A stretch of 64,000 nucleotides of DNA from a virus (IMGVR_UViG_3300008117_000025:118847-182846); one strand, 5' to 3'. Counted from the stretch's first letter, positions 1-64,000 are shown. Notes: a model not told the origin generated them from the letters alone. A program made the numbers and translations.

Positions 1-328
1 CTTTAATAATTGTTGGGTATCTAGGTATAAACTGCAACAAACCAGGAACTTTATTTTTAGTTACAGCGTCTATACCAATTTCTTTAATTGATGTCTTTGC
101 ATCTCCTCTACCAATATATTTTATTTTAAGTAAAGAATATTCGTATTTGTCAGTTGCTTTAGCATTTAAAAAGTCACTTTGTTCAATAGTAACAACAACT
201 ACACCACTTAATGCTCTAATCTCATTATAAACTTCTACTTTATTTTGATCAGCAGCTGTTTTAATAAGTACATCACATCTAAAAATTGTGATACCTTCGT
301 TTAATAATATTTTACCTAATAATCCCAT
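1..328 (-). CDS. Partial conserved phage protein, C-terminus outside window
   Basis: Reading the minus strand from the ATG at 328 gives an open frame of 109 residues that runs off the left edge without a stop. The start overlaps the stop of the next gene as TAATG, which suggests translational coupling. The protein begins MGLLGKILLNEG, ending in the L-N-E tripeptide seen near the start of many proteins here. The rest looks like a mixed alpha/beta fold. I do not recognise the family. Its position beside neck proteins suggests a virion or assembly role. Confidence 0.7.
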   Translation of the reverse strand, partial: MGLLGKILLNEGITIFRCDVLIKTAADQNKVEVYNEIRALSGVVVVTIEQSDFLNAKATDKYEYSLLKIKYIGRGDAKTSIKEIGIDAVTKNKVPGLLQFIPRYPTIIK

Positions 329-939
329 TAGCTATATTGAATTAAGTTAAGTCTTGTTGTTCTTGTTAAATGAGCACTTAAAGTAAATAATACAATTTGT
401 CCTGGGGTTCCTAAGGAAGATCCTGCTCCTGTTCCTCCAGGTATTGTTATAAATGATCTATCTACAGTAAATACTTCATAATATTTTTCTTGATCAGTTA
501 TTATATCACCTACTTCAGGAATAAAATCTAACTCTACTAATGCTATTTTTGATATAGTAACTTTTATAGTTTGGTTTACATCAGGACCAAATTCAGTATC
601 AGTATAAGCAAATTCACCTCTATCAATTAAACACCTTACTTCAACAGGAGGGTAATACCATTTTTCTGTTGATTCACCATACATATTTACTTTAGTCTTA
701 TATAAATCAATTTTAAAATATCCAACTTTTTGGTTTGAATATTTTATAGCAGCATCCGCTGCTTCATCAGGATATGTGTTAGGTCCACCACCTAATCCTG
801 CACTTCCAGTTGGTGGTTGTGGAGGTGTAGTCGGTGCCCCTGGTTTGGTTGCTGAGGCAGTTGGAGCAGAATTTGGGAAATCTGCTAAATCACAGTCTCC
901 TAGATTTATATATCGTTGTACTCCTCTAAACTGCTTCAT
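328..939 (-). CDS. Putative neck/head-completion protein
   Basis: A 203-residue protein. A Pro/Ala/Gly-rich linker (about residues 24-55) separates a short N-terminus from a beta-rich domain containing a VGDII turn and a pattern of alternating hydrophobic strands. It lies directly downstream of the 540-residue neck protein, with start and stop sharing one base, and upstream of another coupled gene. In T4-like phages the genes after the capsid gene encode neck and tail-connector proteins, so gp14/gp15-like completion is the best guess. No diagnostic motif was seen. Confidence 0.6.
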   Translation of the reverse strand: MKQFRGVQRYINLGDCDLADFPNSAPTASATKPGAPTTPPQPPTGSAGLGGGPNTYPDEAADAAIKYSNQKVGYFKIDLYKTKVNMYGESTEKWYYPPVEVRCLIDRGEFAYTDTEFGPDVNQTIKVTISKIALVELDFIPEVGDIITDQEKYYEVFTVDRSFITIPGGTGAGSSLGTPGQIVLFTLSAHLTRTTRLNLIQYS

Positions 940-2561
940 TAGAAAACATATATTGGTAAAGGAATTTGTTGTAATGTATCACGCTGGAATTGAGATTCTT
1001 GTTGCTTGCGCTCTAATTGTCCTTTACGTGACGTTTCATTTAACATTTCCTTTAACTCAGTTATTAATTGTTCTTTTTCTGTTCTAGAATCAGCTACTAA
1101 TTCAGATCCTTGAAGTGAACCTACACCTTGAACATTTACATTTGCAAATTGAATACGAATGTGTGCTTCAATTTCACGACACAATGCTAAGGTATATTTA
1201 AAAATCCAAGTTCTACCTACAGTATTAATTTTAGCATAAATTGGATTACGATAAGGAACATTCATAATGTCTGTTACAACATTGTTTCTAGTATCCTTGA
1301 TAACACTAAATTTATCACTTATAGTAACATATTCAAAAAATAAATTCTTATCCATTGTAGGGATAGGAAATATTTTTAATTTATTATTTACTAAATTAAA
1401 TGAATAAGCTGATTTTCTTATTTGATCATTAAATTCAATTGCTTGGATTTTTTGTACATCAAAATGAATTGGCATTAATAGGAAATTAACACCAGGAGAA
1501 AATTGACCAAATCCAAAAGTCTCAAGTAATGATTGTATACCAGTACCTGTACCTGCATATGGATCAAAGTAACGAACGATTGCAGGGGGTTCTTCATAAA
1601 ATATTCTTCTAATTTCAATTCTATCACCAGGATCTAATGATGCTGAAGCTGCAGCCCATACATTTAAATCGTAATCTTGAACTCCCATAGACATTGAAAC
1701 AGAACCAGTTAATACAGTGTATTTTCCTCCTACTCCTGTTTCTGATGCATAATCTTCAGCAATAGTAGTTGTTAATGTAGCAAGATTATTGCTTAATATT
1801 TTATTATTTAATTCTGGTTCTAGGCTATCTTGAATATAAATTGTTGGAATTGTATTTCCTCCAAATATAGGGGATCCACCTGCTATATTATAGTCTGAGG
1901 TGAAAACATATACATAACTTTCCCCAGGAGTAATAACTCCATCTACTGTTGGTCCTCCCAATCTATTTAATTGATTATAGACAAAAGCACTTAAATCAAT
2001 AATATTCCCTGAAACAGAGTCAGTGTATTCAGTTGCAAATGTAATTGATTTTACATAGTCTTTATTGGGTAAAACAAAATCAGAAACAGATGCAGAAATA
2101 ATATACACATTACCATCATCAACTGATTGAGAGAAAGTTGCATTATATTCAATATCGGCTTGAGTGGCCCATCTAGGTCCTGACCAATTTACAGGTGAGT
2201 TTATATCAATGCTATCAACATAAGTAACAGTAGCGTTATTAAGTTGAGCTGATGGAGATCCCTCCATGTTAAGGTACTGGTCTCTAATTTTATATTGGTA
2301 AACTAGATTACCATAAGTAGTAACTGCTTCTTCAAAAGCAGCATATACTGTTAAGTCAGAAATATTAAGTTGTGTATTACCTAATCCACTAGCGCCTAAA
2401 CGTTGTGCAACAAAACGTGCACAGTTTTTAGCATCACGAACAAACTCAGGATCGTTATCGTAATATTCAAATGGTGTATTACATTTAACAGGATTTAAAT
2501 ACGATGTATCACCGTAATATTCATCCCACAGTCTTTTTAGATTGATTGCTTTTGCGGCCAT
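939..2561 (-). CDS. Putative neck protein (gp13-like position)
   Basis: A 540-residue protein. The N-terminus (to about residue 100) is helical and contains RLWDEYYGD and an arginine/cysteine-rich CARFVAQRLG stretch. A long beta-rich middle follows. The C-terminal 100 residues are helical and charged, ending QIPLPIYVF. The ATG lies inside the 3' end of the PhoH gene (41-bp overlap), with its own promoter box just upstream at 2584-2593. Genomic position after capsid and PhoH in T4-like marine phages suits a neck or head-tail connector protein. The assignment is by context, not by a recognised signature. Confidence 0.6.
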   Translation of the reverse strand: MAAKAINLKRLWDEYYGDTSYLNPVKCNTPFEYYDNDPEFVRDAKNCARFVAQRLGASGLGNTQLNISDLTVYAAFEEAVTTYGNLVYQYKIRDQYLNMEGSPSAQLNNATVTYVDSIDINSPVNWSGPRWATQADIEYNATFSQSVDDGNVYIISASVSDFVLPNKDYVKSITFATEYTDSVSGNIIDLSAFVYNQLNRLGGPTVDGVITPGESYVYVFTSDYNIAGGSPIFGGNTIPTIYIQDSLEPELNNKILSNNLATLTTTIAEDYASETGVGGKYTVLTGSVSMSMGVQDYDLNVWAAASASLDPGDRIEIRRIFYEEPPAIVRYFDPYAGTGTGIQSLLETFGFGQFSPGVNFLLMPIHFDVQKIQAIEFNDQIRKSAYSFNLVNNKLKIFPIPTMDKNLFFEYVTISDKFSVIKDTRNNVVTDIMNVPYRNPIYAKINTVGRTWIFKYTLALCREIEAHIRIQFANVNVQGVGSLQGSELVADSRTEKEQLITELKEMLNETSRKGQLERKQQESQFQRDTLQQIPLPIYVF

Positions 2562-3135
2562 TATTTAAGTAGTATTTAACACGTATAAATATACTTAATC
2601 TATCTTTCAAGTCAATTTGTGCAGTATCACCACATATGAGCATTTTACTACCTTCACATATTCTTCCTAATAATAATTCCATTTGTCTGTGGGTGATGTT
2701 TTGACCTTCGTCAACTACTACAGCGCAGTTAGTAAGGTTACGACCACGCATAAATGCTAATGGAATAACTTCAATGTGCCCTTCCATTATTTCTTTATCG
2801 ATTTTTTCTTTATTGTATAATCGATACATGTTGTCATAAATGGCTGCTGTGTATGGAGCTAATTTAGCATCTTTATCGCCAGGAAGATATCCAATTTCTT
2901 CTCCTGATGTTACAGCAGGGCGAGTAAGTATTACTTTCTCTACTTCATGGCGAAATAATAAGTCAAGAGCAACTTGCGCTGCTAACATTGATTTACCACT
3001 ACCAGCACTACCTTTTAATACTGTAATTTTATTTTGGAGGACAATTGCTTTAGCTTCTTTCTGCTCTTCGTTGAGAGTAACCGCAAATTTAATCGGATTT
3101 TTGAAGCTCTTCTTTTTGGGAAGGTGATCAGTCAT
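2521..3135 (-). CDS. phoH: PhoH-like P-loop ATPase, C-terminally short
   Basis: A 204-residue PhoH-family ATPase, common in marine and T4-like phages. Walker A is GSAGSGKS (about 42-49), Walker B is AVVVDEGQN (about 139-147), and the PhoH-typical LICGDTAQIDLKD follows. The usual last segment of PhoH is absent: after QIDLKD the frame continues only 26 residues into sequence that is also the promoter and first codons of the next gene. The function of phage PhoH is not settled; RNA metabolism or phosphate stress are often suggested. The gene has its own promoter box at 3149-3158, after the capsid-gene terminator. Confidence 0.9.
   Translation of the reverse strand: MTDHLPKKKSFKNPIKFAVTLNEEQKEAKAIVLQNKITVLKGSAGSGKSMLAAQVALDLLFRHEVEKVILTRPAVTSGEEIGYLPGDKDAKLAPYTAAIYDNMYRLYNKEKIDKEIMEGHIEVIPLAFMRGRNLTNCAVVVDEGQNITHRQMELLLGRICEGSKMLICGDTAQIDLKDRLSIFIRVKYYLNNGRKSNQSKKTVG
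2584..2593 (-). promoter_or_regulatory. Promoter box for 939-2561
   Basis: Coding strand reads TATATTTATA, inside the 3' end of the PhoH gene and about 22 bases before the ATG at 2561. Confidence 0.5.
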
Positions 3136-3148
3136 GTAACACGTTTGC

Positions 3149-3158
3149 TATAAATATA
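3149..3158 (-). promoter_or_regulatory. Promoter box for phoH
   Basis: TATATTTATA directly after the T-tract of the capsid terminator, 13 bases before the phoH ATG. Confidence 0.55.
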
Positions 3159-3164
3159 AAAAAA

Positions 3165-3190
3165 AAGCCCAACCTTACGGGGTTGGGCTT
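3165..3190 (-). terminator. Intrinsic terminator after capsid gene
   Basis: Coding strand AAGCCCAACC...GGTTGGGCTT with a short loop, followed by a run of nine T. Ten-base stem; the clearest terminator in the window. Confidence 0.9.
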
Positions 3191-3196
3191 AATTTA

Positions 3197-3214
3197 CTAA
3201 CCTTACGGGGTTAG
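3197..3214 (-). repeat. First hairpin of a tandem pair after capsid gene
   Basis: CTAACC/GGTTAG stem with the same CCGTAAGG loop core as the terminator that follows 7 bases later; no T-tract of its own. Confidence 0.6.
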
Positions 3215-3227
3215 ATTATATGTTGGA

Positions 3228-4847
3228 TTAGAGGGTATTTAAACCAGCAACATATACTTTACCATAGTAGTCAGGACGGATCATCTTCTTAGCGTAACGA
3301 GTCATCAAACCTTTTCTAGGAGTGAAGGTTGTTGGATCGTAAAGAAGTGGAGTCATGATCAATGGAACGTATGGAGCGAATACAGCACCGCACTCAAGGA
3401 ACTGAGCACCTTTGTAACCCATGAGGATTACGTTCTCAGTCATGTATGGGTTCTTGTATACTTTGTAGCGGCTGTTCAAAGAACCAACTTTCTGAATACC
3501 GAAGTTGAATTCCATTTTCTCGCCGTCACCATCAGAAGCAAATCCAGGAATAGATTCAAGGATAGTAGCTACAGAAGGAGAAGTAATAAGGAAATTAGCA
3601 CCACCACGTAAAGTTAACTGATGGATTGTGTTGGAAACTTTCTGTAATTTAGTACCTAAAGTTTGGAACCAACCGCCTTGAGTGTTGTAGTAGCCAAGAT
3701 CAGTAGCAGCACCAGTAGAATCTAAAGACTTGTTATTAACAGCAGTCCAACGATCAACAGTATAAGCATTCTGGATTAACATGTCAAGGATTTCGAGGTC
3801 GATTTCCATAGAGATGTACTGAGAAAGGATACCAGTTAATTCAGCTTCAGCATCAATGCTATGATAAGCATTCAAATCCTGAGCGAATTCTGGAGTCCAT
3901 TGTGCTTTTAACTTACGAGTTTTAGCAACGATAGCTTCAGATTTCAACTGAACGTCAATAGAAGGGATGTCGATAGTAGCAGGAGCATTTGTAGCACCAA
4001 CTTTGGTTTTTCCGTCTTCAAAATCACCACGGCTGTCAGGAGTGTTTTGGATGTCATAATACAATGTTACGCCACCAACTAAAACACCAGCAGCAATGTT
4101 GGTAACTTTAGAAGTAGGAACAATAAAGGAAGCGGTAGTGTTAGCAGCATTGATAGTAGTGAAAGCCTGTAATACATCAGTAACACCAAGGGTAGAACCA
4201 GAAGCGATTACGAAAGCACGAACACCATTTACATCAATGTTTGAAGGAAGAGCAACGTTAACTTTGTAGTAGCTAGTCACAGAAGCTGAGTAGTTAGAAT
4301 CAAAGTTAAAGTCAGACCAACCGATAGAGCTAGTAACAGCAGCTACACCAGAAGCGGTGTATTGGTTAATAGAGTAACCAAAGCGACCAGCACCATACAA
4401 AGAAGCGGTGTTAGCGAAATCAGTTACATTGTTAGTTGGAGCAGCGCTATAGAGAGAATCACCAACACGAAAAGGTTTAATACCGTTAGCATATTTGAAA
4501 TCAAGATAGAATACAAGACCAGAAGGTAAGTTCATTGGTTGTACACTAACGAATTCTTTAGCTGCGATTTCACCAAATACGCGGCGAACTAAAGGCAAAG
4601 CAACACCAGCCCAGTTCTCACTGTTGTATCCACCACCAGACATGCTGTTAGTTCCACCAGTTACGTTAGCTTCGGTTACTAATTGTTTTGCTTGGTTTTC
4701 AAGCAACATTGCCATTGTGTTTTTGTCAGTAGTAGAGCTAATACCTTCTAAAAGGCCAGATTTAGCCCACTTGCTTGACAACTTTTTTGCATCATCCATC
4801 ACCACTTTATATTGGTTAGATGATTCGAGGAGTTGTTGTACGTTCAT
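3228..4847 (-). CDS. Major capsid protein, T4 gp23-like
   Basis: A 539-residue T4 gp23-type capsid protein (HK97 fold). The propeptide ends at QLVTEANVTGG (E59/A60), closely paralleling the T4 gp23 cleavage site FLTE/AEIGG. The core contains the family block around KLKAQWTPEFAQDLNAYHS and DAEAELTGILSQ. The C-terminus, with PRKGLMTRYAKKMI and GKVYVAGL, also matches gp23. It is the last gene before a strong double-hairpin terminator and sits directly downstream of the scaffold gene. The leader is A-rich with no Shine-Dalgarno sequence. Confidence 0.95.
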   Translation of the reverse strand: MNVQQLLESSNQYKVVMDDAKKLSSKWAKSGLLEGISSTTDKNTMAMLLENQAKQLVTEANVTGGTNSMSGGGYNSENWAGVALPLVRRVFGEIAAKEFVSVQPMNLPSGLVFYLDFKYANGIKPFRVGDSLYSAAPTNNVTDFANTASLYGAGRFGYSINQYTASGVAAVTSSIGWSDFNFDSNYSASVTSYYKVNVALPSNIDVNGVRAFVIASGSTLGVTDVLQAFTTINAANTTASFIVPTSKVTNIAAGVLVGGVTLYYDIQNTPDSRGDFEDGKTKVGATNAPATIDIPSIDVQLKSEAIVAKTRKLKAQWTPEFAQDLNAYHSIDAEAELTGILSQYISMEIDLEILDMLIQNAYTVDRWTAVNNKSLDSTGAATDLGYYNTQGGWFQTLGTKLQKVSNTIHQLTLRGGANFLITSPSVATILESIPGFASDGDGEKMEFNFGIQKVGSLNSRYKVYKNPYMTENVILMGYKGAQFLECGAVFAPYVPLIMTPLLYDPTTFTPRKGLMTRYAKKMIRPDYYGKVYVAGLNTL

Positions 4848-4878
4848 TTTTAAACGATTTAAAATTGGGTTTTGTTAA

Positions 4879-5997
4879 TTAAAATTTATTAATACCTGCT
4901 AACATTTGCCATCTAGCAACAGTATCGTTTACTTCAACGATTTGTTTTTTAGGGGCTACACCAGCAGCTTTAGAAGCAAATCCTAATGATTCTTTGATTG
5001 TGCTTTTCTTAGATTTTGCAATAGCACCATTCATTGATTCAAAAATAGCTTTAGCTTCTTTTGTAGTAGTTGCTTTATCGAATTGAGCAATTACTTTGAG
5101 TTTTTGTGATTCGTTCAAATTCTTAGCTTTGAAGATTTTGTTAACGTAAAGTAACTTAGCATTGAGTAAGTTAGTTTCGTTTAATTCGTTACGAAGAGCA
5201 TTGATAGTTTCAATTGCTTCTTTCATTTCTTTTTCATCTTCTTTTTTCTTCTTGTCGTCTTTTTTCTTAGCTTCGTACATATCATCTTTATCGTCGTCAG
5301 CTTCGTCTAAGGCATCAAGTTCAGCTAATAATTCTTCTAAATCGAAATCTTCTTCGATTTCTTCATCACCAGCTTCAGCGTCAACGTTTACAGCCACTTC
5401 ATCTTCACCACCCATGTTACCCATGTCAGCGCTCATATCACCCATTTCTGGGGCTTCGCCACTACCCATTTCGGCAGAGATAATGTCTTTGATAATGTCT
5501 TTCAATTCGTCAACTGTTAAGTCGGTAATTTTGTCGGCTTCTTCAGCTTCTTCTTCTTCGGATTCCTCTTCTTCAGATTCTTCCTCTTCAGATTCTTCTT
5601 CTTCGCCTTCTTCAGCTTCATCAAGATCTTCTTTATCTTCTTTTTTACCTTCTTCAAGTTCATCTTCTTTACTTAATTCAGCTAAAATTTCAGATAAATC
5701 GAAATCTTCTTCAAGCTCATCGTCGCCTTCTTCTAATGAGGCGTGTAATTTTCTAGCATTAACGCGTTGAATGTCATCGGTAGCATAGTTGTCTGTTCCG
5801 AGTTCCATTTCATCAAGCTCTTCCTTGTCTTTAGCTTCGTCTAAATCTTCATCCATTTCTTGTAACTTTGCAGCTAACATGGATTGAAGTTTTGGAGCAA
5901 GAGCTTCTTCAAGGGCAGCTTTAGCGTTTGCTAAGGCAGCTTCGCGAACGGCTTTAGCGTCGGCGATAGCCTCTTTGAATAAGTCTTTGTTTGACAT
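4879..5997 (-). CDS. Prohead scaffold/core protein, T4 gp22-like
   Basis: The likely start is the ATG at 5997 (MSNKDLFKEA), because an AAGGAG ribosome site lies 9 bases upstream; the frame is open to 6081 but that extension lacks a site. The 372-residue protein is helical and extremely acidic, with a Glu/Ser tract at about residues 119-154. Near the C-terminus is the gp22-type block NLLNAKLLYVNKIFK. It ends RWQMLAGINKF, a motif that recurs at the termini of other core proteins here. Many L/I-x-E sites suit destruction by the prohead protease during maturation. It lies immediately upstream of the capsid gene. Confidence 0.9.
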   Translation of the reverse strand: MSNKDLFKEAIADAKAVREAALANAKAALEEALAPKLQSMLAAKLQEMDEDLDEAKDKEELDEMELGTDNYATDDIQRVNARKLHASLEEGDDELEEDFDLSEILAELSKEDELEEGKKEDKEDLDEAEEGEEEESEEEESEEEESEEEEAEEADKITDLTVDELKDIIKDIISAEMGSGEAPEMGDMSADMGNMGGEDEVAVNVDAEAGDEEIEEDFDLEELLAELDALDEADDDKDDMYEAKKKDDKKKKEDEKEMKEAIETINALRNELNETNLLNAKLLYVNKIFKAKNLNESQKLKVIAQFDKATTTKEAKAIFESMNGAIAKSKKSTIKESLGFASKAAGVAPKKQIVEVNDTVARWQMLAGINKF

Positions 5998-6088
5998 AAA
6001 ATTGTTCTCCTTAAATTTAATTGAGGAAATAAGATTATTAGGAAATCTTAATAGGGGGTTTGTAATATACCCAGGTTGCATAAAGAAT

Positions 6089-6110
6089 GGGCAACCTATT
6101 TAGGATGCCC
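6089..6110 (-). repeat. 5' leader hairpin of scaffold message
   Basis: GGGCATCC-TAAATA-GGTTGCCC directly behind the promoter box; stem with one T-T mismatch. It would form the first bases of the transcript, or act as a terminator for the gene upstream. Confidence 0.55.
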
Positions 6111-6120
6111 ATAAATATAT
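6111..6120 (-). promoter_or_regulatory. Promoter box for scaffold/capsid operon
   Basis: Coding strand ATATATTTAT, immediately followed by a hairpin at 6089-6110 and about 113 bases before the scaffold ATG. Confidence 0.55.
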
Positions 6121-6147
6121 GTAGATATGTAAAAACGCAAACTGTTT

Positions 6148-6753
6148 TTAAACAGCTGCTATCTTTTGTGCTAGTGCTATTACCTCAGATGTTTTAAAAG
6201 CGGATAAACCACCTTCTAAGCCTTTAACTATGGCAGTATGTGCATCTACTGCTCCCATTCCACTTGATATAGCAGCAGCTGCTAATATAGCAGCATATAC
6301 ACCATGAGCAGCATCATATAATTGTGATGATTTATCTTGTACTTCTTGTCCTTTAAATTTTTTAGGAAAAGATTTTTGTAAAATAACACCGATGGCATCT
6401 ACGTATGCTTCTTCTAATTGATGACCCCAATGTTTAAGAGCATTACCTACTGCTGTTCCTTGTTTTTTATCTTTTTGAAAAATAGAAGCAATACCATTTA
6501 CAGCTTTACCAGCTAAATTTATTAATCCAGGAGCACCAGCAATTAGGCCTAAAGCTAAACCAGCGGCTTCATCAATTTCACCATCATTTGGAGATAATTG
6601 AACTGAGTTTGCTCCTGATTTAAGCATATTTAGTGCTAATTTTAGTCCTTGTTCAGCATCTTTATCAGCTACAGGATCAACTTGTTCGGCTTCAGTAATA
6701 ATACCGGCTAATTGTTGCCAACGTTTTGCTTCTTGTATTAACATAGTGGACAT
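6148..6753 (-). CDS. Putative prohead core / internal head protein
   Basis: A 201-residue protein beginning MSTMLIQEAKRWQQLAGI followed by ITEAE, a tag-like N-terminus with an I-T-E site. The remainder contains two hydrophobic, Gly/Ala-rich stretches (about 65-90 and 150-185) that could be membrane-active helices. It overlaps the protease gene by 16 bases and precedes the scaffold gene, the T4 neighbourhood of core proteins gp67/gp68. The family is not recognised; packaging into the head is inferred from the tag and the position. Confidence 0.75.
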   Translation of the reverse strand: MSTMLIQEAKRWQQLAGIITEAEQVDPVADKDAEQGLKLALNMLKSGANSVQLSPNDGEIDEAAGLALGLIAGAPGLINLAGKAVNGIASIFQKDKKQGTAVGNALKHWGHQLEEAYVDAIGVILQKSFPKKFKGQEVQDKSSQLYDAAHGVYAAILAAAAISSGMGAVDAHTAIVKGLEGGLSAFKTSEVIALAQKIAAV

Positions 6754-7355
6754 ACTCCTGTTGCGTTACAAATAATTTCAGTTATTAAGCTATTTACTTT
6801 GCTATAATCTTTTATAGAACCAAATTTCTTTGACTCAGCTAATTGCATATATGCTTGTGGAGTTGAAGGTACTGATACTAGATCCCAACACAATAGTTCG
6901 AAATCATCTTGTACTTCAACTGTTTCGCCTAATTGCTTAACAGAGCCCATACCACGAGATGAAATACCAAGTGGAATACCAGACATTACTAATGCTTTAG
7001 CGATATTGCCTGAAGGTGTAGGTAATAATTGTAATTTACCCATTAAATCATTTCCTTTCCACCATACCTCAGTAATAACGTGGGAAGTATTTGCAAGGTT
7101 TACAACAGATGCTTCAGGATGATCGAGTTCTCCTAAGGCAGTACGTGTTTTTACTGGTCCATCTGTGTATTTTTTTACTTCTCTTTCAAGAATTTCGCGA
7201 GGATATACACGACCATTGCCATTCTTTTGCTCAGCTTCTTGTAATTTACCAACAAGGGTAACAAGGTTTTTACCTTCACCTAATTGTTTATTTTCAACAA
7301 TGGTTAGGTTTGCTGTTTGGAATGGAGTGTGATCTATTAATAATGATTTATTCAT
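6738..7355 (-). CDS. Prohead protease, T4 gp21-like
   Basis: A 205-residue serine protease of the T4 gp21 type. Visible family motifs are NGNGRVYPREIL (about 45-56), GELDHPE with the probable catalytic His79, and GISSRGMGS with the probable catalytic Ser132/133. T4 gp21 cleaves core, capsid and internal proteins after L/I-x-E, the site pattern found in many proteins of this window. Its own C-terminus contains LITE, a possible self-processing site. The gene lies between core proteins and the scaffold, as in T4. Confidence 0.92.
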   Translation of the reverse strand: MNKSLLIDHTPFQTANLTIVENKQLGEGKNLVTLVGKLQEAEQKNGNGRVYPREILEREVKKYTDGPVKTRTALGELDHPEASVVNLANTSHVITEVWWKGNDLMGKLQLLPTPSGNIAKALVMSGIPLGISSRGMGSVKQLGETVEVQDDFELLCWDLVSVPSTPQAYMQLAESKKFGSIKDYSKVNSLITEIICNATGVCPLC

Positions 7356-7356
7356 A

Positions 7357-9243
7357 TTAGTATTCGTTTTCAGCGTCTAAATTATCTCTACCATCATAAT
7401 ATTCAGCAATTACTTCACGTACAACTTCTTCTAATGATGATTTAAATTTATCAAATGAAGCACCTAAATCTTTTTTATCACCAACAGAGGGTAATTGTCC
7501 CATAGCCTGTTTAACAGCGTGTCTTAATGATTTTTCATTATATACGGGGTGTGATATAACTGTTTTATAGGTATCTTCTAATTCTTCTTCTTCAATTTCA
7601 ACACCAGGAATAATTTTTTTTAATTCTTCTGCTTCTACATTATTCAAAGTACCACTAAACATAAATTCACCACCAGCCTCATTTAACTTTTTTTTTGAAT
7701 CTTTAACTTTAACCATTTGATTAGCTTTATCAACTAATTCAACTGCTTCTTTTTTCTTTCTAGCCTTTTTCTCTTCAGGTGCTTTAACTTTAGGAGCTGA
7801 AGGTGATTCAACGCCAGCTAATTTTAATGCTGTGTAGTAGAATGGATTTTCTCTTAAATGATCCAAAGCAATTTTCTTTGCTTTATCTAAATCATCTGTA
7901 TGTTCCAATTCAACTTTAATACCCATTCTTACTTCTTGTGGATGGAATTGATTGGGATGATCTGCTACTGCTTCTTTTTTCTTTTTAGCTTCATTAATTT
8001 TTCCTTCTGTAGGAGCAGACATTTCATCACCCATATTTCCTGGGTATAAGTCAACACTTTCACCACGATTTCTAACAAACTTATCTAATATATGATCAAT
8101 AAGTCCTTCAGAATTATCAAAGTAATAACTTTTATCTTTTTTAAATTCAGGAGTACGGAAATAAGCATCAATTTCTTCAAAAGATTCGTATGGTATTTCT
8201 TCTCCACTTTCTTTTTCGTATCTTTGGTTTATATAATCGTGTAATCTTTCAAGATCATAAGATGTTTTATCACTAGGATCATCCCATCCATAATAACCTT
8301 CATCCATATTTTTTAAACTTTCACTTGCATCCATACCATAGGCATCAAACATATCAGGATCTTCATAGTCTTCATCTTCAGGATAAAATTGATCATCAAC
8401 GACTTGAATTGATTTAGGATCAACATATATAAATCCTTCTCTATCTATTGAAGAAATAGTAGCAGTATATCTAGTATCATCTTCATCATATAAATCTACT
8501 GTTCCTCCAGGAGCATCAGGTTCACCACTTTGATTATCAACATACAATGTTTTACCATTATACTCATAAGTAGGTTCATCAGTATATTCTTCACTAAGTC
8601 CACCTTCAAAATCTTGGAATTTAGTATATTTGCCTGCTTCTTCTTCTTCACCTCTAGAGATCATGTCTTCGATATCAGCATCTTCATTACCACTGAACAT
8701 TGCTACAATTTGTTTAGCAGCATCTAATGGATTTTCAAATTTATCTTTTAAATTACGTTCAGTAGTATTATCCATATAATCCTTAATATCCTCAAATACT
8801 TCTGCTGAAATATCAGGATATTCGTTTTCAATTACACCCCATATACGTCCTTTGTAAGAAGCAGCATATTTTTCTTCTGGGTCGTAATACTCAGTTAAAT
8901 CACCTTCATGTCCTTCAACATCAACAGCATCTTGTGGGAACATAGATTCTAATTCATCTGGGTCCATGCCTGTATTTTGGGCTAGGAGTTCTAAAGCTTC
9001 AGAATATGAGTATCCTTTAGCAAGAAGATTTTTAAAATCATTTTCAACACCACCTAATTCAGCGTTGCGGTTAAGATCACCTTCAGTTAAAATAGCCTTG
9101 TTTTTAAGGATTTTAACAGCATCTTTAAATGAAGTTACATTAGTAATGTATTGAGGCATCATCATACGAACATTTCTCATAAAGTTCGATTGTGACATTT
9201 TGCCTTCTTTCAAATCGCGATATTGGTTTGCTATACTTTTCAT
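7357..9243 (-). CDS. Large acidic prohead core protein with DUF5661-like domain
   Basis: A 628-residue, very acidic, lysine-rich protein. It begins MKSIANQYRDLKEGKM and contains several candidate protease sites (ILTEGD, LTEYY, INEAKK, LNEAGG) that divide it into blocks. Near residue 440 is VRMGIKVELEHTDDLDKAKK followed by DHLRENPFYY, which I recognise as a DUF5661-like helical module of phage proteins. The gene is directly upstream of the protease gene. A role as prohead core or internal protein, cut during maturation, is inferred. The composition is much like the scaffold's. Confidence 0.75.
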   Translation of the reverse strand: MKSIANQYRDLKEGKMSQSNFMRNVRMMMPQYITNVTSFKDAVKILKNKAILTEGDLNRNAELGGVENDFKNLLAKGYSYSEALELLAQNTGMDPDELESMFPQDAVDVEGHEGDLTEYYDPEEKYAASYKGRIWGVIENEYPDISAEVFEDIKDYMDNTTERNLKDKFENPLDAAKQIVAMFSGNEDADIEDMISRGEEEEAGKYTKFQDFEGGLSEEYTDEPTYEYNGKTLYVDNQSGEPDAPGGTVDLYDEDDTRYTATISSIDREGFIYVDPKSIQVVDDQFYPEDEDYEDPDMFDAYGMDASESLKNMDEGYYGWDDPSDKTSYDLERLHDYINQRYEKESGEEIPYESFEEIDAYFRTPEFKKDKSYYFDNSEGLIDHILDKFVRNRGESVDLYPGNMGDEMSAPTEGKINEAKKKKEAVADHPNQFHPQEVRMGIKVELEHTDDLDKAKKIALDHLRENPFYYTALKLAGVESPSAPKVKAPEEKKARKKKEAVELVDKANQMVKVKDSKKKLNEAGGEFMFSGTLNNVEAEELKKIIPGVEIEEEELEDTYKTVISHPVYNEKSLRHAVKQAMGQLPSVGDKKDLGASFDKFKSSLEEVVREVIAEYYDGRDNLDAENEY

Positions 9244-9245
9244 AG

Positions 9246-9380
9246 TTATCTTCCTTGGCCACGATAGTTTTTTTCGCTTCTATCGTGTTTGTTAAATGAT
9301 TTTTTTGCTTTACCTAATTTACGTTTACCAAAGGTGATCTTACGGGATTCACCCATTTTGGAACCTTTTGCTTTAGCCAT
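9246..9380 (-). CDS. Small basic protein (44 aa)
   Basis: Reading the minus strand from the ATG at 9380 gives MAKAKGSKMGESRKITFGKR and 24 more residues, ending RGQGR. It is strongly basic, with about a third Lys/Arg. It fits snugly between two core-protein genes, with its stop 2 bases before the next ATG. Small Lys/Arg proteins in head operons can bind packaged DNA, but that role is a guess. It is too short for many gene callers. Confidence 0.65.
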   Translation of the reverse strand: MAKAKGSKMGESRKITFGKRKLGKAKKSFNKHDRSEKNYRGQGR

Positions 9381-9429
9381 TATTGGTACAAGTTTTTAAT
9401 TTTGTTATTTATTTTAAATTTAGATAGAT

Positions 9430-9789
9430 TTACATCTGTTCCTGATTGTAATCTTCTTTATAGTATCTAATATTATCAGCAATATCATCAAGTTCTCCTA
9501 CACGTTTATTGAATAAAAGTCTTTTTAGTTTAGGATATGGAGTATCTTCTATTTCATCATCAAAACTTTCAATGGCCTGTAATAGATTGTTATATTCACT
9601 GGATTTTTTGCCGGTTTCAGTCCATTGCATAACATCATCGTAATGTTTTAATAATATATCTCTATTGACAACAATATATTTGACAAATTCTTCTTTATTA
9701 TCATCAATATCAAAACTCATACCTTCATTTATTTTTAAAATACCAGCTAATTGCTGCATTCTTTTTATTTCGTTGATTTGCTGTTTCAT
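9430..9789 (-). CDS. LAGI-tagged putative internal head protein
   Basis: A 119-residue protein beginning INEIKRMQQLAGILKINEG, a tag nearly identical in pattern to that of the gene at 6148-6753, with I-N-E as the likely cut site. The remaining 95 residues are helical and acidic with no known domain. Its start overlaps the preceding stop. If cut, mature protein would start GMSFDID. Function unknown. Confidence 0.7.
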   Translation of the reverse strand: MKQQINEIKRMQQLAGILKINEGMSFDIDDNKEEFVKYIVVNRDILLKHYDDVMQWTETGKKSSEYNNLLQAIESFDDEIEDTPYPKLKRLLFNKRVGELDDIADNIRYYKEDYNQEQM

Positions 9790-10319
9790 TATTGATGCAA
9801 ATTTTTAATTTTGTTATTTAAATGATTTACCATTTCGGAAATTTTACCAATGTTATTTTGGGTAGCTTTCCAATATTTTATTCCTTCTTCACCTTCACTT
9901 AATTCTTGCTTCATGCGAGAAGTATATTCTACAATACGATCAATTTCAGCTAATTTACGTTTTACTTCACGAATTGCTTTATGTAATTGTTCAGATTTGG
10001 TTCTGAATTTTACATCTTTTTTAAACTTAGAATATGTTACTTCGTTAAGTAATTCTTGCTCGATAATTTTTAATAGTGATTCGTTCATAGCAGATTTTTT
10101 ACCTTTCCATAATTCTTTATAATCAAGCACTTTAGAATTTTTAGGCATTCCTGGTGCTAATTTCCATCCTGATCTTTGTGCTTGTTTAGTAGCGGCGTTT
10201 GGGCCTTGCCCTTTTTTAGCAAATGCTAGTGGAGTAGAATATGCTTCTCCACTACCAGTAGTAGACATTTCTTCTAGCTGTTGACGTATTAGGGATTTTA
10301 TGTATTCTTTTAAATTCAT
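9789..10319 (-). CDS. Putative prohead core protein
   Basis: A 176-residue protein in two parts. The first has an amphipathic N-terminal helix (MNLKEYIKSLIRQQLEEM) and a TGSGEAYSTPLAFAKKGQ segment that resembles internal core proteins of marine T4-like phages. The second begins at about residue 78 with MNESLLKIIEQELLNEV, which looks like another tag with an L-N-E site, followed by a coiled coil. The tandem arrangement suggests two packaged modules in one chain. It is coupled by one-base overlaps to both neighbours. Confidence 0.7.
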   Translation of the reverse strand: MNLKEYIKSLIRQQLEEMSTTGSGEAYSTPLAFAKKGQGPNAATKQAQRSGWKLAPGMPKNSKVLDYKELWKGKKSAMNESLLKIIEQELLNEVTYSKFKKDVKFRTKSEQLHKAIREVKRKLAEIDRIVEYTSRMKQELSEGEEGIKYWKATQNNIGKISEMVNHLNNKIKNLHQ

Positions 10320-10654
10320 TATTTTAAAGTAACTTCAAATATTATTCCACTTATAGGGCTTGTTATTTTTTTAGTTTTAGGATCCTCTACGTGACCAAAC
10401 TGATGATTAAAAGCAGAAACAGAACATTCAATCACAAATGTTCCTGCTACTTTACTAAAATCACTAAGTCTAGATATTTTATGTACATTTATACTATAAT
10501 CATTGTTAATTTTAATTGGACCCATTTCTCCAACAAAATTATTCATTATATCACATATTTTACTCTTAGGAAGATTTATTTTATATTTTTTCCCAGACTC
10601 AAAATTAATTGGAGCTCCTTCTTTTATCCCAGCTAATTCTTGTAGTCTATTCAT
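10319..10654 (-). CDS. LAGI-tagged small protein
   Basis: A 111-residue protein starting MNRLQELAGIKEGA, a third copy of the L-A-G-I tag with I-K-E as the candidate cut site. The mature part would be about 100 residues, predicted beta-rich, with lysine-rich strands. I do not recognise a family. It sits in the head operon between core proteins, with no intergenic space. Confidence 0.7.
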   Translation of the reverse strand: MNRLQELAGIKEGAPINFESGKKYKINLPKSKICDIMNNFVGEMGPIKINNDYSINVHKISRLSDFSKVAGTFVIECSVSAFNHQFGHVEDPKTKKITSPISGIIFEVTLK

Positions 10655-10655
10655 T

Positions 10656-11510
10656 TTATTTAGCGCTTTTTAATTCTTCTATTAATTGATAATATTGCAA
10701 AAGAGAAACAATATTTTCATCTTTTACATTTTGTGTTTTGTCTAATGGATGTAATAAGGTAACCACTTCAGCCAATTTAATCTGAGTGGTTTTATCGGCT
10801 ACTGAAGGTATTAATTTTTTAATTTCTTCAGTAATAGTATTGAAATTAGTATTAACAAAATCACGTAATTTAGTTGTATTACTAATATTATTAATAAATT
10901 CTTTCAATATGAGTTTTTGGCGATCTGATAAAGTAGCATATTTGCTGTTGAATTTCTCCAACAACATGCGATAAGCAAGTATACGAGAACCCTTATCCAT
11001 ATTAGCATATTCTTCCATTACACGATCTTTAACACCTTCCTTATTTACTTCTTTACGTGTAATGTGCTCTAATAATGTAATCTTATTATCAATGATTTGC
11101 TGTGGGTCAGTAAATTCAAGTGAATTGTGTACCTCGATTAAATTATATACAGCAGCATACTGTGAGTAGTTATTGATTTTGGCTTTGAAGAATTCTTCAA
11201 TGTCGTATGTTTCACGTATTTCCTTAATCAAATTGTATTTTTCCTTACGTAAAGCCGTTTTGTTTAAACGCAAAGAAGCATCCAACGTTGCGTTGATGAA
11301 TGTTTCAGCTTTAGCTTCACTTAATGATTTAGGAGATACTAAGGTTTGATATAATTTATATTCTTTAGCTAATTCGGATTTGCCAAAATATTTTCTAACC
11401 AATCCAACAGCCGCAGAATCTTTATTAGAAATGGTATCTGAGGCTATTTGGCGAACCAATAGCTCGAATAAGATACCAGTATTCTTGAACTTGCTGTGTT
11501 TAATTTTCAT
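10656..11510 (-). CDS. Conserved phage protein of head operon
   Basis: A 284-residue, mostly helical basic/acidic protein starting MKIKHSKFKNTGILFELLVR. Such an N-terminus is, from memory, widespread next to portal genes in marine T4-like phages. Its function is unknown to me; a capsid-assembly or DNA-packaging accessory role follows only from its position directly after the portal. It has its own promoter box at 11531-11540, about 20 bases before the ATG, and that leader can form a small ATAGT/ACTAT hairpin. Confidence 0.75.
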   Translation of the reverse strand: MKIKHSKFKNTGILFELLVRQIASDTISNKDSAAVGLVRKYFGKSELAKEYKLYQTLVSPKSLSEAKAETFINATLDASLRLNKTALRKEKYNLIKEIRETYDIEEFFKAKINNYSQYAAVYNLIEVHNSLEFTDPQQIIDNKITLLEHITRKEVNKEGVKDRVMEEYANMDKGSRILAYRMLLEKFNSKYATLSDRQKLILKEFINNISNTTKLRDFVNTNFNTITEEIKKLIPSVADKTTQIKLAEVVTLLHPLDKTQNVKDENIVSLLQYYQLIEELKSAK

Positions 11511-11530
11511 AATGAATAGTATGCACTATC

Positions 11531-11540
11531 TATAAATATT
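11531..11540 (-). promoter_or_regulatory. Promoter box for 10656-11510
   Basis: AATATTTATA 20 bases before the ATG. Confidence 0.5.
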
Positions 11541-11543
11541 TAA

Positions 11544-13430
11544 TTATTGTACGCCCTTGATATTTTTTTCATCTAATAGTGATGGTTCTTGTTCAGGTTT
11601 GAACACTAATTCTTTGCGAACTATATTCATACCTTCAAACAAATGCTTATTTCTTTTCAATTCATTTAATGCTAATGGTGAACCACCTTTTGGTGTTCCT
11701 TCACCAGTTTCATTAGGAGTTGATAAAGTATTATTAGCTATCTTACCTGTTCTGTCCTTACCTAATGGATCTTGTTGTGTTCCAACTATAGATGCTCTTT
11801 CTTTAGGACGACCAGGTTTTTTCTCATCATATCCAGCAGGTACAGGACCATTATCGTTCATTCCTGATCTGCCTTTACCATATAATGATGCTAAATCGTG
11901 TGGTGTACCAAATGATCTACCTGTTTTAGCTGGGTCGTTGCCTTCATTTTCAATTTGAGCTAAACGGAATACGCGTTTTTTATCTTCAATCATTAAATCA
12001 CGGTATTCATCAAATTCATCTTCACTAAATTGGAATATTTTATCATAAATCCAATCTGAAGGGAGTAAATTGGTATCCTGGATTGATTTAGCTAGGTCAA
12101 CTTTTTCCTTCCATAATGCTATTTTTTCTTGTTCGTAGATTATAGATGGAACTGTTAAAGATAATTCAAAGTTTGACAATGCTTCACCATCATATCCTTG
12201 AACATATAAATGCACTAATGCAATTTTATACAATTCAGATAATGCAATACGTTGAATACGTTCTACTGTGCGAGCGAAGCGAATATCTTCAGCAGCTAAT
12301 GTAGCTTTACCTTCAAGATCTTTTTCAAATCCAAAGAATGCTTTAGGCACTTTTAACGCAGCTAACATTTCATCACGTAAGAAATTTACGTCTTCAATTG
12401 CATTATATTCAAGACCTTTAATGGTATCAATCTTAGTTGCTGTATCATTACCACGAGTTGGAAGATAAAAGTCTTCCATCATGTTTTGTACATTATATTT
12501 TAAATTATATTCACCAGTTTGTTGATCAACATATGGAGTTTTCTTCATCTTCTGCATTATTTTCTGCATGAATCCGTCAACTTCATGTGGTGGAATATTA
12601 CCAACATTAACAGTGAATACGCGTTTTTCTGGGGCGCGAGTAATACGATGCAACAACATTGCATCTTTCATTAGCACATATTGCTTATATGTTTTACGAG
12701 CAGGCTCAATGTACGATCTACCATAAGGTAAATAGTTAGCATCAGTTAATAATCTAAAGTGAGCTACTTCGTAGTTTTCAAGTATAATTTTACCCTCTTT
12801 ATCTTTAGGACGATCAATCATACTACCACCCATAGCAATAACCATAGGATCGATTCTAAAACGTACTAAAGATGGATTGTGAGGGTCTAATCCTTCCTCA
12901 CGAATCATATCATAAACAGATAATGGTGTTACATTGTATACACCAAATTGATCTGCTATTTCAAGGTGTAAATAGAAATCACCATATTTACACATGTTTC
13001 TAATCCACAACCATAAGTTAAATTCGATGTTTAAAACATCGTAAAATAAATTATAAAGAATACGCTGGATATTATCGTCAGCGCTTCTAATTTGTAATAT
13101 TTCACCTACTTCGTTTTTTAAAGTAGATTCATCAGAAATAATGTCAAGAGTAGATGCAATGATTGATTCTGTATCCATAGCTTCATAGTCAGTATACAAC
13201 TGAATACGAAGTGTTTGGTAATTCATTGTAGGGTTGTATGGCATATTAGCGCCATAGCGGTGTAGCTTAGTAAATCTATCAATAAGAGCGTTGGTCTTTA
13301 CATTACCATATGCTTGAATTTTATCAACATCTATGGTTTTTAATTGATTGCCACCAACATTTCTTATAATAACGTCTGTGCTGAAGAGACGTCTTAATCT
13401 ATCGAATAAGCCTATTTGATTTTCAGCCAT
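11544..13430 (-). CDS. Portal vertex protein, T4 gp20-like
   Basis: A 628-residue portal protein forming the dodecameric DNA entry gate. Family features seen are the N-terminal block with NMPYNPTMNYQTLRIQLY, the IASTLDIISDEST helix, PYGRSYIEPARKTYKQ, and the crown region with LKVPKAFFGFEKDLEGKATL. Length is slightly above T4 gp20 (524 aa) owing to a low-complexity C-terminal tail with a KKPGRPKER motif that resembles a single AT-hook. It lies between terminase and core genes as in T4 and is preceded by a promoter box at 13453-13462. Confidence 0.92.
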   Translation of the reverse strand: MAENQIGLFDRLRRLFSTDVIIRNVGGNQLKTIDVDKIQAYGNVKTNALIDRFTKLHRYGANMPYNPTMNYQTLRIQLYTDYEAMDTESIIASTLDIISDESTLKNEVGEILQIRSADDNIQRILYNLFYDVLNIEFNLWLWIRNMCKYGDFYLHLEIADQFGVYNVTPLSVYDMIREEGLDPHNPSLVRFRIDPMVIAMGGSMIDRPKDKEGKIILENYEVAHFRLLTDANYLPYGRSYIEPARKTYKQYVLMKDAMLLHRITRAPEKRVFTVNVGNIPPHEVDGFMQKIMQKMKKTPYVDQQTGEYNLKYNVQNMMEDFYLPTRGNDTATKIDTIKGLEYNAIEDVNFLRDEMLAALKVPKAFFGFEKDLEGKATLAAEDIRFARTVERIQRIALSELYKIALVHLYVQGYDGEALSNFELSLTVPSIIYEQEKIALWKEKVDLAKSIQDTNLLPSDWIYDKIFQFSEDEFDEYRDLMIEDKKRVFRLAQIENEGNDPAKTGRSFGTPHDLASLYGKGRSGMNDNGPVPAGYDEKKPGRPKERASIVGTQQDPLGKDRTGKIANNTLSTPNETGEGTPKGGSPLALNELKRNKHLFEGMNIVRKELVFKPEQEPSLLDEKNIKGVQ

Positions 13431-13452
13431 GTTTTGTATTTAATAATATACC

Positions 13453-13462
13453 AATAAATATT
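13453..13462 (-). promoter_or_regulatory. Promoter box for portal gene
   Basis: AATATTTATT, 22 bases before the ATG. Confidence 0.5.
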
Positions 13463-13464
13463 TA

Positions 13465-15045
13465 TTAACCAAGTACCCATGAAATATCTTCGAATCCCCC
13501 ACGACCATCATTAATCATGAATGGGTTTTGATATCCACTAGGTACTGTTGGTCCTCCTATATAACCTGTTTTAGTAATACTAGATACCATAGCCCTGTTT
13601 AAATCCATACCCTGCTCATAAAATTTCATTGCAGTATCTCTTGTAAACAAACCTATACCTAAAGACATTACTAAATCATCGTTATAACCGTTTTGTGCTT
13701 GAGCTTTACCATTTTGCCAAATAAACACACGTAATTCTTCTAATAAACGTTTTGATCTAAACACAAAGACCTTCTCTCGAATGTACGACTCCATTTTTGA
13801 AACAACAAGGGGTCTTGTTTTGGATGACATTGTAAAACCAGGAACCGTTTGTTCTTTATCCATTTTATCTAGCCATTTATCTATATGCATTTCACCATAA
13901 GCACGAGGTGAATAATATAATTTTTGATATCCTTTTTCTATAATAGTATTAATAACGTCCCATCCAACATTCGCATTCTCCACCACGAGCAAAGCATTAT
14001 TATACTCAGTAGCAACAGAAACAAGCATGTTTCCAAAAGTACGAGTGTCAATTTGCGATTTATATTCAGCCACTTGCTCACAAGTCGTCGCATCAATGAC
14101 ATGGAAAGCAGAAAAGTCGCTACCATCTCCGCGAGCAACATCAGCACATACAAGATACTGCTTACTATAATCAGGATACTGCCAAATCCAATAGTCGCCA
14201 CCCATAAACCTGCGTTCCACAGGATCTTGTAAATATGTTTCTTCATAAAATGATAATAAATCAGGTTCAACTACTGAATTACCAGAACCTAAAAAGTCAC
14301 ATTCATATTCCTGAGCAAATTCTCTAGGTGACATGTTTGTTCTTTCTCTTTGTTCCCAAGCTTCATCTCTATCTGGATGTAGGCTCCAAGGTAGTTTAAT
14401 TGCTTTAAAGTCGTTTTTACCTATTTCAGCCTCAGCATACATTCTATGAAACCAGTTACCTACACCATTTGGAGAAGATAAAGCAATAATTCCTCCACCT
14501 GTTGCAATTGTAGGTTTAATACTTGTATAAATTCTATCAATACCCTCAATAAACGCAGCCTCATCCACTAATAATAAAGACACGGCGTAGGATCGACCTG
14601 CATCTGATGCTGCTGATGTAGCTACAATTTGAGAGTTATTAGCTAATTTAAGTGATAATTTATTGTCTGAAACTGGTTTTTGATTGCCTTTTAGCCAGCT
14701 AGGTAGGTTATTATACATAAACTGTACCTTTTCAACCATGCCTTTAGCTGTTTCTTGTTTTGTTGCTATACAAAGTACTGTTTTGTCTTTTTGAAATAAC
14801 ATCATCCACAAAGAAAAACCAGCAACTAATGTTGATATACCTAACTGTCTTGATTTATTAATGATACAGAAACGATTATTTCTAAAATCATTTAGTGTTT
14901 GTTCCTGGAATGGGTAAAGGTGAAATAAAATTCTGCCTTTGATTGGGTGTGTAATATAACAGTATTTACGGAAGAAATGTACAGGATCAGTAGCACACTT
15001 AACATATTCCTGTTTAATTATTTCTTTAATATTGGCTTGACTCAT
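13465..15045 (-). CDS. Terminase large subunit, T4 gp17-like
   Basis: The DNA-packaging motor, about 526 residues from the ATG at 15045 (MSQANIKEII). The 20-codon upstream extension to 15105 runs through the promoter and terminator, so I reject it. The ATPase domain shows KSRQLGIST (Walker A variant) and SLLLVDEAAF (Walker B). The RNase H-like nuclease domain begins near CADVARGDGSDFSAF with the first metal-binding Asp. The promoter box ends only 3 bases before the ATG, implying an almost leaderless message. The neighbouring portal gene confirms the assignment. Confidence 0.94.
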   Translation of the reverse strand: MSQANIKEIIKQEYVKCATDPVHFFRKYCYITHPIKGRILFHLYPFQEQTLNDFRNNRFCIINKSRQLGISTLVAGFSLWMMLFQKDKTVLCIATKQETAKGMVEKVQFMYNNLPSWLKGNQKPVSDNKLSLKLANNSQIVATSAASDAGRSYAVSLLLVDEAAFIEGIDRIYTSIKPTIATGGGIIALSSPNGVGNWFHRMYAEAEIGKNDFKAIKLPWSLHPDRDEAWEQRERTNMSPREFAQEYECDFLGSGNSVVEPDLLSFYEETYLQDPVERRFMGGDYWIWQYPDYSKQYLVCADVARGDGSDFSAFHVIDATTCEQVAEYKSQIDTRTFGNMLVSVATEYNNALLVVENANVGWDVINTIIEKGYQKLYYSPRAYGEMHIDKWLDKMDKEQTVPGFTMSSKTRPLVVSKMESYIREKVFVFRSKRLLEELRVFIWQNGKAQAQNGYNDDLVMSLGIGLFTRDTAMKFYEQGMDLNRAMVSSITKTGYIGGPTVPSGYQNPFMINDGRGGFEDISWVLG

Positions 15046-15048
15046 ATA

Positions 15049-15058
15049 TATAAATATA
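15049..15058 (-). promoter_or_regulatory. Promoter box for terminase gene
   Basis: TATATTTATA ends 3 bases before the ATG at 15045, after terminator 15066-15088. Confidence 0.55.
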
Positions 15059-15065
15059 TAAGGGA

Positions 15066-15088
15066 AGCCCAATCTTATCGATTGGGCT
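15066..15088 (-). terminator. Hairpin terminator after 15110-15784
   Basis: AGCCCAAT/ATTGGGCT stem (8 bp) followed by TCCCTTATAT; short T content, so efficiency is uncertain. Confidence 0.7.
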
Positions 15089-15109
15089 CGCGTATGGGCA
15101 TGCAAGAGT

Positions 15110-15784
15110 TTACTTAGCTAACAACGTATAAACTAATCCACCAATAACAACACCAGTTCCTATCTTAACAAATTTATTTTGGATTTTGAGTTTCTTATTT
15201 TGTAATTGAATTTGTTTATATTGGTCTTTCCAATCAGCAATTTGTGTATCTTTGATAGTAATGATACCTTTGTAGTTATTTTCTTTGCCTTTAAATTCAT
15301 CAATAATTTTATCTCTAAGGATAACTTTATCTTCAGTTAAAGCAATAACACTATCTTTAACAACTATAATTTGTTTAGCACCATCTAATTCAACTAAATC
15401 TTTAGCGGCACTAACTAATACTGGTTGTGCTACTGGGAGTGGATTAGTAACTGTATCTTCTGGGTAGCGTTGATTGAATGAGGAGATAAGTTCTGCTTCA
15501 GAATAAGTGTCAATTTTCTTTTTAGATGAATCAACCCATTTAGTAACAGTAATTACTTTTTCTTTTTGATTACTTAATTGATAATCCAATTCTAAGCTTT
15601 GAACATATAATTCATCAATAACAGAATCTCTTTTATCAATATCTACTTCTAAAGAATCAACAACATGAGTTAAACTATCTTGTTTTGCTACAAATTCTTT
15701 TGATAATCCATCAAATTGGCATTTATCAACAAATACCCAAAACAATAAAGCTACAACTGCAAGAGGGAAAACTAATTTTTTCAT
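15110..15784 (-). CDS. Coiled-coil protein with terminal membrane segments, spanin-like
   Basis: A 224-residue protein. An N-terminal hydrophobic segment (about 4-20, VFPLAVVALLFWVFV) is followed by a long heptad-rich coiled coil (about 30-200) and a second hydrophobic segment at the C-terminus (VVIGGLVYTLLA). A rod held in membranes at both ends is the architecture of a unimolecular spanin, which fuses inner and outer membranes at lysis. No proper lipobox is visible at Cys22, so this is a candidate only. A hairpin terminator follows at 15066-15088. Confidence 0.65.
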   Translation of the reverse strand: MKKLVFPLAVVALLFWVFVDKCQFDGLSKEFVAKQDSLTHVVDSLEVDIDKRDSVIDELYVQSLELDYQLSNQKEKVITVTKWVDSSKKKIDTYSEAELISSFNQRYPEDTVTNPLPVAQPVLVSAAKDLVELDGAKQIIVVKDSVIALTEDKVILRDKIIDEFKGKENNYKGIITIKDTQIADWKDQYKQIQLQNKKLKIQNKFVKIGTGVVIGGLVYTLLAK

Positions 15785-15787
15785 ATA

Positions 15788-16741
15788 TTATTTTTTAATA
15801 CCAGCGTAATATTGCATTCTACCTTTCATCCATTCATCTAATGTTTCTTCTTCTTCAGGCTCAGCTGCTGGTTTTTCAATTGGTTTACCTGTAATTTTAG
15901 ATTGGCGTCTTTGTAAATATTCAGAGTTAGCTAATAGATCATTCATTTTCTTTTGTAATCTATCTTTCAATCCACGAAGATTTTCAATTTCAGAAGATGG
16001 TTCATCTGTAATATCACTAATATCTCTTCTAGAACGTTTAGTTTTTAAAATATCGCTTTTAACTTTAGCTAAACGACCTTCAAGATCAGTATATTGCATA
16101 AATGCTTCATAATCGTCATCTGACATTGAAGCAGCAGATATATCAGCAGTTTCAATTTCACCTGCTTCAGGCTCTTCATCACCACTACCCATTGCTTTAG
16201 CAAATGATGCTTCGATTTCTTCATCACTCATATCACCTGCTAAACCACCCTCTGGTCCTTCTTCACCTGCTGGTACTTCTTCACCTGCTGGTTCAGTCGT
16301 AGGACGATTAAGGCGTGGAGCTGCTTGGGTACCTGATGGGATAATAACGCCATCAGCTACAAGTGCCATAAAATCAGCATTAATTGGATTTTGTTTATCA
16401 TATCCTAAAGCACCAGCTACATCCATTTTAGACATTGGTTCTTCAGTAGCTTGCATTGCTGATACAATTCTTGCTTTTTTACCTGCAAAATCAGCAGCAG
16501 CTGCATCCGGAGCTAGTTCATAGCGTACGGCTACGTTTGCTAATTCATCAATAGCATCTTCTGTAATTTCTTCTCTACCTGAAGATATATCACCTTTTTT
16601 AAGTTGCAATGCTTTAATTTTAGCATCAATTGCTTTCATTTCAGCATCTTTTGCTGATTTTTCAGCTGGGGAAATGTCGGCTTCATTTATTACTTCTTGT
16701 ATGGCTTTACGTACAAGTTCTTGTAAATCTTTTCTATTCAT
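15788..16741 (-). CDS. Tagged virion-core-like protein with winged-helix-like region
   Basis: The likely start is the ATG at 16741 (MNRKDLQELVRKAIQEVINE), since the frame's first ATG at 16759 lies inside the promoter box. The N-terminal amphipathic helix ends in I-N-E/A, a candidate prohead protease site. Residues about 60-140 (KMDVAGALGYDKQNP and nearby) resemble a winged helix. A coiled coil follows, and the protein ends WMKGRMQYYAGIKK, an echo of the LAGI motif. Highly acidic linker in the middle. Probably an internal head protein; function unknown. Confidence 0.7.
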   Translation of the reverse strand: MNRKDLQELVRKAIQEVINEADISPAEKSAKDAEMKAIDAKIKALQLKKGDISSGREEITEDAIDELANVAVRYELAPDAAAADFAGKKARIVSAMQATEEPMSKMDVAGALGYDKQNPINADFMALVADGVIIPSGTQAAPRLNRPTTEPAGEEVPAGEEGPEGGLAGDMSDEEIEASFAKAMGSGDEEPEAGEIETADISAASMSDDDYEAFMQYTDLEGRLAKVKSDILKTKRSRRDISDITDEPSSEIENLRGLKDRLQKKMNDLLANSEYLQRRQSKITGKPIEKPAAEPEEEETLDEWMKGRMQYYAGIKK

Positions 16742-16758
16742 GTTTTGGTCGTTATACA

Positions 16759-16768
16759 TATAAATATT
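16759..16768 (-). promoter_or_regulatory. Promoter box for 15788-16741
   Basis: AATATTTATA; decides the downstream ATG at 16741 as start, since the first ATG overlaps the box. Confidence 0.5.
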
Positions 16769-17285
16769 AAATATTTTGTAAAATTATAGCGATACGTTCC
16801 TCAGTTGTACCCTCTACCTTAATTAACTTATTAGGTTTATATTCTTCTAATGCCATTTGAATAGCAGTATCTATTTTTGATCTATATTCTAAATTAGTTT
16901 CACGAATACCATTATCTTCTATATCAACACCATTGGGTGATACATAAATAACCATATCATAATAATCTTTAAGATGCATAGCAGCCTCAACAAATGCACG
17001 TTTTTCGAAATCACTAATTGATTTTGCTGATAGAGTAAATGAGCAGACATCCCAAATTGTTCTATCAGTAATAATATTATCGTATAGCAATTCAGTAGAA
17101 CGTTCAGCTAGAAATACAAATTGACCACGCAGTGTAGAATCAGTATTAAGTGGAATACCTAAATCACGCAAATATTTACTACGTTCAGTTTGTACACTAT
17201 GATCTTTAAATTGATCTAGTTCACCTAATGCTTTTGCTAATGTAGTTTTACCTACAGACATTGTACCAGCTAATCCTATTCTCAT
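16767..17285 (-). CDS. P-loop kinase, NadR/AAA_28-like
   Basis: A 172-residue single-domain P-loop protein. Walker A is GTMSVGKTTLA (about 7-17), and DRTIWDVCSF (about 74-83) supplies an Asp-Arg motif near the substrate site. The pattern fits the AAA_28 family that includes the ribosylnicotinamide kinase half of NadR, as well as small nucleoside kinases. The substrate cannot be told from sequence. The NMN adenylyltransferase-like domain encoded at 28814-32890 makes an NAD link attractive but unproven. It overlaps the following gene by 4 bases. Confidence 0.8.
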   Translation of the reverse strand: MRIGLAGTMSVGKTTLAKALGELDQFKDHSVQTERSKYLRDLGIPLNTDSTLRGQFVFLAERSTELLYDNIITDRTIWDVCSFTLSAKSISDFEKRAFVEAAMHLKDYYDMVIYVSPNGVDIEDNGIRETNLEYRSKIDTAIQMALEEYKPNKLIKVEGTTEERIAIILQNI

Positions 17286-17500
17286 TTTTTATTATTAATT
17301 TTTTTCATTTGACGTGCTGTCTTTTTAATTTGTTTAGCTTCCTTAGCACGTGCTTTAATCGCTTTATCTGCTCCTGCTTTATATTTAATATCTACAGAAA
17401 TAGGACCTTTGTCGAATTTATCTAAATCAAAAGTCCATGTTTCTATAGTTTCTTCATCTTCATATACACGAGTAAACTTTCTTTCCTTTACTTCTTTCAT
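17282..17500 (-). CDS. Small basic hypothetical protein
   Basis: 72 residues: an acidic/aromatic first half with VYEDEETIETWTFDLDKF and a lysine-rich second half ending KKINNKK. No known family. It has its own promoter box at 17503-17512, only 2 bases from the ATG, so translation is probably leaderless. It overlaps the kinase gene by 4 bases (ATGA-type coupling). Confidence 0.65.
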   Translation of the reverse strand: MKEVKERKFTRVYEDEETIETWTFDLDKFDKGPISVDIKYKAGADKAIKARAKEAKQIKKTARQMKKINNKK

Positions 17501-17502
17501 GT

Positions 17503-17512
17503 TATAAAGATA
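17503..17512 (-). promoter_or_regulatory. Promoter box for 17282-17500
   Basis: TATCTTTATA 2 bases before the ATG; leaderless start likely. Confidence 0.5.
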
Positions 17513-17527
17513 TAATATTAATTTTGC

Positions 17528-17764
17528 TTAAACCCTAGCACCTGCAGATTTACCAGCTGCTGTTTTATACCAAGGTTGTCCATTAACATCTTTTTTCTTT
17601 TCTTCCCATTGTTCCTTAGTATGTTTAATACCAAATAAATAATATTCAGAGGCACGTTTATTACCTTGTGGAATATAAGCAGGTCCATCCCAATTATGCA
17701 TTTTACCGTCTAGATAGTAAACAATACTACCATCTGCTGTTTTCATTTTTCTTACTTCTGACAT
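17528..17764 (-). CDS. Small phage protein with DGKxHNxxGPA motif
   Basis: A 78-residue protein with YYLDGKMHNWDGPAYI (about 16-31) followed by YYLFGIKHTKEQW. I recognise this pattern from many small phage proteins of unknown role; it looks like two short beta-hairpin repeats. It lies 7 bases from the oxidoreductase stop, suggesting cotranscription with it. Confidence 0.7.
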   Translation of the reverse strand: MSEVRKMKTADGSIVYYLDGKMHNWDGPAYIPQGNKRASEYYLFGIKHTKEQWEEKKKDVNGQPWYKTAAGKSAGARV

Positions 17765-17771
17765 GTTTGTT

Positions 17772-19223
17772 TTATTTTAAAAGTGATTCTGCAACATAAA
17801 TACCATGTGCACCGGAAACTGTAATACCACGAGCTGATAAGGCATCGCCTACAAAGTGTACATTTGGGTATTCTGTAAGTGATAAATTATGATAATTAAC
17901 AAGTGGTTCAGGTGATAGATATTTTACCTCAGGAATATACATCCCCCAATCATTACCAAATTTAAATACTTTATTCATATCAAAAATAAAATCAGTAATA
18001 TATTTAAAGTATCCTTGGAATTCTTTTTCTACATCTTTCAATCCAATTTCATCAATTTGGGCTGTATTGATAGGTGTTCCTTCTGATGTATTGGATGGAT
18101 TGCGTGTACCTTTAGGTGAAAAATATAAACCGGTATTATTAGGTTTTGTTTGTAATTTATTTACTAGATCGCGTGACCATTTAAATGGATCTTCAATACC
18201 TTTAATTTCCATTAAGATACCAAAATTAGTCATTTTATTTTCAAATTCCTTACCTTTTTTGGCGTGACCATTATAACTTACATCCCCATATGTTTCCTCA
18301 ACTGCCACATAAGCAGCGTTATTATTCGTACAAAAAGAACGAAGGGATACATTATCGAATTTTTGATAGAGTTTAAAGTCATAGCTTACATCGATTAATT
18401 TCTGGAAGTATTTTTGTGGTGCCTCAAAACGAACTCCAATTTGTACTGATTTAGGTTCGTTAGGTAGTTTATATTGATCTGATAGTGCTTGGGCAAAATC
18501 AATACCTGATTTACCCACAGCGAATATAAGGGTATCATATTCAATATTAAACAATATTTCGGGATGTTCTGAGTAATATAATAGATTTTTATCTTCAAAA
18601 TGGATATTGCTAACAGTAGCATTCCATGTAAAATTAACACCACTATCACCTAAATATGAATACCATGCTTTAGCAATCTCATGTAAGAAATTAGATCCAA
18701 TGTGCCATACAGGAAACATTCTCAAACCAAAGTATGGTTTGATAAATTCAGGTTCCTCTTGTGGATCAGACATAAATATTTCTTCTGGTTTAGGGTGGAA
18801 ACGAGTAAAGTTATCTACTACTTGTTTCATTAATTCCATAGCTTTTTCTTCACCACAGTATTTAGATAATTGACCACCAATTGCTGTGTGGTAAGTTAAT
18901 TTACCATCAGACCAACCACCGGCACCAAGCATGCCAGTCATTACTTCTTCAGGTAAACGGCTATGTGGATCATTACCTTTATCAATAATAGTGATTAGTT
19001 CACCAGGATAGCCATTATCTACTAATTTAGTAGCAGCATTAATACCAGCTACACCGGCACCTACAATTACAATTTTCTTATATGTTAGTATTTCTTTTAC
19101 AGGTGGTGGCGTTTCTTCTATTGGAGATGGAGGAATAATAGCTGTTTTAATTCTGCTCTCAGCAGGAACAGCACTGTTAACCATATTATTCCATCCTCTA
19201 ATTGCGTTTTGATGATTTCTCAT
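17772..19223 (-). CDS. FAD-dependent oxidoreductase (COG2509-like)
   Basis: A 483-residue flavoprotein. The dinucleotide-binding motif VIVGAGVAGINAA is at about 52-64. The characteristic GAGGWSDGKLTYH segment and the C-terminal NVHFVGDALSARGITVSGAH, which closes the FAD site, match the uncharacterised FAD-dependent dehydrogenases of COG2509. The first 40 residues are a Pro-rich extension without homology that I can see. The substrate is unknown. Such an enzyme is unusual in a phage and may count as an auxiliary metabolic gene. It overlaps the preceding gene by 4 bases. Confidence 0.85.
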   Translation of the reverse strand: MRNHQNAIRGWNNMVNSAVPAESRIKTAIIPPSPIEETPPPVKEILTYKKIVIVGAGVAGINAATKLVDNGYPGELITIIDKGNDPHSRLPEEVMTGMLGAGGWSDGKLTYHTAIGGQLSKYCGEEKAMELMKQVVDNFTRFHPKPEEIFMSDPQEEPEFIKPYFGLRMFPVWHIGSNFLHEIAKAWYSYLGDSGVNFTWNATVSNIHFEDKNLLYYSEHPEILFNIEYDTLIFAVGKSGIDFAQALSDQYKLPNEPKSVQIGVRFEAPQKYFQKLIDVSYDFKLYQKFDNVSLRSFCTNNNAAYVAVEETYGDVSYNGHAKKGKEFENKMTNFGILMEIKGIEDPFKWSRDLVNKLQTKPNNTGLYFSPKGTRNPSNTSEGTPINTAQIDEIGLKDVEKEFQGYFKYITDFIFDMNKVFKFGNDWGMYIPEVKYLSPEPLVNYHNLSLTEYPNVHFVGDALSARGITVSGAHGIYVAESLLK

Positions 19224-19693
19224 ATATTAATCCAATTTGGTTTGTTGTTTAATTTGTTCCAAGATAAGTTCTTTATTTTGACTTTATCTTCTATATAAAA
19301 TTTTTTATAAGCAGAAATAGTATCTTCACCTTTAAATTGATCAGGCATACATTGTGGGGGCGGAGTAAATCCATTATCTGGAATAGAAGGTTCATTTAAT
19401 TTACACCATTCAAGTACATCTTGTGTTTTATGGCGTTTACCATAGCGTTTAATAAATTCACTACAAATTTCCAAACCATGTTCTACTAACCAACGATAAT
19501 GTTGAATTGATTCACGTACCCATTTAGTTGATGGGTGGTTGAAATGGGCTTTTTTGTATGGAGCTTCTTTACCAATAGCCCAATGTGTAGTACAACACAT
19601 TTGTGCTGATTCAATTTGCATTTTGCGGATGTGGTCATCAGCAAGCTCTTGTGCTGCTGTGATTGGATCGGTATTAATGTAAAATATATTCAT
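19220..19693 (-). CDS. Conserved phage/bacterial protein with HPSTxWVRES block
   Basis: A 157-residue protein starting MNIFYINTDPITAAQELADD. It contains IESAQMCCTTHW, HPSTKWVRESIQHYRWL and PPPQCMPDQFK. I recall the pattern (conserved His, HPS, WVR, PQxMP) from many phages and marine bacteria, without an established function. The conserved His, Asp and Arg hint at an enzyme. Its promoter at 19696-19728 is the best match in the window to the Bacteroidota consensus. Confidence 0.75.
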   Translation of the reverse strand: MNIFYINTDPITAAQELADDHIRKMQIESAQMCCTTHWAIGKEAPYKKAHFNHPSTKWVRESIQHYRWLVEHGLEICSEFIKRYGKRHKTQDVLEWCKLNEPSIPDNGFTPPPQCMPDQFKGEDTISAYKKFYIEDKVKIKNLSWNKLNNKPNWINI

Positions 19694-19695
19694 AC

Positions 19696-19728
19696 TATAA
19701 AGGTATAAAATTTATTTTGACTTACAAA
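19696..19728 (-). promoter_or_regulatory. Consensus-like Bacteroidota promoter
   Basis: TTTG (19725-19728), 19-base spacer, then TACCTTTA within 19696-19705, just before the ATG of 19220-19693. This is the best fit to TTTG-N19-TAnnTTTG in the window. Confidence 0.65.
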
Positions 19729-19735
19729 TAGAGAA

Positions 19736-19756
19736 AGCCCACCTTTAGGGTGGGCT
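19736..19756 (-). terminator. Terminator after 19812-20975
   Basis: AGCCCACC/GGTGGGCT stem (8 bp) with a TAAA-type loop followed by TTCTCTATTTG. Confidence 0.8.
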
Positions 19757-19811
19757 ACAGCTCCAATATTTTTGTCTCTTACGAGCGAACAGGCTATAAA
19801 TCTGTTCTATC

Positions 19812-20975
19812 TTATTGTAAAGCAGGAGCATTGTTATAGTCAATGACTAGTGTTTTTCCTCCTCTTTTAGATTCAAATTTAGCTTGTTTATAAGGTATTG
19901 TTCTAAAATCTATACCATATTTTTGATTTTCATGGCGAGCTAACCATATAATTGGTTTATCTTCTTCAGTTAAATCATTTATATTATCTATATTTCTTGT
20001 AGTACTAATATTTAATATTCCATCTTGTAAATTAAAATCACCCTTAGAAAAAGAACGTTGTACTATTTTTGCATCTTCAGATCCAAAAGCAATTTGTTTT
20101 ACAATTTTTTCATCATTTAGAGGTGGATAATTTTTTATTAATACCACTCCATACCTTTTATCATCCCTAGGATCAATCATATCTAAAACGTATGATTGAA
20201 AAGGATTTTCTTTAAGTATTAGATTATCAATTTTTCCTGCTTTGCCTTGTTCAACAAATTTATTAAGCAAATCTGAAAATTGTTGTCTTTCGCTACTCCA
20301 CCAATAAATTCCATCTTTTTTAACTGAGATACTTTGGTTTTGGGATGTGCTGTATAGCATTACATCTCCTTTCATTCCTAATTTTTTACCTTTATAACCT
20401 ATATTTTCAGCCTTTTTTACACCTTCTACTATAATTTCAGGACCTTCTTTAGCTATAAACTTAATAGTAAGAGGATTATTATCATTTTGTTCAATATAGT
20501 TATTAATAACATTTACTAATTCAGTTTCATTTGATACTCCTCTTCCTCCACCTTCTTGTCCTCCTAAATCAGCCGATTTATATATAGCATTTATACTTAA
20601 TGCAGTTTCCTGTCCATTTAGTTTGCCTACTAATTTTATATCGCGAGCAGAAGCAGCATCTCTAAAAGCACCAACTAAATTGGATTTTTCTTCTTTATTT
20701 TCTGCTTTAAAAATTTCATCACCTACAGCAACATAATCAATAATAAATTCATCTTCACCTTTTACTCCTATTCTAAAAGGCTTACTATCGTAAAATTTAT
20801 TTGAAAACTGATCAGGACGTTTTTTAATTGATTTTAACGATAGCATAGCTTCTTCTAATTCATGTTCTTGAATTATTTCCTGTAAGAGAGACAGTTTAAT
20901 AGGATCGTTTAAATCAACAATCCCATCGTGGCAACGAAATGACCACTCATTTAATATTTTGTCTATAACTTCCAT
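19812..20975 (-). CDS. Tagged putative nuclease-like protein
   Basis: Start at the ATG 20975 (MEVIDKILNEWS), one base after the preceding stop; the longer frame to 21140 overlaps the neighbour and is rejected. About 387 residues. The N-terminus has an L-N-E site like other tags. Around residue 200 is GMKGDVMLYSTSQ followed by SISVKKDGIYWW; an Asp followed about 12-15 residues later by S-V-K-K is compatible with a degenerate PD-(D/E)XK nuclease core, though I cannot confirm the fold. A strong hairpin terminator follows. Confidence 0.75.
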   Translation of the reverse strand: MEVIDKILNEWSFRCHDGIVDLNDPIKLSLLQEIIQEHELEEAMLSLKSIKKRPDQFSNKFYDSKPFRIGVKGEDEFIIDYVAVGDEIFKAENKEEKSNLVGAFRDAASARDIKLVGKLNGQETALSINAIYKSADLGGQEGGGRGVSNETELVNVINNYIEQNDNNPLTIKFIAKEGPEIIVEGVKKAENIGYKGKKLGMKGDVMLYSTSQNQSISVKKDGIYWWSSERQQFSDLLNKFVEQGKAGKIDNLILKENPFQSYVLDMIDPRDDKRYGVVLIKNYPPLNDEKIVKQIAFGSEDAKIVQRSFSKGDFNLQDGILNISTTRNIDNINDLTEEDKPIIWLARHENQKYGIDFRTIPYKQAKFESKRGGKTLVIDYNNAPALQ

Positions 20976-20976
20976 A

Positions 20977-21507
20977 TTATGCTTCTGCTGGTGGTGGAGT
21001 TTCTTCGGCTGGCGCTTCAGGAGCTGGTTCTTCAGCTGGAGGTGTAGTTTCTGGAGCGCCTGCGGCTGCTGTAAATGCTTCAGCACCAGCATCAGCTTTA
21101 GGTGCTTCACCGCCACCTTCTTCTTTATCACCAACAGCATAATTTAATTCTAATAAATCAGCTATTCCTTGTTGTGCTCTTTCTAATTCACCTAATTGTT
21201 GCATATTATATCTCTTACCAGCTACTTTTGCTGTGTAATTTTTCTTGCCGTCATACACAATTGTGAATTCTTGTTCGTTAATTAATTTGAGGTTGAATGT
21301 AGTTGGTTTTGGAGCAACTAAATTAACTTCAGTAATAAAACGACCAAATGATGGAGACATTAAGTCTTCTACAATCTTTTTTAAACCAGGAAAACGATAT
21401 ATTAAATACATAGATTTAGCAGCACGTTGCTCTCTTGCTTCTTGTTCTGCTAGAGCTTTACGCACTGCCACTTTAATATATTTCTCTAATAATATTTTTT
21501 TACTCAC
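20977..21507 (-). CDS. Tagged internal-protein candidate with Ala/Pro-rich tail
   Basis: A 176-residue protein. The N-terminal amphipathic helix [19 protein letters not shown] fits the tag pattern with L-A-E as cut site. The middle (about 30-120) is basic and beta-rich. The last 50 residues are Ala/Pro/Glu-rich low complexity. It overlaps the next gene by 8 bases. The family is not recognised; packaging is inferred from the tag and the surrounding set. Confidence 0.7.
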
Positions 21508-21871
21508 TATCTGAATTTTGGCTATATTGGATTTCTTCCTCAGTTAGATATTCAGCTATACTATGCATATAATCTGAAGCTAAGGTAATATATGCTGATA
21601 CCCATCCAGGCAATTGTTGGTTGGGTTCAATTAATTGATATATTTTAGCAGCATTATTAACCATATCTCTTAATTCACTTTTAGCCATTGTAGCTTCGTG
21701 ATCTTGAGTTGGAGGCCAACTTAAGTGGCCTTCTCTCATCTTTTTAGCTATTGCTTGACGGCGCTTTAAAAGATATTTATCTGTCTTATCCTGTTTTCCA
21801 TCATTGTTGATGTCGGCATCTTCTTTGCCCACAGGATCAAGATTTTCTAATAAATCAATGAGTTTAATCAT
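21500..21871 (-). CDS. MIKL-tagged protein with calcium-loop and conserved core domain
   Basis: A 123-residue protein: tag [12 protein letters not shown], then [17 protein letters not shown], an EF-hand/dockerin-like calcium loop (Asp/Asn at alternate positions), then [20 protein letters not shown] and [18 protein letters not shown]. The last block is one I recognise from internal virion proteins of marine T4-like phages. Calcium binding and packaging are inferred. It lies in an operon of similar tagged proteins. Confidence 0.8.
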
Positions 21872-21872
21872 T

Positions 21873-22364
21873 TTATTTATCTTTTTTAGCAGGTGCTTTT
21901 TTAGCTACAGGCTTTTCTTCTTTAGGCTCTTCTTTCTTTTCGTCTTTTTTAGGCTCTTCTTTTTTATCAGCTTTTTTATCGTCTTTTTTACCAACAGCTG
22001 GTTTTTTAGCTTTTTCGATAAGACCCATCATTTCTTTAATCTTTTCAGTTTCAGAAGAAACTTTACCTTCAACTTCAGAAATTTGGTTGTCAAGCATTTC
22101 AGCTAATTTAGCATGAGCAGACTTAATCTTTTCTAATTCGTTTACAAACTTTTGCATATGAGCATATTCAGCTACGAATCCTGGTGCGGATTCGCCACCT
22201 TCAGCAATTTGGTATTGACCTAATGCTTCTCTCATACCTTTAAGGCTTTGTAATTCTTTTTTAAGGTGTACTAATTTACCACCACTTTTTGGTAATCCAC
22301 CTTTTTCTTCCATTGCTTCGGCAATTGCTTGGCGAACAACGCTACGTACTTCTGTGATATTCAT
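21873..22364 (-). CDS. Tagged Lys-rich coiled-coil protein
   Basis: Start at the ATG 22364 ([20 protein letters not shown]), because the earlier in-frame ATG at 22412 lies before the promoter box 22391-22400. About 163 residues: amphipathic tag with I-A-E, coiled coil (about 25-110), then a Lys/Glu/Pro/Ala tail ending KKAPAKKDK that resembles histone-H1-like tails. It could bind DNA in the capsid; this is speculative. Confidence 0.7.
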
Positions 22365-22390
22365 GATTTTGTTTTTGTTGTGTTTATGTG

Positions 22391-22400
22391 TATAAATATT
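22391..22400 (-). promoter_or_regulatory. Promoter box for 21873-22364
   Basis: AATATTTATA, 26 bases before the chosen ATG; excludes the earlier in-frame ATG. Confidence 0.5.
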
Positions 22401-23415
22401 ATAAAGTTTCATCTAGATCGGCTAATCCCGTGTCGTCTTTTCTTAAGTCACGTTCAATGTCACGCATTGTATCCATTGCCCATTTACGTTGTAATGGTTT
22501 TAATTCGCCATTGATTGCGTTTTCAATGAATGGAAAAAATTCATCGTCAATCAATTTATATACTTCAGCAAAAAACAATTCACGAACGCGTGCATCATCT
22601 ATATTCGATTCATTATATAAATCAGATATAGCATCATAAATAAATTTACCATACTGTAAATCACGAGGCTCATTTGAGAGCTTGTCAACAGCCCCAACAA
22701 TGGCTTGATTTTTTTCTTTATCGGCTCCAAAGCCTTCAGTTCCAACGATTTCATATAAACCTTTTACTATTTCATGTACTAACATTGGAAAGCAAATAGC
22801 ACGAGCCTTGATTACAAATTGCTCGTTTTCTTCATCATATTCCATTTCACTTTCACCACCTTGCATTTTTTGACCTTGAGCAAGCATTGCTAACATCATT
22901 GCAATTGCATTCTCATCATCATATATACCAAATGCTAATTTTAATATTTCACTATATTTTTCAACCAATTCTGGACTGATTTGGTCAAGGTACTCTCTAA
23001 AGAGCATAAAGCCAAAAGCACCTCTAATAGAGGCACCTTGTGTAATACCGTTAATAATACGGCGTTTTGCTTTTTCAGCTTCAAGAGGCATATTATCTAA
23101 ACTTTCTTCACCACCTCCCATTCCCATGTTTAGATCTCCCATATCAACTATCTTAGCATCAATTTTGATGTTTGCATAATCAATAATTGGGTAAGCATCA
23201 GTTACCATTTGGGCAGCTACCATTTCAAGTTCATCGCGATATCCTTCTTCTGCTTGAATAATTTCACCTAATAATGCTTGTGAACGCACCATTGTTTGCA
23301 TTAGATTTTTATCACCAAGCATTTGGCGTAATGATTCACCTGATTTACCTTTTAGGGCAGTCATTGTTTTAGGTGAAAATATCTTTTCGTAATCGACTTC
23401 TAATAAGCGGCTCAT
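22399..23415 (-). CDS. Conserved hypothetical phage protein
   Basis: A 338-residue, mostly helical acidic protein starting MSRLLEVDYEKIFSPKTMTA. It contains a Met/Gly-rich loop (DLNMGMGGGEESLDNMP) and a KARAICFPMLVHEIVKGLYE helix. No tag is evident. It sits in the tagged-protein operon and shares one base with the preceding stop. No family recognised; possibly structural. Confidence 0.7.
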   Translation of the reverse strand: MSRLLEVDYEKIFSPKTMTALKGKSGESLRQMLGDKNLMQTMVRSQALLGEIIQAEEGYRDELEMVAAQMVTDAYPIIDYANIKIDAKIVDMGDLNMGMGGGEESLDNMPLEAEKAKRRIINGITQGASIRGAFGFMLFREYLDQISPELVEKYSEILKLAFGIYDDENAIAMMLAMLAQGQKMQGGESEMEYDEENEQFVIKARAICFPMLVHEIVKGLYEIVGTEGFGADKEKNQAIVGAVDKLSNEPRDLQYGKFIYDAISDLYNESNIDDARVRELFFAEVYKLIDDEFFPFIENAINGELKPLQRKWAMDTMRDIERDLRKDDTGLADLDETL

Positions 23416-23660
23416 TATTTTTTAGATTTAAAGCGTGCTACAATTTTTTTAAGCATTTCTTCTTCGTTCATTGCTTTAGGAGCAGGTTTAACTTCAGGAT
23501 TACCTAATGGACGACGTGGTTTTGGTTTACCTGTATCTGGTTTACCTGGTGCTACAGCTGGTCCAGGAGATGGTTTTGGTTTACTAGGTGCCGGAGCATT
23601 TTCGTTTAATACTCTATCAACGATCTCACGGATGATTTCTTTAAGTTTATTTTTGTTCAT
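23415..23660 (-). CDS. Tagged Pro/Lys-rich short protein
   Basis: 81 residues. The first 22 (LKEIIREIVDRVLNEN) form an amphipathic helix with L-N-E as a likely protease site. The rest is Pro/Lys-rich and disordered, with a helical basic end. After cleavage a basic Pro-rich peptide of about 60 residues would remain, of the kind found as internal DNA-associated peptides in phage heads. The role is inferred. Confidence 0.65.
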   Translation of the reverse strand: MNKNKLKEIIREIVDRVLNENAPAPSKPKPSPGPAVAPGKPDTGKPKPRRPLGNPEVKPAPKAMNEEEMLKKIVARFKSKK

Positions 23661-23661
23661 T

Positions 23662-26292
23662 TTATTTCTTTTTTTCGTTTATGTGTTTGCGTAGTAATTC
23701 TTTAAATTCTGTTAAGTGACTTGGATTGCGGTCAAAATATTCATTTACAATATAACGATGAATTTCTGCCAAATTACGTTGTTGTAAGGCTTGTAGTAAA
23801 TTAGCAGGTGAATCTAACCTTACTAGGGTATTCTGTATAATAAGGAAATGATTATTTCCAGGTTGGATTACAACAGATAATACATTTGTATTGTTATTTA
23901 ATCGAATATTATATATAGCACTTTGTCCACTTTCATATACTTGGTTAACCCTACCTCTTCCACCTATTAGATTTTGGCGGCGAGCAACACCTCTATTACC
24001 TACTGTAATACCTGGTAACCAGTTTCTTGGCCAGTTTCTTATTATGAAGTTAGCAGTAGTGAGAGTAGCAGGGATTCCAGCATTTTGAAAAATATCTCCT
24101 ATTCCAACTTCTCCTTCTGCAGGTGCAGCGGCTTGTTGAGGACGAGGAGCATTTGGTTGTCCTGCTGGTCTACCTCTTCTTGCAATACCACCTACTTGAG
24201 CAGCTATTTGACCAGCTGCTGGTTGTCCTTGTCCTAGTAATTGTCTTGCTAATGCGCTAGGTACATTTGCTTTAACTAATTTACCTGATTGATCAGATAC
24301 TTTAAAGCTATTTCTTGGATCTGCTGTGTTGATAAGTAAAGCAGTATTACCATTCATAGCTGGTTTGTATCTGTTAGTATCTGATACTGGTGGGTTGCTA
24401 GATATAAAGTCTTTTTTAGAGTTACCAATCATACTAAATCCTTGATTTCCTAATAGTGTAGTTAAATCATTATCATTGAATGTTTGATTTGTTGCTCTTA
24501 AATAAGCAAAATAGGATCTCCATTCATTAGCATCTAGACTAGTTGAGGTATTTCTGCTTCTCCAATTATTACCACTATAATCAGCAATTGATCTTTGTTG
24601 GCGTGGATTAATAGTAGCAGGCATTAATAAAAATGCTGATCTTTCACCAGAAGCCGTTAATACTACTGATGGGATATCCCCATATTGTACTATTCTTTGG
24701 TTATAAGGAATAGCATTAATAATCGATGTTAAAGCATCTTTATCTATAGTTGCAGGAATATTTCGTTCATCATCTCTAAATAAATTTAATGCATTTTGCT
24801 GGAATGATTCGTTATCTTTAGCATCAGTAAATGCTTGTTGTACTTCTTCATTATCAAAGGGAACTGATGTTATTTTTCCGTCTTCACCTACTTTATATGA
24901 AGAGAATGAGTTAGAATCTAATACAATTTCTCCACCTTCTACTGGTTTAACTATTAAGGCAGAATTTTCATCCTTTTTAGCATTGTCTAATATTTTTGTA
25001 ATTAAACTTCTATCAATAATTTCATCTTGAGCTAATTTCAATAGATTTCTTATAGGGATTTTATCTAGTTCTGGGTAGTCAATAAGATATTTTGATGTAC
25101 GTTTGTTTAATTTGATGTTGGGGAAATCATCTTCGGCTTGGTATAATCCTATTTTAATATCATCTCCCAATTCTAATTTAACTATAGTATCACCTTCTTT
25201 ATTAATATATACTCTTTCATCAGACTCTAAATACCATTTATTTAATTGAGTTATAAGTTTTTTAACATCAAATGGAATCTTTTCTTGCGAAAGGTATTTT
25301 AAAGGAATTTCATTTTGGAGATTTGCTGTTATTGATCTTCTAATTTGATTTGGGAACTTATCTAAATTTTTCAATAAAGTAACAGAATCAATAACACCAG
25401 GGGATTCAGCTATAAATTTAGCTAATTCAGGATATTTAGGTAAATATTTTTCTACAAATTCTTCATCACTAATATCAGAAAACAATTCATTACTTCTATT
25501 ATTTTTTCTAACTACTAAGTATTGTTGTTTTGCTGAAAAGGGGAATTTAGTCCATTCTCTATAACCTACAGATTGATTTCTGTATTGTTGGGTCATTTTT
25601 TCAGTTGAAGAAATAGGGATATACTTTAAAATAGATTTAATATTTGGTATATCTCTTAACCAAGGAACTTCACTTAACAACCCATCAAAATCCATTGGAT
25701 TTGATTCGTGAGGAGAATTTTTTCTATTTGTATAAACGTATCTTTCATTTTCATTAGTTGTTTTAGGATCTCTAACTTGAATAGCAACAAAACTTAATTT
25801 ATCGCCATCTGAAAGATTATTATTTTTTGCTAGATAAAATGTTGGATAAGATCTGTATGCACTATAACGATAGCTAGGGAATGAGGATCTAGTTATACAC
25901 CATTTTTCTCCATCACCGTATCTAATACAGTTATCTTGTTTACTACCATTATATATAACAATAGTATTATCGTCATTATGATATACAACATCTGGGGTGA
26001 TATCTAGTTCTTCAACACCTTCTTCACCTTTAGTTGCAGTAACTAATCTAATGAATTTAGCTATAGACCATTTATTTAAATCTCTTTGATCGCTAGGTAA
26101 TTTTTCCTTAATACGATCAAAAGTATTGATATATGCTCTTAATTGGTCATCTGTGATTTGAATATTAAGATCATCAGCTTCTTCTTGGAATCTTTTAATA
26201 AAACCTTTTATAGCGTTTTCGCCATAAGCTTCATTAAGCTCATTTTTCCAATTGTGTACAACGTGTAATATAAATCTATCTATATTTCTCAT
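23662..26292 (-). CDS. Large internal-protein candidate with Cys-motif domain
   Basis: An 876-residue protein. The N-terminus contains ELNEAYG (about 18-24), a tag-like L-N-E site. Residues about 28-230 form a domain with CIRYGDGEKWCIT (122-134) that also occurs twice in the 1358-residue protein; shared flanks are an N-terminal helical F..R/F..IK segment and a later PNIKSILKYIPI. The central 350 residues are unassigned. About 660-720 is Ala/Pro/Gln-rich, and the C-terminal 150 residues are a separate domain ending in Lys. A virion-packaged effector is my best guess; no enzymatic motif is certain. Confidence 0.75.
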   Translation of the reverse strand: MRNIDRFILHVVHNWKNELNEAYGENAIKGFIKRFQEEADDLNIQITDDQLRAYINTFDRIKEKLPSDQRDLNKWSIAKFIRLVTATKGEEGVEELDITPDVVYHNDDNTIVIYNGSKQDNCIRYGDGEKWCITRSSFPSYRYSAYRSYPTFYLAKNNNLSDGDKLSFVAIQVRDPKTTNENERYVYTNRKNSPHESNPMDFDGLLSEVPWLRDIPNIKSILKYIPISSTEKMTQQYRNQSVGYREWTKFPFSAKQQYLVVRKNNRSNELFSDISDEEFVEKYLPKYPELAKFIAESPGVIDSVTLLKNLDKFPNQIRRSITANLQNEIPLKYLSQEKIPFDVKKLITQLNKWYLESDERVYINKEGDTIVKLELGDDIKIGLYQAEDDFPNIKLNKRTSKYLIDYPELDKIPIRNLLKLAQDEIIDRSLITKILDNAKKDENSALIVKPVEGGEIVLDSNSFSSYKVGEDGKITSVPFDNEEVQQAFTDAKDNESFQQNALNLFRDDERNIPATIDKDALTSIINAIPYNQRIVQYGDIPSVVLTASGERSAFLLMPATINPRQQRSIADYSGNNWRSRNTSTSLDANEWRSYFAYLRATNQTFNDNDLTTLLGNQGFSMIGNSKKDFISSNPPVSDTNRYKPAMNGNTALLINTADPRNSFKVSDQSGKLVKANVPSALARQLLGQGQPAAGQIAAQVGGIARRGRPAGQPNAPRPQQAAAPAEGEVGIGDIFQNAGIPATLTTANFIIRNWPRNWLPGITVGNRGVARRQNLIGGRGRVNQVYESGQSAIYNIRLNNNTNVLSVVIQPGNNHFLIIQNTLVRLDSPANLLQALQQRNLAEIHRYIVNEYFDRNPSHLTEFKELLRKHINEKKK

Positions 26293-26690
26293 TACTTTGT
26301 TTTACCCCATTTTTTACCCTTACCAGGATCTGAACATTGTGAAGGTGTTGGGCGGCAGGAAGGGTATTTTGCTCGCGTTTCACCTTTTTTACGGCCACAA
26401 GGTTTACATTTTTTCTTACCGTCTACCTCGCGACATGTATTACAATCAACCCAACCTCCTGTTTTACCAGGTGCACCTTTGCGTTTAAACCAAGTGCGAA
26501 GGGTTTCTTTTTTTTTCTCGTCTAATTGATCAATAAGTTCTTCTTTTAATCCTTTCCAAATATTACCTTTACGGCAACGTACAATAGCACCTGACTTATA
26601 GGCAGATGGCTTATCATATTTGCGATCGGCAATTCGTTTGCAACGATCTTCGTTAAGAATTTCTTTCGCTATGTCGGTTAATTTGATCAC
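26292..26690 (-). CDS. MIKL-tagged Cys-rich basic protein, DUF5872-like
   Basis: 132 residues: tag MIKLTDIAKEILNED, a DRCKRIADRKYDKPSAYKSG block, and a C-terminal part with eight Cys in a Lys/Gly-rich context (DCNTCREVDGKKKCKPCG, YPSCRP). The block and Cys pattern are familiar from marine T4-like phages (DUF5872-like) and probably bind zinc. Mature protein after L-N-E would be strongly basic. Function unknown. Confidence 0.8.
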   Translation of the reverse strand: MIKLTDIAKEILNEDRCKRIADRKYDKPSAYKSGAIVRCRKGNIWKGLKEELIDQLDEKKKETLRTWFKRKGAPGKTGGWVDCNTCREVDGKKKCKPCGRKKGETRAKYPSCRPTPSQCSDPGKGKKWGKTK

Positions 26691-26693
26691 TTT

Positions 26694-27164
26694 TTATATA
26701 TTAAAAAAATATAATAATTGATTTTTCCCATTAATTTTGACCATCTCTAAATTATCTGTTGTTCCTGTATATCCTGCATTCATCATTGTATTGATGTTGT
26801 TCATGTTTCCTTTATATGCATCCTGTACACCTCTTATAAAATAGGATTCAACAAAATTATCTTGAAAATCTTCATGTTTAGGATGCCAATCTATAGCATC
26901 TTTATATAATTCATGAAGTATTTTAGGATTATTATCTAAAAAAACTATATATTCTACATCATTAGTTAATACCTTGTATGGTTTATTATCCCAATTCCAC
27001 TCAGAAATCCATTCATCTTCATTTTCATCTTCATCATACCCTATTAGATGTCCTAAATCTTGAACAATTAATTGTTTTAATATAGAAGATACCTCTGAAT
27101 TTTGTTGAAGTTGTCCTGTGGGGGATATTTCAAGTTCTTTTAATATGTCTAATAATTTAATCAT
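26694..27164 (-). CDS. MIKL-tagged hypothetical protein
   Basis: Start at the ATG 27164 (MIKLLDILKELEIS), one base from the preceding stop; the longer frame to 27221 overlaps its neighbour. About 156 residues, acidic, with aromatic strands. No known domain. The tag is nearly the consensus form of the set, with L-K-E as possible cut site. Confidence 0.75.
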   Translation of the reverse strand: MIKLLDILKELEISPTGQLQQNSEVSSILKQLIVQDLGHLIGYDEDENEDEWISEWNWDNKPYKVLTNDVEYIVFLDNNPKILHELYKDAIDWHPKHEDFQDNFVESYFIRGVQDAYKGNMNNINTMMNAGYTGTTDNLEMVKINGKNQLLYFFNI

Positions 27165-27165
27165 A

Positions 27166-27543
27166 TTACCATTTTCTGCAAGACCAATATCTTGCTTTTG
27201 TACGTGGTCCTGGGTTGGCACAGTTATGTCTTGCTCTAAAGGCAGCGCGGCGTTTAGGATTATTTTTCTTAATGTTCATTCCCTTAGCACCAAAGTTTAC
27301 TTTTACAACTTTACCTGTTTTAGGGTTTTTAACATATACCTTAAACTTTTTAGAATCACCACGCATTGGTTTACCTAATGGTACAGTACGACCTTGATAC
27401 TTAGCTTCTAACATGCAATCGCAATCAGCTTCGTTAAGTTCGTTTTGATATTCTTCCATGAATTGAACAAATTCTAAAATGTCTTGTTCATTTTCAACGT
27501 CGTACTCTTCTACTTCGTCTATTATTTCTAATAACTTAATCAT
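27166..27543 (-). CDS. MIKL-tagged conserved basic phage protein
   Basis: 125 residues: tag MIKLLEIIDEVEE, an acidic stretch with LNEAD (second possible cut), then a conserved basic domain with VPLGKPMRGDSKKFKVYV, KVNFGAKGM and FRARHNCANPGPRTKARYW. I recognise this domain as widespread in marine phages; function unknown, the Cys/His/Arg pattern suggests nucleic-acid or metal binding. Cleavage after L-N-E would separate the acidic part from the basic domain. Confidence 0.8.
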   Translation of the reverse strand: MIKLLEIIDEVEEYDVENEQDILEFVQFMEEYQNELNEADCDCMLEAKYQGRTVPLGKPMRGDSKKFKVYVKNPKTGKVVKVNFGAKGMNIKKNNPKRRAAFRARHNCANPGPRTKARYWSCRKW

Positions 27544-27647
27544 TTGAATTGATTTAATATCTTGTTATTTTGATCGATTCTTTTTTTATGTTTAAGACCG
27601 TTTTTTCTTGATTTCATTGGTCTTTTTTTAGGTGCTGCGTTTGCCAT
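27540..27647 (-). CDS. Small Lys/Arg-rich protein (35 aa)
   Basis: The minus-strand ATG at 27647 opens a 35-codon frame, MANAAPKKRPMKSRKNGLKH and on to NQFK, whose stop overlaps the next ATG as ATGA. It is very basic (more than 35% Lys/Arg/His). This is the second such peptide in the window (the other is at 9246-9380). The tight coupling argues it is real; a DNA-binding role is a guess. Confidence 0.6.
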   Translation of the reverse strand: MANAAPKKRPMKSRKNGLKHKKRIDQNNKILNQFK

Positions 27648-27652
27648 AGTTT

Positions 27653-27886
27653 TTATTTTGAATGCCACCAATTACAACAATATTCGTCGGCAGCGACAGG
27701 TATTTTAGCATTACCATCACGCCACTGTAACCAATATTTGTTATTGCATAAATTGCCCTTTTCAACCCAATATTCACAGTTACCACACATTGAACCACCT
27801 TTAGTTACTTTCATACCGGGTTTATGATCTGAAGGGTATTCAATTTTACCTTCTTGGAGTTTAAGTAATTCAAGTAGGCTATGCAT
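27653..27886 (-). CDS. Tagged Cys-rich small protein, HiPIP-like pattern
   Basis: 77 residues: tag MHSLLELLKLQEGK with L-Q-E, then CGNCEYW, a single LCNN, and ADEYCCNWW. Cys spacing and the PVAADEYC ending resemble small Cys-rich marine phage proteins sometimes likened to high-potential iron-sulfur proteins. Iron-sulfur or zinc binding is inferred from the Cys content only. Confidence 0.7.
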   Translation of the reverse strand: MHSLLELLKLQEGKIEYPSDHKPGMKVTKGGSMCGNCEYWVEKGNLCNNKYWLQWRDGNAKIPVAADEYCCNWWHSK

Positions 27887-28179
27887 TATTTTACTTTTTT
27901 AAGTTTATCATTTTCTTGAGTGAGAAAATCAACCTTAATGCGCAACTCAGCTACTTCGGAAGTCAATTTAAGGATCAAATTGCGTAAATCATCTTTTTCA
28001 GATGCTGATTCTTCAAGCAATGCTTCTAATTTGGCAATGCGTTCTTTGCAATCATGGCGAATAAAATCTTCGTCTTTTTCCTTGTGAATTGCCCTTCTTT
28101 CATAATAGCGAAAAGCTGATGTACTTCCCAAAACCGTAATTGCAGTGATTAACACTGTCCACAGATTGCTATTTTCCAT
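27886..28179 (-). CDS. Membrane-anchored coiled-coil protein, i-spanin-like
   Basis: 97 residues: one N-terminal membrane segment (about 6-24, WTVLITAITVLGS) and a continuous coiled coil to the C-terminus. This is the layout of Rz-like inner-membrane spanins, and no accompanying lipoprotein spanin is evident nearby. Alternatively it is a generic membrane anchor. Promoter box at 28218-28227. Confidence 0.6.
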   Translation of the reverse strand: MENSNLWTVLITAITVLGSTSAFRYYERRAIHKEKDEDFIRHDCKERIAKLEALLEESASEKDDLRNLILKLTSEVAELRIKVDFLTQENDKLKKVK

Positions 28180-28217
28180 CGTAATTTATAAGTTGATTTT
28201 ATTAGTAAATCATTACC

Positions 28218-28227
28218 TATAAATATT
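28218..28227 (-). promoter_or_regulatory. Promoter box for 27886-28179
   Basis: AATATTTATA, 38 bases before the ATG, overlapping the stop region of the preceding gene. Confidence 0.5.
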
Positions 28228-28810
28228 AAGATCCGATGTGTTCTTTAAGTTTTTGGATATATTCCTGTAATTCTGCGGTTATTTTTTGCTTGTCTATACC
28301 TTTACCTGCCCATTTCTCAACGTCACCCTGTTCAGTTACGAAACCTTCATTACTATCTTCTAATGCTATTTCTAGTACAAATTGTTCTAATTCGTCAATG
28401 TGTGTTTTAATACCTCGTGTTGTTAAACTACGAGCATATTCTTCGAATTGTCCTGTGCGTTTTAATTCAGTTTCCATTTCAACAACACAATTAAAACACA
28501 TTTTGTGTAAAGGCCACATTTTTTTATTTAAGGTGTGGTTTTTCATTGCTTTGTCACATTTAGGACAAGTTAGTGGTATATTGAGTGCTTCTTTTAATTT
28601 ATCAAAGCGAGTAACGGTTTGTTTGATACCGTTTTTAATAGTCCATTGTTTACCCTTTTCTTCCCATACATCACCTTCCTTATGTTCTACTTGTGATTTA
28701 GTATAACCAACTTGAGTAACTGTTTTAGCAGTATAATCTTTAGTAATAATATTGCGCATGCGCTGTACATCGCGATCTTTAAACTCGCGTTTCAACATGT
28801 TGTCACTCAT
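28226..28810 (-). CDS. Zinc-ribbon-containing conserved phage protein
   Basis: 194 residues. The middle has CPKCDKAM (about 83-90) and HKMCFNCVVEMETELK, a CxxC...CxxC zinc ribbon. Basic N-terminal and helical C-terminal parts flank it. I recall similar proteins in T4-like phages of marine bacteria, function unestablished. It follows directly after the 1358-residue protein gene, with a 3-base gap. Confidence 0.75.
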   Translation of the reverse strand: MSDNMLKREFKDRDVQRMRNIITKDYTAKTVTQVGYTKSQVEHKEGDVWEEKGKQWTIKNGIKQTVTRFDKLKEALNIPLTCPKCDKAMKNHTLNKKMWPLHKMCFNCVVEMETELKRTGQFEEYARSLTTRGIKTHIDELEQFVLEIALEDSNEGFVTEQGDVEKWAGKGIDKQKITAELQEYIQKLKEHIGS

Positions 28811-28813
28811 AAC

Positions 28814-31800
28814 TTATTGATATATCTCGTTGTTTTGTTTGCCAAAATCTCTTAATAATATTCCTGCTTTAGCGTTTGCTTCGTTTTCAATTTCACTACC
28901 TGTTTTTCCACTTTCATAACTAATTCGTCCGTCTAAATTTTGTTTATGATGAACTAATTCATGTGCTAATGTTCTTAATATATCAGCCATGTTTCTATTC
29001 TTCACATAAACCCATATTTTATTATCATTCGGATCAAAATAACCAAAACTGCGTCTGTCTTTTACTTGATTAGTATCGTAGGAGAGGGTTAAGCTACGAG
29101 GAGGATTCTGGATTGCCAAATTTTTGCATGCATATTTTATAAATTCTCCAATAGTACCTGTTTCACTTTCGTCTAAACGTTGTAATTTAGATTTTAAACC
29201 TTCATTCATTAATTTTATTTTAGCTAATTCTTTTCTATATTCGTCTACTAATTGTTTAACTTCTTCCATATATTCTTTTAAAAGGCCTAATTCTTCAGAA
29301 TTTATATTCCAATCATTAAGAACATCTTTTAATGTAATTCCAGGAGGAGCAAGACTCATTAAAATATTATCAGCAAATTTTTTATATTCATCTTTTATAT
29401 CGCTTCCTGCTTTTACAATTCGGTTTTGTGATATATAAGAGGTTGCATATCTGTCCTCTTTTTTTACATATTTAAGTGTAGCTATAATTTTGTAAGATTT
29501 TATTTTACCACTTAAAATATCATCAATTTTATTATCAGCAGTTTTAATATATCTAAAAACATATTGTTTATCCCGAAATCCTTCTTGATAATTTTTACCA
29601 TTCTTATAATCGTAACTATCATTAAGATTACCTAATAAACTATTGTATTTTTTATCTAATTCATATTCTGCTTTTTCTTTAGGATCTACTTCTACATCTT
29701 TAAATATATTTTTTAAACCTTTAAGTCTAGGATACTTATCTTCTATATTCTTAAAGAAAGAATAGAAATCTTCCCCCGGATTATCAGCTGTTGTTACAGT
29801 GTAATGGTCTATCCCATTATCTGAATACATATTATAGTTAGCATCAACGAATTCCCCATTTGGGTCAGGATGGACAAATATTACTAATAGATGTGTTATA
29901 TCTACAAAATTTCCATTTTTATCTTGTTCAGATGATTTTGTATCATCAAATACAAAGTATGGTGTGCCACTTTCTTCATATCTATAATCATAATATAAAT
30001 TATCATCACCACGAGCTGAAATACAAAATGAATAGCCATTGCCATATTTAATACAGGCATTTTTAGTTTTACCTACATATATTCTTAATCCGTTTTGGTT
30101 ATAAACTAGATTAGCATCTTTACTAGGTTCACCATCATTTATTTTACCTGCCTTAATACGCTTTGGTTGATTAGCATCAACTGTAGTTTCTAAATCTTTC
30201 CAGTTATATTTAGTAATATCTTTTTCAGTTACTCTAGGACTATCCTTAATTTGACTAAAGCGATTAATATATGATTGAATAATATTTACTCCTAAATTAG
30301 GTTTTTCTTGTTGAAATTTAGCAGTTAAATCATTAACTAATTTGTTAGAATATTCATTGATAGAAGTTTCATTTATTAATTTTAACTTAAGTATTTCTCT
30401 ATCATATTTGTTTGATATTTCAATATAGGTTGATAAAATTTCTTCATGTTCATCATCGAGGGGTACCAATTTATATTCTAACTTTGGTGTTAGGTTTAAT
30501 TTTTTTACATTATCAATCCAACCACTTATATTTTTTTCAAATTCTTTTTCATTTTTAGCAACTGCATAATTTTTTTGAATAGTCATATATGGATTTAGTT
30601 GTCCGTTTTTTTTATCATAAGCTAATAATCGGTAAAAATATAATTGTAGTTCTCCTTTTAATAATTTAGTTGCTGTAGATTTACCACTCTTAGTATCTTT
30701 ACCACTTATAATACTCAATGCTGGGTATTCATCAAGAAGATTATCTAGTTTTTTTTCTTTTTGTCGTTCAAGATTATATATTTTAACATCAATATCACTA
30801 TCCCCTATAGGTTTATATTGTAATATATTTTTTAATCCATTAAGTTGGGGATATACTTCTGCCATTTCTTCAAAAGTACTAAAAAGCTCTTCACCAGCAT
30901 TGTTTGCTTCTGTAACAGAAAATGCTTCTCCTTCCTCAACCAATATTACCAATAAATGAGTAGGATCTATAAAACCATTTTTACCTTTATCACTAGATCT
31001 ACTATCATCAAATACAAAATATATAGATGCTGGGCCTGACTCTTCATATGATCCTTCTTCTGATCCTACTCTGTATCGAGCATATAAATTTCTTGAACCA
31101 CGAGCTGAAATGCAGAAACTATATCCATTACCATACTTTATACAGGATTTTTTAGATCCACCTTCATATACCCTAATATTATTTTGATTATATAGTAACT
31201 CAGCGTTAGTAACATCTCCATCATTTAATTTACCTGCTTTAATACGTTTTGATTGTAGATTATCTTTTATTGTATCTTCTAAATCACTCCATGAATATTG
31301 AAAAATATCACGTTTATTTGCAGATAAATTATTTTTAATCTGATCAAAACGTTTAATATATTCTTTTACCTGTTCAGTCGATAGTTCAGGATTTTCTTGT
31401 GTGAATTTGTCTGTTAGTTGGCTAATAACCTTTTCAGAATATTCTTTTAATGGTTCAGCAGGTGGTTGTTCAGCAGGAGCCGGTTCTGGTTTGGGTTCTT
31501 CTTTAGATTCTTTACCCATTGCTAATAGGAAATCAGCTACTTCAACACCATCAGGTAAGAATTTTTTAATTTCTTCCTCATTACCATCGCGTATTGCTTT
31601 TCTAAGATCAGTAGCATTTAAACCACCAAAATTACCAGCATCGAATATTTTTGCGTTAGAATATTTACTTAAATTTTTATATCTATCTTCTTCACCTTTA
31701 CCATAAGCAGCATATACTGTTACCTCAGGATTATTTTCTACAAAATCATATACATCTTTAACAGGTGTAACAGCTGATACTCTTATTTCTACTTTATCAC

Positions 31801-32890
31801 CGTCTACTAATTGGTCTTTGTATAATTCCCAAGCAGCAACACTCTCATCAGGTGAAATACCATCATGTATTTTAGGTGAAACTAATACTACTACTTGATC
31901 TGCTTTATTAAGTAATTGTTTTACTACACTAAAGTGACCTTTATGTGGTGGTTTGAATTTGCCTGGAAATAGTGCTATTGTTGTTTCACTTTGTTCAAGT
32001 AGCAATGATGCAATGTATCTACCTAGGTTAGTTTCACTTAGCATTGAATTTACTTTATCTAATGATTTTTGTTTATTATCGCCTTTTGGCGTATTTACTT
32101 CACCACTTTTAATAGATACCATCGAGTTAAAAACGCCTTTAATGCGGTTTTTAGAGCGTGGATTTTGTACCTTAGATGATATATTATTTAACAGTTCCTC
32201 GAAGCTACCGTCTATTTTGTAGTTGGTAAATAGCTTTTTGATATTAGACCAATTGCTAGTTTTCCATACTTCGGTACGATCAGTTTCTTTAAAATTATCT
32301 AACGTTACGATACGTAATGTTAAACCGGCGCTTGATAAGTTAAATTCATATTCTTGATTTGCTTCTAGTACAGGTACATTTTTTATACCCATACGAGCAA
32401 ATATTGATTTAGGATCTTCCTCTAGACATATTACCTTAGCTAATCCTAATAATAGTCCTTGTATTTCAGCAGGATAATCTAAAAATTCTTTCTTGAATTC
32501 AGCTTCATCATCACTAACAGAAACAATATTATCTATTTGAACGTATTGATCTGGTTGGTCTTCTATAGGATATAGTATGGTAATAATTTCACCTGTGTTG
32601 AGGTATTTTTTACCTTTATATTTTTCACTTTTAAAGGGAATAATAACGTCGTCTGGTAGTGCTGATAGGAATTTAGCTAGCTCTACTTTAATATTTTTCT
32701 TGTCTGTTGCTTCTAAATTAACAATTAAGTCAATATCACCAAAATCTTCTTTAGCGCTTGTATTATATGAACCTGAAATTTTAGCACTTTTAAAAGCAGG
32801 AAATTTCTTTAATATCCTGTTGATATAATTATCTGTTGTTTTAGCAACAGAAGCTCTAGTAATCCTATTTCCACCGGCTGATCCTGACAT
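28814..32890 (-). CDS. Multidomain NTase/NMNAT-like/metallopeptidase putative polyprotein
   Basis: 1358 residues. Domains in order: nucleotidyltransferase (GSYNTS 40-45; D52 and D54 in GDIDL); NMN/pantetheine adenylyltransferase-like (about 303-455; HKGH 316-319 and NATDLRKAI); two copies of an unknown domain (about 484-700 and 850-1070), each with CIKYGNGYSFCIS; and a C-terminal zincin (about 1245-1358) with HELVHH 1310-1315 and downstream Glu residues. Tripeptides LLE (297-299), LKE (481-483), INE (839-841 and 844-846) and MNE (1228-1230) lie at domain borders, so prohead protease could cut it into pieces. Its start overlaps the preceding stop by one base. Function inferred: packaged host-modifying enzymes. 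Confidence 0.85.
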   Translation of the reverse strand: MSGSAGGNRITRASVAKTTDNYINRILKKFPAFKSAKISGSYNTSAKEDFGDIDLIVNLEATDKKNIKVELAKFLSALPDDVIIPFKSEKYKGKKYLNTGEIITILYPIEDQPDQYVQIDNIVSVSDDEAEFKKEFLDYPAEIQGLLLGLAKVICLEEDPKSIFARMGIKNVPVLEANQEYEFNLSSAGLTLRIVTLDNFKETDRTEVWKTSNWSNIKKLFTNYKIDGSFEELLNNISSKVQNPRSKNRIKGVFNSMVSIKSGEVNTPKGDNKQKSLDKVNSMLSETNLGRYIASLLLEQSETTIALFPGKFKPPHKGHFSVVKQLLNKADQVVVLVSPKIHDGISPDESVAAWELYKDQLVDGDKVEIRVSAVTPVKDVYDFVENNPEVTVYAAYGKGEEDRYKNLSKYSNAKIFDAGNFGGLNATDLRKAIRDGNEEEIKKFLPDGVEVADFLLAMGKESKEEPKPEPAPAEQPPAEPLKEYSEKVISQLTDKFTQENPELSTEQVKEYIKRFDQIKNNLSANKRDIFQYSWSDLEDTIKDNLQSKRIKAGKLNDGDVTNAELLYNQNNIRVYEGGSKKSCIKYGNGYSFCISARGSRNLYARYRVGSEEGSYEESGPASIYFVFDDSRSSDKGKNGFIDPTHLLVILVEEGEAFSVTEANNAGEELFSTFEEMAEVYPQLNGLKNILQYKPIGDSDIDVKIYNLERQKEKKLDNLLDEYPALSIISGKDTKSGKSTATKLLKGELQLYFYRLLAYDKKNGQLNPYMTIQKNYAVAKNEKEFEKNISGWIDNVKKLNLTPKLEYKLVPLDDEHEEILSTYIEISNKYDREILKLKLINETSINEYSNKLVNDLTAKFQQEKPNLGVNIIQSYINRFSQIKDSPRVTEKDITKYNWKDLETTVDANQPKRIKAGKINDGEPSKDANLVYNQNGLRIYVGKTKNACIKYGNGYSFCISARGDDNLYYDYRYEESGTPYFVFDDTKSSEQDKNGNFVDITHLLVIFVHPDPNGEFVDANYNMYSDNGIDHYTVTTADNPGEDFYSFFKNIEDKYPRLKGLKNIFKDVEVDPKEKAEYELDKKYNSLLGNLNDSYDYKNGKNYQEGFRDKQYVFRYIKTADNKIDDILSGKIKSYKIIATLKYVKKEDRYATSYISQNRIVKAGSDIKDEYKKFADNILMSLAPPGITLKDVLNDWNINSEELGLLKEYMEEVKQLVDEYRKELAKIKLMNEGLKSKLQRLDESETGTIGEFIKYACKNLAIQNPPRSLTLSYDTNQVKDRRSFGYFDPNDNKIWVYVKNRNMADILRTLAHELVHHKQNLDGRISYESGKTGSEIENEANAKAGILLRDFGKQNNEIYQ

Positions 32891-33861
32891 TATGCTTTTT
32901 CTTTTTGGTAAGGAATTAATTTAGAATTATCAGGTAAGAATTTACCTTTTAATCCTAGTCTATCTTGGTTATCAATCCAATATTTTTGTAAATTATCAGG
33001 TATATCTGCTCTAGTTGAGTCAAGTATTTTAAGATATCTATCCATAATAGAATTATATTCTTCTTTGGATATATTTTTTCTTATATAATCTTCTAATTTG
33101 AAATAATCATCAAGAATATCTTGAGTTAAATTAAAACCGTATAATTTATTTAATAGAGCGATTGCTTCTTTAGGATTAGATGCTTCCTGCTTACCTGTTT
33201 CCTTATCTAAAACACCAGTAGTATGACCAAATGTTTTACCTTTATTAGCAAATAAAGCTAACATTAATTGTGTACGATGTAATCCTTTAACATTGCCCTC
33301 ATATGATTGAGAATAATAACTAAAACGTAACCATTCAGGATTACCTACATTAATATCGGTTTGAACTGCTTTACCTACTTTTTCACCGTCAGGTCCGTAT
33401 TGAGGTATAGCACAAAATATAGAGCCGGCACCTGATGCTTTAAGATCAACTTCAACGTCAGGTAAAGCATCGTTAATTTTATCTCCAATCAATACAATCA
33501 TAGCACGTAATTGGAGTTTTTCAGGAGTAGCGGTTCTAGCTTTTTTAGTAAATTGAGCTAAAAGTTCATTATATTTGTTTTCATCTACACCCCAGCCTTT
33601 AAAGTCAGGTTTTCCACCAGGAAATATATTTTGAATATCATATGATAAATCAATATCACCTGACACGGCTTTTTTACCAGCAGATCCTAATTTTTCAAAT
33701 GCTTTAAACGTTGATGCCTTTGCAGGAAATATTTTAGATAATTGATCTACAAATTTTTCAATTGTAGGTTCAATATTGTCTTTTTCAATTGAATCGGTAG
33801 TACCAAATACATTACCACCTTCTAACAATATTTGTTTAGCTATTTTTAATAATTGGATCAT
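32890..33861 (-). CDS. MIQL-tagged nucleotidyltransferase-like protein
   Basis: 323 residues. Tag MIQLLKIAKQILLEGG with L-L-E/G. The domain has LGSAGKKAVSGDIDLSYD (GS at 59-60, D69 and D71), the metal-binding motif of pol-beta-type nucleotidyltransferases; a third acidic residue may be in VEVDLKA. The C-terminal half is helical. Target unknown: such enzymes can adenylylate proteins, tRNA or small molecules. It is cotranscribed and coupled with the 1358-residue protein, itself starting with a nucleotidyltransferase, and expressed from a promoter with a 5' hairpin. Confidence 0.8.
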   Translation of the reverse strand: MIQLLKIAKQILLEGGNVFGTTDSIEKDNIEPTIEKFVDQLSKIFPAKASTFKAFEKLGSAGKKAVSGDIDLSYDIQNIFPGGKPDFKGWGVDENKYNELLAQFTKKARTATPEKLQLRAMIVLIGDKINDALPDVEVDLKASGAGSIFCAIPQYGPDGEKVGKAVQTDINVGNPEWLRFSYYSQSYEGNVKGLHRTQLMLALFANKGKTFGHTTGVLDKETGKQEASNPKEAIALLNKLYGFNLTQDILDDYFKLEDYIRKNISKEEYNSIMDRYLKILDSTRADIPDNLQKYWIDNQDRLGLKGKFLPDNSKLIPYQKEKA

Positions 33862-33876
33862 AATTAAACATAAATA

Positions 33877-33901
33877 GGCAGCTTGGACAGCCCAAGCTAC
33901 C
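33877..33901 (-). repeat. 5' leader hairpin of NTase/polyprotein operon
   Basis: GGTAGCTTGG-GCTGT-CCAAGCTGCC, a 10-bp stem with one G-T wobble, abutting the promoter box; would cap the 5' end of the message. Could also terminate the lipoprotein transcript, but no T-tract follows. Confidence 0.65.
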
Positions 33902-33911
33902 TATAAATATT
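33902..33911 (-). promoter_or_regulatory. Promoter box for 32890-33861 operon
   Basis: AATATTTATA in the gap after the lipoprotein gene; hairpin follows at once. Confidence 0.55.
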
Positions 33912-33923
33912 TGTTATTTTTGA

Positions 33924-35126
33924 TTATTGACCTTTAGCTGGGAAGCGTGTCCATCCATTTATCCATGATGGTCTAGCCAGAGCTTCCATCTCTAATTTAG
34001 TGTAATTTTTTTCAATATTACCTTCACCTAATGCTTTTGTTTTCATTTGAGATGCAGTAAATAATGTTGAAGTTGATTTAAAGTTTAATAATGGATCATA
34101 TGCTTGAATTTCATTATTTTCAAATTTACTAACACCATCTTTATAAGAGGTTGCTGTTTCATTTGATTCAATTGAAAATGCACCTTTTTGATATCCTAAT
34201 ATTTTAGAATTAGTAATCGTAAATTGTGTAGCACGTCTCCATCTTAAACCTAAGTTGTGATTAGCTAAAGCAGCAGCATCAAATGGACCAATTAATGTCA
34301 TTCCTACTAATTTAGGATGAGTAAATGGTTGAGCGGAAGATCCAACACCATCATTATCACATTCTACACCATTACCTGCATCTCCATTATCTACGAATTG
34401 AGGGTCACGCTTTGATACTCCATTTGTTACAGTTCCTGTATAACCAAAATCAAAATCATAATCATCATCTGCTGTTGCAAATGCATATAGGTTTTTAGGG
34501 GATACAGTACCACCAAAGAATTCAAATGCATCGTCGTTAGCATATACTGTTTGAACGTTTTCAATTATAGTACCTGAACCTACTCCACCTAATGTTAAAG
34601 CGTTAATTTCAGAGTTAGGTAAAGCAGCAACACCAGCATATTCAATACGAACATACTTTAATACACCACTATTGTCAGCATCATTAGTACCACCAAATGC
34701 TCTACCAATGCCGCCTTCAATAGTTGGTTCTGATGAGCGATTAGTTTTAGCGCGACCTAAAATTACAATACCACCCCAATCGCCAGGAGATCTCTCGCCA
34801 GCGTTTTTACCTGAGGTGAATATAATCGGTTTTGTAGATGTTCCTTCAGCAATGATTTGGGCTCCTCTTTCAATACACAAAGCACCTTTTTCAGCAATAT
34901 CGCTTACAATAGTGGTGCCAGGTTGAATAATAATTTTAGCTCCATCAGTTACATACACATATCCTTTTAAAGTCCATACCTTGTCTGATGTTAAGGTAAT
35001 AGTTGTGTTAATATTGCCATTAAGTACAGTGTTTGATGGTACATTGATAGGTCCATCTTCACCACCTAATTCTTTAGTGCAGGAAAATATCCCTACTAAT
35101 GCTAATAATGTTAATAGCTTTTTCAT
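33924..35126 (-). CDS. Surface lipoprotein with beta-helix-like repeats
   Basis: 400 residues. Signal peptide with lipobox MKKLLTLLALVGIFSC, then TKELGGED, an acidic stretch after the Cys that resembles the Bacteroidota lipoprotein surface-export signal. The body has repeats suggestive of a right-handed beta-helix: GAKIIIQPGTTI, IERGAQIIAEG, GDWGGIVILG, LKYVRIEYAGV. Such lipoproteins pair with TonB-dependent receptors in Bacteroidota; here its ATG overlaps the receptor stop as ATGA. Highly unusual in a phage. Substrate unknown. Confidence 0.85.
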   Translation of the reverse strand: MKKLLTLLALVGIFSCTKELGGEDGPINVPSNTVLNGNINTTITLTSDKVWTLKGYVYVTDGAKIIIQPGTTIVSDIAEKGALCIERGAQIIAEGTSTKPIIFTSGKNAGERSPGDWGGIVILGRAKTNRSSEPTIEGGIGRAFGGTNDADNSGVLKYVRIEYAGVAALPNSEINALTLGGVGSGTIIENVQTVYANDDAFEFFGGTVSPKNLYAFATADDDYDFDFGYTGTVTNGVSKRDPQFVDNGDAGNGVECDNDGVGSSAQPFTHPKLVGMTLIGPFDAAALANHNLGLRWRRATQFTITNSKILGYQKGAFSIESNETATSYKDGVSKFENNEIQAYDPLLNFKSTSTLFTASQMKTKALGEGNIEKNYTKLEMEALARPSWINGWTRFPAKGQ

Positions 35127-35599
35127 AAATTAAGATTGATTGTTAATGAGATTGATTGTTCGTTGTTTGTTTTGATTAAATTACCTCTTGTTTTTTGGTA
35201 GTAGATAGATGGTTGCGCAAGTACATCACCTATTGCCAATTTGATTTCACCTTTATTTATCTTACGTAAGTAAACTAAGTCGATTATATCTCTAGAATTT
35301 TCAAATATATCAGCATACCCTTGGAATCCAACTGCTGATATTCTGTCTCCTACTCTATTATATGATACGTTTAATGTATTTTTATTTTTATGGAAATTTA
35401 AACCACTGTTAATAACGTATTTTGATTGGCCTTGTAATTGGCGTTTTATACCATTTACTTTAACTTCAGAATTAGTTAAAGCTGTATTTGTGTAAAAATC
35501 TAACCACTCATTTACTTTTTTACGAATTTCAAATTCAACACCATAAATTATAGCTGATTTGGGGTTGGTGAATTTCACCTGATTTAGGATAAAATTCAT
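35123..35599 (-). CDS. TonB-dependent receptor, C-terminal fragment
   Basis: About 140 coding residues continue the receptor barrel in another frame, from FTNPKSAIIYGVEFEIRKKV to the terminal strand ISLTINLNL. It contains the usual outer-membrane barrel strands NVSYNRVGDRI and IDLVYLRK. The ATG at 35599 is probably not a real start; the frame overlaps the N-terminal part by 65 bases. It belongs with the feature at 35535-37277: relative to homologues a segment of perhaps 25-40 residues is missing at the junction, shifting the frame. Confidence 0.75.
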   Translation of the reverse strand: MNFILNQVKFTNPKSAIIYGVEFEIRKKVNEWLDFYTNTALTNSEVKVNGIKRQLQGQSKYVINSGLNFHKNKNTLNVSYNRVGDRISAVGFQGYADIFENSRDIIDLVYLRKINKGEIKLAIGDVLAQPSIYYQKTRGNLIKTNNEQSISLTINLNL

Positions 35600-37277
35600 A
35601 TTTAAGATCTAAATTATAGATATCTGATTTTTCTAGATTAGGATTACCTAATAATTGGGCGTTTCTAACAAAATCATAATAAGCAAAGTTAGCTACTTCT
35701 CTAAATTCAGGACGAGATAATGTTTTGCTAGCTGATATGCGGTATTTGGTTTTATCTAAATTATAAGATAAATTTAATGATGGTAAAACATCTAAATATT
35801 TTCTATTTACATTTACTTTAGTACCGCTAAAATCAGCTGTATTGACATTAAATAGATTATATTCAGTTCTTAAACCAGTATTTAATTTCCATTTCCCAAA
35901 TTCATTATCGTACATTGCATATCCATTTGCTAAATCAAAATCAGCTACATACTTATCTGTATTGTTTGTGATTTCATTTAGCATATCTGCTGCTTCATAT
36001 CTGAATATTCTGGCTTTAAAGTTTCTTGTTCTTTTAAGGTATCCACCACCAACTTTAACTTTATTAAATGATTTATTTAAATTACCATTAAAGCTATTTT
36101 CATCCATTACACTCCAAAAACGGTATGTATCTCTCCAGGCTACAGCATAAGGTTCATTTATACTTAATGATTTTGTAATTGGATTTACTCTATAGTCAGG
36201 TTGATCACGTAACATTAAATTATAACCTAAGTTAAAATCTAATGTTTTAATTTTACCTTCAAATTGAGAATTTACAACAGTTTTAATAATGTGATTAGAA
36301 GCATTACTTCTTACATTTTGAACATTATCATAATTTTCACCATTACGAGTTAAATATGATTGTTCAATTTGATGATTAAATAATGTCTTTAAGCTATATT
36401 TATTTTTACCTGTATAAGTAATATTAGCTAAACCATTTAATAGTGTTGTTTTAGTAAATAGTGTATCTTTATACTTATATGCTAATTCGGTTGATGATTG
36501 ATAATCTTGTCTATCAATATAATTTAAAGAGTAAGTATTTCTAGCTGTGGAGCTAAATAAGAAATTCCAATTATTTTTCTTTAAACCAAAAGACAAAGAT
36601 CCATTTGTATTAGGAATAGATGTAAATTGTTTAGCCTGAGGAGAATTAATTAACTTAGTATATGCTCTTTTATCTCCATTACTGCTTATGCGGTATTTGT
36701 AAGTGGAAGGGAACATTGAAGGGAACTGAATAGATTCCACCAAGTTGAATTTTTGAGATGTAGACACCACTCCATAACTTGACCCCAGGCTTAAAGAAAA
36801 AAAATTGCTAGAAACATCTTTAGTAGCAATTTGAATAACACCACCAGCAAAATCTCCAGGCAAATTAGCAGTAGCCGATTTGGCTACAATTATATTGTCT
36901 ATTAATCCTGAAGGTATAATATCGAATGAGAATGCTCTGCGATCAGGTTCAGTTGATGGTAGGTAGGTTTTATTTAGTAAAGCTAAATTATATCTATCAG
37001 CTAAACCACGTACTAATACGAATTTATCGTTTTGAATTGTAACACCATTTACTCTTTTAAGAGCATCACCTACTGTACGATCTGGTGTTTTTTTAATAAA
37101 TTCAACTGATAGGCCATCAGAAATAACGGAGCTGTTCCTAATTGTGTTAAGAACAGCTACGTTGGTTTCTTTTTTAGTTACGGAACGAACCGTAATATTG
37201 TCTAATTTTTTGTTAAATAGTGTGTCTTGAGAAAATAAAAATACAGGACACAATAACAAGAATAATAAATGTTTCAA
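35535..37277 (-). CDS. TonB-dependent receptor, N-terminal part (frame-interrupted)
   Basis: 580 residues. Signal peptide MKHLLFLLLCPVFLFS/QDT, no carboxypeptidase-like N-terminal domain. The plug has VGDALKRVNGVTI, VLVRGLADRYN and GGVIQIATKDV. Barrel strands follow, including LSRPEFREVANFAYYDF. The frame ends after FYPKSGEI with 12 aberrant residues, and the barrel resumes in the +1 frame (35123-35599). Intact relatives import siderophores, vitamins or polymers across the outer membrane with TonB energy. Base composition resembles the flanking phage genes. It follows the RecB-like gene with a 28-base gap. May be a pseudogene. Confidence 0.85.
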   Translation of the reverse strand: MKHLLFLLLCPVFLFSQDTLFNKKLDNITVRSVTKKETNVAVLNTIRNSSVISDGLSVEFIKKTPDRTVGDALKRVNGVTIQNDKFVLVRGLADRYNLALLNKTYLPSTEPDRRAFSFDIIPSGLIDNIIVAKSATANLPGDFAGGVIQIATKDVSSNFFSLSLGSSYGVVSTSQKFNLVESIQFPSMFPSTYKYRISSNGDKRAYTKLINSPQAKQFTSIPNTNGSLSFGLKKNNWNFLFSSTARNTYSLNYIDRQDYQSSTELAYKYKDTLFTKTTLLNGLANITYTGKNKYSLKTLFNHQIEQSYLTRNGENYDNVQNVRSNASNHIIKTVVNSQFEGKIKTLDFNLGYNLMLRDQPDYRVNPITKSLSINEPYAVAWRDTYRFWSVMDENSFNGNLNKSFNKVKVGGGYLKRTRNFKARIFRYEAADMLNEITNNTDKYVADFDLANGYAMYDNEFGKWKLNTGLRTEYNLFNVNTADFSGTKVNVNRKYLDVLPSLNLSYNLDKTKYRISASKTLSRPEFREVANFAYYDFVRNAQLLGNPNLEKSDIYNLDLKYEFYPKSGEIHQPQISYNLWC

Positions 37278-37305
37278 ACGAGAAATTTTGTTTCACTTAT
37301 AATTA

Positions 37306-38091
37306 TTAGGCATTTAATTTAATACTCGTGGGTAATAACTCCGTCATAGGCTTAAAGTCTGGGTTTTCAAGCTTATAGATTTCATATATGTTTTTAAACA
37401 TGCTGAAATTAGTAGCAATGCCATCTGATGGTTTTAATTGCCATCCTTTACCTTGAATTGCATCTTTTTTACCCTCACCACGAGTAGATGCTTTTAACCA
37501 CAAAATACCTGTGCGTTCAATAAGAGTATCGTGTGTTTCATTCCAAGCAACAGCATACGCTGCTAATTGTAAATCATATGAAGTATGGAGTGAATTTGAT
37601 GTTTTAATATCAAGTAACCAAACTTGATCATTTAATCTAACAATCAAGTCAGCTGTACCTGCATATTCATGAGCGTCTGAAAATAAATGATATTCTGTAG
37701 CAATTAGTTCTGGTTTATGTGTATTCCAAAATTCGGCAAATTTAAGAATCATCTTCCAAACTTCTAAACTATATTCTGCTCTTCCGTTTTCATCTAACCA
37801 ATTAATTTCTTCACCATTCAAGAAACGATCAATAGCAGTGTGTACTTGTGTACCTTCAGATGCTGCTCTAGAAGCAATGATATCAGCATTGTGACCTACA
37901 TCTTTAAGCCACTCATGGAAAAATTTATTTTTAGGAAAATAATTTAATACTGATGTTACTGAAGGATAGTATTTGTCGTTGCGTCTATAGAATCGGGAGT
38001 CTAAAACATTAATTTGCTTGTCTCCTTGGCTGTACTCAACGATGCGCTTAATTTTAGGGTCTTTTATGACGTTAACGTGTCTGTCAATCAT
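37306..38091 (-). CDS. RecB/Cas4-like PD-(D/E)XK exonuclease
   Basis: 261 residues. Core motifs: EGTQVHTAIDRF (about 79-90), E133 in ATEYH, GTADLI with D148, LLDIKTS with the D-x-K pair (161-163), and QLAAYA (175-180), the RecB-type signature. It probably processes DNA ends in phage replication or recombination. It overlaps the primase gene by 4 bases, and the pair forms a replication operon. Confidence 0.88.
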   Translation of the reverse strand: MIDRHVNVIKDPKIKRIVEYSQGDKQINVLDSRFYRRNDKYYPSVTSVLNYFPKNKFFHEWLKDVGHNADIIASRAASEGTQVHTAIDRFLNGEEINWLDENGRAEYSLEVWKMILKFAEFWNTHKPELIATEYHLFSDAHEYAGTADLIVRLNDQVWLLDIKTSNSLHTSYDLQLAAYAVAWNETHDTLIERTGILWLKASTRGEGKKDAIQGKGWQLKPSDGIATNFSMFKNIYEIYKLENPDFKPMTELLPTSIKLNA

Positions 38092-39029
38092 ATTAGTTGT
38101 AGTTTTTTCTCAAGCAAGCTCTGTAAATTCAGAGGTTTTGTTTGCTCAAGAGTGTTAAGGAATTGTTCAAAACCAATTTCATTAGCGTCTTTACCTTCCA
38201 TTTCTACAAGATATACTTCTTTACCGTATGACATAAGCATTTCAGCTTGTTTCAAAGCATCGCGCCTAGCGTCAGCATCTAAAGCAATATAAATTCTATC
38301 AACAGAGGCTTTAACTAATTTTTCCATTAGTTTTCCGTGTATTATTTTTCCAAATAAAGGAATAACATTTCGTTTAATGGTGAGAGCATCAAATATCCCT
38401 TCTACAAGGATAATTGGTGCATCCCAATTTATAAATAATTCCCACCCAATAACATCTTTAGCGGATGCAGGTGGGTTCTTATATTTTTGTAATGATGTTT
38501 CTTTATAGTCACGTGCTATAAAGTAATTTAATTTAGTATCAGCATCGTATGAAGGTATAATAACGCGACCTTCATATTTGCCTTCTTTACAAAAACCAAT
38601 ATTATATTTTATAATGTCATTTTGTGTAAGACCACGTTTTTTAAGGAACTTTAAAGCATGTTTCGCTTCAATTTGTATAATTCTATCTTCAGTTATATTT
38701 GAAAAAGATATAAATTCTTTAGGAAGTTCAAGTATATCTGAAGATACACTAATTTCTTTCTTGTTAGGGACTATTAGAATATTTAATTCAGCAATTTTAT
38801 TTTGTGGTGCTTTAATTTTCTTAAATAGTGAAAGCAACGATTTACCCTTAGCACCACACACCCAACAATGCCAAAAATTCTCACGTTTAGCTGTTGTGCG
38901 CAAGTTAATTTCCATTTTGTTTTTATGGTGTGTGCAAAATGGACACTTAAAGGCATAGTTACCTTTACTTGTAGATTGCCCTTTGCCTAGTACGGATTCC
39001 ACTAAAAATAGAAGCGCTGTATTATCCAT
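38088..39029 (-). CDS. DNA primase, DnaG/T4 gp61-like
   Basis: 313 residues. N-terminal zinc ribbon with CPFC (29-32) and CWVC (55-58); TOPRIM domain with ILVEGIFDAL and the DADARRDA acid pair (about 203-255). Preceding RVIIPSYDADTKL matches the primase core. It makes RNA primers for lagging-strand replication. Shorter than bacterial DnaG because the helicase-binding C-terminus is missing, as usual in T4-like phages. Confidence 0.92.
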   Translation of the reverse strand: MDNTALLFLVESVLGKGQSTSKGNYAFKCPFCTHHKNKMEINLRTTAKRENFWHCWVCGAKGKSLLSLFKKIKAPQNKIAELNILIVPNKKEISVSSDILELPKEFISFSNITEDRIIQIEAKHALKFLKKRGLTQNDIIKYNIGFCKEGKYEGRVIIPSYDADTKLNYFIARDYKETSLQKYKNPPASAKDVIGWELFINWDAPIILVEGIFDALTIKRNVIPLFGKIIHGKLMEKLVKASVDRIYIALDADARRDALKQAEMLMSYGKEVYLVEMEGKDANEIGFEQFLNTLEQTKPLNLQSLLEKKLQLI

Positions 39030-39056
39030 AACCTCAAATATACGAAATAACTTTGC

Positions 39057-39488
39057 CTACAACAAGTCTTTAGTAAAGAATTTACCTAGTATATTATCAT
39101 TGTATGATCTGTCCTTTCCAATCAGAACTTCTTCTTTACACTGGAAATGCATTTCGTAATATGTTAATGCTTTTTTAGTTTTGCATTGTATTAGGATCCA
39201 ACGATCAAAATTTTCCTCGCCATATTCCTTAATATCAGTAAGTAATTGTTTATTAGACCCCCAATATTTTTGCCAATCGCTTTCAGTACGAATTATTTCG
39301 TGAGTTGGTTTGCGACCTGGGCCAGTTTGTTCAGCAAGTTGTTTTTTAGTGAGTTTGTGTTTTTTATTATTCCAAAACACTTTTTTACCAATATAAAATT
39401 TACCTGTTTTTAAATTGGTAATTTTATAAACAAAACCATAATATTTTTCGGGATTAGGTATATCCCAACTTTTCCACTTGTGTATCAT
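39057..39488 (-). CDS. GIY-YIG-like phage nuclease
   Basis: 143 residues. The start GFVYKITNLKTGKFYIGKK gives the paired G-[FI]-V-Y / F-Y-I-G strands of the GIY-YIG fold, followed by ESDWQKYWGSN and LTYYEMHFQ, matching phage putative homing endonucleases (Seg-like). The conserved Arg, Glu and Tyr are plausible catalytic residues. It overlaps the next gene by 4 bases, so it is integrated in an operon rather than an obvious free-standing invader. Confidence 0.82.
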   Translation of the reverse strand: MIHKWKSWDIPNPEKYYGFVYKITNLKTGKFYIGKKVFWNNKKHKLTKKQLAEQTGPGRKPTHEIIRTESDWQKYWGSNKQLLTDIKEYGEENFDRWILIQCKTKKALTYYEMHFQCKEEVLIGKDRSYNDNILGKFFTKDLL

Positions 39489-39859
39489 ATTTCAACTATC
39501 CAAATAGATGGATCTATTCCTTTATTTATTAATCCTGACAGTCTGGTATTTCCAGCTAACAGATCATAGTCTTGATCATTAAATTTTACTGCTATAGGTA
39601 TTTCTACTTTATTTTGATAAAATGATTTATTAAATCTATCTTTTTTAGGTTCTTCTAATTTGTTAAAATTTAAATCTATATTACCTAATACATCTTTAAT
39701 TTTAGAATATTTTATAATGTATCCTTGATTAGCTATTTTTTTCCATTCCTCCTTTCCCATTTTTTTAAGTTCTGGATATCTGATAGCTTCTTCCCACTCA
39801 ATGTCGAAATTGGGTTTAGTGTATTTTATTTCTTTTAAAAGATTTAATAGCTTAATCAT
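39485..39859 (-). CDS. MIKL-tagged ParB-like domain protein
   Basis: 124 residues: tag MIKLLNLLKEIK, a helical middle, and a C-terminal VKFNDQDYDLLAGNTRLSGL, where LxxGNTRL is the nucleotide-binding motif of ParB/sulfiredoxin-like domains. In phages this fold occurs in nucleases and in regulators. With the tag, it may be packaged. One-base coupling to the tail gene upstream. Confidence 0.75.
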   Translation of the reverse strand: MIKLLNLLKEIKYTKPNFDIEWEEAIRYPELKKMGKEEWKKIANQGYIIKYSKIKDVLGNIDLNFNKLEEPKKDRFNKSFYQNKVEIPIAVKFNDQDYDLLAGNTRLSGLINKGIDPSIWIVEI

Positions 39860-40791
39860 TAGGTGTCATATTTCACAACAAAAGTCATATCAGTATCAGG
39901 AGACATTAACATGGGTTTACCAAATTTAGCTACAGCTAATAATTCATTATTGTCATTGTATAGTCCTAAAGTAGTAGCGTAGGTGTAAAAATCAGAGCCA
40001 GTAGCAAAATTTCTTAAAATACTACCTGTATAACTACCAGTTATGAGTGATGGGTTATAAGATAAGTTATAATCACTTTCTTTTACTAAACAACGAACTT
40101 CATTTTCATAAATGATATGTTCATTTTTAAAAGATATTTGCCAATTATCTGTTTCAGGGGCTGTTGATAGATCTTGATTTGTTATAACAGCTATTCCTTG
40201 AGCATAAAATATATTTCCTATATAATTTTCAGGGGTTATTACGTTTTCTGCAAAGTAACCTTCGTAATCAAAATAGTTAATATTAATATATCTATCTGTT
40301 TCTCCTTGTAAGTCTATAAGATTACCATATCCATCATCAACAATAAAGTAAACAGAAGAAGACATAATAAAGGTAGTAGGTAATATTTTACTACCGTATA
40401 CATCTTGATTAACAGATATTACTTGAATAGTTTCATTTATTCCTGTTGGATAATTCCTAATTAATTCTTTTTTATCATTATATATAAAATAAGAAGCAGT
40501 CGGGCGTTGTTGAGAAGCAGACTCGTAATATATTGAATTTGCTAATGAAGATGTATTTAGAGAAGAAGTATAAGTTTGATAATATAACTGATTTATCTGG
40601 GAGTATATTAGTCTTTGATATTGGTCATCAGTAGTAGTGGCTTCACCTGTTGAAAAGGTTCCAACAATGTTAGCACCTTGATATATTTTTAAATAACTAG
40701 AAAAAGAAGAAGAAGGAACAGCCCACTGCTTATTAGCAGAATATTGTACAACTGAAACGTCTGATTTGCTTAACTTTTTGAATGAAGACAT
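39859..40791 (-). CDS. Tail/baseplate protein, paralogue of next gene
   Basis: 310 residues, Ser/Thr/Tyr-rich and beta-rich. The C-terminus GLYNDNNELLAVAKFGKPML is nearly the same as in the gene at 40795-41790, and both share an N-terminal WGxxxx...S.YLDV-like region and STA-rich strands. A duplicated structural protein at the end of the baseplate cluster; adhesin or fibre-linked subunit is likely. Confidence 0.75.
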   Translation of the reverse strand: MSSFKKLSKSDVSVVQYSANKQWAVPSSSFSSYLKIYQGANIVGTFSTGEATTTDDQYQRLIYSQINQLYYQTYTSSLNTSSLANSIYYESASQQRPTASYFIYNDKKELIRNYPTGINETIQVISVNQDVYGSKILPTTFIMSSSVYFIVDDGYGNLIDLQGETDRYININYFDYEGYFAENVITPENYIGNIFYAQGIAVITNQDLSTAPETDNWQISFKNEHIIYENEVRCLVKESDYNLSYNPSLITGSYTGSILRNFATGSDFYTYATTLGLYNDNNELLAVAKFGKPMLMSPDTDMTFVVKYDT

Positions 40792-40794
40792 GCA

Positions 40795-41790
40795 TTAATA
40801 ATCTAATTTGATTCTAATTAAAGCTTCTTTTGTAAAGTCTTTTGTTAATGGTCTACTTAATTTTGCTACCGCTAATAATTCATTATTATCATTATACATA
40901 CCTACTGATGTAACATATGTTTGTGGATTATTAATTAAAGTAGTATATAACAAATTACCATTATCATCTATAATAGATGGATTTGTAGTATAGTTATATT
41001 CACTATTTTTTACACGTGTAAAGAAATAAGTTGAAGATACTGTTTCTTCTGATTGTAGTTTGAATAAGGAACCACTAACTATAGATTTATATAATACTAA
41101 GCCGTTATTAGCAGCAGAAGCTGTTATTTGACTTACATTTACAGAAGAGGTAAGATATGGGAGGAGAGAAGTTGATGATCCGGAGGTTGCATTTAATATA
41201 ATTATATTAAGATCAGGAAACATCATTCCATAATAAGAAGAAGTAGCAGAAGATAAAGGTACACCAGCTGTACTTCCACTTATAATATAAAATACTCTGT
41301 TTTCTCCTATGTAACGAGTTAAGTTTGTAGTAGTACTATCATCTACTAATGTAATAGTATTAATAACACTAGCACTAGGAACAGATAAACTCAAAACAAA
41401 AGACCCAGGTAATAAAGATTCTTTATAACGAGCACGAGCTACATTAAGTATGTAAATTTGATTTGCTGTTGTACTGCCGTCAAAGCTAAAATTAGTTACC
41501 TCAGTTCCATAAACCAAATTTCTATATTCGCCATATACAACACGAGAAGGTGTAAGTCCAGGAACATTAGGGTTAATTAACGCAGACCCAGATCCTTGTA
41601 AATTACCATATTGAATAGCAAATTGAAGAGAAGAAGTAGCAGTAGTATCGTATACATCTAGGTAATATTCTGTATAGGTACTAGATGTATAAAAAGAAGA
41701 CAATTGATTATTATCTCCTCCCCATAACCCACGTACTACTGTTTCAGAGCTTACTACTTGATCGTCTGTATTATATCTTGAAAATGACAT
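40795..41790 (-). CDS. Tail/baseplate protein
   Basis: 331 residues, low-complexity Ser/Thr/Tyr-rich beta structure. Ends MYNDNNELLAVAKLSRPLTK before RIKLDY, the block shared with its paralogue. Three bases separate the two genes. Tail-fibre or baseplate attachment is the likely role from position and composition. Confidence 0.75.
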   Translation of the reverse strand: MSFSRYNTDDQVVSSETVVRGLWGGDNNQLSSFYTSSTYTEYYLDVYDTTATSSLQFAIQYGNLQGSGSALINPNVPGLTPSRVVYGEYRNLVYGTEVTNFSFDGSTTANQIYILNVARARYKESLLPGSFVLSLSVPSASVINTITLVDDSTTTNLTRYIGENRVFYIISGSTAGVPLSSATSSYYGMMFPDLNIIILNATSGSSTSLLPYLTSSVNVSQITASAANNGLVLYKSIVSGSLFKLQSEETVSSTYFFTRVKNSEYNYTTNPSIIDDNGNLLYTTLINNPQTYVTSVGMYNDNNELLAVAKLSRPLTKDFTKEALIRIKLDY

Positions 41791-41803
41791 AGTTTATATT
41801 ATA

Positions 41804-42466
41804 TTAGTTTGTTGATACCTTTAAGATACTAAGAGGAATAGTAATTCTTGCTCCACTATCTCTACCAATTACTGTAATTGTAGTAGCTAATTGGGTTAAA
41901 CTAGATCCAAATAAAGTATTAATTGTAGTACCTGTAATTGTAAACGAAGTACCAACTTGAGTTACTGATAGTACAGTTCCTGTAGTTGTATTTAAACCTT
42001 GAATAGGAGTTGTAGTTGTAATGCCAGTTCCAGTAAATGTAGATACTAAGCGAGAATCAGCAATAGTAGCAACGTATCCATTGGCTTCAAATGTACTTGT
42101 AGCACCTAAATAGTTAAGTGTTTGTGGAGTAATTGTAAGTGAAGCACCTTGTTTAAGTGAAATACTGTTGTATCCAAGATTAATTACTGGTAGTTTAGAA
42201 GTTCCACGGGGTAAAGTTACAAGTTTGTAACGCATAATTTGTGAATCATCAGGAAAAGCTTCTAATACCGGTGTGTTTTCGATTGCTTCACCATAAAATG
42301 CAGATCCAGATGGATGGGTTGGGTTATATAAGGTATAATCGATTTCATCATCAGCTAATGCAAATTGTGTAATTTTGAATGAACCATCGTTACGAGCCAA
42401 TAATTCACGCCCTTTTTTAGTTAGTATTGCATCTACAGTAATTGTTGTAGGATTTAAAATTGCCAT
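41804..42466 (-). CDS. Conserved tail structural protein
   Basis: 220 residues. The N-terminus ILTKKGRELLARNDGSFKIT followed by ALADDEIDYTLYNPTHP is a pattern I know from tail proteins of Bacteroidota and marine phages, just before the fibre genes. The C-terminal half is Thr/Ser/Gly-rich beta structure. Promoter box at 42486-42495. Confidence 0.75.
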   Translation of the reverse strand: MAILNPTTITVDAILTKKGRELLARNDGSFKITQFALADDEIDYTLYNPTHPSGSAFYGEAIENTPVLEAFPDDSQIMRYKLVTLPRGTSKLPVINLGYNSISLKQGASLTITPQTLNYLGATSTFEANGYVATIADSRLVSTFTGTGITTTTPIQGLNTTTGTVLSVTQVGTSFTITGTTINTLFGSSLTQLATTITVIGRDSGARITIPLSILKVSTN

Positions 42467-42485
42467 ATTCGTTTATTGTATATAT

Positions 42486-42495
42486 TATAAATATA
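42486..42495 (-). promoter_or_regulatory. Promoter box for 41804-42466
   Basis: TATATTTATA, about 20 bases before the ATG. Confidence 0.5.
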
Positions 42496-42509
42496 TTAAA
42501 AATTTAAGT

Positions 42510-45500
42510 TTATGCTGTAGTTCCTTGTTGATCAGCTAATAACTTTTGTTTTACTTCTTTAGTAATTGTATCAATATTATCTAAAAAATCAGTAGCTATA
42601 TTTGAAGGTATTGTAAAACCATAAGATGTTTTTCCTGGTCTTTTTCTAAATACTAAGTGAGCATTTGTTTCGTCTTCAACACGTTTTAATATTAAAAAAC
42701 GCTGATATGATCCTGATTGTAAATTTGAAATATATAAATTAGACATCTGGGTATTTATATGTAGCTGTAAAAAACTAGATGAATAGGATGAACTTAATAT
42801 TCTAGATTCAACATAAGTATTGTCTGATAGAAATGTAATTATAATATCATAAGGTTTAATCGAAAAGGGATAATCAACATCTCCATAATTAGCACTTCCA
42901 CTATATAGGCTATTTATAGACCCAGTTAATGGATTAGGAATAAATTGATAATTTCTATCATAAAAATTACTTATACCTGAATTAAAAGTAATTATGTTTC
43001 TGCTGCCAGTAGCTACAGATGCAGATATTGATGAAGAATTAAAATACTGACAGGTTGTTGATGCATATCCTGTAGAAACTGATAATGAACTTATAATTAG
43101 ATTTCCTGCTGTTAATGAAGCAGTAAAGTTAGCATTACTAGAAGAAATATTAAATATAAAAGATAATTTATCTCCTGCTGTTAATCCACTTATAGGGAAG
43201 GTAATAGGTCTATTTATATCAAATACTGTAGAATCAGAATTAAGAAGTGATGATTCAGGGCTGAATATATAGTATAATCCATCAGTATTAATATTATATT
43301 GCCATATTTGTGTAGGGTCAGTACATGTTGTATACGTTGATCCGTAACTAGAAACAAGAGAATAGTATTCATTAGGATATCTACCATCTACTGTACAAGT
43401 AGGATCACCTATAGATGAACTATATATTGCCTGGTTATATTTATAGATTGTTTCTCCGGCAAGTTTAGTGGTTCCTCCTATAAGAATATCTCTTCCTAAA
43501 ACTATTGGTGTTGATGTTAAAGTAGGGGGACTACCTCCCTGGTTAAAGCCCGGATAGCTATAAGCAGCAGGGCCTAAAATAGAAGCTGTATTGAGAGTAG
43601 GATCTGTTATTAAATCAAGATTATGAGTATCTCGAAGTATTTCAGTTCCATTTTTAAAAAGTATTAAAGATCCAGTTAAGTAAGTAGTTCCTCCTACTAC
43701 ACTTGCAGACACAGCAAATGAAGCTTGTACCCTATAATCACCAGATTCTTGTACAGAATAAGTAGGAGGAGCAGATATAGTTCCGGGAGTAAATATATTA
43801 CTATCATCTGTAATTTCTGTATTGAATATATTTAGTATATTATTACTAGTAATTGGATATCCAGGACTAGTCGATCCACTAATTGTTAGGGGAAGAGTAC
43901 CATTAAAGGCATCTATTTGATAACTATTAGCTCCTTCTAAATTTTCAAAATATATTTTAGGATCAACACTACAACTACTAAAATATAAAATTGGATAATA
44001 GGAATATCCACTATCGAATATTAATTTATCTCCATCTGTTGTTTTTTGATTACCATATTTTTGATTATCAAATTGGGATATGTTTAAATAACCCCCAGCA
44101 ATAAAAATTCTTTGAACCTCTTCCCAGTGTTTGTTACGTTGATTTAACTCTGTTAATCCACCCTTATCATCTACAAGATACTTTAAAGATATTCTATTAC
44201 GTCCTGGGAGAAAAGATGAAGATACTATTTCAGTAAATAGTCCAAGCTTTCTTGTGTTTTTATTTATAGTAGGTTCTTTACCAAATGATATATCTCCGGC
44301 GTAAGTTGAAGAAGCACTACTATAATTATTATATTTTAAGCTAGATATTTTTACTCCTTCATAGCGTGAAAGTTGATGTGATTTTAAAGACTCGTATGAA
44401 TCCTGTAATTCGGCATAATAACTAGCTGAATATCCTGCTAATCTAAGGGGGCTATTTTTTATATAGATTGCTTCTAATGATTTGCGATTAGTCGATAATC
44501 TGCTAGAAGAAACATTATTAAATAATACATTAAAATCTGAATGAGCAAATATATTTAGGTCTATACTAGATGTAGGAAGTAAATATGGATTAAAATTAAC
44601 CTCATCAAAAATATCACTATAATCAACAACATCACCTTCAAATTCACCTGTATAGTAGGCTGCTCTACTTCCTGTTAAGTGTTGGTATATGTCTGTATAT
44701 TCGGTTCCAATAGTTGGTCCTTCAATAGTACCTTCATTTACTTCTATTTTAGAAGTAGAAGATGGATTAGCATATGCAAATTTATTTCTTTCTAAAACAG
44801 GAGAGTTAATAGTAATACCAGTTGAAAGATTTGCTCTTACAGGAACAAAATCTTTTAGCATTTTAAATAATGAATTATCAAAAAACTGGATTAGACGGAT
44901 AAACCCAGCATAATCCATATATGATGGATTAAAATTGTAGTATGTGTTTCTATCTATATCTAATTCATTATAAGATCCACTATACAAATAACCAGGATCT
45001 CCAATAATATTATCTAAACTCCAATTAGGTTCTGCTATAGCTATTGAAGCAGAAGCATAAGTATCAATTTGAGTTTCGGGAGAAAATGAAACATCAACGT
45101 AGTGATAATCTGTGTTTCTAGGTTGAGATATAGTAGGGTTTGATTGTAAATTAACAAAAGGAGATAAAATACTACCCGATGCTATACTATTAGTAACTAT
45201 TCTTATTTTATCATTATTATACTCATCCAGCATGTTTGCTTTGAGATCACCACCATATTCTTTAACATTTAATATGCTACTAGTAATACCAAAAGTAGAT
45301 ATCAATGTTTGTAAGCCATAAGTTGTACCTTTAGTTTTTAATAATAAAGGTAAATTATGATAAATACGTTTATAAGTTTCTGCGAGTAAATCTTTACGTG
45401 GTATATTATTTAAATAAGAACCTGTAGGGGTAAAATTATTATCAAAATTAACACTACCACTATCTTGTCCAACTAAAAATAAATCAGTTTCGGAATCACC

Positions 45501-46976
45501 ATATTTGTTATATAATTTAGTTCCTAATGATTGTAAAACAGTATAAACTAAATCCTTAGAAATTCCTTGCTCTAAATTATTATTAGCTAAATTAATATCA
45601 GTAATAGCATCTAAGTAAATCCAAATATTATCAAAATAATGACCAACCATATTAACAAAAGTAAAATATGGTGTGTTGCTATCATCATCTTTTATAAAAG
45701 TAGGAAGAGTATATATTAAATTATTTTGATTAAAATCATCATAATCATCAGCACTCGCTGTTAAATAATTAAACCAAAGAGAAGATGAAGTTGACCCAGT
45801 TGAATATAAAACAAAGGGTTTTAAAGAACCAGATTTAGGATAAGGAACAACTCCAAATTCAATAGAAGAAGTAAGAGACGAACCACTTTCAAAATATAAA
45901 TAATATTCAAATCCATCAAAATTACCAATAATATTGTTTATACTAGCAGTAGCTACATTAATATCATTAATTAAATTGGGTCTACTAGAAGTTAAAGGAG
46001 TATAAATAGATATATTGTTTGTATAATCTTCTATTTCTTTTACTTTATTATAAAAATTTATTACTCTTTGCTTTGCAGAACTAAAAAATACAAACCTAGT
46101 AAAATTAGTATAATCTGTATTAATGTCAATACTCTGAGAGGTGACTAGACTTAGAAGTTGACGGTATGAAGAGGATACATTTTGAAGATTACCTATCAAA
46201 CCACTATATGTTTGATATGAAGTGGCTATGTTATTTTGATTAGGAATATCAATATCAAAATTAGGACCCCTTAATTGAGGACCAGGAGCAGTAATAATTA
46301 ATTTATCTAAATTAATATCAAAAACATATGGGTTAACTTTTTCTTTTACAACCCATAAAGTTGATTTATCTTCAATTGTGTCAGGGAGAGGTTGATATAA
46401 TTTAAATAAAATCTCATAACCAGAATCTATTTTATTAAGAGCAACATTTACTGCTACTACCTGTTCATTATTACCAAAATTGATAAGATAATCAACAAAA
46501 TAAGCAGAACCAGTATAAGCATTTATAAGAGATAGAGCGGCAGTTTCAATCTCTTTATTTGTTAGTACAGTAGATCCTACTCTTATCTCAGTTCTATCTG
46601 ATGATATTTCTTTTAAAAATAGTTCTGCGTTTGGATCTGAAACCTGATTGTTAAAAAAATTATATTGGACTATAAATTCTCCTGATGAATAGCCTAGATT
46701 TTGTAAATCTTTAACAGGGTCTATTTCAATAATAGGTAAAGTTCCACCTATGGGGTTAACATATGATGTAGAAGGGGATTTAAAATCTTTATAACTATAA
46801 TTAATATTTAAAAGATTATTTCCTGCATCATAAACAAAATATTCAATATAATCATTTTGTTGGCCAAAATCTTCTTTTAATAACTGAGGAGAAAGTAAAT
46901 TAATATCAGCGTCATCATAGCGAGACACCTGTTGTGTATTTAAAATTTCACCTACTATTTTAATATTATCTGCCAT
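42510..46976 (-). CDS. Giant baseplate/fibre structural protein
   Basis: 1488 residues, the largest gene of the tail cluster. Ser/Tyr/Asn-rich, mostly beta. Helical interruptions occur near residues 500-560, containing LPLLLKTKGTTYGLQTLIST, which resembles baseplate wedge proteins that bind fibres. The last 60 residues include FRKRPGKTSYGFTIPSN. Position after gp6-, gp25-like genes suits a gp7/gp10-type wedge or the proximal fibre. No enzymatic motif. Confidence 0.75.
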   Translation of the reverse strand: MADNIKIVGEILNTQQVSRYDDADINLLSPQLLKEDFGQQNDYIEYFVYDAGNNLLNINYSYKDFKSPSTSYVNPIGGTLPIIEIDPVKDLQNLGYSSGEFIVQYNFFNNQVSDPNAELFLKEISSDRTEIRVGSTVLTNKEIETAALSLINAYTGSAYFVDYLINFGNNEQVVAVNVALNKIDSGYEILFKLYQPLPDTIEDKSTLWVVKEKVNPYVFDINLDKLIITAPGPQLRGPNFDIDIPNQNNIATSYQTYSGLIGNLQNVSSSYRQLLSLVTSQSIDINTDYTNFTRFVFFSSAKQRVINFYNKVKEIEDYTNNISIYTPLTSSRPNLINDINVATASINNIIGNFDGFEYYLYFESGSSLTSSIEFGVVPYPKSGSLKPFVLYSTGSTSSSLWFNYLTASADDYDDFNQNNLIYTLPTFIKDDDSNTPYFTFVNMVGHYFDNIWIYLDAITDINLANNNLEQGISKDLVYTVLQSLGTKLYNKYGDSETDLFLVGQDSGSVNFDNNFTPTGSYLNNIPRKDLLAETYKRIYHNLPLLLKTKGTTYGLQTLISTFGITSSILNVKEYGGDLKANMLDEYNNDKIRIVTNSIASGSILSPFVNLQSNPTISQPRNTDYHYVDVSFSPETQIDTYASASIAIAEPNWSLDNIIGDPGYLYSGSYNELDIDRNTYYNFNPSYMDYAGFIRLIQFFDNSLFKMLKDFVPVRANLSTGITINSPVLERNKFAYANPSSTSKIEVNEGTIEGPTIGTEYTDIYQHLTGSRAAYYTGEFEGDVVDYSDIFDEVNFNPYLLPTSSIDLNIFAHSDFNVLFNNVSSSRLSTNRKSLEAIYIKNSPLRLAGYSASYYAELQDSYESLKSHQLSRYEGVKISSLKYNNYSSASSTYAGDISFGKEPTINKNTRKLGLFTEIVSSSFLPGRNRISLKYLVDDKGGLTELNQRNKHWEEVQRIFIAGGYLNISQFDNQKYGNQKTTDGDKLIFDSGYSYYPILYFSSCSVDPKIYFENLEGANSYQIDAFNGTLPLTISGSTSPGYPITSNNILNIFNTEITDDSNIFTPGTISAPPTYSVQESGDYRVQASFAVSASVVGGTTYLTGSLILFKNGTEILRDTHNLDLITDPTLNTASILGPAAYSYPGFNQGGSPPTLTSTPIVLGRDILIGGTTKLAGETIYKYNQAIYSSSIGDPTCTVDGRYPNEYYSLVSSYGSTYTTCTDPTQIWQYNINTDGLYYIFSPESSLLNSDSTVFDINRPITFPISGLTAGDKLSFIFNISSSNANFTASLTAGNLIISSLSVSTGYASTTCQYFNSSSISASVATGSRNIITFNSGISNFYDRNYQFIPNPLTGSINSLYSGSANYGDVDYPFSIKPYDIIITFLSDNTYVESRILSSSYSSSFLQLHINTQMSNLYISNLQSGSYQRFLILKRVEDETNAHLVFRKRPGKTSYGFTIPSNIATDFLDNIDTITKEVKQKLLADQQGTTA

Positions 46977-46978
46977 TA

Positions 46979-47308
46979 TTATTTAGTCAAATCGTTTATT
47001 GTAGTTTGAGCATCTAATATTTGTTGTCTTAATGATGTAATCTCATCTAATAATGCTTGTACATCATCTTGACTAATACTAATACCTAAGTAATCTGCTT
47101 CTCTTTGTAAAATATATCGATGCGAATTTGTATCTCCTTCTCTAGGAATTTGATAAAATAATTGATCATAAAGTTCAAAAAAATCATCAACAGTAAAAGA
47201 TAATTGTTCTTCTCCATCTTGAGTAATCAATTGACGAAATTGAGTATCAATTACTCTTCCATAGGTATCCTTACTAAATACAGTTTTTTGTATTGGAATT
47301 TGGGACAT
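46979..47308 (-). CDS. Small tail-associated protein
   Basis: 109 residues, helical with a C-terminal coiled coil (LLDEITSLRQQILDAQTTIN). N-terminus contains TVFSKDTYGRVIDTQFRQL. Sandwiched with one- or two-base gaps between two large tail proteins. Probably a chaperone or linker; no family recognised. Confidence 0.7.
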   Translation of the reverse strand: MSQIPIQKTVFSKDTYGRVIDTQFRQLITQDGEEQLSFTVDDFFELYDQLFYQIPREGDTNSHRYILQREADYLGISISQDDVQALLDEITSLRQQILDAQTTINDLTK

Positions 47309-48411
47309 TATCTTATAACTTTAAAAATATAATCTTTATCAGATATTACTATTTCTTTACCTGCTACTACTGTTTTAATTAATAATTTATAATAACGTTC
47401 CGGTTCTAATCCATTCATATAAACATCAAAATAATTACCATTTGGATCACAACTTATTTTAGTGTAGCTTGTATCGTAATCTACGACAATTTCTTCAGTA
47501 TCCAAATCTTTTATTGACCAGTATGAAGAAGAAGGTAATGCTTTTGAATTAGCATAACTAATAGATGTTCTAAATGCTACAGAAGGATATTGATCTCTAA
47601 CATTTACTCTAAAACGTTGAACTGAGTCTTGTTGAAATTCTGCTTTATTGTTGCCTAAAGTAAGAGCAAATACACTTGAGGTTATTGCGGTTAAAGAACC
47701 TGTATTATATACTGAATCATCCCATCTAAATTCAAGAGAAGGAGGGTATATAGTGTGGGTGGTTCCTGAAAAATATTTTAATTCAAGTTTAGGGGCATCT
47801 GTAAATTCTAAAGAGGAAGAATGTTTAAGTATAAGGCCATAGTTTTCAAAAGTATTATCACTATACCATATATCTACAATATCCGTTACTTTAATTTCAA
47901 TATCTTTTGATGATATGTTATTAAATGATTGGCTAGATTGAAGGAAGGAATAATCCCACCATGTTCCTCCTCCTACGGCTCCATCGGGACTATATGACCC
48001 CGTTTGGGCAGACTCAAATGTAGTATCTGTCCAAACATTACCATTTAATTGGTCGGTATAAATCCAACTTACTCCATCAGTTGTAATAGGACTATTTCCT
48101 AATCTTCCGGATCCTACATTCCAATCTTGTGTTAAAGTATAACAAAATAAAGTATAATCTAAAGGTAGTTCAGAAGCTTGTGCTAAATATAATTTTAAAT
48201 AGGCATCATATGTAGCTCCAACTATCTTATTATCTATAATATCATTTATTTGATCTAATGAAAATTTAATAAGAGGGCGAGAAACTTCATTAGTGCCTGT
48301 TATAGATTTATATGTACTTAAATCTAATATTTCATCCTGCCCTGAATTGAGGGTGGAATAATACGAGTAAATAGTGGCACTCTTTTCAGGAAATAATTTA
48401 TAAACAGCCAT
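47308..48411 (-). CDS. Tail structural protein with DNRLRE-like repeat domain
   Basis: 367 residues. Begins YKLFPEKSATIYSYYSTLNS and continues with RPLIKFSLDQIND and a later IEIKVTDIVDIWY, the strand order of DNRLRE/disaggregatase-related beta-sandwiches used in surface adhesins. C-terminal third is another beta domain. Fibre or baseplate-periphery role likely. Promoter at 48429-48438. Confidence 0.75.
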   Translation of the reverse strand: MAVYKLFPEKSATIYSYYSTLNSGQDEILDLSTYKSITGTNEVSRPLIKFSLDQINDIIDNKIVGATYDAYLKLYLAQASELPLDYTLFCYTLTQDWNVGSGRLGNSPITTDGVSWIYTDQLNGNVWTDTTFESAQTGSYSPDGAVGGGTWWDYSFLQSSQSFNNISSKDIEIKVTDIVDIWYSDNTFENYGLILKHSSSLEFTDAPKLELKYFSGTTHTIYPPSLEFRWDDSVYNTGSLTAITSSVFALTLGNNKAEFQQDSVQRFRVNVRDQYPSVAFRTSISYANSKALPSSSYWSIKDLDTEEIVVDYDTSYTKISCDPNGNYFDVYMNGLEPERYYKLLIKTVVAGKEIVISDKDYIFKVIR

Positions 48412-48428
48412 AATTAGTAATTACTACA

Positions 48429-48438
48429 TATAAATATA
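48429..48438 (-). promoter_or_regulatory. Promoter box for 47308-48411
   Basis: TATATTTATA, 17 bases before the ATG. Confidence 0.5.
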
Positions 48439-48455
48439 GTAACTATCAAGCTGTG

Positions 48456-49055
48456 CTATGTAAGCAATGCGTAGTATTCTTTAAAATGTTTAAGGCGGTC
48501 AGGTAAACCAATAGTACCGCCATTAACACGTTTAGTAACTTCAGTTACAACAGCATCAGTAGCACCCTTATCAGCAATTTTATGTAAGTTATTTTTATGA
48601 AAAAACCAGGCAGCAGATAATAATGGATATTTAGCAGCAACTAAATCAGGATTAGCTATAATATCTTCGTTAATAGCTTTACCAAATGCTGTATAATTAT
48701 CTTTACCGGTCAATTGAATATACCCACGACCACGGAATTTATACCCTTCACCAGAGGCTTCAGGACCATTACCCATTCTCCCACCATAAACTAAATTAGC
48801 TATTTTTTCTGGTTTGCGTTCGTATAAGGCGGCTTTATCGGGAGTTGGGAAATATTTTTTAAATATACTTAATAAACCTTTAGCTCCGTAATTTAAATTT
48901 TCATTTACTAATTTAAAACCACCAGATTCATGTCCAGCTTGAGCTAAAAAATGGGCTAAGCGCAATGGAGTATTTAATTCAAATTTTGCAATTGTAGATG
49001 GTAGCTGCTCAATTACAGCATCAGGAATGTGTCCTTTTAGTTTGTCTAGGTTCAT
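48456..49055 (-). CDS. GH19-family endolysin
   Basis: 199 residues, one glycoside hydrolase family 19 domain. AHFLAQAGHESGGF carries the first catalytic Glu (E43), and FRGRGYIQLTGKDNY is the substrate-cleft signature. Phage GH19 enzymes cut peptidoglycan for lysis. No signal peptide or membrane segment, so release needs a holin. It sits inside the baseplate cluster with its own promoter at 49071-49079; tail association is also conceivable. Confidence 0.92.
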   Translation of the reverse strand: MNLDKLKGHIPDAVIEQLPSTIAKFELNTPLRLAHFLAQAGHESGGFKLVNENLNYGAKGLLSIFKKYFPTPDKAALYERKPEKIANLVYGGRMGNGPEASGEGYKFRGRGYIQLTGKDNYTAFGKAINEDIIANPDLVAAKYPLLSAAWFFHKNNLHKIADKGATDAVVTEVTKRVNGGTIGLPDRLKHFKEYYALLT

Positions 49056-49070
49056 AATTAGTGGTTTTTA

Positions 49071-49079
49071 ATAAATATT
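49071..49079 (-). promoter_or_regulatory. Promoter box for GH19 endolysin
   Basis: AATATTTAT, 15 bases before the ATG, overlapping the end of the gp6-like gene. Confidence 0.5.
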
Positions 49080-50925
49080 ATTGAACAACAACTCTACCTT
49101 GTATATCTGTGTTAGGATATCTAACTTCAAATATTGCTGGGTCTAGGGAAGGATATATGTTTCCTTGTTTAGTAGCTCCTGCTATGTCATATCCGTATTG
49201 TGAGTAGGTTGTTCCTGTATTATCTTGTTTATTTGTTATTTCTAGCTTAACAATAGATTTTACCCCCCTTATTTGTAAAAGTTCAGATTGAATATCAGAT
49301 AATATAATAGGTTGATTAATTTGCCATTTATCTATATTAAAATAGTTTTGCAAAGATGATATACAAGCAGCTAAAACATCTTTATTTGAAAATCCACTTA
49401 ATGTAGTAATATCAAAGTTAACTCCTATGTTAATATAAAAAGCATCTTTAATGTTAATAGCATCAGTAACCATTCTATATTGATTAAGATAGGTTATTAG
49501 ATTATTTTTTAAAGTATTTGAAGCTTGAGTTAGCTGCTTATTGCTATTATAAGACAATACATACAAATCTAAAGCTAACGGATTATTAGGAGAAGTAAGA
49601 GCTACAGTTTGTTGTATACTTTTATTAAAATCTTGTGATATATAGGCTTTAGCAATATTTCCATAATTAGCAGGTAAAGAAAGAGTTCTTATTATATAGT
49701 CATCTTTAGTTACAGCTCTTAATTGAGTTGAATAAGCATTTAAAGCATTTTGTCTAATTTCATCAACAGTATCTCCATTTCTTCCTCCTATTGAAGGAAA
49801 AGGATTGGTTGAAACTATACTATTTAAAACAGTATCAACAGCTAAAGGGAAGGGAGGTGTAGTATTTTTAAAATATACCCCTGCAGTATTAATTATTGTT
49901 AAATCATTAGCAGGTACATTAGATGTAATTCCTCCACCAACTAAATAACTAATATTAAATGATCCAGAAGGAACTAAACCATATTCCTGAGTAAACATTA
50001 CTGATGCTTCATTGTAATTATTAGTTAGTAATGAAATACCAGGTACTAAACCTAATTGAATATTATCAGGGGTTGGTATAATTTGATCATCAGTTTTATT
50101 TTGAGATAAGCCTGCTCCAAATTCTAGCTGTAATGTATTATCTGAAAGTATTCTAGATACATAGCGTCTAGGAACTTTTTGTAATTGTAATAAATAAGGT
50201 GCCTGATCAGTAGTAGCGTTAGGATTAGCTATTTTTTGATAGATAGAGGATTGAGCTAAATAAGGAACCTCATACCAAATATTACCATCACTTCCAGTAA
50301 TATTTAATATTTGTAATATATTAGTGTCAACTATATTAGTTGTTACAAATTTCTGATTTCCAGAAAAAGAAACAGTAATTGATTTTTTTTCAGCTGAGAT
50401 AACGGGTACTGATTTTTTAATAAGAAAAAAATTACTATCAACAAAAGTAATTTCAGCATCTGTCGTATCAGTAAAATCTACCTGTTGTGTAGTTAGGAAT
50501 TTAGTTCCTGTAGAATTAGAAGTTATAGAAGTATTAGCTGGTATTATTAGGCCATAATTAGTAGTATCTGGTATTATAGTGCCCGGAATTGGGTTAATTA
50601 TAGGAGGAACTAATTGGTATATATCAACATTAGTAGTAGAAGCATAAGATGCCTTAGGACGATACCCCATTACATAAGATAAAGCATATAAATTTTCCTT
50701 TTCCTTAGCATATAAAAGAAAATTTTCTTGTGTTTGAGTATCTAAATAAAATGACATTACATCACCAACATATGAAGCCATTTCAATAAATAAATTTCCA
50801 GGAGTAGCTTCTGAAAAGTCATTATATGTTGTTGGAAAATAGGTTTTAGCATACTGTTGTAAAGCAGTTTTAAAACTAGTAAAGTCTTTATTTAAATAGG
50901 ATATGTTTTTATCTCCGTTAGCCAT
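49078..50925 (-). CDS. Baseplate wedge protein, gp6/J-like
   Basis: 615 residues. The first 95 residues (DFTSFKTALQQYAKTYFPT, then DFSEATPGNLFIEMASYVGD and FYLDTQTQENFL) are the classic start of T4 gp6-like wedge proteins in marine myoviruses. A VRQNALNAYSTQLRAVTKDDY-type J-domain signature follows near residue 390. It forms the inner baseplate ring. It lies 3 bases from the gp25-like gene, as expected. Confidence 0.92.
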   Translation of the reverse strand: MANGDKNISYLNKDFTSFKTALQQYAKTYFPTTYNDFSEATPGNLFIEMASYVGDVMSFYLDTQTQENFLLYAKEKENLYALSYVMGYRPKASYASTTNVDIYQLVPPIINPIPGTIIPDTTNYGLIIPANTSITSNSTGTKFLTTQQVDFTDTTDAEITFVDSNFFLIKKSVPVISAEKKSITVSFSGNQKFVTTNIVDTNILQILNITGSDGNIWYEVPYLAQSSIYQKIANPNATTDQAPYLLQLQKVPRRYVSRILSDNTLQLEFGAGLSQNKTDDQIIPTPDNIQLGLVPGISLLTNNYNEASVMFTQEYGLVPSGSFNISYLVGGGITSNVPANDLTIINTAGVYFKNTTPPFPLAVDTVLNSIVSTNPFPSIGGRNGDTVDEIRQNALNAYSTQLRAVTKDDYIIRTLSLPANYGNIAKAYISQDFNKSIQQTVALTSPNNPLALDLYVLSYNSNKQLTQASNTLKNNLITYLNQYRMVTDAINIKDAFYINIGVNFDITTLSGFSNKDVLAACISSLQNYFNIDKWQINQPIILSDIQSELLQIRGVKSIVKLEITNKQDNTGTTYSQYGYDIAGATKQGNIYPSLDPAIFEVRYPNTDIQGRVVVQ

Positions 50926-50927
50926 TA

Positions 50928-51332
50928 TTATTGGAATTGTACTGTTATTTGGTCAGGTGTATTAGAAATTTTTAATACATAATTTATAGTTAGTTCTACT
51001 AAATTATAATCAGCATTAGGTGATATAATTAATTCCAAAACTGCTACTTCAGGAACATATATAGCAATACTATTTAATACACTTTCTTTTAAAGATTCTA
51101 TATTACTATCCGTAATTCCTTCAAATAAAAATCTTCTTAAAAGAGTACCAAAATTAGGATTCATTAATCTTTCCCCAGTATCAGTTAATAATAAATTAAC
51201 TAAATTAGATTTAATTTGGTCTTTAGTAGTATAAGTACTAGTGAAGGGTTTATCAAACGGAAGAGATACCCCAATAGCAATATTCTTTTGTAAATCAAGT
51301 GGATTTACTCGTATCGTTTGAGGTATTGGCAT
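50928..51332 (-). CDS. Baseplate wedge protein, gp25-like
   Basis: 134 residues. DQIKSNLVNLLLTDTGERLM followed by NPNFGTLLRRFLFEG is the gp25/W-type signature, including the conserved E-R-x-x-x-P-x-F-G. It is part of the wedge and initiates sheath polymerisation. Adjacent to gp6-like gene. Confidence 0.94.
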   Translation of the reverse strand: MPIPQTIRVNPLDLQKNIAIGVSLPFDKPFTSTYTTKDQIKSNLVNLLLTDTGERLMNPNFGTLLRRFLFEGITDSNIESLKESVLNSIAIYVPEVAVLELIISPNADYNLVELTINYVLKISNTPDQITVQFQ

Positions 51333-51333
51333 A

Positions 51334-51657
51334 TTATCCTAAATTTCTTAATCCAGATAAATCCTGGGCAGTCATATTAGCTCCAGCATCAGCAATAAAA
51401 GCAGCAAAGGGATTATCAGAAGCAGTATCAACTTTTAGATGTGATTGTGGTTGTTCATATCCAAACATAGATCCCATTTTACTGCGTAAAGCTGCTTTAG
51501 CTTCGCCATTAGCAGGTACATCACTACTAGTAAAACTAAATGTTTTATTTTCGTTTAATTCTTGTTTTTTCTGTTCTAATAAAAGAACACCAATTTCTTC
51601 ACGAACGGCTTCGCGAACTGCTTCTTTAATCAAATTTTTAAATACTTTAGCATTCAT
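51334..51657 (-). CDS. Tagged small protein in baseplate cluster
   Basis: Start at the ATG 51657 (MNAKVFKNLIKEAVREAVRE), because the promoter box 51661-51670 lies inside the longer frame. About 107 residues: amphipathic N-terminal helix with R-x-E/L-x-E sites (LLLEQ, LNENK), then SSDVPANGEAKAALRSKMG. Despite being among tail genes it has the head-tag pattern. Function unknown. Confidence 0.7.
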   Translation of the reverse strand: MNAKVFKNLIKEAVREAVREEIGVLLLEQKKQELNENKTFSFTSSDVPANGEAKAALRSKMGSMFGYEQPQSHLKVDTASDNPFAAFIADAGANMTAQDLSGLRNLG

Positions 51658-51660
51658 AAT

Positions 51661-51670
51661 TATAAATATT
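51661..51670 (-). promoter_or_regulatory. Promoter box for 51334-51657
   Basis: AATATTTATA ends 3 bases before the chosen ATG. Confidence 0.5.
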
Positions 51671-52894
51671 TTATCCTTGTAAATTTTGTTGATCAATAAT
51701 TAATTTTAATTGTTCAATTAAGTCATTTGGATCTTGTGTAAATGAAAAGTCACTTTTAATTGCTTCTACACCATTACGATTAATTGCTACGGCATAGCGA
51801 CGTTTGTTACCTTTAACAACAAATCGTTGATCTTGTTCTTCTTTAATAGCAAATTTAAATCCTTTATATGAACCATAATTACCCCCTGTAGGTAGAAATT
51901 CATTAGACAAAGCATTTAAATCACCAAAATTTAATGTTTTTCCATCTAATTTTAAACTAGCCTCTTTTAATCGATCTCTTAATTCGTTTAATTTTAATAT
52001 TTCGTTTGATAATAATAAAGTAACTACAGCTAATAAAGCACTTAAACCTGAAATTAGTTTATTTGCTTTTTCTAGTGTAATTACTACTTTAGGTGGAACT
52101 GGGGTTGGGATTAAAGATAAGGCCCTGAGAACTAAAGAAAATATGGTAATGACTGCTGTTATAGTTTTTAGTGTTTTTTCTAATGATTGTAACTTTTTAA
52201 TATTATTATTAATTAAAGTAATAGCATTATTTCTTAAATTAGTAGCTATAGTAACTGTAGATTGGTCTTTAACTTGTGTATCTATATAGTTATTTACTTG
52301 ATCAACTAAATCTTCTAGTTTTTTTCTTTGTGATATAACAACTGAGAAGTTATTGGATAGTTGTAGAGCAATAATAGGTACTAGTGTTTTTACTGTGTTT
52401 GATGCTATTTGTTTTGTTAAATCTTTTTTAGATTTATTTTCTTCATTTTGAGTATCTTTTTTTGTTTTTTTAACCTCAGCACTTGATTTTTTCTGGTTGT
52501 TTTCTAATACAGTGTAAGGGTTATTTTCTATAATTTCTTTATCTTGTTCTAGTTTTTTTCTTTGTACTTCAATAGCATCCATTTCAACCAAATAAGATAC
52601 TTCAGCTTGTTCATATATTTTATTATATTGGTCTTGAGTAATTTGGTTTGTATTAAGGTTATACTGGGCTATTTGTATAGTATTGTTTTTATTTAATCCT
52701 GCTTGTTTTTCTTTCTGAGTTAATATATCTGATTCATTGCTTAATTCAGCTGTTTTAGTTTGGTCTCCTATAATTGTAGTTTCTTTATTTTTATCTTTTG
52801 TTTGAGCTCCAAAAGTTTTAATAGCAGTAGATGTAGATATTACTTTTAGAATATCAGGAGATACTACGGGTGATATATTAGTAGTATTAGACAT
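51671..52894 (-). CDS. Baseplate-cluster protein with hydrophobic middle
   Basis: 407 residues: Lys/Gln/Asn-rich disordered first 150, long helices, two hydrophobic segments (about 243-265 and 285-305), and a C-terminal domain with KRRYAVAINRNGVEAIKS. That last domain I recall from tail-hub genes of marine T4-like phages. The hydrophobic helices suggest insertion in a membrane on infection, possibly a tape-measure or pore-like role. Uncertain. Confidence 0.7.
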   Translation of the reverse strand: MSNTTNISPVVSPDILKVISTSTAIKTFGAQTKDKNKETTIIGDQTKTAELSNESDILTQKEKQAGLNKNNTIQIAQYNLNTNQITQDQYNKIYEQAEVSYLVEMDAIEVQRKKLEQDKEIIENNPYTVLENNQKKSSAEVKKTKKDTQNEENKSKKDLTKQIASNTVKTLVPIIALQLSNNFSVVISQRKKLEDLVDQVNNYIDTQVKDQSTVTIATNLRNNAITLINNNIKKLQSLEKTLKTITAVITIFSLVLRALSLIPTPVPPKVVITLEKANKLISGLSALLAVVTLLLSNEILKLNELRDRLKEASLKLDGKTLNFGDLNALSNEFLPTGGNYGSYKGFKFAIKEEQDQRFVVKGNKRRYAVAINRNGVEAIKSDFSFTQDPNDLIEQLKLIIDQQNLQG

Positions 52895-54066
52895 TATGAC
52901 GTAAATACTTTTTTAGAGGTAATTTTACTTAATAAATCACTTGTTTTTTTCATATCGTTAAATAATTCTTTTCCTGCAGAGTTTAAAGTAACTATAGGAG
53001 CCCCTTCAGATGTACTTACTGCCTGAGATAAATAGGAGGCTAATCTAGTTAATGTTTTTTGTAAATGAATAAAAAGATTTAATGTTTCATTTCCTAGCAA
53101 TACAGGCTGGAGTATATTATTTTTATCATATGGGCCTAAAAATACAGAATTAGAATTTAAATGTACTCTAGTATCAGCATTTAAATTAATAATATTTTTA
53201 GTATTTAATTCAATATTTGTTTTCGCAAATAACATTACCTCGTCACGCTTAGAATTTATTACAACTCTATCACTATTAATAATAGTTTGAGCATTAAAAT
53301 AATCAGGTACATTTAATGGATTAGTTAAATTATTTAATACACCTGTTTTATCTGTTTGTAAAGGTATTTTTTGAGCTGAGGTGAGATAAATAGAAGATAA
53401 ATCTTGGTTTATTTTTTCAACATGATATTTTTCATTTGGATCATATGCAAATCCATTACTTAATATAGTAATAGGATCTGTATCGTTACCTATAGAACTC
53501 CATTCATTTAAATTGCTATATAATTTAGTAGTGGAACCAAATCTTAAACCTGCGCCTTGTCTGCCTTGTAATAAATGATCTCCTTCAAATGAAAGTAAAG
53601 TTTTAATATTAGGATTTTCTACAAATGTAACTCCTAAAATAGCATTGTCATTTGCTGGTTGGGAATTTTGTTGTTGGTTATTCCATAGATTAATTATACT
53701 ATTGTAATATTTTTGAGAGGCTGTATTTGATAATTGAGATGAGGGGGATGGGAGTTCTTCTAATGATACTAGTTCTCCTAAAATAGGATAATATTGGTAT
53801 TGGGGATTTAAAGGTTTAGCTGTTTTACAAGTATCTAGAAAATTTTCATCTATACTACCTGTAGTATTTTTTGCCTGTTCATAATCAAGATAAAATATAG
53901 TTCCCACTCCACTATAACCACCCGCTTTTTTAAACATAGCCGGTGTAGGAGTATCTTCAGTAGTAACTACACCATATACTCTTCCTACCTGAGTTTTTTT
54001 AGGAGAGGAAAAACTATTTTTACCTATAGAGGAAACAACCGATGATAGATTTTCTTTTACTCTCAT
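52894..54066 (-). CDS. Baseplate hub/spike protein, gp5-like
   Basis: 390 residues. The N-terminal region (QVGRVYGVVTTEDTPTPAMF) resembles the OB-fold of gp5/VgrG hubs. From about residue 270 repeated strands (DRVVINSKRDEVMLFAK, IELNTKNIINLNADTRVHL) form a beta-helix like the central spike. No lysozyme insert is present. It would pierce the host envelope. Confidence 0.8.
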   Translation of the reverse strand: MRVKENLSSVVSSIGKNSFSSPKKTQVGRVYGVVTTEDTPTPAMFKKAGGYSGVGTIFYLDYEQAKNTTGSIDENFLDTCKTAKPLNPQYQYYPILGELVSLEELPSPSSQLSNTASQKYYNSIINLWNNQQQNSQPANDNAILGVTFVENPNIKTLLSFEGDHLLQGRQGAGLRFGSTTKLYSNLNEWSSIGNDTDPITILSNGFAYDPNEKYHVEKINQDLSSIYLTSAQKIPLQTDKTGVLNNLTNPLNVPDYFNAQTIINSDRVVINSKRDEVMLFAKTNIELNTKNIINLNADTRVHLNSNSVFLGPYDKNNILQPVLLGNETLNLFIHLQKTLTRLASYLSQAVSTSEGAPIVTLNSAGKELFNDMKKTSDLLSKITSKKVFTS

Positions 54067-54449
54067 TTAGATTCAAGTTGTATTACAGGAGCTTGTTCTA
54101 GTAATTTTTTACCTTGTTCTTGTACTGCTTTTTGTTCTTCAAGCAATGCATTAATTTCATCCATATCAATTAATTCTTGACCAGCATTAGCGTTAACGGT
54201 TGCAGCACGTTGTGCTATACCTGCCATTTTAATTAGTTGTTCGTTATTTTTAACGTTAACATCAATTAAATCCTTGACAGTAGGCATTAACATTACTGCG
54301 GAACCTGCATTAGATGTGGCAATAGGTTTAAGAGTATCGATTAATTCGTTGATTTGTTTATCAACATCTTTATTATTCCTATGGATCTGCTTGAACAGGT
54401 CTGCTAAAGATGTGTTGCCAAATATTGTAACATCATCAAAATTAGACAT
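54063..54449 (-). CDS. Small helical baseplate-cluster protein
   Basis: 128 residues, helical, starting MSNFDDVTIFGNTSLADLFK; residues 80-120 form a Glu/Gln-rich coiled coil. It overlaps the spike gene by 4 bases, suggesting a chaperone or hub partner. Family not recognised. Confidence 0.7.
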   Translation of the reverse strand: MSNFDDVTIFGNTSLADLFKQIHRNNKDVDKQINELIDTLKPIATSNAGSAVMLMPTVKDLIDVNVKNNEQLIKMAGIAQRAATVNANAGQELIDMDEINALLEEQKAVQEQGKKLLEQAPVIQLESK

Positions 54450-54460
54450 AAATTGTATTA

Positions 54461-55291
54461 TTATAATTTATTAAACATTTGTTGTAATTTAGCAGGTGCT
54501 ACTTTTGCATCTCTTGATTTTTGATCTACATTTATAAGTACGGTTTTATTTGGATCTATATTCTTTGCTTTAATATAATAATTGCCATCTCCTGTAATAC
54601 CTAATTTTTTAATAAAATCATCAATATACTTTTGATCAGTTGTATGTTGAGATAATAATTCTTCCAATCCACTTTTTGTTAAAATAGTGTTTGGATCTCC
54701 AACATTTTCGGAAGGTTTAGAGGTAGTAGCTTCATACTTTTCAAGATACTGCTTTAAAACCATTGTTAGATCCCTTGGATCTCTTTCTTTTCTTCCTTTA
54801 ATATTTGAAAATAATATAGTAAGCGGAGCATGTAAAAGTACATGTTTTACGTTAGGAACATATTTTAAAATATCATCATTTACACTATCAAAAACAACTT
54901 TTTTCCAAGGTCCTTTTTTATACTCCTGAGCCATATACCATGCTCTTGCATCCTTTGTATCTTCAATATACGTGTCTTCATATGGATTTTCAGGAACATT
55001 TTCACCTGCTTTACGATATAAACCTGAGACTATTCCCGGTTCTTCATTTTCTATTGACCATTTTCTAATATTGGGGTGATCATGTTTTAATCTTCTTTTT
55101 TCTTCTTCTTTTCCTTTACCAAACATATCACTATCTATTTGAACCCATTGGTTAGGGTTAGTTGCTTTATAAAAAGGAACAGCTTTTAATATTTGAGCAG
55201 CCATTGATTTACCTGCTGATGATGTTCCATCAATTAATATAGCAATTTTATTTTCTGCTATTTCTTTTAATATATCAATCAACTTAAGCAT
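54461..55291 (-). CDS. Tagged P-loop kinase (chloramphenicol-phosphotransferase-like)
   Basis: Start at the ATG 55291 (MLKLIDILKEIAEN), directly behind the promoter box 55295-55304. About 276 residues. Walker A LIDGTSSAGKSMAAQ matches CPT-like small-molecule kinases (GTSSAGKS), and VQIDSDMF supplies the usual Asp after strand 2. SNIKGRKERDPRDLT looks like the lid with Arg/Lys. The tag with L-K-E or I-A-E sites suggests a packaged kinase acting on host at entry; the substrate cannot be inferred. Confidence 0.8.
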   Translation of the reverse strand: MLKLIDILKEIAENKIAILIDGTSSAGKSMAAQILKAVPFYKATNPNQWVQIDSDMFGKGKEEEKRRLKHDHPNIRKWSIENEEPGIVSGLYRKAGENVPENPYEDTYIEDTKDARAWYMAQEYKKGPWKKVVFDSVNDDILKYVPNVKHVLLHAPLTILFSNIKGRKERDPRDLTMVLKQYLEKYEATTSKPSENVGDPNTILTKSGLEELLSQHTTDQKYIDDFIKKLGITGDGNYYIKAKNIDPNKTVLINVDQKSRDAKVAPAKLQQMFNKL

Positions 55292-55294
55292 ATC

Positions 55295-55304
55295 AATAAA
55301 TATA
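55295..55304 (-). promoter_or_regulatory. Promoter box for tagged kinase
   Basis: TATATTTATT ends 3 bases before the ATG at 55291. Confidence 0.5.
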
Positions 55305-55309
55305 AACAA

Positions 55310-56083
55310 TTAAATTTTTATATATCCATGATTGTAATATTCATTATACAATTGAACATATAATAATTTGAGTTTTTTAATTATCTTAGTAATTTGAGGA
55401 GTTGACACATCAGTAATCTCACGAATATAAATGTATAGTGCCTTTTTATTAAATATTTCTAATGTTTCACGTTTGCGAAATAATTCTACAATTGCGTCGG
55501 CCGTTTGAGCATCTTGCTTTTTAGGAAATAATTTGTATATATGAGTATCAACATACTTAATATATTGATCCATAAAATTATTTTCATTGAATAGATTTTC
55601 TATACTTTTATCATTTTCGTATAGTTGCATTTGATCGTCATCCGATTCATCTACATCAGCTCGTTCCTGGAGTTTCTTGTAGTTGTTTTCGTTATAAACG
55701 ATTAAATAACGTTTTGCAATAGTGCCAAAGTAAGAAAATGCTTTACCTTTTTCTGGTTTATATAGGTGAAGTTTTTCAAGAAGAAAAGTAATAACCTCGT
55801 GTTTGAGCTCTTCAATTGTATCAGTATCGGTATAGTAAAACTTAAACGTATGAATAATATTTTCGGCTAATTTGTAAAAACCATATTCAATACGATCATT
55901 ATAAATACGATTACGTTCAGCTGTATCTACTGTTACAAGATATTCAACAATAGCATCCTCAGTATCCTGAGTGAAATAAATGCGGGGTTCTTTTGGTTTG
56001 CGTTTGCGTGGCTTACCTCGTTTAGTTAATGCTAACGTATCATCAGCAAATATATCGGAGCCGTAGTTATCAAAATATGACAT
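55310..56083 (-). CDS. Late-transcription sigma factor, T4 gp55-like
   Basis: 257 residues. N-terminal DDTLALTKRGKPRKRKPKEP is typical of gp55-like proteins of marine T4-like phages. Sigma region 2 is seen around YGFYKLAENIIHTF to EKGKAFSYFGTIAKRYLI. The C-terminal part has a helix-turn-helix-like TDVSTPQITKIIKKLK. It redirects host RNA polymerase to late promoters. Candidate targets are the recurrent TATATTTAT boxes in this window. Confidence 0.85.
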   Translation of the reverse strand: MSYFDNYGSDIFADDTLALTKRGKPRKRKPKEPRIYFTQDTEDAIVEYLVTVDTAERNRIYNDRIEYGFYKLAENIIHTFKFYYTDTDTIEELKHEVITFLLEKLHLYKPEKGKAFSYFGTIAKRYLIVYNENNYKKLQERADVDESDDDQMQLYENDKSIENLFNENNFMDQYIKYVDTHIYKLFPKKQDAQTADAIVELFRKRETLEIFNKKALYIYIREITDVSTPQITKIIKKLKLLYVQLYNEYYNHGYIKI

Positions 56084-56140
56084 AGTATGATTTCCTAATT
56101 TTTAATCTCAATATAATGAGAAAAAATTACATAACCAAAC

Positions 56141-56410
56141 TTATTTCTTATTATTGAATTGGTTAAGTACTTCTTGAATTTCTCTTAAATTGGTAAAGAA
56201 AGTACCTACTTCATCGTCTGTTTGAAATGCACCTAATGTATCTAATTCTTTTAATTTAGCATTAGAATTAGCAATTATAATACTAATAGCATCAATGTAT
56301 TGTTGTTGTTCATTAACTGCTTTTTCAAGTATATTATTACGTCTAATTAGAAAGAATATACCTATTCCAATTATTTCAATTAAATGAATTATTATTAACC
56401 AAGTCAACAT
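56141..56410 (-). CDS. Small membrane protein, conserved near gp55
   Basis: 89 residues: one membrane segment (about 2-21) and a cytoplasmic helix ending with LDTLGAFQTDDEVGTFF, a pattern I know from T4-like marine phages where it sits beside similar genes. Role unknown. Confidence 0.75.
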   Translation of the reverse strand: MLTWLIIIHLIEIIGIGIFFLIRRNNILEKAVNEQQQYIDAISIIIANSNAKLKELDTLGAFQTDDEVGTFFTNLREIQEVLNQFNNKK

Positions 56411-56412
56411 GA

Positions 56413-56613
56413 TTATCTATTTGCAAATTGTTGAGCAAATTCATCTGCTTCCAAAGAAATAATTTCACGGGTTTTTTCAACATGCTCTTTTAACAAATCA
56501 ATAGATTCTAAAATTTGATCTTGATCCATGTTGCGATTAACTTGAAATTGTACTTTATTAGCAAGTGCTTCTAGTTGAGTCAATTTGTCTAAAACGTTGT
56601 TTTTATAACGCAT
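56413..56613 (-). CDS. Small helical conserved phage protein
   Basis: 66 residues, entirely helical, starting MRYKNNVLDKLTQLEALANK. Marine T4-like phages carry similar short proteins next to the preceding membrane protein. It is preceded by its own promoter box at 56628-56637. Function unknown. Confidence 0.7.
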   Translation of the reverse strand: MRYKNNVLDKLTQLEALANKVQFQVNRNMDQDQILESIDLLKEHVEKTREIISLEADEFAQQFANR

Positions 56614-56627
56614 AATATATGTTTATA

Positions 56628-56637
56628 TATAAATATA
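56628..56637 (-). promoter_or_regulatory. Promoter box for 56413-56613
   Basis: TATATTTATA, 14 bases before the ATG. Confidence 0.5.
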
Positions 56638-56741
56638 TGATAATTTCCGTTCCCCACCACCCCTGTTACCTTACTCGTTTCCTTATTTTCAAACCTCTCG
56701 TAGGTTAAATATACCAAAGAAATTTTATACTTCCAAAGAAG

Positions 56742-56767
56742 AAGGGCATCTTTTTCAAGACGCCCTT
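56742..56767 (-). terminator. Terminator after 56789-57289
   Basis: AAGGGCGTCTT-GAAA-AAGATGCCCTT: 11-bp stem with one wobble, GAAA tetraloop, then CTTCTTTGG. Confidence 0.85.
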
Positions 56768-56788
56768 ATAATAAAATTAAATATAAAA

Positions 56789-57289
56789 TTACATACCTCC
56801 ACCCATTTTTCTTTCAATGGCATCTGTTCCTCTTTTAAATACTGCTTGTTTTTCTTCTGGTGTTTTAGCTTTTCTTAAATCATTAATTAAAGCAGCAACT
56901 AAAGTACCGCCTACACCAAGTAAAGTAGCTAAACCAGCAACAAGTACATCTGCTATTTCATTTAATTGATTTTCATCTAATTGTTTTTTCTTATCTTCAT
57001 CCTTCATTTTTTTCTTTTCTGCTAATACGGCATGTAATTCTTGGCGAACCATTTCAGCTAATTCTTTTTTGGTAAGTTTTTTCTTTTCCATTTCTGATAG
57101 TGTGTTTATTTTTGGGGATTGTTTTAAAATTGCTTTTGCTATTTCTAATTGTTTTGGATCGTCAATATTGACTTCAAAATAACCTTCAAGTTTATTATTT
57201 TGAATTTGTTCGCTACCTATCGCTTCGCTTTGTTTTTCCATGCGATTGAGAAAAGCAGCTTTATCCTCAAGTTTTATCTTAAATGTCAT
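56789..57289 (-). CDS. Putative membrane-active internal protein
   Basis: 166 residues. First 60 beta/alpha, then Lys-rich helix with ELHAVLAEKKK and QLNEIAD (L-N-E), then a Gly/Ala-rich hydrophobic segment (about 117-138, VLVAGLATLLGVGGTLVAAL) and a basic tail ending KMGGGM. Cleavage after L-N-E would release a hydrophobic peptide. Its terminator is at 56742-56767. Confidence 0.65.
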   Translation of the reverse strand: MTFKIKLEDKAAFLNRMEKQSEAIGSEQIQNNKLEGYFEVNIDDPKQLEIAKAILKQSPKINTLSEMEKKKLTKKELAEMVRQELHAVLAEKKKMKDEDKKKQLDENQLNEIADVLVAGLATLLGVGGTLVAALINDLRKAKTPEEKQAVFKRGTDAIERKMGGGM

Positions 57290-57293
57290 TTAC

Positions 57294-57303
57294 AATAAAT
57301 ATA
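57294..57303 (-). promoter_or_regulatory. Promoter box for 56789-57289
   Basis: TATATTTATT, 4 bases before the ATG. Confidence 0.5.
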
Positions 57304-57346
57304 ATAAAAATATAACCCCCACATAGCATTGCTGCCACTTACCTAA

Positions 57347-57511
57347 CTACTTCAATCCGTATATACGATTTATCATTAGATCGTGCCATACATAATGTAC
57401 AACAGCAAATGAAATAAATTGAAACCCTGTCATTCCCTTAGTATTAATTAAGTGTAAATGTAAGGTAGCAATAGCAATATGACCTATAAGTGCAATAATA
57501 TGTTTTTTCAT
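57347..57511 (-). CDS. Small membrane protein (54 aa)
   Basis: Minus-strand ATG at 57511 opens 54 codons, MKKHIIALIGHIAIATLHLH and on to NRIYGLK. Two hydrophobic helices and many His residues. It is divergent from the gene at 57571, sharing a palindromic promoter region. Likely real because the promoter is good; function unknown. Confidence 0.6.
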   Translation of the reverse strand: MKKHIIALIGHIAIATLHLHLINTKGMTGFQFISFAVVHYVWHDLMINRIYGLK

Positions 57512-57570
57512 AAATTAAATATATTTTAAATTATTTTGACAGTCAAAATTTTCAATTTATATTTTATATT
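57512..57570. promoter_or_regulatory. Bidirectional promoter with palindrome
   Basis: A perfect inverted repeat ATTTTGAC-A-GTCAAAAT (57533-57549) supplies TTTG to both strands. Rightward: TTTG-N19-TATATTTT before the ATG at 57571. Leftward: TTTG, about 20 bases, TATATTTA before the ATG at 57511. The palindrome may also be an operator. Confidence 0.65.
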
Positions 57571-58107
57571 ATGAGTAAAGAAGATTTCACCCGCGTTAAT
57601 GCGGACGATATACAATATTATATTCGTTTAAAGCCTGGTGAGTATGGAATGGCAACTCACTATGCTCTTATTCCTACTACTGATCCTGGCTTTAAAGAGG
57701 GATGGGAAGATGTAATTTATTTAAAAGAACCGGTAATAGATTCATCGGGTGGAATAAGACCGATGGAATATGTGTATGTGTTAGTGAATAGATCGATGCC
57801 TGGAATGGTAAAGATTGGTATGACGACAAGTACTCCAGCGAAACGAGCAAGTGATATTAATAAAGCAACTGGAGTTCCAACGCCGTGGATACCGGTTTGG
57901 TCGCTGAAGTGCTATGCTTCGCTTATATTGGAGCAACGAGTACATGAATATCTGAGTCAATATAGAGTAGCCGATAATAGAGAAATGTTTGCTATTGATT
58001 CTGTTACGGCGCAACGTGTAATTGAGGAGTTGGGTAAGGATTTTACAAACTGCCTGTTGGTTGAGAAGATTGAGCAAGTTCACTTACAACAATCCCCTTC
58101 TCAATAG
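57571..58107 (+). CDS. T5orf172/MUG113-type GIY-YIG-like protein
   Basis: 178 residues, the only rightward gene. The domain runs from YVYVLVNRSMPGMVKIGMT (67-85) through KRASDIN to HEYLSQYRVADNREMF, matching T5orf172/MUG113, a GIY-YIG-related nuclease-like family common in phages and mobile elements and often fused to DNA-binding modules. N-terminal 60 residues are family-specific. The + promoter is TTTG-N19-TATATTTT, with TTTG in the palindrome 57533-57549. Possibly an early regulator or nuclease. Its 3' end overlaps the antisense gene. Confidence 0.82.
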   Translation: MSKEDFTRVNADDIQYYIRLKPGEYGMATHYALIPTTDPGFKEGWEDVIYLKEPVIDSSGGIRPMEYVYVLVNRSMPGMVKIGMTTSTPAKRASDINKATGVPTPWIPVWSLKCYASLILEQRVHEYLSQYRVADNREMFAIDSVTAQRVIEELGKDFTNCLLVEKIEQVHLQQSPSQ

Positions 58108-58228
58108 CGTTCATATACTGTTCCAACGTGAGGCCATAGCGCGCTGCTTGTTCTGCACGTTGTCTTAATATATAATCTGCAAGCGCTTCTTTAGTTAATA
58201 AAATATTATCTTGTATATATTTTTTCAT
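58043..58228 (-). CDS. Small helical protein, antisense-overlapping
   Basis: 61 residues, helical: MKKYIQDNILLTKEALADYI, then RQRAEQAARYGLTLEQYMNA. It converges on and overlaps the rightward gene by 65 bases at the 3' ends. Codon pattern and A-rich leader look genuine; a box at 58304-58313 could be its promoter. Function unknown. Confidence 0.55.
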   Translation of the reverse strand: MKKYIQDNILLTKEALADYILRQRAEQAARYGLTLEQYMNAIEKGIVVSELAQSSQPTGSL

Positions 58229-58385
58229 AGCAAAAAGAGGTGTTTAAAAGAGATCTTTGAAATATTGCAAAGGATTTTAAAAATGGTTTAAATGGAAATC
58301 GACAATAAATATTGCGGATGGTATATTTGTATATATTGTCGGTGGTTAGAGATTGTGTGTGAGTCGTGAATACATATACTTTTTT

Positions 58386-58497
58386 TTACACCGCCCCCGC
58401 CCCGTCGATGGACCGCGGTTATCATGGGAGCACTTCGCTATTAAACCGCTATCGGACCGCTATCAACCGATAACGACCCGATATCAACGGTTTTTTA
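58386..58497. repeat. 11-bp iteron-like array in gene-free region
   Basis: The 58229-58503 gap holds a GC-richer patch in AT-rich surroundings. CGCTAT(T/C) or CGATA(A/T)C units start at 58436, 58447, 58458, 58468 and 58479, spaced 11, 11, 10 and 11. A related CCGCGGTTATC lies at 58413-58423. A T-tract follows. Candidate replication origin or multi-site operator; a hairpin terminator for the rightward gene is the alternative. Confidence 0.6.
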
Positions 58498-58503
58498 TTG
58501 AGC

Positions 58504-58725
58504 CTACCTGGTGCCATCTATCTCATCGACCCAACACTCATGATCGGCATCTATGCTGTCGTGTGCTACTCTATCGTCGTATGCCTGGTTATCCAGCTCC
58601 TTTATCCAGCACTCGTACTGTTCCTCGAACGTAAGGTCTGATTGCCACATACCCTTAATAATAGTCCACTTAGCGAATTCGATTGCCACCTGTTTACTTG
58701 CCTCGTTGTTGATCATATAATTCAT
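58504..58725 (-). CDS. Small acidic hypothetical protein
   Basis: 73 residues, acidic with many Trp, His and Cys: EFAKWTIIKGMW, EQYECWIKELDN, HECWVDEIDG. Two related CWI/CWV-x-E-(L/I)-D segments suggest an internal repeat. Preceded by a complete early promoter unit (box 58745-58752). No family known. Confidence 0.65.
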   Translation of the reverse strand: MNYMINNEASKQVAIEFAKWTIIKGMWQSDLTFEEQYECWIKELDNQAYDDRVAHDSIDADHECWVDEIDGTR

Positions 58726-58744
58726 AATTATTAATTTTATAACG

Positions 58745-58752
58745 TGAATATA
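58745..58752 (-). promoter_or_regulatory. Early promoter box for 58504-58725
   Basis: TATATTCA followed by CGTTATAAAATTAA and the ATG; hairpin 58755-58773 abuts it upstream. Confidence 0.55.
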
Positions 58753-58754
58753 GG

Positions 58755-58773
58755 GACGGGGCTTTACCCCGTC
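58755..58773 (-). terminator. Hairpin between early units
   Basis: GACGGGG/CCCCGTC stem with a short loop between the stop of 58803-59039 and the next promoter box; no T-tract. Confidence 0.6.
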
Positions 58774-58802
58774 ACCTGAATTATTCGATATGGTGTTTAT
58801 TA

Positions 58803-59039
58803 TTAGTAGTGAATGTGAACGTATTTATCGAGCCACTGATCTGCATCTTCCATTTCATAAACGGGATCAACCGGTTCCATAGCTACAGTTACACTCATTA
58901 CCTCTTCAACTGCCCATCCATTTTCGTCTGCTATAACGTAAAATGAGGCTTCAGCGTCAACATGGTCTTCACCTGTAACATTAATTACTCCGATTTCATT
59001 GTCTGATGTCTTGTAAACGATAACGTAATTGTTGTTCAT
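58803..59039 (-). CDS. Small acidic hypothetical protein
   Basis: 78 residues, strongly acidic; YVIVYKTSDNEIGVINVTGE looks like a beta hairpin. Ends DADQWLDKYVHIHY. Own promoter box 59062-59069 and downstream hairpin 58755-58773. A DNA-mimic or inhibitor is possible for such acidic early proteins, but this is a guess. Confidence 0.65.
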   Translation of the reverse strand: MNNNYVIVYKTSDNEIGVINVTGEDHVDAEASFYVIADENGWAVEEVMSVTVAMEPVDPVYEMEDADQWLDKYVHIHY

Positions 59040-59061
59040 ATGTTTAATTTTAATTGTGTAA

Positions 59062-59069
59062 TGAATATA
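59062..59069 (-). promoter_or_regulatory. Early promoter box for 58803-59039
   Basis: TATATTCA, 22 bases before the ATG. Confidence 0.55.
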
Positions 59070-59072
59070 TGA

Positions 59073-59089
59073 GTGGGGCTTTGCCCCAC
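59073..59089 (-). terminator. Hairpin after 59094-59306
   Basis: GTGGGGC-AAA-GCCCCAC, perfect 7-bp stem, 3 bases upstream of the next promoter box. Confidence 0.6.
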
Positions 59090-59093
59090 CCGT

Positions 59094-59306
59094 TTATACT
59101 ATACCTTTCATCTTTAATATCGTACGTCTTAATTGACTTATTTCTTCATTACGTTCTTCTACTATCATGAACATGAGGAATAATGCTGCCATTATTAATA
59201 CTAGGAACCCACAGACGAAGTCCATATCGGTTTTAGCCCAGATGAATATTAAATACATTGATACTAGACCTAATAATACACTCATAATGCCGTTAAATAC
59301 TTTCAT
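59094..59306 (-). CDS. Small two-helix membrane protein
   Basis: 70 residues with two membrane segments (about 5-25 and 31-49) and a basic C-terminal helix (NEEISQLRRTILKMKG). Early unit with box 59329-59336 and hairpin 59073-59089. May alter the host membrane or exclude other phages; not known. Confidence 0.65.
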   Translation of the reverse strand: MKVFNGIMSVLLGLVSMYLIFIWAKTDMDFVCGFLVLIMAALFLMFMIVEERNEEISQLRRTILKMKGIV

Positions 59307-59328
59307 ATTGTAATTTTTAATTATGTGA

Positions 59329-59336
59329 TGAATATA
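59329..59336 (-). promoter_or_regulatory. Early promoter box for 59094-59306
   Basis: TATATTCA, 22 bases before the ATG. Confidence 0.55.
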
Positions 59337-59342
59337 CGTTGT

Positions 59343-59537
59343 TTATTTTGACCGTCCCTGTCTCATTATTAATAATAATATCATTACAGTTGTACTTACT
59401 GCTACTACACTTACCATTAATAATACCATTAATTCAGATACCTCCATAGGACCATCATTACCAGCAGCTAGTAATACTAATAATACTAATACGCTTACTA
59501 ATGACCAATATACAGTTGATAATGTTTGTTTATTCAT
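59343..59537 (-). CDS. Small two-helix membrane protein
   Basis: 64 residues with two hydrophobic helices (about 9-27 and 35-57) and a basic end RQGRSK. Promoter box 59557-59564. Resembles its neighbour in topology, not in sequence. Confidence 0.6.
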   Translation of the reverse strand: MNKQTLSTVYWSLVSVLVLLVLLAAGNDGPMEVSELMVLLMVSVVAVSTTVMILLLIMRQGRSK

Positions 59538-59556
59538 ATGTTTTAATTTTATAACG

Positions 59557-59564
59557 TGAATGTA
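59557..59564 (-). promoter_or_regulatory. Early promoter box for 59343-59537
   Basis: TACATTCA then CGTTATAAAATTAAAA, identical over 24 bases to the unit at 59695-59721. Confidence 0.6.
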
Positions 59565-59580
59565 TGTGTTTAATTCTGCC

Positions 59581-59694
59581 CTACACTAACATTATTATTA
59601 TATAAGTGGAATCAAGGAGTAAACATATGGTTGCTGCTTTAATCCATTCGGTTGTTGTGCCTTTAAAATTAGATAATACACTAATTGTAATCAT
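59581..59694 (-). CDS. Tiny hydrophobic protein (37 aa)
   Basis: ATG at 59694 after a complete early leader and box (59714-59721). The product starts MITISVLSNFKGTTTEWIKA and ends in a hydrophobic stretch CLLLDSTYIIIMLV. Weak evidence from sequence alone; the promoter copy is the main support. Confidence 0.5.
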   Translation of the reverse strand: MITISVLSNFKGTTTEWIKAATICLLLDSTYIIIMLV

Positions 59695-59713
59695 ACGTTT
59701 TAATTTTATAACG

Positions 59714-59721
59714 TGAATGTA
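59714..59721 (-). promoter_or_regulatory. Early promoter box for 59581-59694
   Basis: TACATTCA; its leader matches that of 59343-59537. Confidence 0.6.
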
Positions 59722-59724
59722 GGA

Positions 59725-59741
59725 ACAGGGCTTCGCCCCGT
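59725..59741 (-). terminator. Hairpin after 59747-59884
   Basis: ACGGGGC-GAA-GCCCTGT, 7-bp stem with one G-U, directly upstream of the next box. Confidence 0.6.
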
Positions 59742-59746
59742 ACCGT

Positions 59747-59884
59747 TTACCTTACACGTGTAATAATCTTAGAACGGCCATGGTAACCGTATCCGTTAAC
59801 TACACAGCTGGAGGCAGCCAGGATGATGAATAATAGGAGTGCCACTACTGGGATGGTAAAATCTAATTCGCGTTGTTGCTTCAT
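59747..59884 (-). CDS. Tiny putative lipoprotein (45 aa)
   Basis: ATG at 59884. Basic start MKQQRELD, hydrophobic segment VVALLLFIILAASSC that looks like a lipobox, then a short polar tail with Gly/Tyr/Arg. A short membrane lipoprotein could serve as a spanin or exclusion factor. Box at 59899-59906, hairpin 59725-59741 downstream. Confidence 0.55.
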   Translation of the reverse strand: MKQQRELDFTIPVVALLLFIILAASSCVVNGYGYHGRSKIITRVR

Positions 59885-59910
59885 AACCTTAATTTTAATG
59901 AATGTAATAA

Positions 59911-60024
59911 TTAACCCTTAACCCTGGAATATATGTCTTTAGATATAATAAATGCGGCTCCAATAAGCACAATAATAAAGCCTACGAATTGGGTTTTAAT
60001 AACGATTTGATCTAAGAGGTTCAT
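59911..60024 (-). CDS. Tiny membrane protein (37 aa)
   Basis: ATG at 60024, product MNLLDQIVIKTQFVGFIIVL plus 17 residues; one membrane helix and a basic end SRVKG. Box TATATTTAT-like at 60043-60052 gives a leader of about 18 bases. Confidence 0.5.
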   Translation of the reverse strand: MNLLDQIVIKTQFVGFIIVLIGAAFIISKDIYSRVKG

Positions 60025-60077
60025 GTTAACGGTTTTGTTTACAATAAATATAAGTGGTCATTTCTGACCACCCACAT

Positions 60078-60167
60078 TTAATTTAAACCACTTCTATAAT
60101 AATATTCAATAAAATCTTCAACACTAATAATTTCATAAACAATACCTTTAATAACAAATTTATTCAT
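60078..60167 (-). CDS. Tiny hypothetical protein (29 aa)
   Basis: ATG at 60167, product MNKFVIKGIVYEIISVEDFI plus 9 residues. Box at 60181-60190 and an A-rich leader AAATTAAAAATTATG identical to larger neighbours. The shared leader is the main evidence. Confidence 0.45.
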   Translation of the reverse strand: MNKFVIKGIVYEIISVEDFIEYYYRSGLN

Positions 60168-60218
60168 AATTTTTAATTTAAATAAATATAATAATAAAAT
60201 TCTGACATAACAAAACAA

Positions 60219-60242
60219 GGCCCCGGGTAGAAACCCAGGGCC
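60219..60242 (-). terminator. Terminator after 60277-60687
   Basis: GGCCCTGGGT-TTCT-ACCCGGGGCC stem followed by TTGTTTTGTTATG. Confidence 0.8.
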
Positions 60243-60276
60243 GTTAACCATTAAAAATTAAAAGTATGAACCGCGT

Positions 60277-60687
60277 TTAATTCGTTTTTTCCATTTTATA
60301 TAATTTATATAATTCAGTCATTGCTGGATCCCATGTACTAAAACACTCCCAATAGTCACCATCAAAAATATAAACATAATCTACGTTTTGATCATGAATT
60401 AACTCATCATAATCTCCATTCTTGGCGTTCACATTCTTCTCACCCCTATCTCTACCATATGCACGGCACCATCCCTTTACTGGCTTGTTGAAGTCATGTT
60501 GCTCACCTATTTCCTCCCCCAACACACTCAAATCACCCAACTTCAATAGTGCGTTTACTTTATCCATATCAGCATAATGCTTGATTAGGGTTGTACCTAC
60601 ACCCTCTGGGTAGCCATCAAAGTGGCAGTAAATGTAATCAACTGAGGCATCTAAATTTCTAACTCCAATGTAAGATCTTGTGGACAT
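60277..60687 (-). CDS. Conserved phage protein (STRSxIGV family)
   Basis: 136 residues. Starts MSTRSYIGVRNLDASVDYIY, with CHFDGYPEGVGTTLIKHY and a C-terminal YIFDGDYWECFS. I recognise this family from many phages and bacteria; function unknown. Its conserved His, Asp and Tyr could form an active site. Strong hairpin terminator at 60219-60242, promoter box 60709-60716. Confidence 0.8.
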   Translation of the reverse strand: MSTRSYIGVRNLDASVDYIYCHFDGYPEGVGTTLIKHYADMDKVNALLKLGDLSVLGEEIGEQHDFNKPVKGWCRAYGRDRGEKNVNAKNGDYDELIHDQNVDYVYIFDGDYWECFSTWDPAMTELYKLYKMEKTN

Positions 60688-60732
60688 AATTTTTAATTTT
60701 TTGTTTGAATAAATGTATACACAAAACTCTGA

Positions 60733-60951
60733 CTATTCACTGATAAAAAAATCCCAGGCGTTAGTAAAGGGAATATTTAATCTGGTTGCTCTAGATTCTA
60801 GATTAAGAACATTATCATACCTCAATTCCATTACCCAAAATGTTTCACTCAAATCCTTTTTTAGGCGCTCATAAGAAAGTGGGTACAATTCTTTTTCTGA
60901 CTCAATATCGTTTCTTAATTCTGATTTTAATCGCTCAAATAGGTTAAACAT
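60733..60951 (-). CDS. Small hypothetical protein
   Basis: 72 residues, charged helical: MFNLFERLKSELRNDIESEK, ending PFTNAWDFFISE. Early unit with box 60974-60981. No family recognised. Confidence 0.6.
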   Translation of the reverse strand: MFNLFERLKSELRNDIESEKELYPLSYERLKKDLSETFWVMELRYDNVLNLESRATRLNIPFTNAWDFFISE

Positions 60952-60969
60952 ACTTTTTTAATTTTTATT

Positions 60970-61182
60970 TCACTGAATATATGACATTAATTTGGACCTA
61001 CGAATAAACAATTTAGAAAAATCATAATCGGCATTCATCTCCCTAGCGCGTAAAACAGGCTCTCTATCCTTATAAACAACACTCACACCAATTTCCTTCA
61101 TCCAGCTCTGGAACGAGGGATCACTCATCGTTTGCTCCCTTTCGCTCTCAATTTCAACTAAACGTTCGATTGCTATATTCAT
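60970..61182 (-). CDS. Small hypothetical protein
   Basis: 70 residues, MNIAIERLVEIESEREQTMS then a helical WMKEIGVSVVYKDREPVLRA. Its 3' end holds the promoter box of the next gene. Box for itself at 61198-61205. Confidence 0.6.
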   Translation of the reverse strand: MNIAIERLVEIESEREQTMSDPSFQSWMKEIGVSVVYKDREPVLRAREMNADYDFSKLFIRRSKLMSYIQ

Positions 61183-61214
61183 AATTTTTAATTTAGATTA
61201 ATATACAAAAAAAT

Positions 61215-61243
61215 CCCCGCCCACCTCCAACAGTGGGACGGGG
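61215..61243 (-). terminator. Terminator after three-AT-hook gene
   Basis: CCCCGTCCCAC/GTGGGCGGGG stem followed by ATTTTTTTG; the promoter box 61198-61205 of the next gene follows immediately. Confidence 0.85.
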
Positions 61244-61260
61244 AGAGATTCTGGGTGCTA

Positions 61261-61512
61261 TTAGGCGGCTACCTCAGTAGCTGCTTTGGGGCGACCCCTC
61301 TTGATTGCTTCACCGGCAGCAATCTTTGCGGCCTGAGCGGCCAATTTAGCTTGACGAGCACTGGTTGCTACGGCTGGTCTACCACGCTTTACTTCTCCAC
61401 CTGCTGCTACACGAGCTGCTCTGGCGGCAAGACGGGCTTGACGAGCACTTGTTTCTACTACTGGACGACCTTTTGAACCCTTAACTGTGTTTTCTGTTTT
61501 TGTTTTTGACAT
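61261..61512 (-). CDS. Three-AT-hook DNA-binding protein
   Basis: 83 residues, basic. Three AT-hook cores: SKGRP (13-17), KRGRP (42-46) and KRGRP (71-75), at an exact 29-residue period. The spacers are near-identical Ala-rich helices (TSARQARLAARAARVAAG and TSARQAKLAAQAAKIAAG). AT-hooks bind the minor groove of AT-rich DNA. Such a protein could coat or bend the AT-rich phage or host genome early in infection. Strong terminator downstream at 61215-61243. Confidence 0.85.
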   Translation of the reverse strand: MSKTKTENTVKGSKGRPVVETSARQARLAARAARVAAGGEVKRGRPAVATSARQAKLAAQAAKIAAGEAIKRGRPKAATEVAA

Positions 61513-61578
61513 AACCTTTTGTTTTATTTATTTATAATTGTGATATGAATGTATTAAAAAACTTGGACCGAACAAAAC

Positions 61579-61836
61579 TTATCTTACACTTGCCATCATA
61601 CGGTTTACCTCCTCGGGGCTTTCATCCCCGTAACCACCTACTGGGGCAAACATCTGTCTCATTCCGTTAATAAAATATCTCCATTCACTTTTACCCATAC
61701 TATCTTCTAGCTGGGAGGTAAGTTCATGATAACGGTTAAGTAAAGCTGTTTTAACGGTTGGGTTGTAATCGCCGTGATTCATTTCCCAATTTACTTCTAA
61801 CAATTCATTGAACATTTTTGCTTCGTAATTCGTCAT
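61579..61836 (-). CDS. Small hypothetical protein
   Basis: 85 residues, helical: MTNYEAKMFNELLEVNWEMN, RYHELTSQLEDSMGKSEWRY. It lies 11 bases from the preceding stop and lacks a clear own box, so it is probably cotranscribed. Unknown function. Confidence 0.6.
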   Translation of the reverse strand: MTNYEAKMFNELLEVNWEMNHGDYNPTVKTALLNRYHELTSQLEDSMGKSEWRYFINGMRQMFAPVGGYGDESPEEVNRMMASVR

Positions 61837-61847
61837 AATTGTAATTT

Positions 61848-62069
61848 TTATTTGGTTAAAAATATGCTTCTTGTCCAGCCCAACCTAATCCACTCATTAA
61901 TACTGTTAATCATATCTTCTGAGCTGTGCATATCACCTTCATCAAGTAAATCAACCAGGTGGGAAAAAACATTTTCTACTGCCCCGGACGGTATTTCCTC
62001 TAATGTATACTGAGGTAAAACCAATTGGTAAAACGTTTCATGGAGATCATCGTACGATTCTATATTCAT
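61848..62069 (-). CDS. Small hypothetical protein
   Basis: Start at the ATG 62069 (MNIESYDDLHE): the early leader AAATTAAAAATTATG and box 62085-62092 precede it, while the frame's first ATG at 62102 is upstream of that box. 73 residues, acidic, helical; ends WIRLGWTRSIFLTK. No family recognised. Confidence 0.6.
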   Translation of the reverse strand: MNIESYDDLHETFYQLVLPQYTLEEIPSGAVENVFSHLVDLLDEGDMHSSEDMINSINEWIRLGWTRSIFLTK

Positions 62070-62111
62070 AATTTTTAATTTAGATGAATCTACGGAAAAC
62101 AACTATGACAA

Positions 62112-62744
62112 TCAACGTTTTGACTTAGGTCTGCCGCGCTTACCCCCCGAACGTTTCTGTAAAGCTGCTTTAGCTGATGCTCGCTGAGCGAGTGCTTCTG
62201 GCGTGAGGGCTGGGCGCCCACGCCTTCCCCCTCCCACGGATGTGGAAACGGTTTTTGGGGCTGCCGTTCCAGCTGGGCGCCCCCTCTTACCCCCAGAGCG
62301 AACTTTCGCCTGAGCCTTTAAGGCATCCCTCTGAGCCTTCAGAGCGGGATCTAGAGCTGGGCGCCCACGCCTACCGTGCTTTACTTTATTATCCTTAGCT
62401 ATCTTTTTCATTTTGCGCTCGCGCTGTTTAGCCTGCTTTTCGGCTCGACGAGCCATCTTATCCAACATTTTCTTGTGCTTGAGGACGGCGGGGTGAATGA
62501 TCACTTGATCCAGATCGAACGAGCGGATGCCTCCACTCACGTCGACAACCTCATACCCTCCATTGGGGAATGTTGGTTTATCCCCTGGCTCGTAGCGCTT
62601 CCAAAGCTCGAAATATAATTTCTTGTCGTAAAAAAACGGTGCTGGAAGTACACGTACACCCTTCTCTGTTGCAACAAATTGTTCCTCTACCTCATCGTAG
62701 GCGAGGTATGTTCCGTATTGCCATGGTTTCTCTATAACTTTCAT
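62112..62744 (-). CDS. Four-AT-hook DNA-binding protein
   Basis: 210 residues. The N-terminal 85 residues form an unknown domain (YGTYLAYDEVEEQFVATEKG, PFFYDKKLYFELWKRY). A Lys/Arg helix (about 90-120) follows, then four AT-hooks: RRGRP 125-129, KRGRP 153-157, RRGRP 174-178, KRGRP 202-206. Spacers are Ala/Lys/Gly-rich. GC content is clearly higher than in neighbours, with repeated GGGCGCCC palindromes in the DNA, suggesting a different origin or codon constraint. It is a paralogue in design of the 61261 gene. Likely early nucleoid-associated or silencing-related protein. Confidence 0.85.
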   Translation of the reverse strand: MKVIEKPWQYGTYLAYDEVEEQFVATEKGVRVLPAPFFYDKKLYFELWKRYEPGDKPTFPNGGYEVVDVSGGIRSFDLDQVIIHPAVLKHKKMLDKMARRAEKQAKQRERKMKKIAKDNKVKHGRRGRPALDPALKAQRDALKAQAKVRSGGKRGRPAGTAAPKTVSTSVGGGRRGRPALTPEALAQRASAKAALQKRSGGKRGRPKSKR

Positions 62745-62760
62745 AACCTTTGATTTGAAT

Positions 62761-62791
62761 TAAATCTAAGAAAAAACCCCGCCCCAACAAA
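62761..62791. repeat. Direct repeat copy A
   Basis: TAAATCTAAG, an A-tract, then CCCCGCCCCAA; recurs at 62981-63013 with single-base length changes. It contains the promoter box of 62112-62744 on the minus strand. Confidence 0.75.
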
Positions 62792-62793
62792 CC

Positions 62794-62976
62794 CTATTTC
62801 AAAAAATCTTTAAATTTTCCTTTGATGTTATTAAAAAACAACGTACCAAAAAATACTATGAGGAATATTGAAAAATATTTCCATATGATGGTGAATGGAA
62901 AAATTTTCCTAAACACCACGAGAAAAAAACCCATTAAGAAAAAAATTATTTCAGTAAATAAACTAAATTCCGTCAT
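62794..62976 (-). CDS. Small membrane protein (60 aa)
   Basis: 60 residues, two hydrophobic helices (EIIFFLMGFFLVVF and IWKYFSIFLIVFFGTLFF), basic end. The promoter box 62981-62988 is 4 bases from the ATG, so the message would be leaderless. Function unknown. Confidence 0.55.
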   Translation of the reverse strand: MTEFSLFTEIIFFLMGFFLVVFRKIFPFTIIWKYFSIFLIVFFGTLFFNNIKGKFKDFLK

Positions 62977-62980
62977 GGGA

Positions 62981-63013
62981 TAAATCTAAGAAAAAAACCC
63001 CGCCCCAAACAAA
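62981..63013. repeat. Direct repeat copy B
   Basis: Second copy of the element at 62761-62791, carrying the promoter box of 62794-62976. Confidence 0.75.
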
Positions 63014-63400
63014 AAAATTTAAAACAAAAAAAAATTGGTCGAAAGTTAAAAAAAAACTTTAACTAAACCAAAAAAAAACTTACTAAAAAAATTAGTAGTT
63101 TACTACAAAAAATAGTATATATGTTGTAGATAAAAAAAGAGGTGGTTGAGCAGAAAAAAAACAGATCAGGTCGCAACACCACTCTACCCCCACTATAACA
63201 CCATTCCACATACTATTATACTAAAAACATTAGTTAGTAAAAACCTACGTTGTGTAGTACTACTACAGTATGTGACAAAACACCCTTGCTAAACAAAATG
63301 TTTGATAAAAAACACTGCTACTTTTAACAAAAAAGCGCAAAAAGCGATAGAAAAAAACCACATTGCTACAAAAAAACCTACATCCTCAATTACATTCAGT
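62990..63400. other. Gene-poor A-tract region
   Basis: No convincing gene on either strand. The first 170 bases carry nine A-tracts of 6-10 bases centred near 62994, 63014, 63030, 63052, 63074, 63088, 63109, 63135 and 63157, many about 21-22 bases apart (two helical turns), so the DNA may be curved. Small stems with TACTA/TAGTA also occur. Possible origin, matrix for AT-hook proteins, or regulatory spacer. Confidence 0.55.
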
Positions 63401-63613
63401 TTATTTCTCATTACTATATTTTTTATCGTTATGTTTGAATCGATACATTATTTCCCCGTCGTACGTACTCGTTATTGTTCTACTGGGTTTACCTTCATCA
63501 TAATACTTATCCAATTCACTCACCATCCTACCCAGTTTATTATTCATATCAGTCATTATTGCTTCGATACGATCTAATGTTGAATTGATGCGGTCAAATT
63601 CATATTGTGTCAT
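63401..63613 (-). CDS. Small coiled-coil protein
   Basis: 70 residues: heptads over about 5-40 (FDRINSTLDRIEAIMTDMNN), then a basic tail YRFKHNDKKYSNEK. One base from the preceding stop. No known family. Confidence 0.6.
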   Translation of the reverse strand: MTQYEFDRINSTLDRIEAIMTDMNNKLGRMVSELDKYYDEGKPSRTITSTYDGEIMYRFKHNDKKYSNEK

Positions 63614-63614
63614 G

Positions 63615-63797
63615 TTATTGTTTGTTTAGTATTTTATCTCTCATCCATTTAGCACCTGCAATGAAAGCTGGTAATTCATGTAGGTCGTAATAGTCATGTA
63701 ATCTTACAAATCCGTCTTCATCTAACTCTACTGTACACCAATTATTTGCTTTTTTCTCTATCTCCTCATCATTTGGTAGTTCTATTGGTGTTAACAT
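63615..63797 (-). CDS. Small conserved phage protein with AGAKWM motif
   Basis: 60 residues; ELPAFIAGAKWMRDK near the C-terminus resembles a short motif found in many small phage proteins. Acidic N-terminus. Operon with its neighbours. Function unknown. Confidence 0.65.
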   Translation of the reverse strand: MLTPIELPNDEEIEKKANNWCTVELDEDGFVRLHDYYDLHELPAFIAGAKWMRDKILNKQ

Positions 63798-63799
63798 GG

Positions 63800-63991
63800 T
63801 TATTTGTTGTAGTTATCGTTAAAATACTCCTCTCTACTATAATGAGGTAGGGTGGGATGATTTAGGGGTGTTTCTTGTCCATCGGAAAATGCTTTTTGTA
63901 TTTGCTCCCTCTCCATTGTTTTAGCCTTGGCTATTTCCGCCAAGTAGGAGTTGATTATCCTTATAGGTAATTGCTCTACAAACCATTCCAT
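63800..63991 (-). CDS. Small hypothetical protein at right edge
   Basis: 63 residues, MEWFVEQLPIRIINSYLAEI, with an FSDGQETPLNHPTLPHYSRE C-terminal part. Start at 63991 is 9 bases from the window end; a longer upstream start beyond the edge cannot be excluded. Confidence 0.6.
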   Translation of the reverse strand: MEWFVEQLPIRIINSYLAEIAKAKTMEREQIQKAFSDGQETPLNHPTLPHYSREEYFNDNYNK

Positions 63992-64000
63992 TGCTGTTAT

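Follow-up and report, generated by a model that had tools for sequence, protein, structure and literature searches.

A peptide shared by the scaffold C-terminus and the N-termini of unrelated small proteins is a probable prohead docking tag in a T4-like phage and its relatives

The stretch of DNA analysed here (64,000 nucleotides, hereafter the window) comprises bases 118,847-182,846 of the 182,846-bp virus record IMGVR_UViG_3300008117_000025, a T4-like phage whose closest cultured relatives by capsid protein are Flavobacterium phage immuto (61% identity) followed by Microcystis phage Mel-JY01 (50%). Its head genes lie on the minus strand, as do all the features described below, and follow a T4-like order: terminase (PF03237), gp20-type portal protein (11544..13430; PF07230, E 9.6e-64), small genes, gp21-type prohead protease (Peptidase_S77; 6738..7355; PF03420, E 8.8e-34; phrog_207 head maturation protease, E 5e-54), a small gene carrying the peptide that is the subject of this work, scaffold (4879..5997) and gp23-type major capsid protein (3228..4847; PF07068, E 1.3e-78). 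The cluster is syntenic with 20-67-68-21-22-23 of T4.

The pattern R-x-Q-x-[LY]-A-G-I has exactly five matches in the 247 open reading frames of the whole record (57,716 aa), all five of them at protein ends and in or beside the head-gene cluster. Shuffling residues within proteins (2,000 rounds) gave a mean of 0.002 matches and a maximum of 1, and a chance origin of the five observed copies was accordingly rejected. An earlier reading of the sequence alone (the sequence-only reading) had reported these same five copies, three N-terminal (in the genes at 6148, 9430 and 10319) and two C-terminal (in the scaffold and the gene at 15788), and all were recovered at those positions.

The scaffold gene encodes an acidic protein predicted to be helical or coiled coil and occupies the place between the gp21-type protease and gp23-type capsid genes that is held by gp22; its probable start codon is that of Met29 in the open reading frame as listed (window position 5997), where most relatives start. 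The protein ends RWQMLAGINKF, of which RWQMLAGI (4891..4914) is the putative docking motif, and a candidate [LI]xE protease site, IVE (4933..4941), lies seven residues upstream of it. The three N-terminal copies head small putative cargo proteins. The first, the gene between protease and scaffold (6148..6753), encodes 201 aa with an all-helical predicted body, the motif RWQQLAGI at residues 11-18 (6700..6723) and a candidate site ITE|A directly after it (6691..6699). The second (9430..9789; 119 aa) has RMQQLAGI at residues 10-17 (9739..9762) followed by INE|G (9724..9732), and the third (10319..10654; 111 aa) has RLQELAGI at residues 3-10 (10625..10648), its end overlapped by IKE|G (10619..10627). 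The bodies of these last two are BLAST singletons among tagged proteins. The remaining gene (15788..16741) encodes a putative core or cargo protein that ends RMQYYAGIKK, with the motif RMQYYAGI at 15797..15820 and a candidate site LDE (15833..15841) five residues upstream.

In an AlphaFold model of the 6148 protein, the tag forms a helix (residues 3-15) at low confidence (pLDDT about 50-56); between it and the helical body runs a linker (17-23), with pLDDT below 50, that holds the ITE site. The scaffold model (overall pLDDT 60) shows long predicted helices. Residues 359-383, which include IVE, are disordered (pLDDT mostly under 50), and the motif lies in the helix that comes after them (386-394). 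When tested for amphipathic character as a helix, the tag did not score above shuffled sequences.

Having located the motif at both kinds of terminus, we examined its conservation in relatives, beginning with the scaffold. Seventy-five relatives were collected through their capsid protein, taking the long open reading frame just upstream of the capsid gene, so that the motif played no part in the selection. A recognizable form of it ends all 75 of these gp22-position genes: 60 carry [RK]xxx[LIVMF]AG[ILV], and of the remaining 15 one has RMRELAFGG and the others RMQKLANI or RMQKLADI. Across a further alignment of 25 scaffolds (32-94% identity to that of the window), whose rows were drawn from motif-positive loci, four residues of the motif never vary (R390, L394, A395 and G396), and I381 and E383 of the preceding IVE are at least 90% conserved. 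The same scaffold end is found in distant phages, with gp22 of PA5oct ending in EELRRLAGIK and that of Vibrio phage 2.275 in LDRLTKIAGIRK, while the capsid-adjacent gene of Rhodothermus phage RM378 ends ERIKRLAGL. Beyond its C-terminus the scaffold is hard to place: it had no Pfam match and no convincing PHROG match (one weak, unrelated PHROG match), and when their profile was compared with eight gp22 proteins of other T4-like phages, the alignment was confined to the C-terminal 16 columns, at E 8e-4 but a probability of 24%.

As an N-terminal element, the motif was found on 156 distinct small proteins, retrieved by pattern scans of IMG/VR and from capsid-linked loci. The bodies behind it are diverse, with 152 of them falling into 102 BLAST clusters, 75 of which are singletons. 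The consensus of 101 cluster representatives reads MKxxINEIKRMQQLAGIxxE, and nothing is conserved beyond the tag; the L, A and G of the motif were demanded by the search pattern, and their invariance in this cargo alignment is no evidence of conservation. In the 53 genes that specify RMQQLAGI, 28 distinct nucleotide sequences are used for it. Selection therefore acts on the peptide, and copying of the tag at the DNA level was rejected. A relative of the 6148 protein (L147:2252-3325) matches its body at 66%, but its tag belongs to a different subtype and it is longer by an inserted segment of considerably more than 100 residues. In being N-terminal, short and common to proteins with unrelated bodies, the tag resembles the functional class of T4-type capsid targeting sequences (CTS). 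In relatives the motif is thus conserved at the termini picked out by the sequence-only reading: it is kept at the scaffold C-terminus, and it turns up again at the N-termini of numerous proteins with unrelated bodies. Scaffold and cargo copies do not track each other closely, since scaffolds ending in LANI are found alongside LAGI or LAGL cargo (L012, L025). Cargo genes are often far from the head cluster, which is neutral with respect to a targeting role for the tag.

Searches for the function of the tagged bodies (101 proteins against Pfam and PHROGs) returned about a dozen isolated matches in each database and no common theme. The 6148 protein had no Pfam, PHROG or confident fold match, fold searches with its model giving none at E 0.001 or better. 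A guess that the tagged protein L101:1886-2359 is an ADP-ribosyltransferase found no support in Pfam and was dropped.

Candidate cleavage sites for a gp21-type protease, which the sequence-only reading had not mentioned, lie at characteristic distances from the motif. Because one of our scans demanded E at -3 from the motif R and another ITE at +8 to +10, conservation at these positions is quoted only from subsets not so selected. Among 142 N-terminal tags in which the position was free, [LI]xE ends at +10 in 112, and a site is present between the motif and +22 in 136, closing the tag as in a T4-type CTS. The N-terminal tags from capsid-linked loci have [LI]xE ending at -3 in 14/19 and at +10 in 14/19, compared with a background rate in protein bodies of 0.9% per position. 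The downstream sites in the window fall at +10 (ITE|A), +12 (INE|G) and +9 (IKE|G), two of the three thus missing the usual spacing. C-terminal tags have [LI]xE in the 20 residues preceding the motif in 84 of 89 distinct cases, with -7 and -5 as the usual end positions on scaffolds. The candidate site is placed upstream of the motif in the scaffold and downstream of it, often upstream too, in cargo. An S77 protease, the presumed cutter, is encoded in the window and in 9/10 long tag-bearing records, the exception being an 85-kb record that also has no gp23. Taken from sequence, this arrangement suggests that the tag is removed by cleavage.

C-terminal tags outside scaffolds are few. They comprise the family of the 15788 protein, in which the tag is C-terminal in about 24 relatives and mostly follows [LI]DE or [LI]xE, and single cases in L011, L123, L137 and L188. 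The 15788 protein also carries at its N-terminus a helix-INE element of a type, LRKIIREAIxEVLNE, that ends in [LI]xE and occurs in the same phages 24 times at N-termini and 0 times elsewhere. A 10-mer resembling MIKLxDILKE was seen in relatives at 17/1,428 N-termini and 4/7,247 internal methionines; the corresponding counts for the window genome were 2/248 and 4/772, with no clear enrichment. Both of these additional N-terminal elements end in [LI]xE and may represent parallel targeting signals.

The tag proper is restricted to one clade. Among 50,697 phage records searched with a 25-aa tag, only those of Flavobacterium phage immuto matched, in which the tagged genes lie near 25.1 kb and at 111.7 kb; T4, which was included, was not matched, and no plasmid match was obtained. 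A DNA-pattern search of 257 Gb of bacterial genomes returned 7 matches, which look like chance. PA5oct, whose record holds virion mass-spectrometry notes, has the motif on its scaffold end only and no tagged cargo.

We consider it quite likely that scaffold end and cargo have in common a removable prohead docking tag, with R-[MWLF]-x-x-L-A-G-[IL] at its core, that loads cargo and is then cut off. The last ~10 residues of the scaffold would anchor it while the head is being built, and the likeliest anchor point is the inner surface of the gp23-type shell, which makes the major capsid protein the candidate docking partner. Unrelated small proteins bearing the same peptide at their N-terminus, or in a few cases at their C-terminus, would bind the same sites and so be trapped inside the growing head. 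Cleavage by the gp21-type protease at the [LI]xE sites next to the tag would then release the scaffold, so that it can be removed, and the cargo, now untagged, would stay in the head, probably for ejection into the host. A docking surface shared by scaffold and cargo in the prohead was proposed in the sequence-only reading, and the occurrence of one peptide at the scaffold end and at cargo starts, beside predicted protease sites, fits it well; binding, the partner itself, cleavage, the presence of cargo in heads and its ejection are what we infer.

The nature of the partner is where the docking-tag reading meets its strongest competitor. The motif could instead bind elsewhere on the scaffold or to a different core protein, so that cargo joins the core rather than the shell. 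The internal proteins of T4 are purified together with gp22, an affinity of their CTS for the core is described (PMC9026906), and the long helices predicted in the present scaffold would suit such an interface. This leaves the use of the extreme C-terminus unexplained, however, and in the passages of PMC12474303 that deal with herpesviruses it is the major capsid protein that the scaffold C-terminus binds; we regard a core-core interface as possible, though the less probable arrangement. The fixed distances between motif and candidate cut sites, on both sides of the motif in many cargo proteins, could alternatively mean that the motif recruits the gp21-type protease to the nearby [LI]xE sites and that cargo loading depends on another signal. 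Yet no copy of the motif is present in the capsid protein, although gp23 is a substrate of gp21 in T4 (PMC9958956), and T4 gp21 is described as needing only the short L/I-x-E motif (PMC9026906), which makes a protease-docking role unlikely.

Still less probable is binding to the gp20-type portal, by which scaffold and cargo would be brought to the portal vertex. The portal gene does lie in the same cluster and, judging from titles cited in PMC12474303, the HSV-1 scaffold has a portal-interaction region; but the T4 prohead contains ~576 copies of gp22 and 12 portal subunits (PMC9026906), and for that reason only a few scaffold ends could be portal-bound. That the copies have no function in common, being a 5' gene segment spread by recent recombination or a chance match, might be entertained for a short motif in one window. 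Against this stand the 0.002 matches expected, the 28 encodings of RMQQLAGI, the roughly 100 unrelated bodies and the finding that every relative examined keeps the motif on its scaffold, at the opposite terminus, and we give this explanation hardly any credence.

How certain proteins are localized in the T4 scaffolding core is a matter of mechanisms that, according to a recent review, 'remain mysterious' (PMC9958956). A cargo tag identical in kind to the C-terminus of the scaffold turns this into a concrete, testable hypothesis, namely that the docking site of the scaffold is borrowed by cargo. The docking tag would also supply a sequence rule by which more than 150 proteins of uncultured phages are predicted to be internal to the head and possibly injected; almost none of them has a known domain. 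Whether cargo loading in T4-like heads is in general a mimicry of the scaffold C-terminus, the resemblance between the targeting sequence of the internal proteins and the end of gp22 having diverged past recognition in T4, is a bolder extension that we consider doubtful.

Among known systems, the scaffold is most readily compared with gp22 of T4-like phages, with which it shares the gene position relative to gp21 and gp23 and, in PA5oct and Vibrio phage 2.275, the terminal motif. In contrast, gp22 of T4, KVP40, Ac42 and a cyanophage end in VSVYAKVASRF, MAAYLKAARTTR, DAYAVAASKIK and MAQYLNALNRWS, respectively, and overall similarity to T4-like gp22 is too weak for a family assignment based on sequence. 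The cargo tag recalls the T4 internal proteins IPI, IPII and IPIII, diverse proteins that carry a 10-residue N-terminal CTS cut by gp21 after [LI]xE, the targeting and processing residues of which have been mapped by suppression genetics (PMC9026906, PMC3012670). A short N-terminal peptide closed by [LI]xE, diverse bodies and a gp21-type protease are features of both. The present tag differs in its length of ~20-25 aa and in its sequence, with an R-x-x-x-L-A-G-I core, and its cleavage and packaging are predictions. Moreover, the T4 CTS is reported to be absent from other core proteins (PMC9958956), whereas the present peptide also ends the scaffold. The second parallel is the herpesvirus scaffold tail, for which the same passages of PMC12474303 report cutting at the M site, with loss of the last 25 residues releasing the shell. 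A C-terminal scaffold peptide preceded by a site for the maturational protease (a candidate site in the present phage) is common to the two; the sequences are unrelated, those passages mention no family of tagged cargo and we do not claim homology. The class of targeting tags is thus known from the T4 internal proteins, and what appears to be new is the sharing of the tag with the scaffold C-terminus, for which, as for the exact tag strings, we found no match in the literature searched. The present system, in which the cargo tag corresponds to the C-terminal peptide of the scaffold itself, resembles the T4 CTS and the herpesvirus scaffold tail at once.

The body of the window 6148 protein, a putative cargo protein carrying the LAGI tag at its N-terminus, has a homologue encoded in a related locus (L147:2252-3325). 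The two bodies are 66% identical, but the tag of the L147 protein belongs to another subtype and is followed by a long inserted segment, which suggests tag exchange. In a subgroup of relatives (L012, L013, L015-L019, L021-L025 and L027), the scaffold C-terminus reads RMQKLANI in place of LAGI, yet the cargo tags remain LAGI or LAGL in L012 and L025. Between the gp21-type protease gene and the tagged genes of the window lies a gene encoding 628 aa with a DUF5661 domain (7357-9243; PF18905, E 9e-10).

We also observed a second N-terminal element, a helix of the form LxxIIREaIxEVLNE closing in [LI]xE, the pattern of the candidate prohead protease sites. It is found at 15788-16741 and 23415-23660, with possible further cases at 9789-10319, 20977-21507 and 21873-22412. 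Among the loci retrieved, all 24 distinct matches were at N-termini and none at other positions, and in L153 and L186 the LAGI tag is followed by a similar element.

Short MIKLLDILKE-like N-termini occur at 27166-27543 and 39485-39859, and possibly at 21500, 26292, 26694, 32890 and 54461. Enrichment of this sequence was not clear within the window genome (2/248 N-termini vs 4/772 internal Met); among relatives it was enriched at N-termini (17 of 1,428, compared with 4 of 7,247 internal Met). Its spacing, with hydrophobic residues at positions 4, 7 and 8 and E10, is similar to that of the T4 IPIII targeting sequence.
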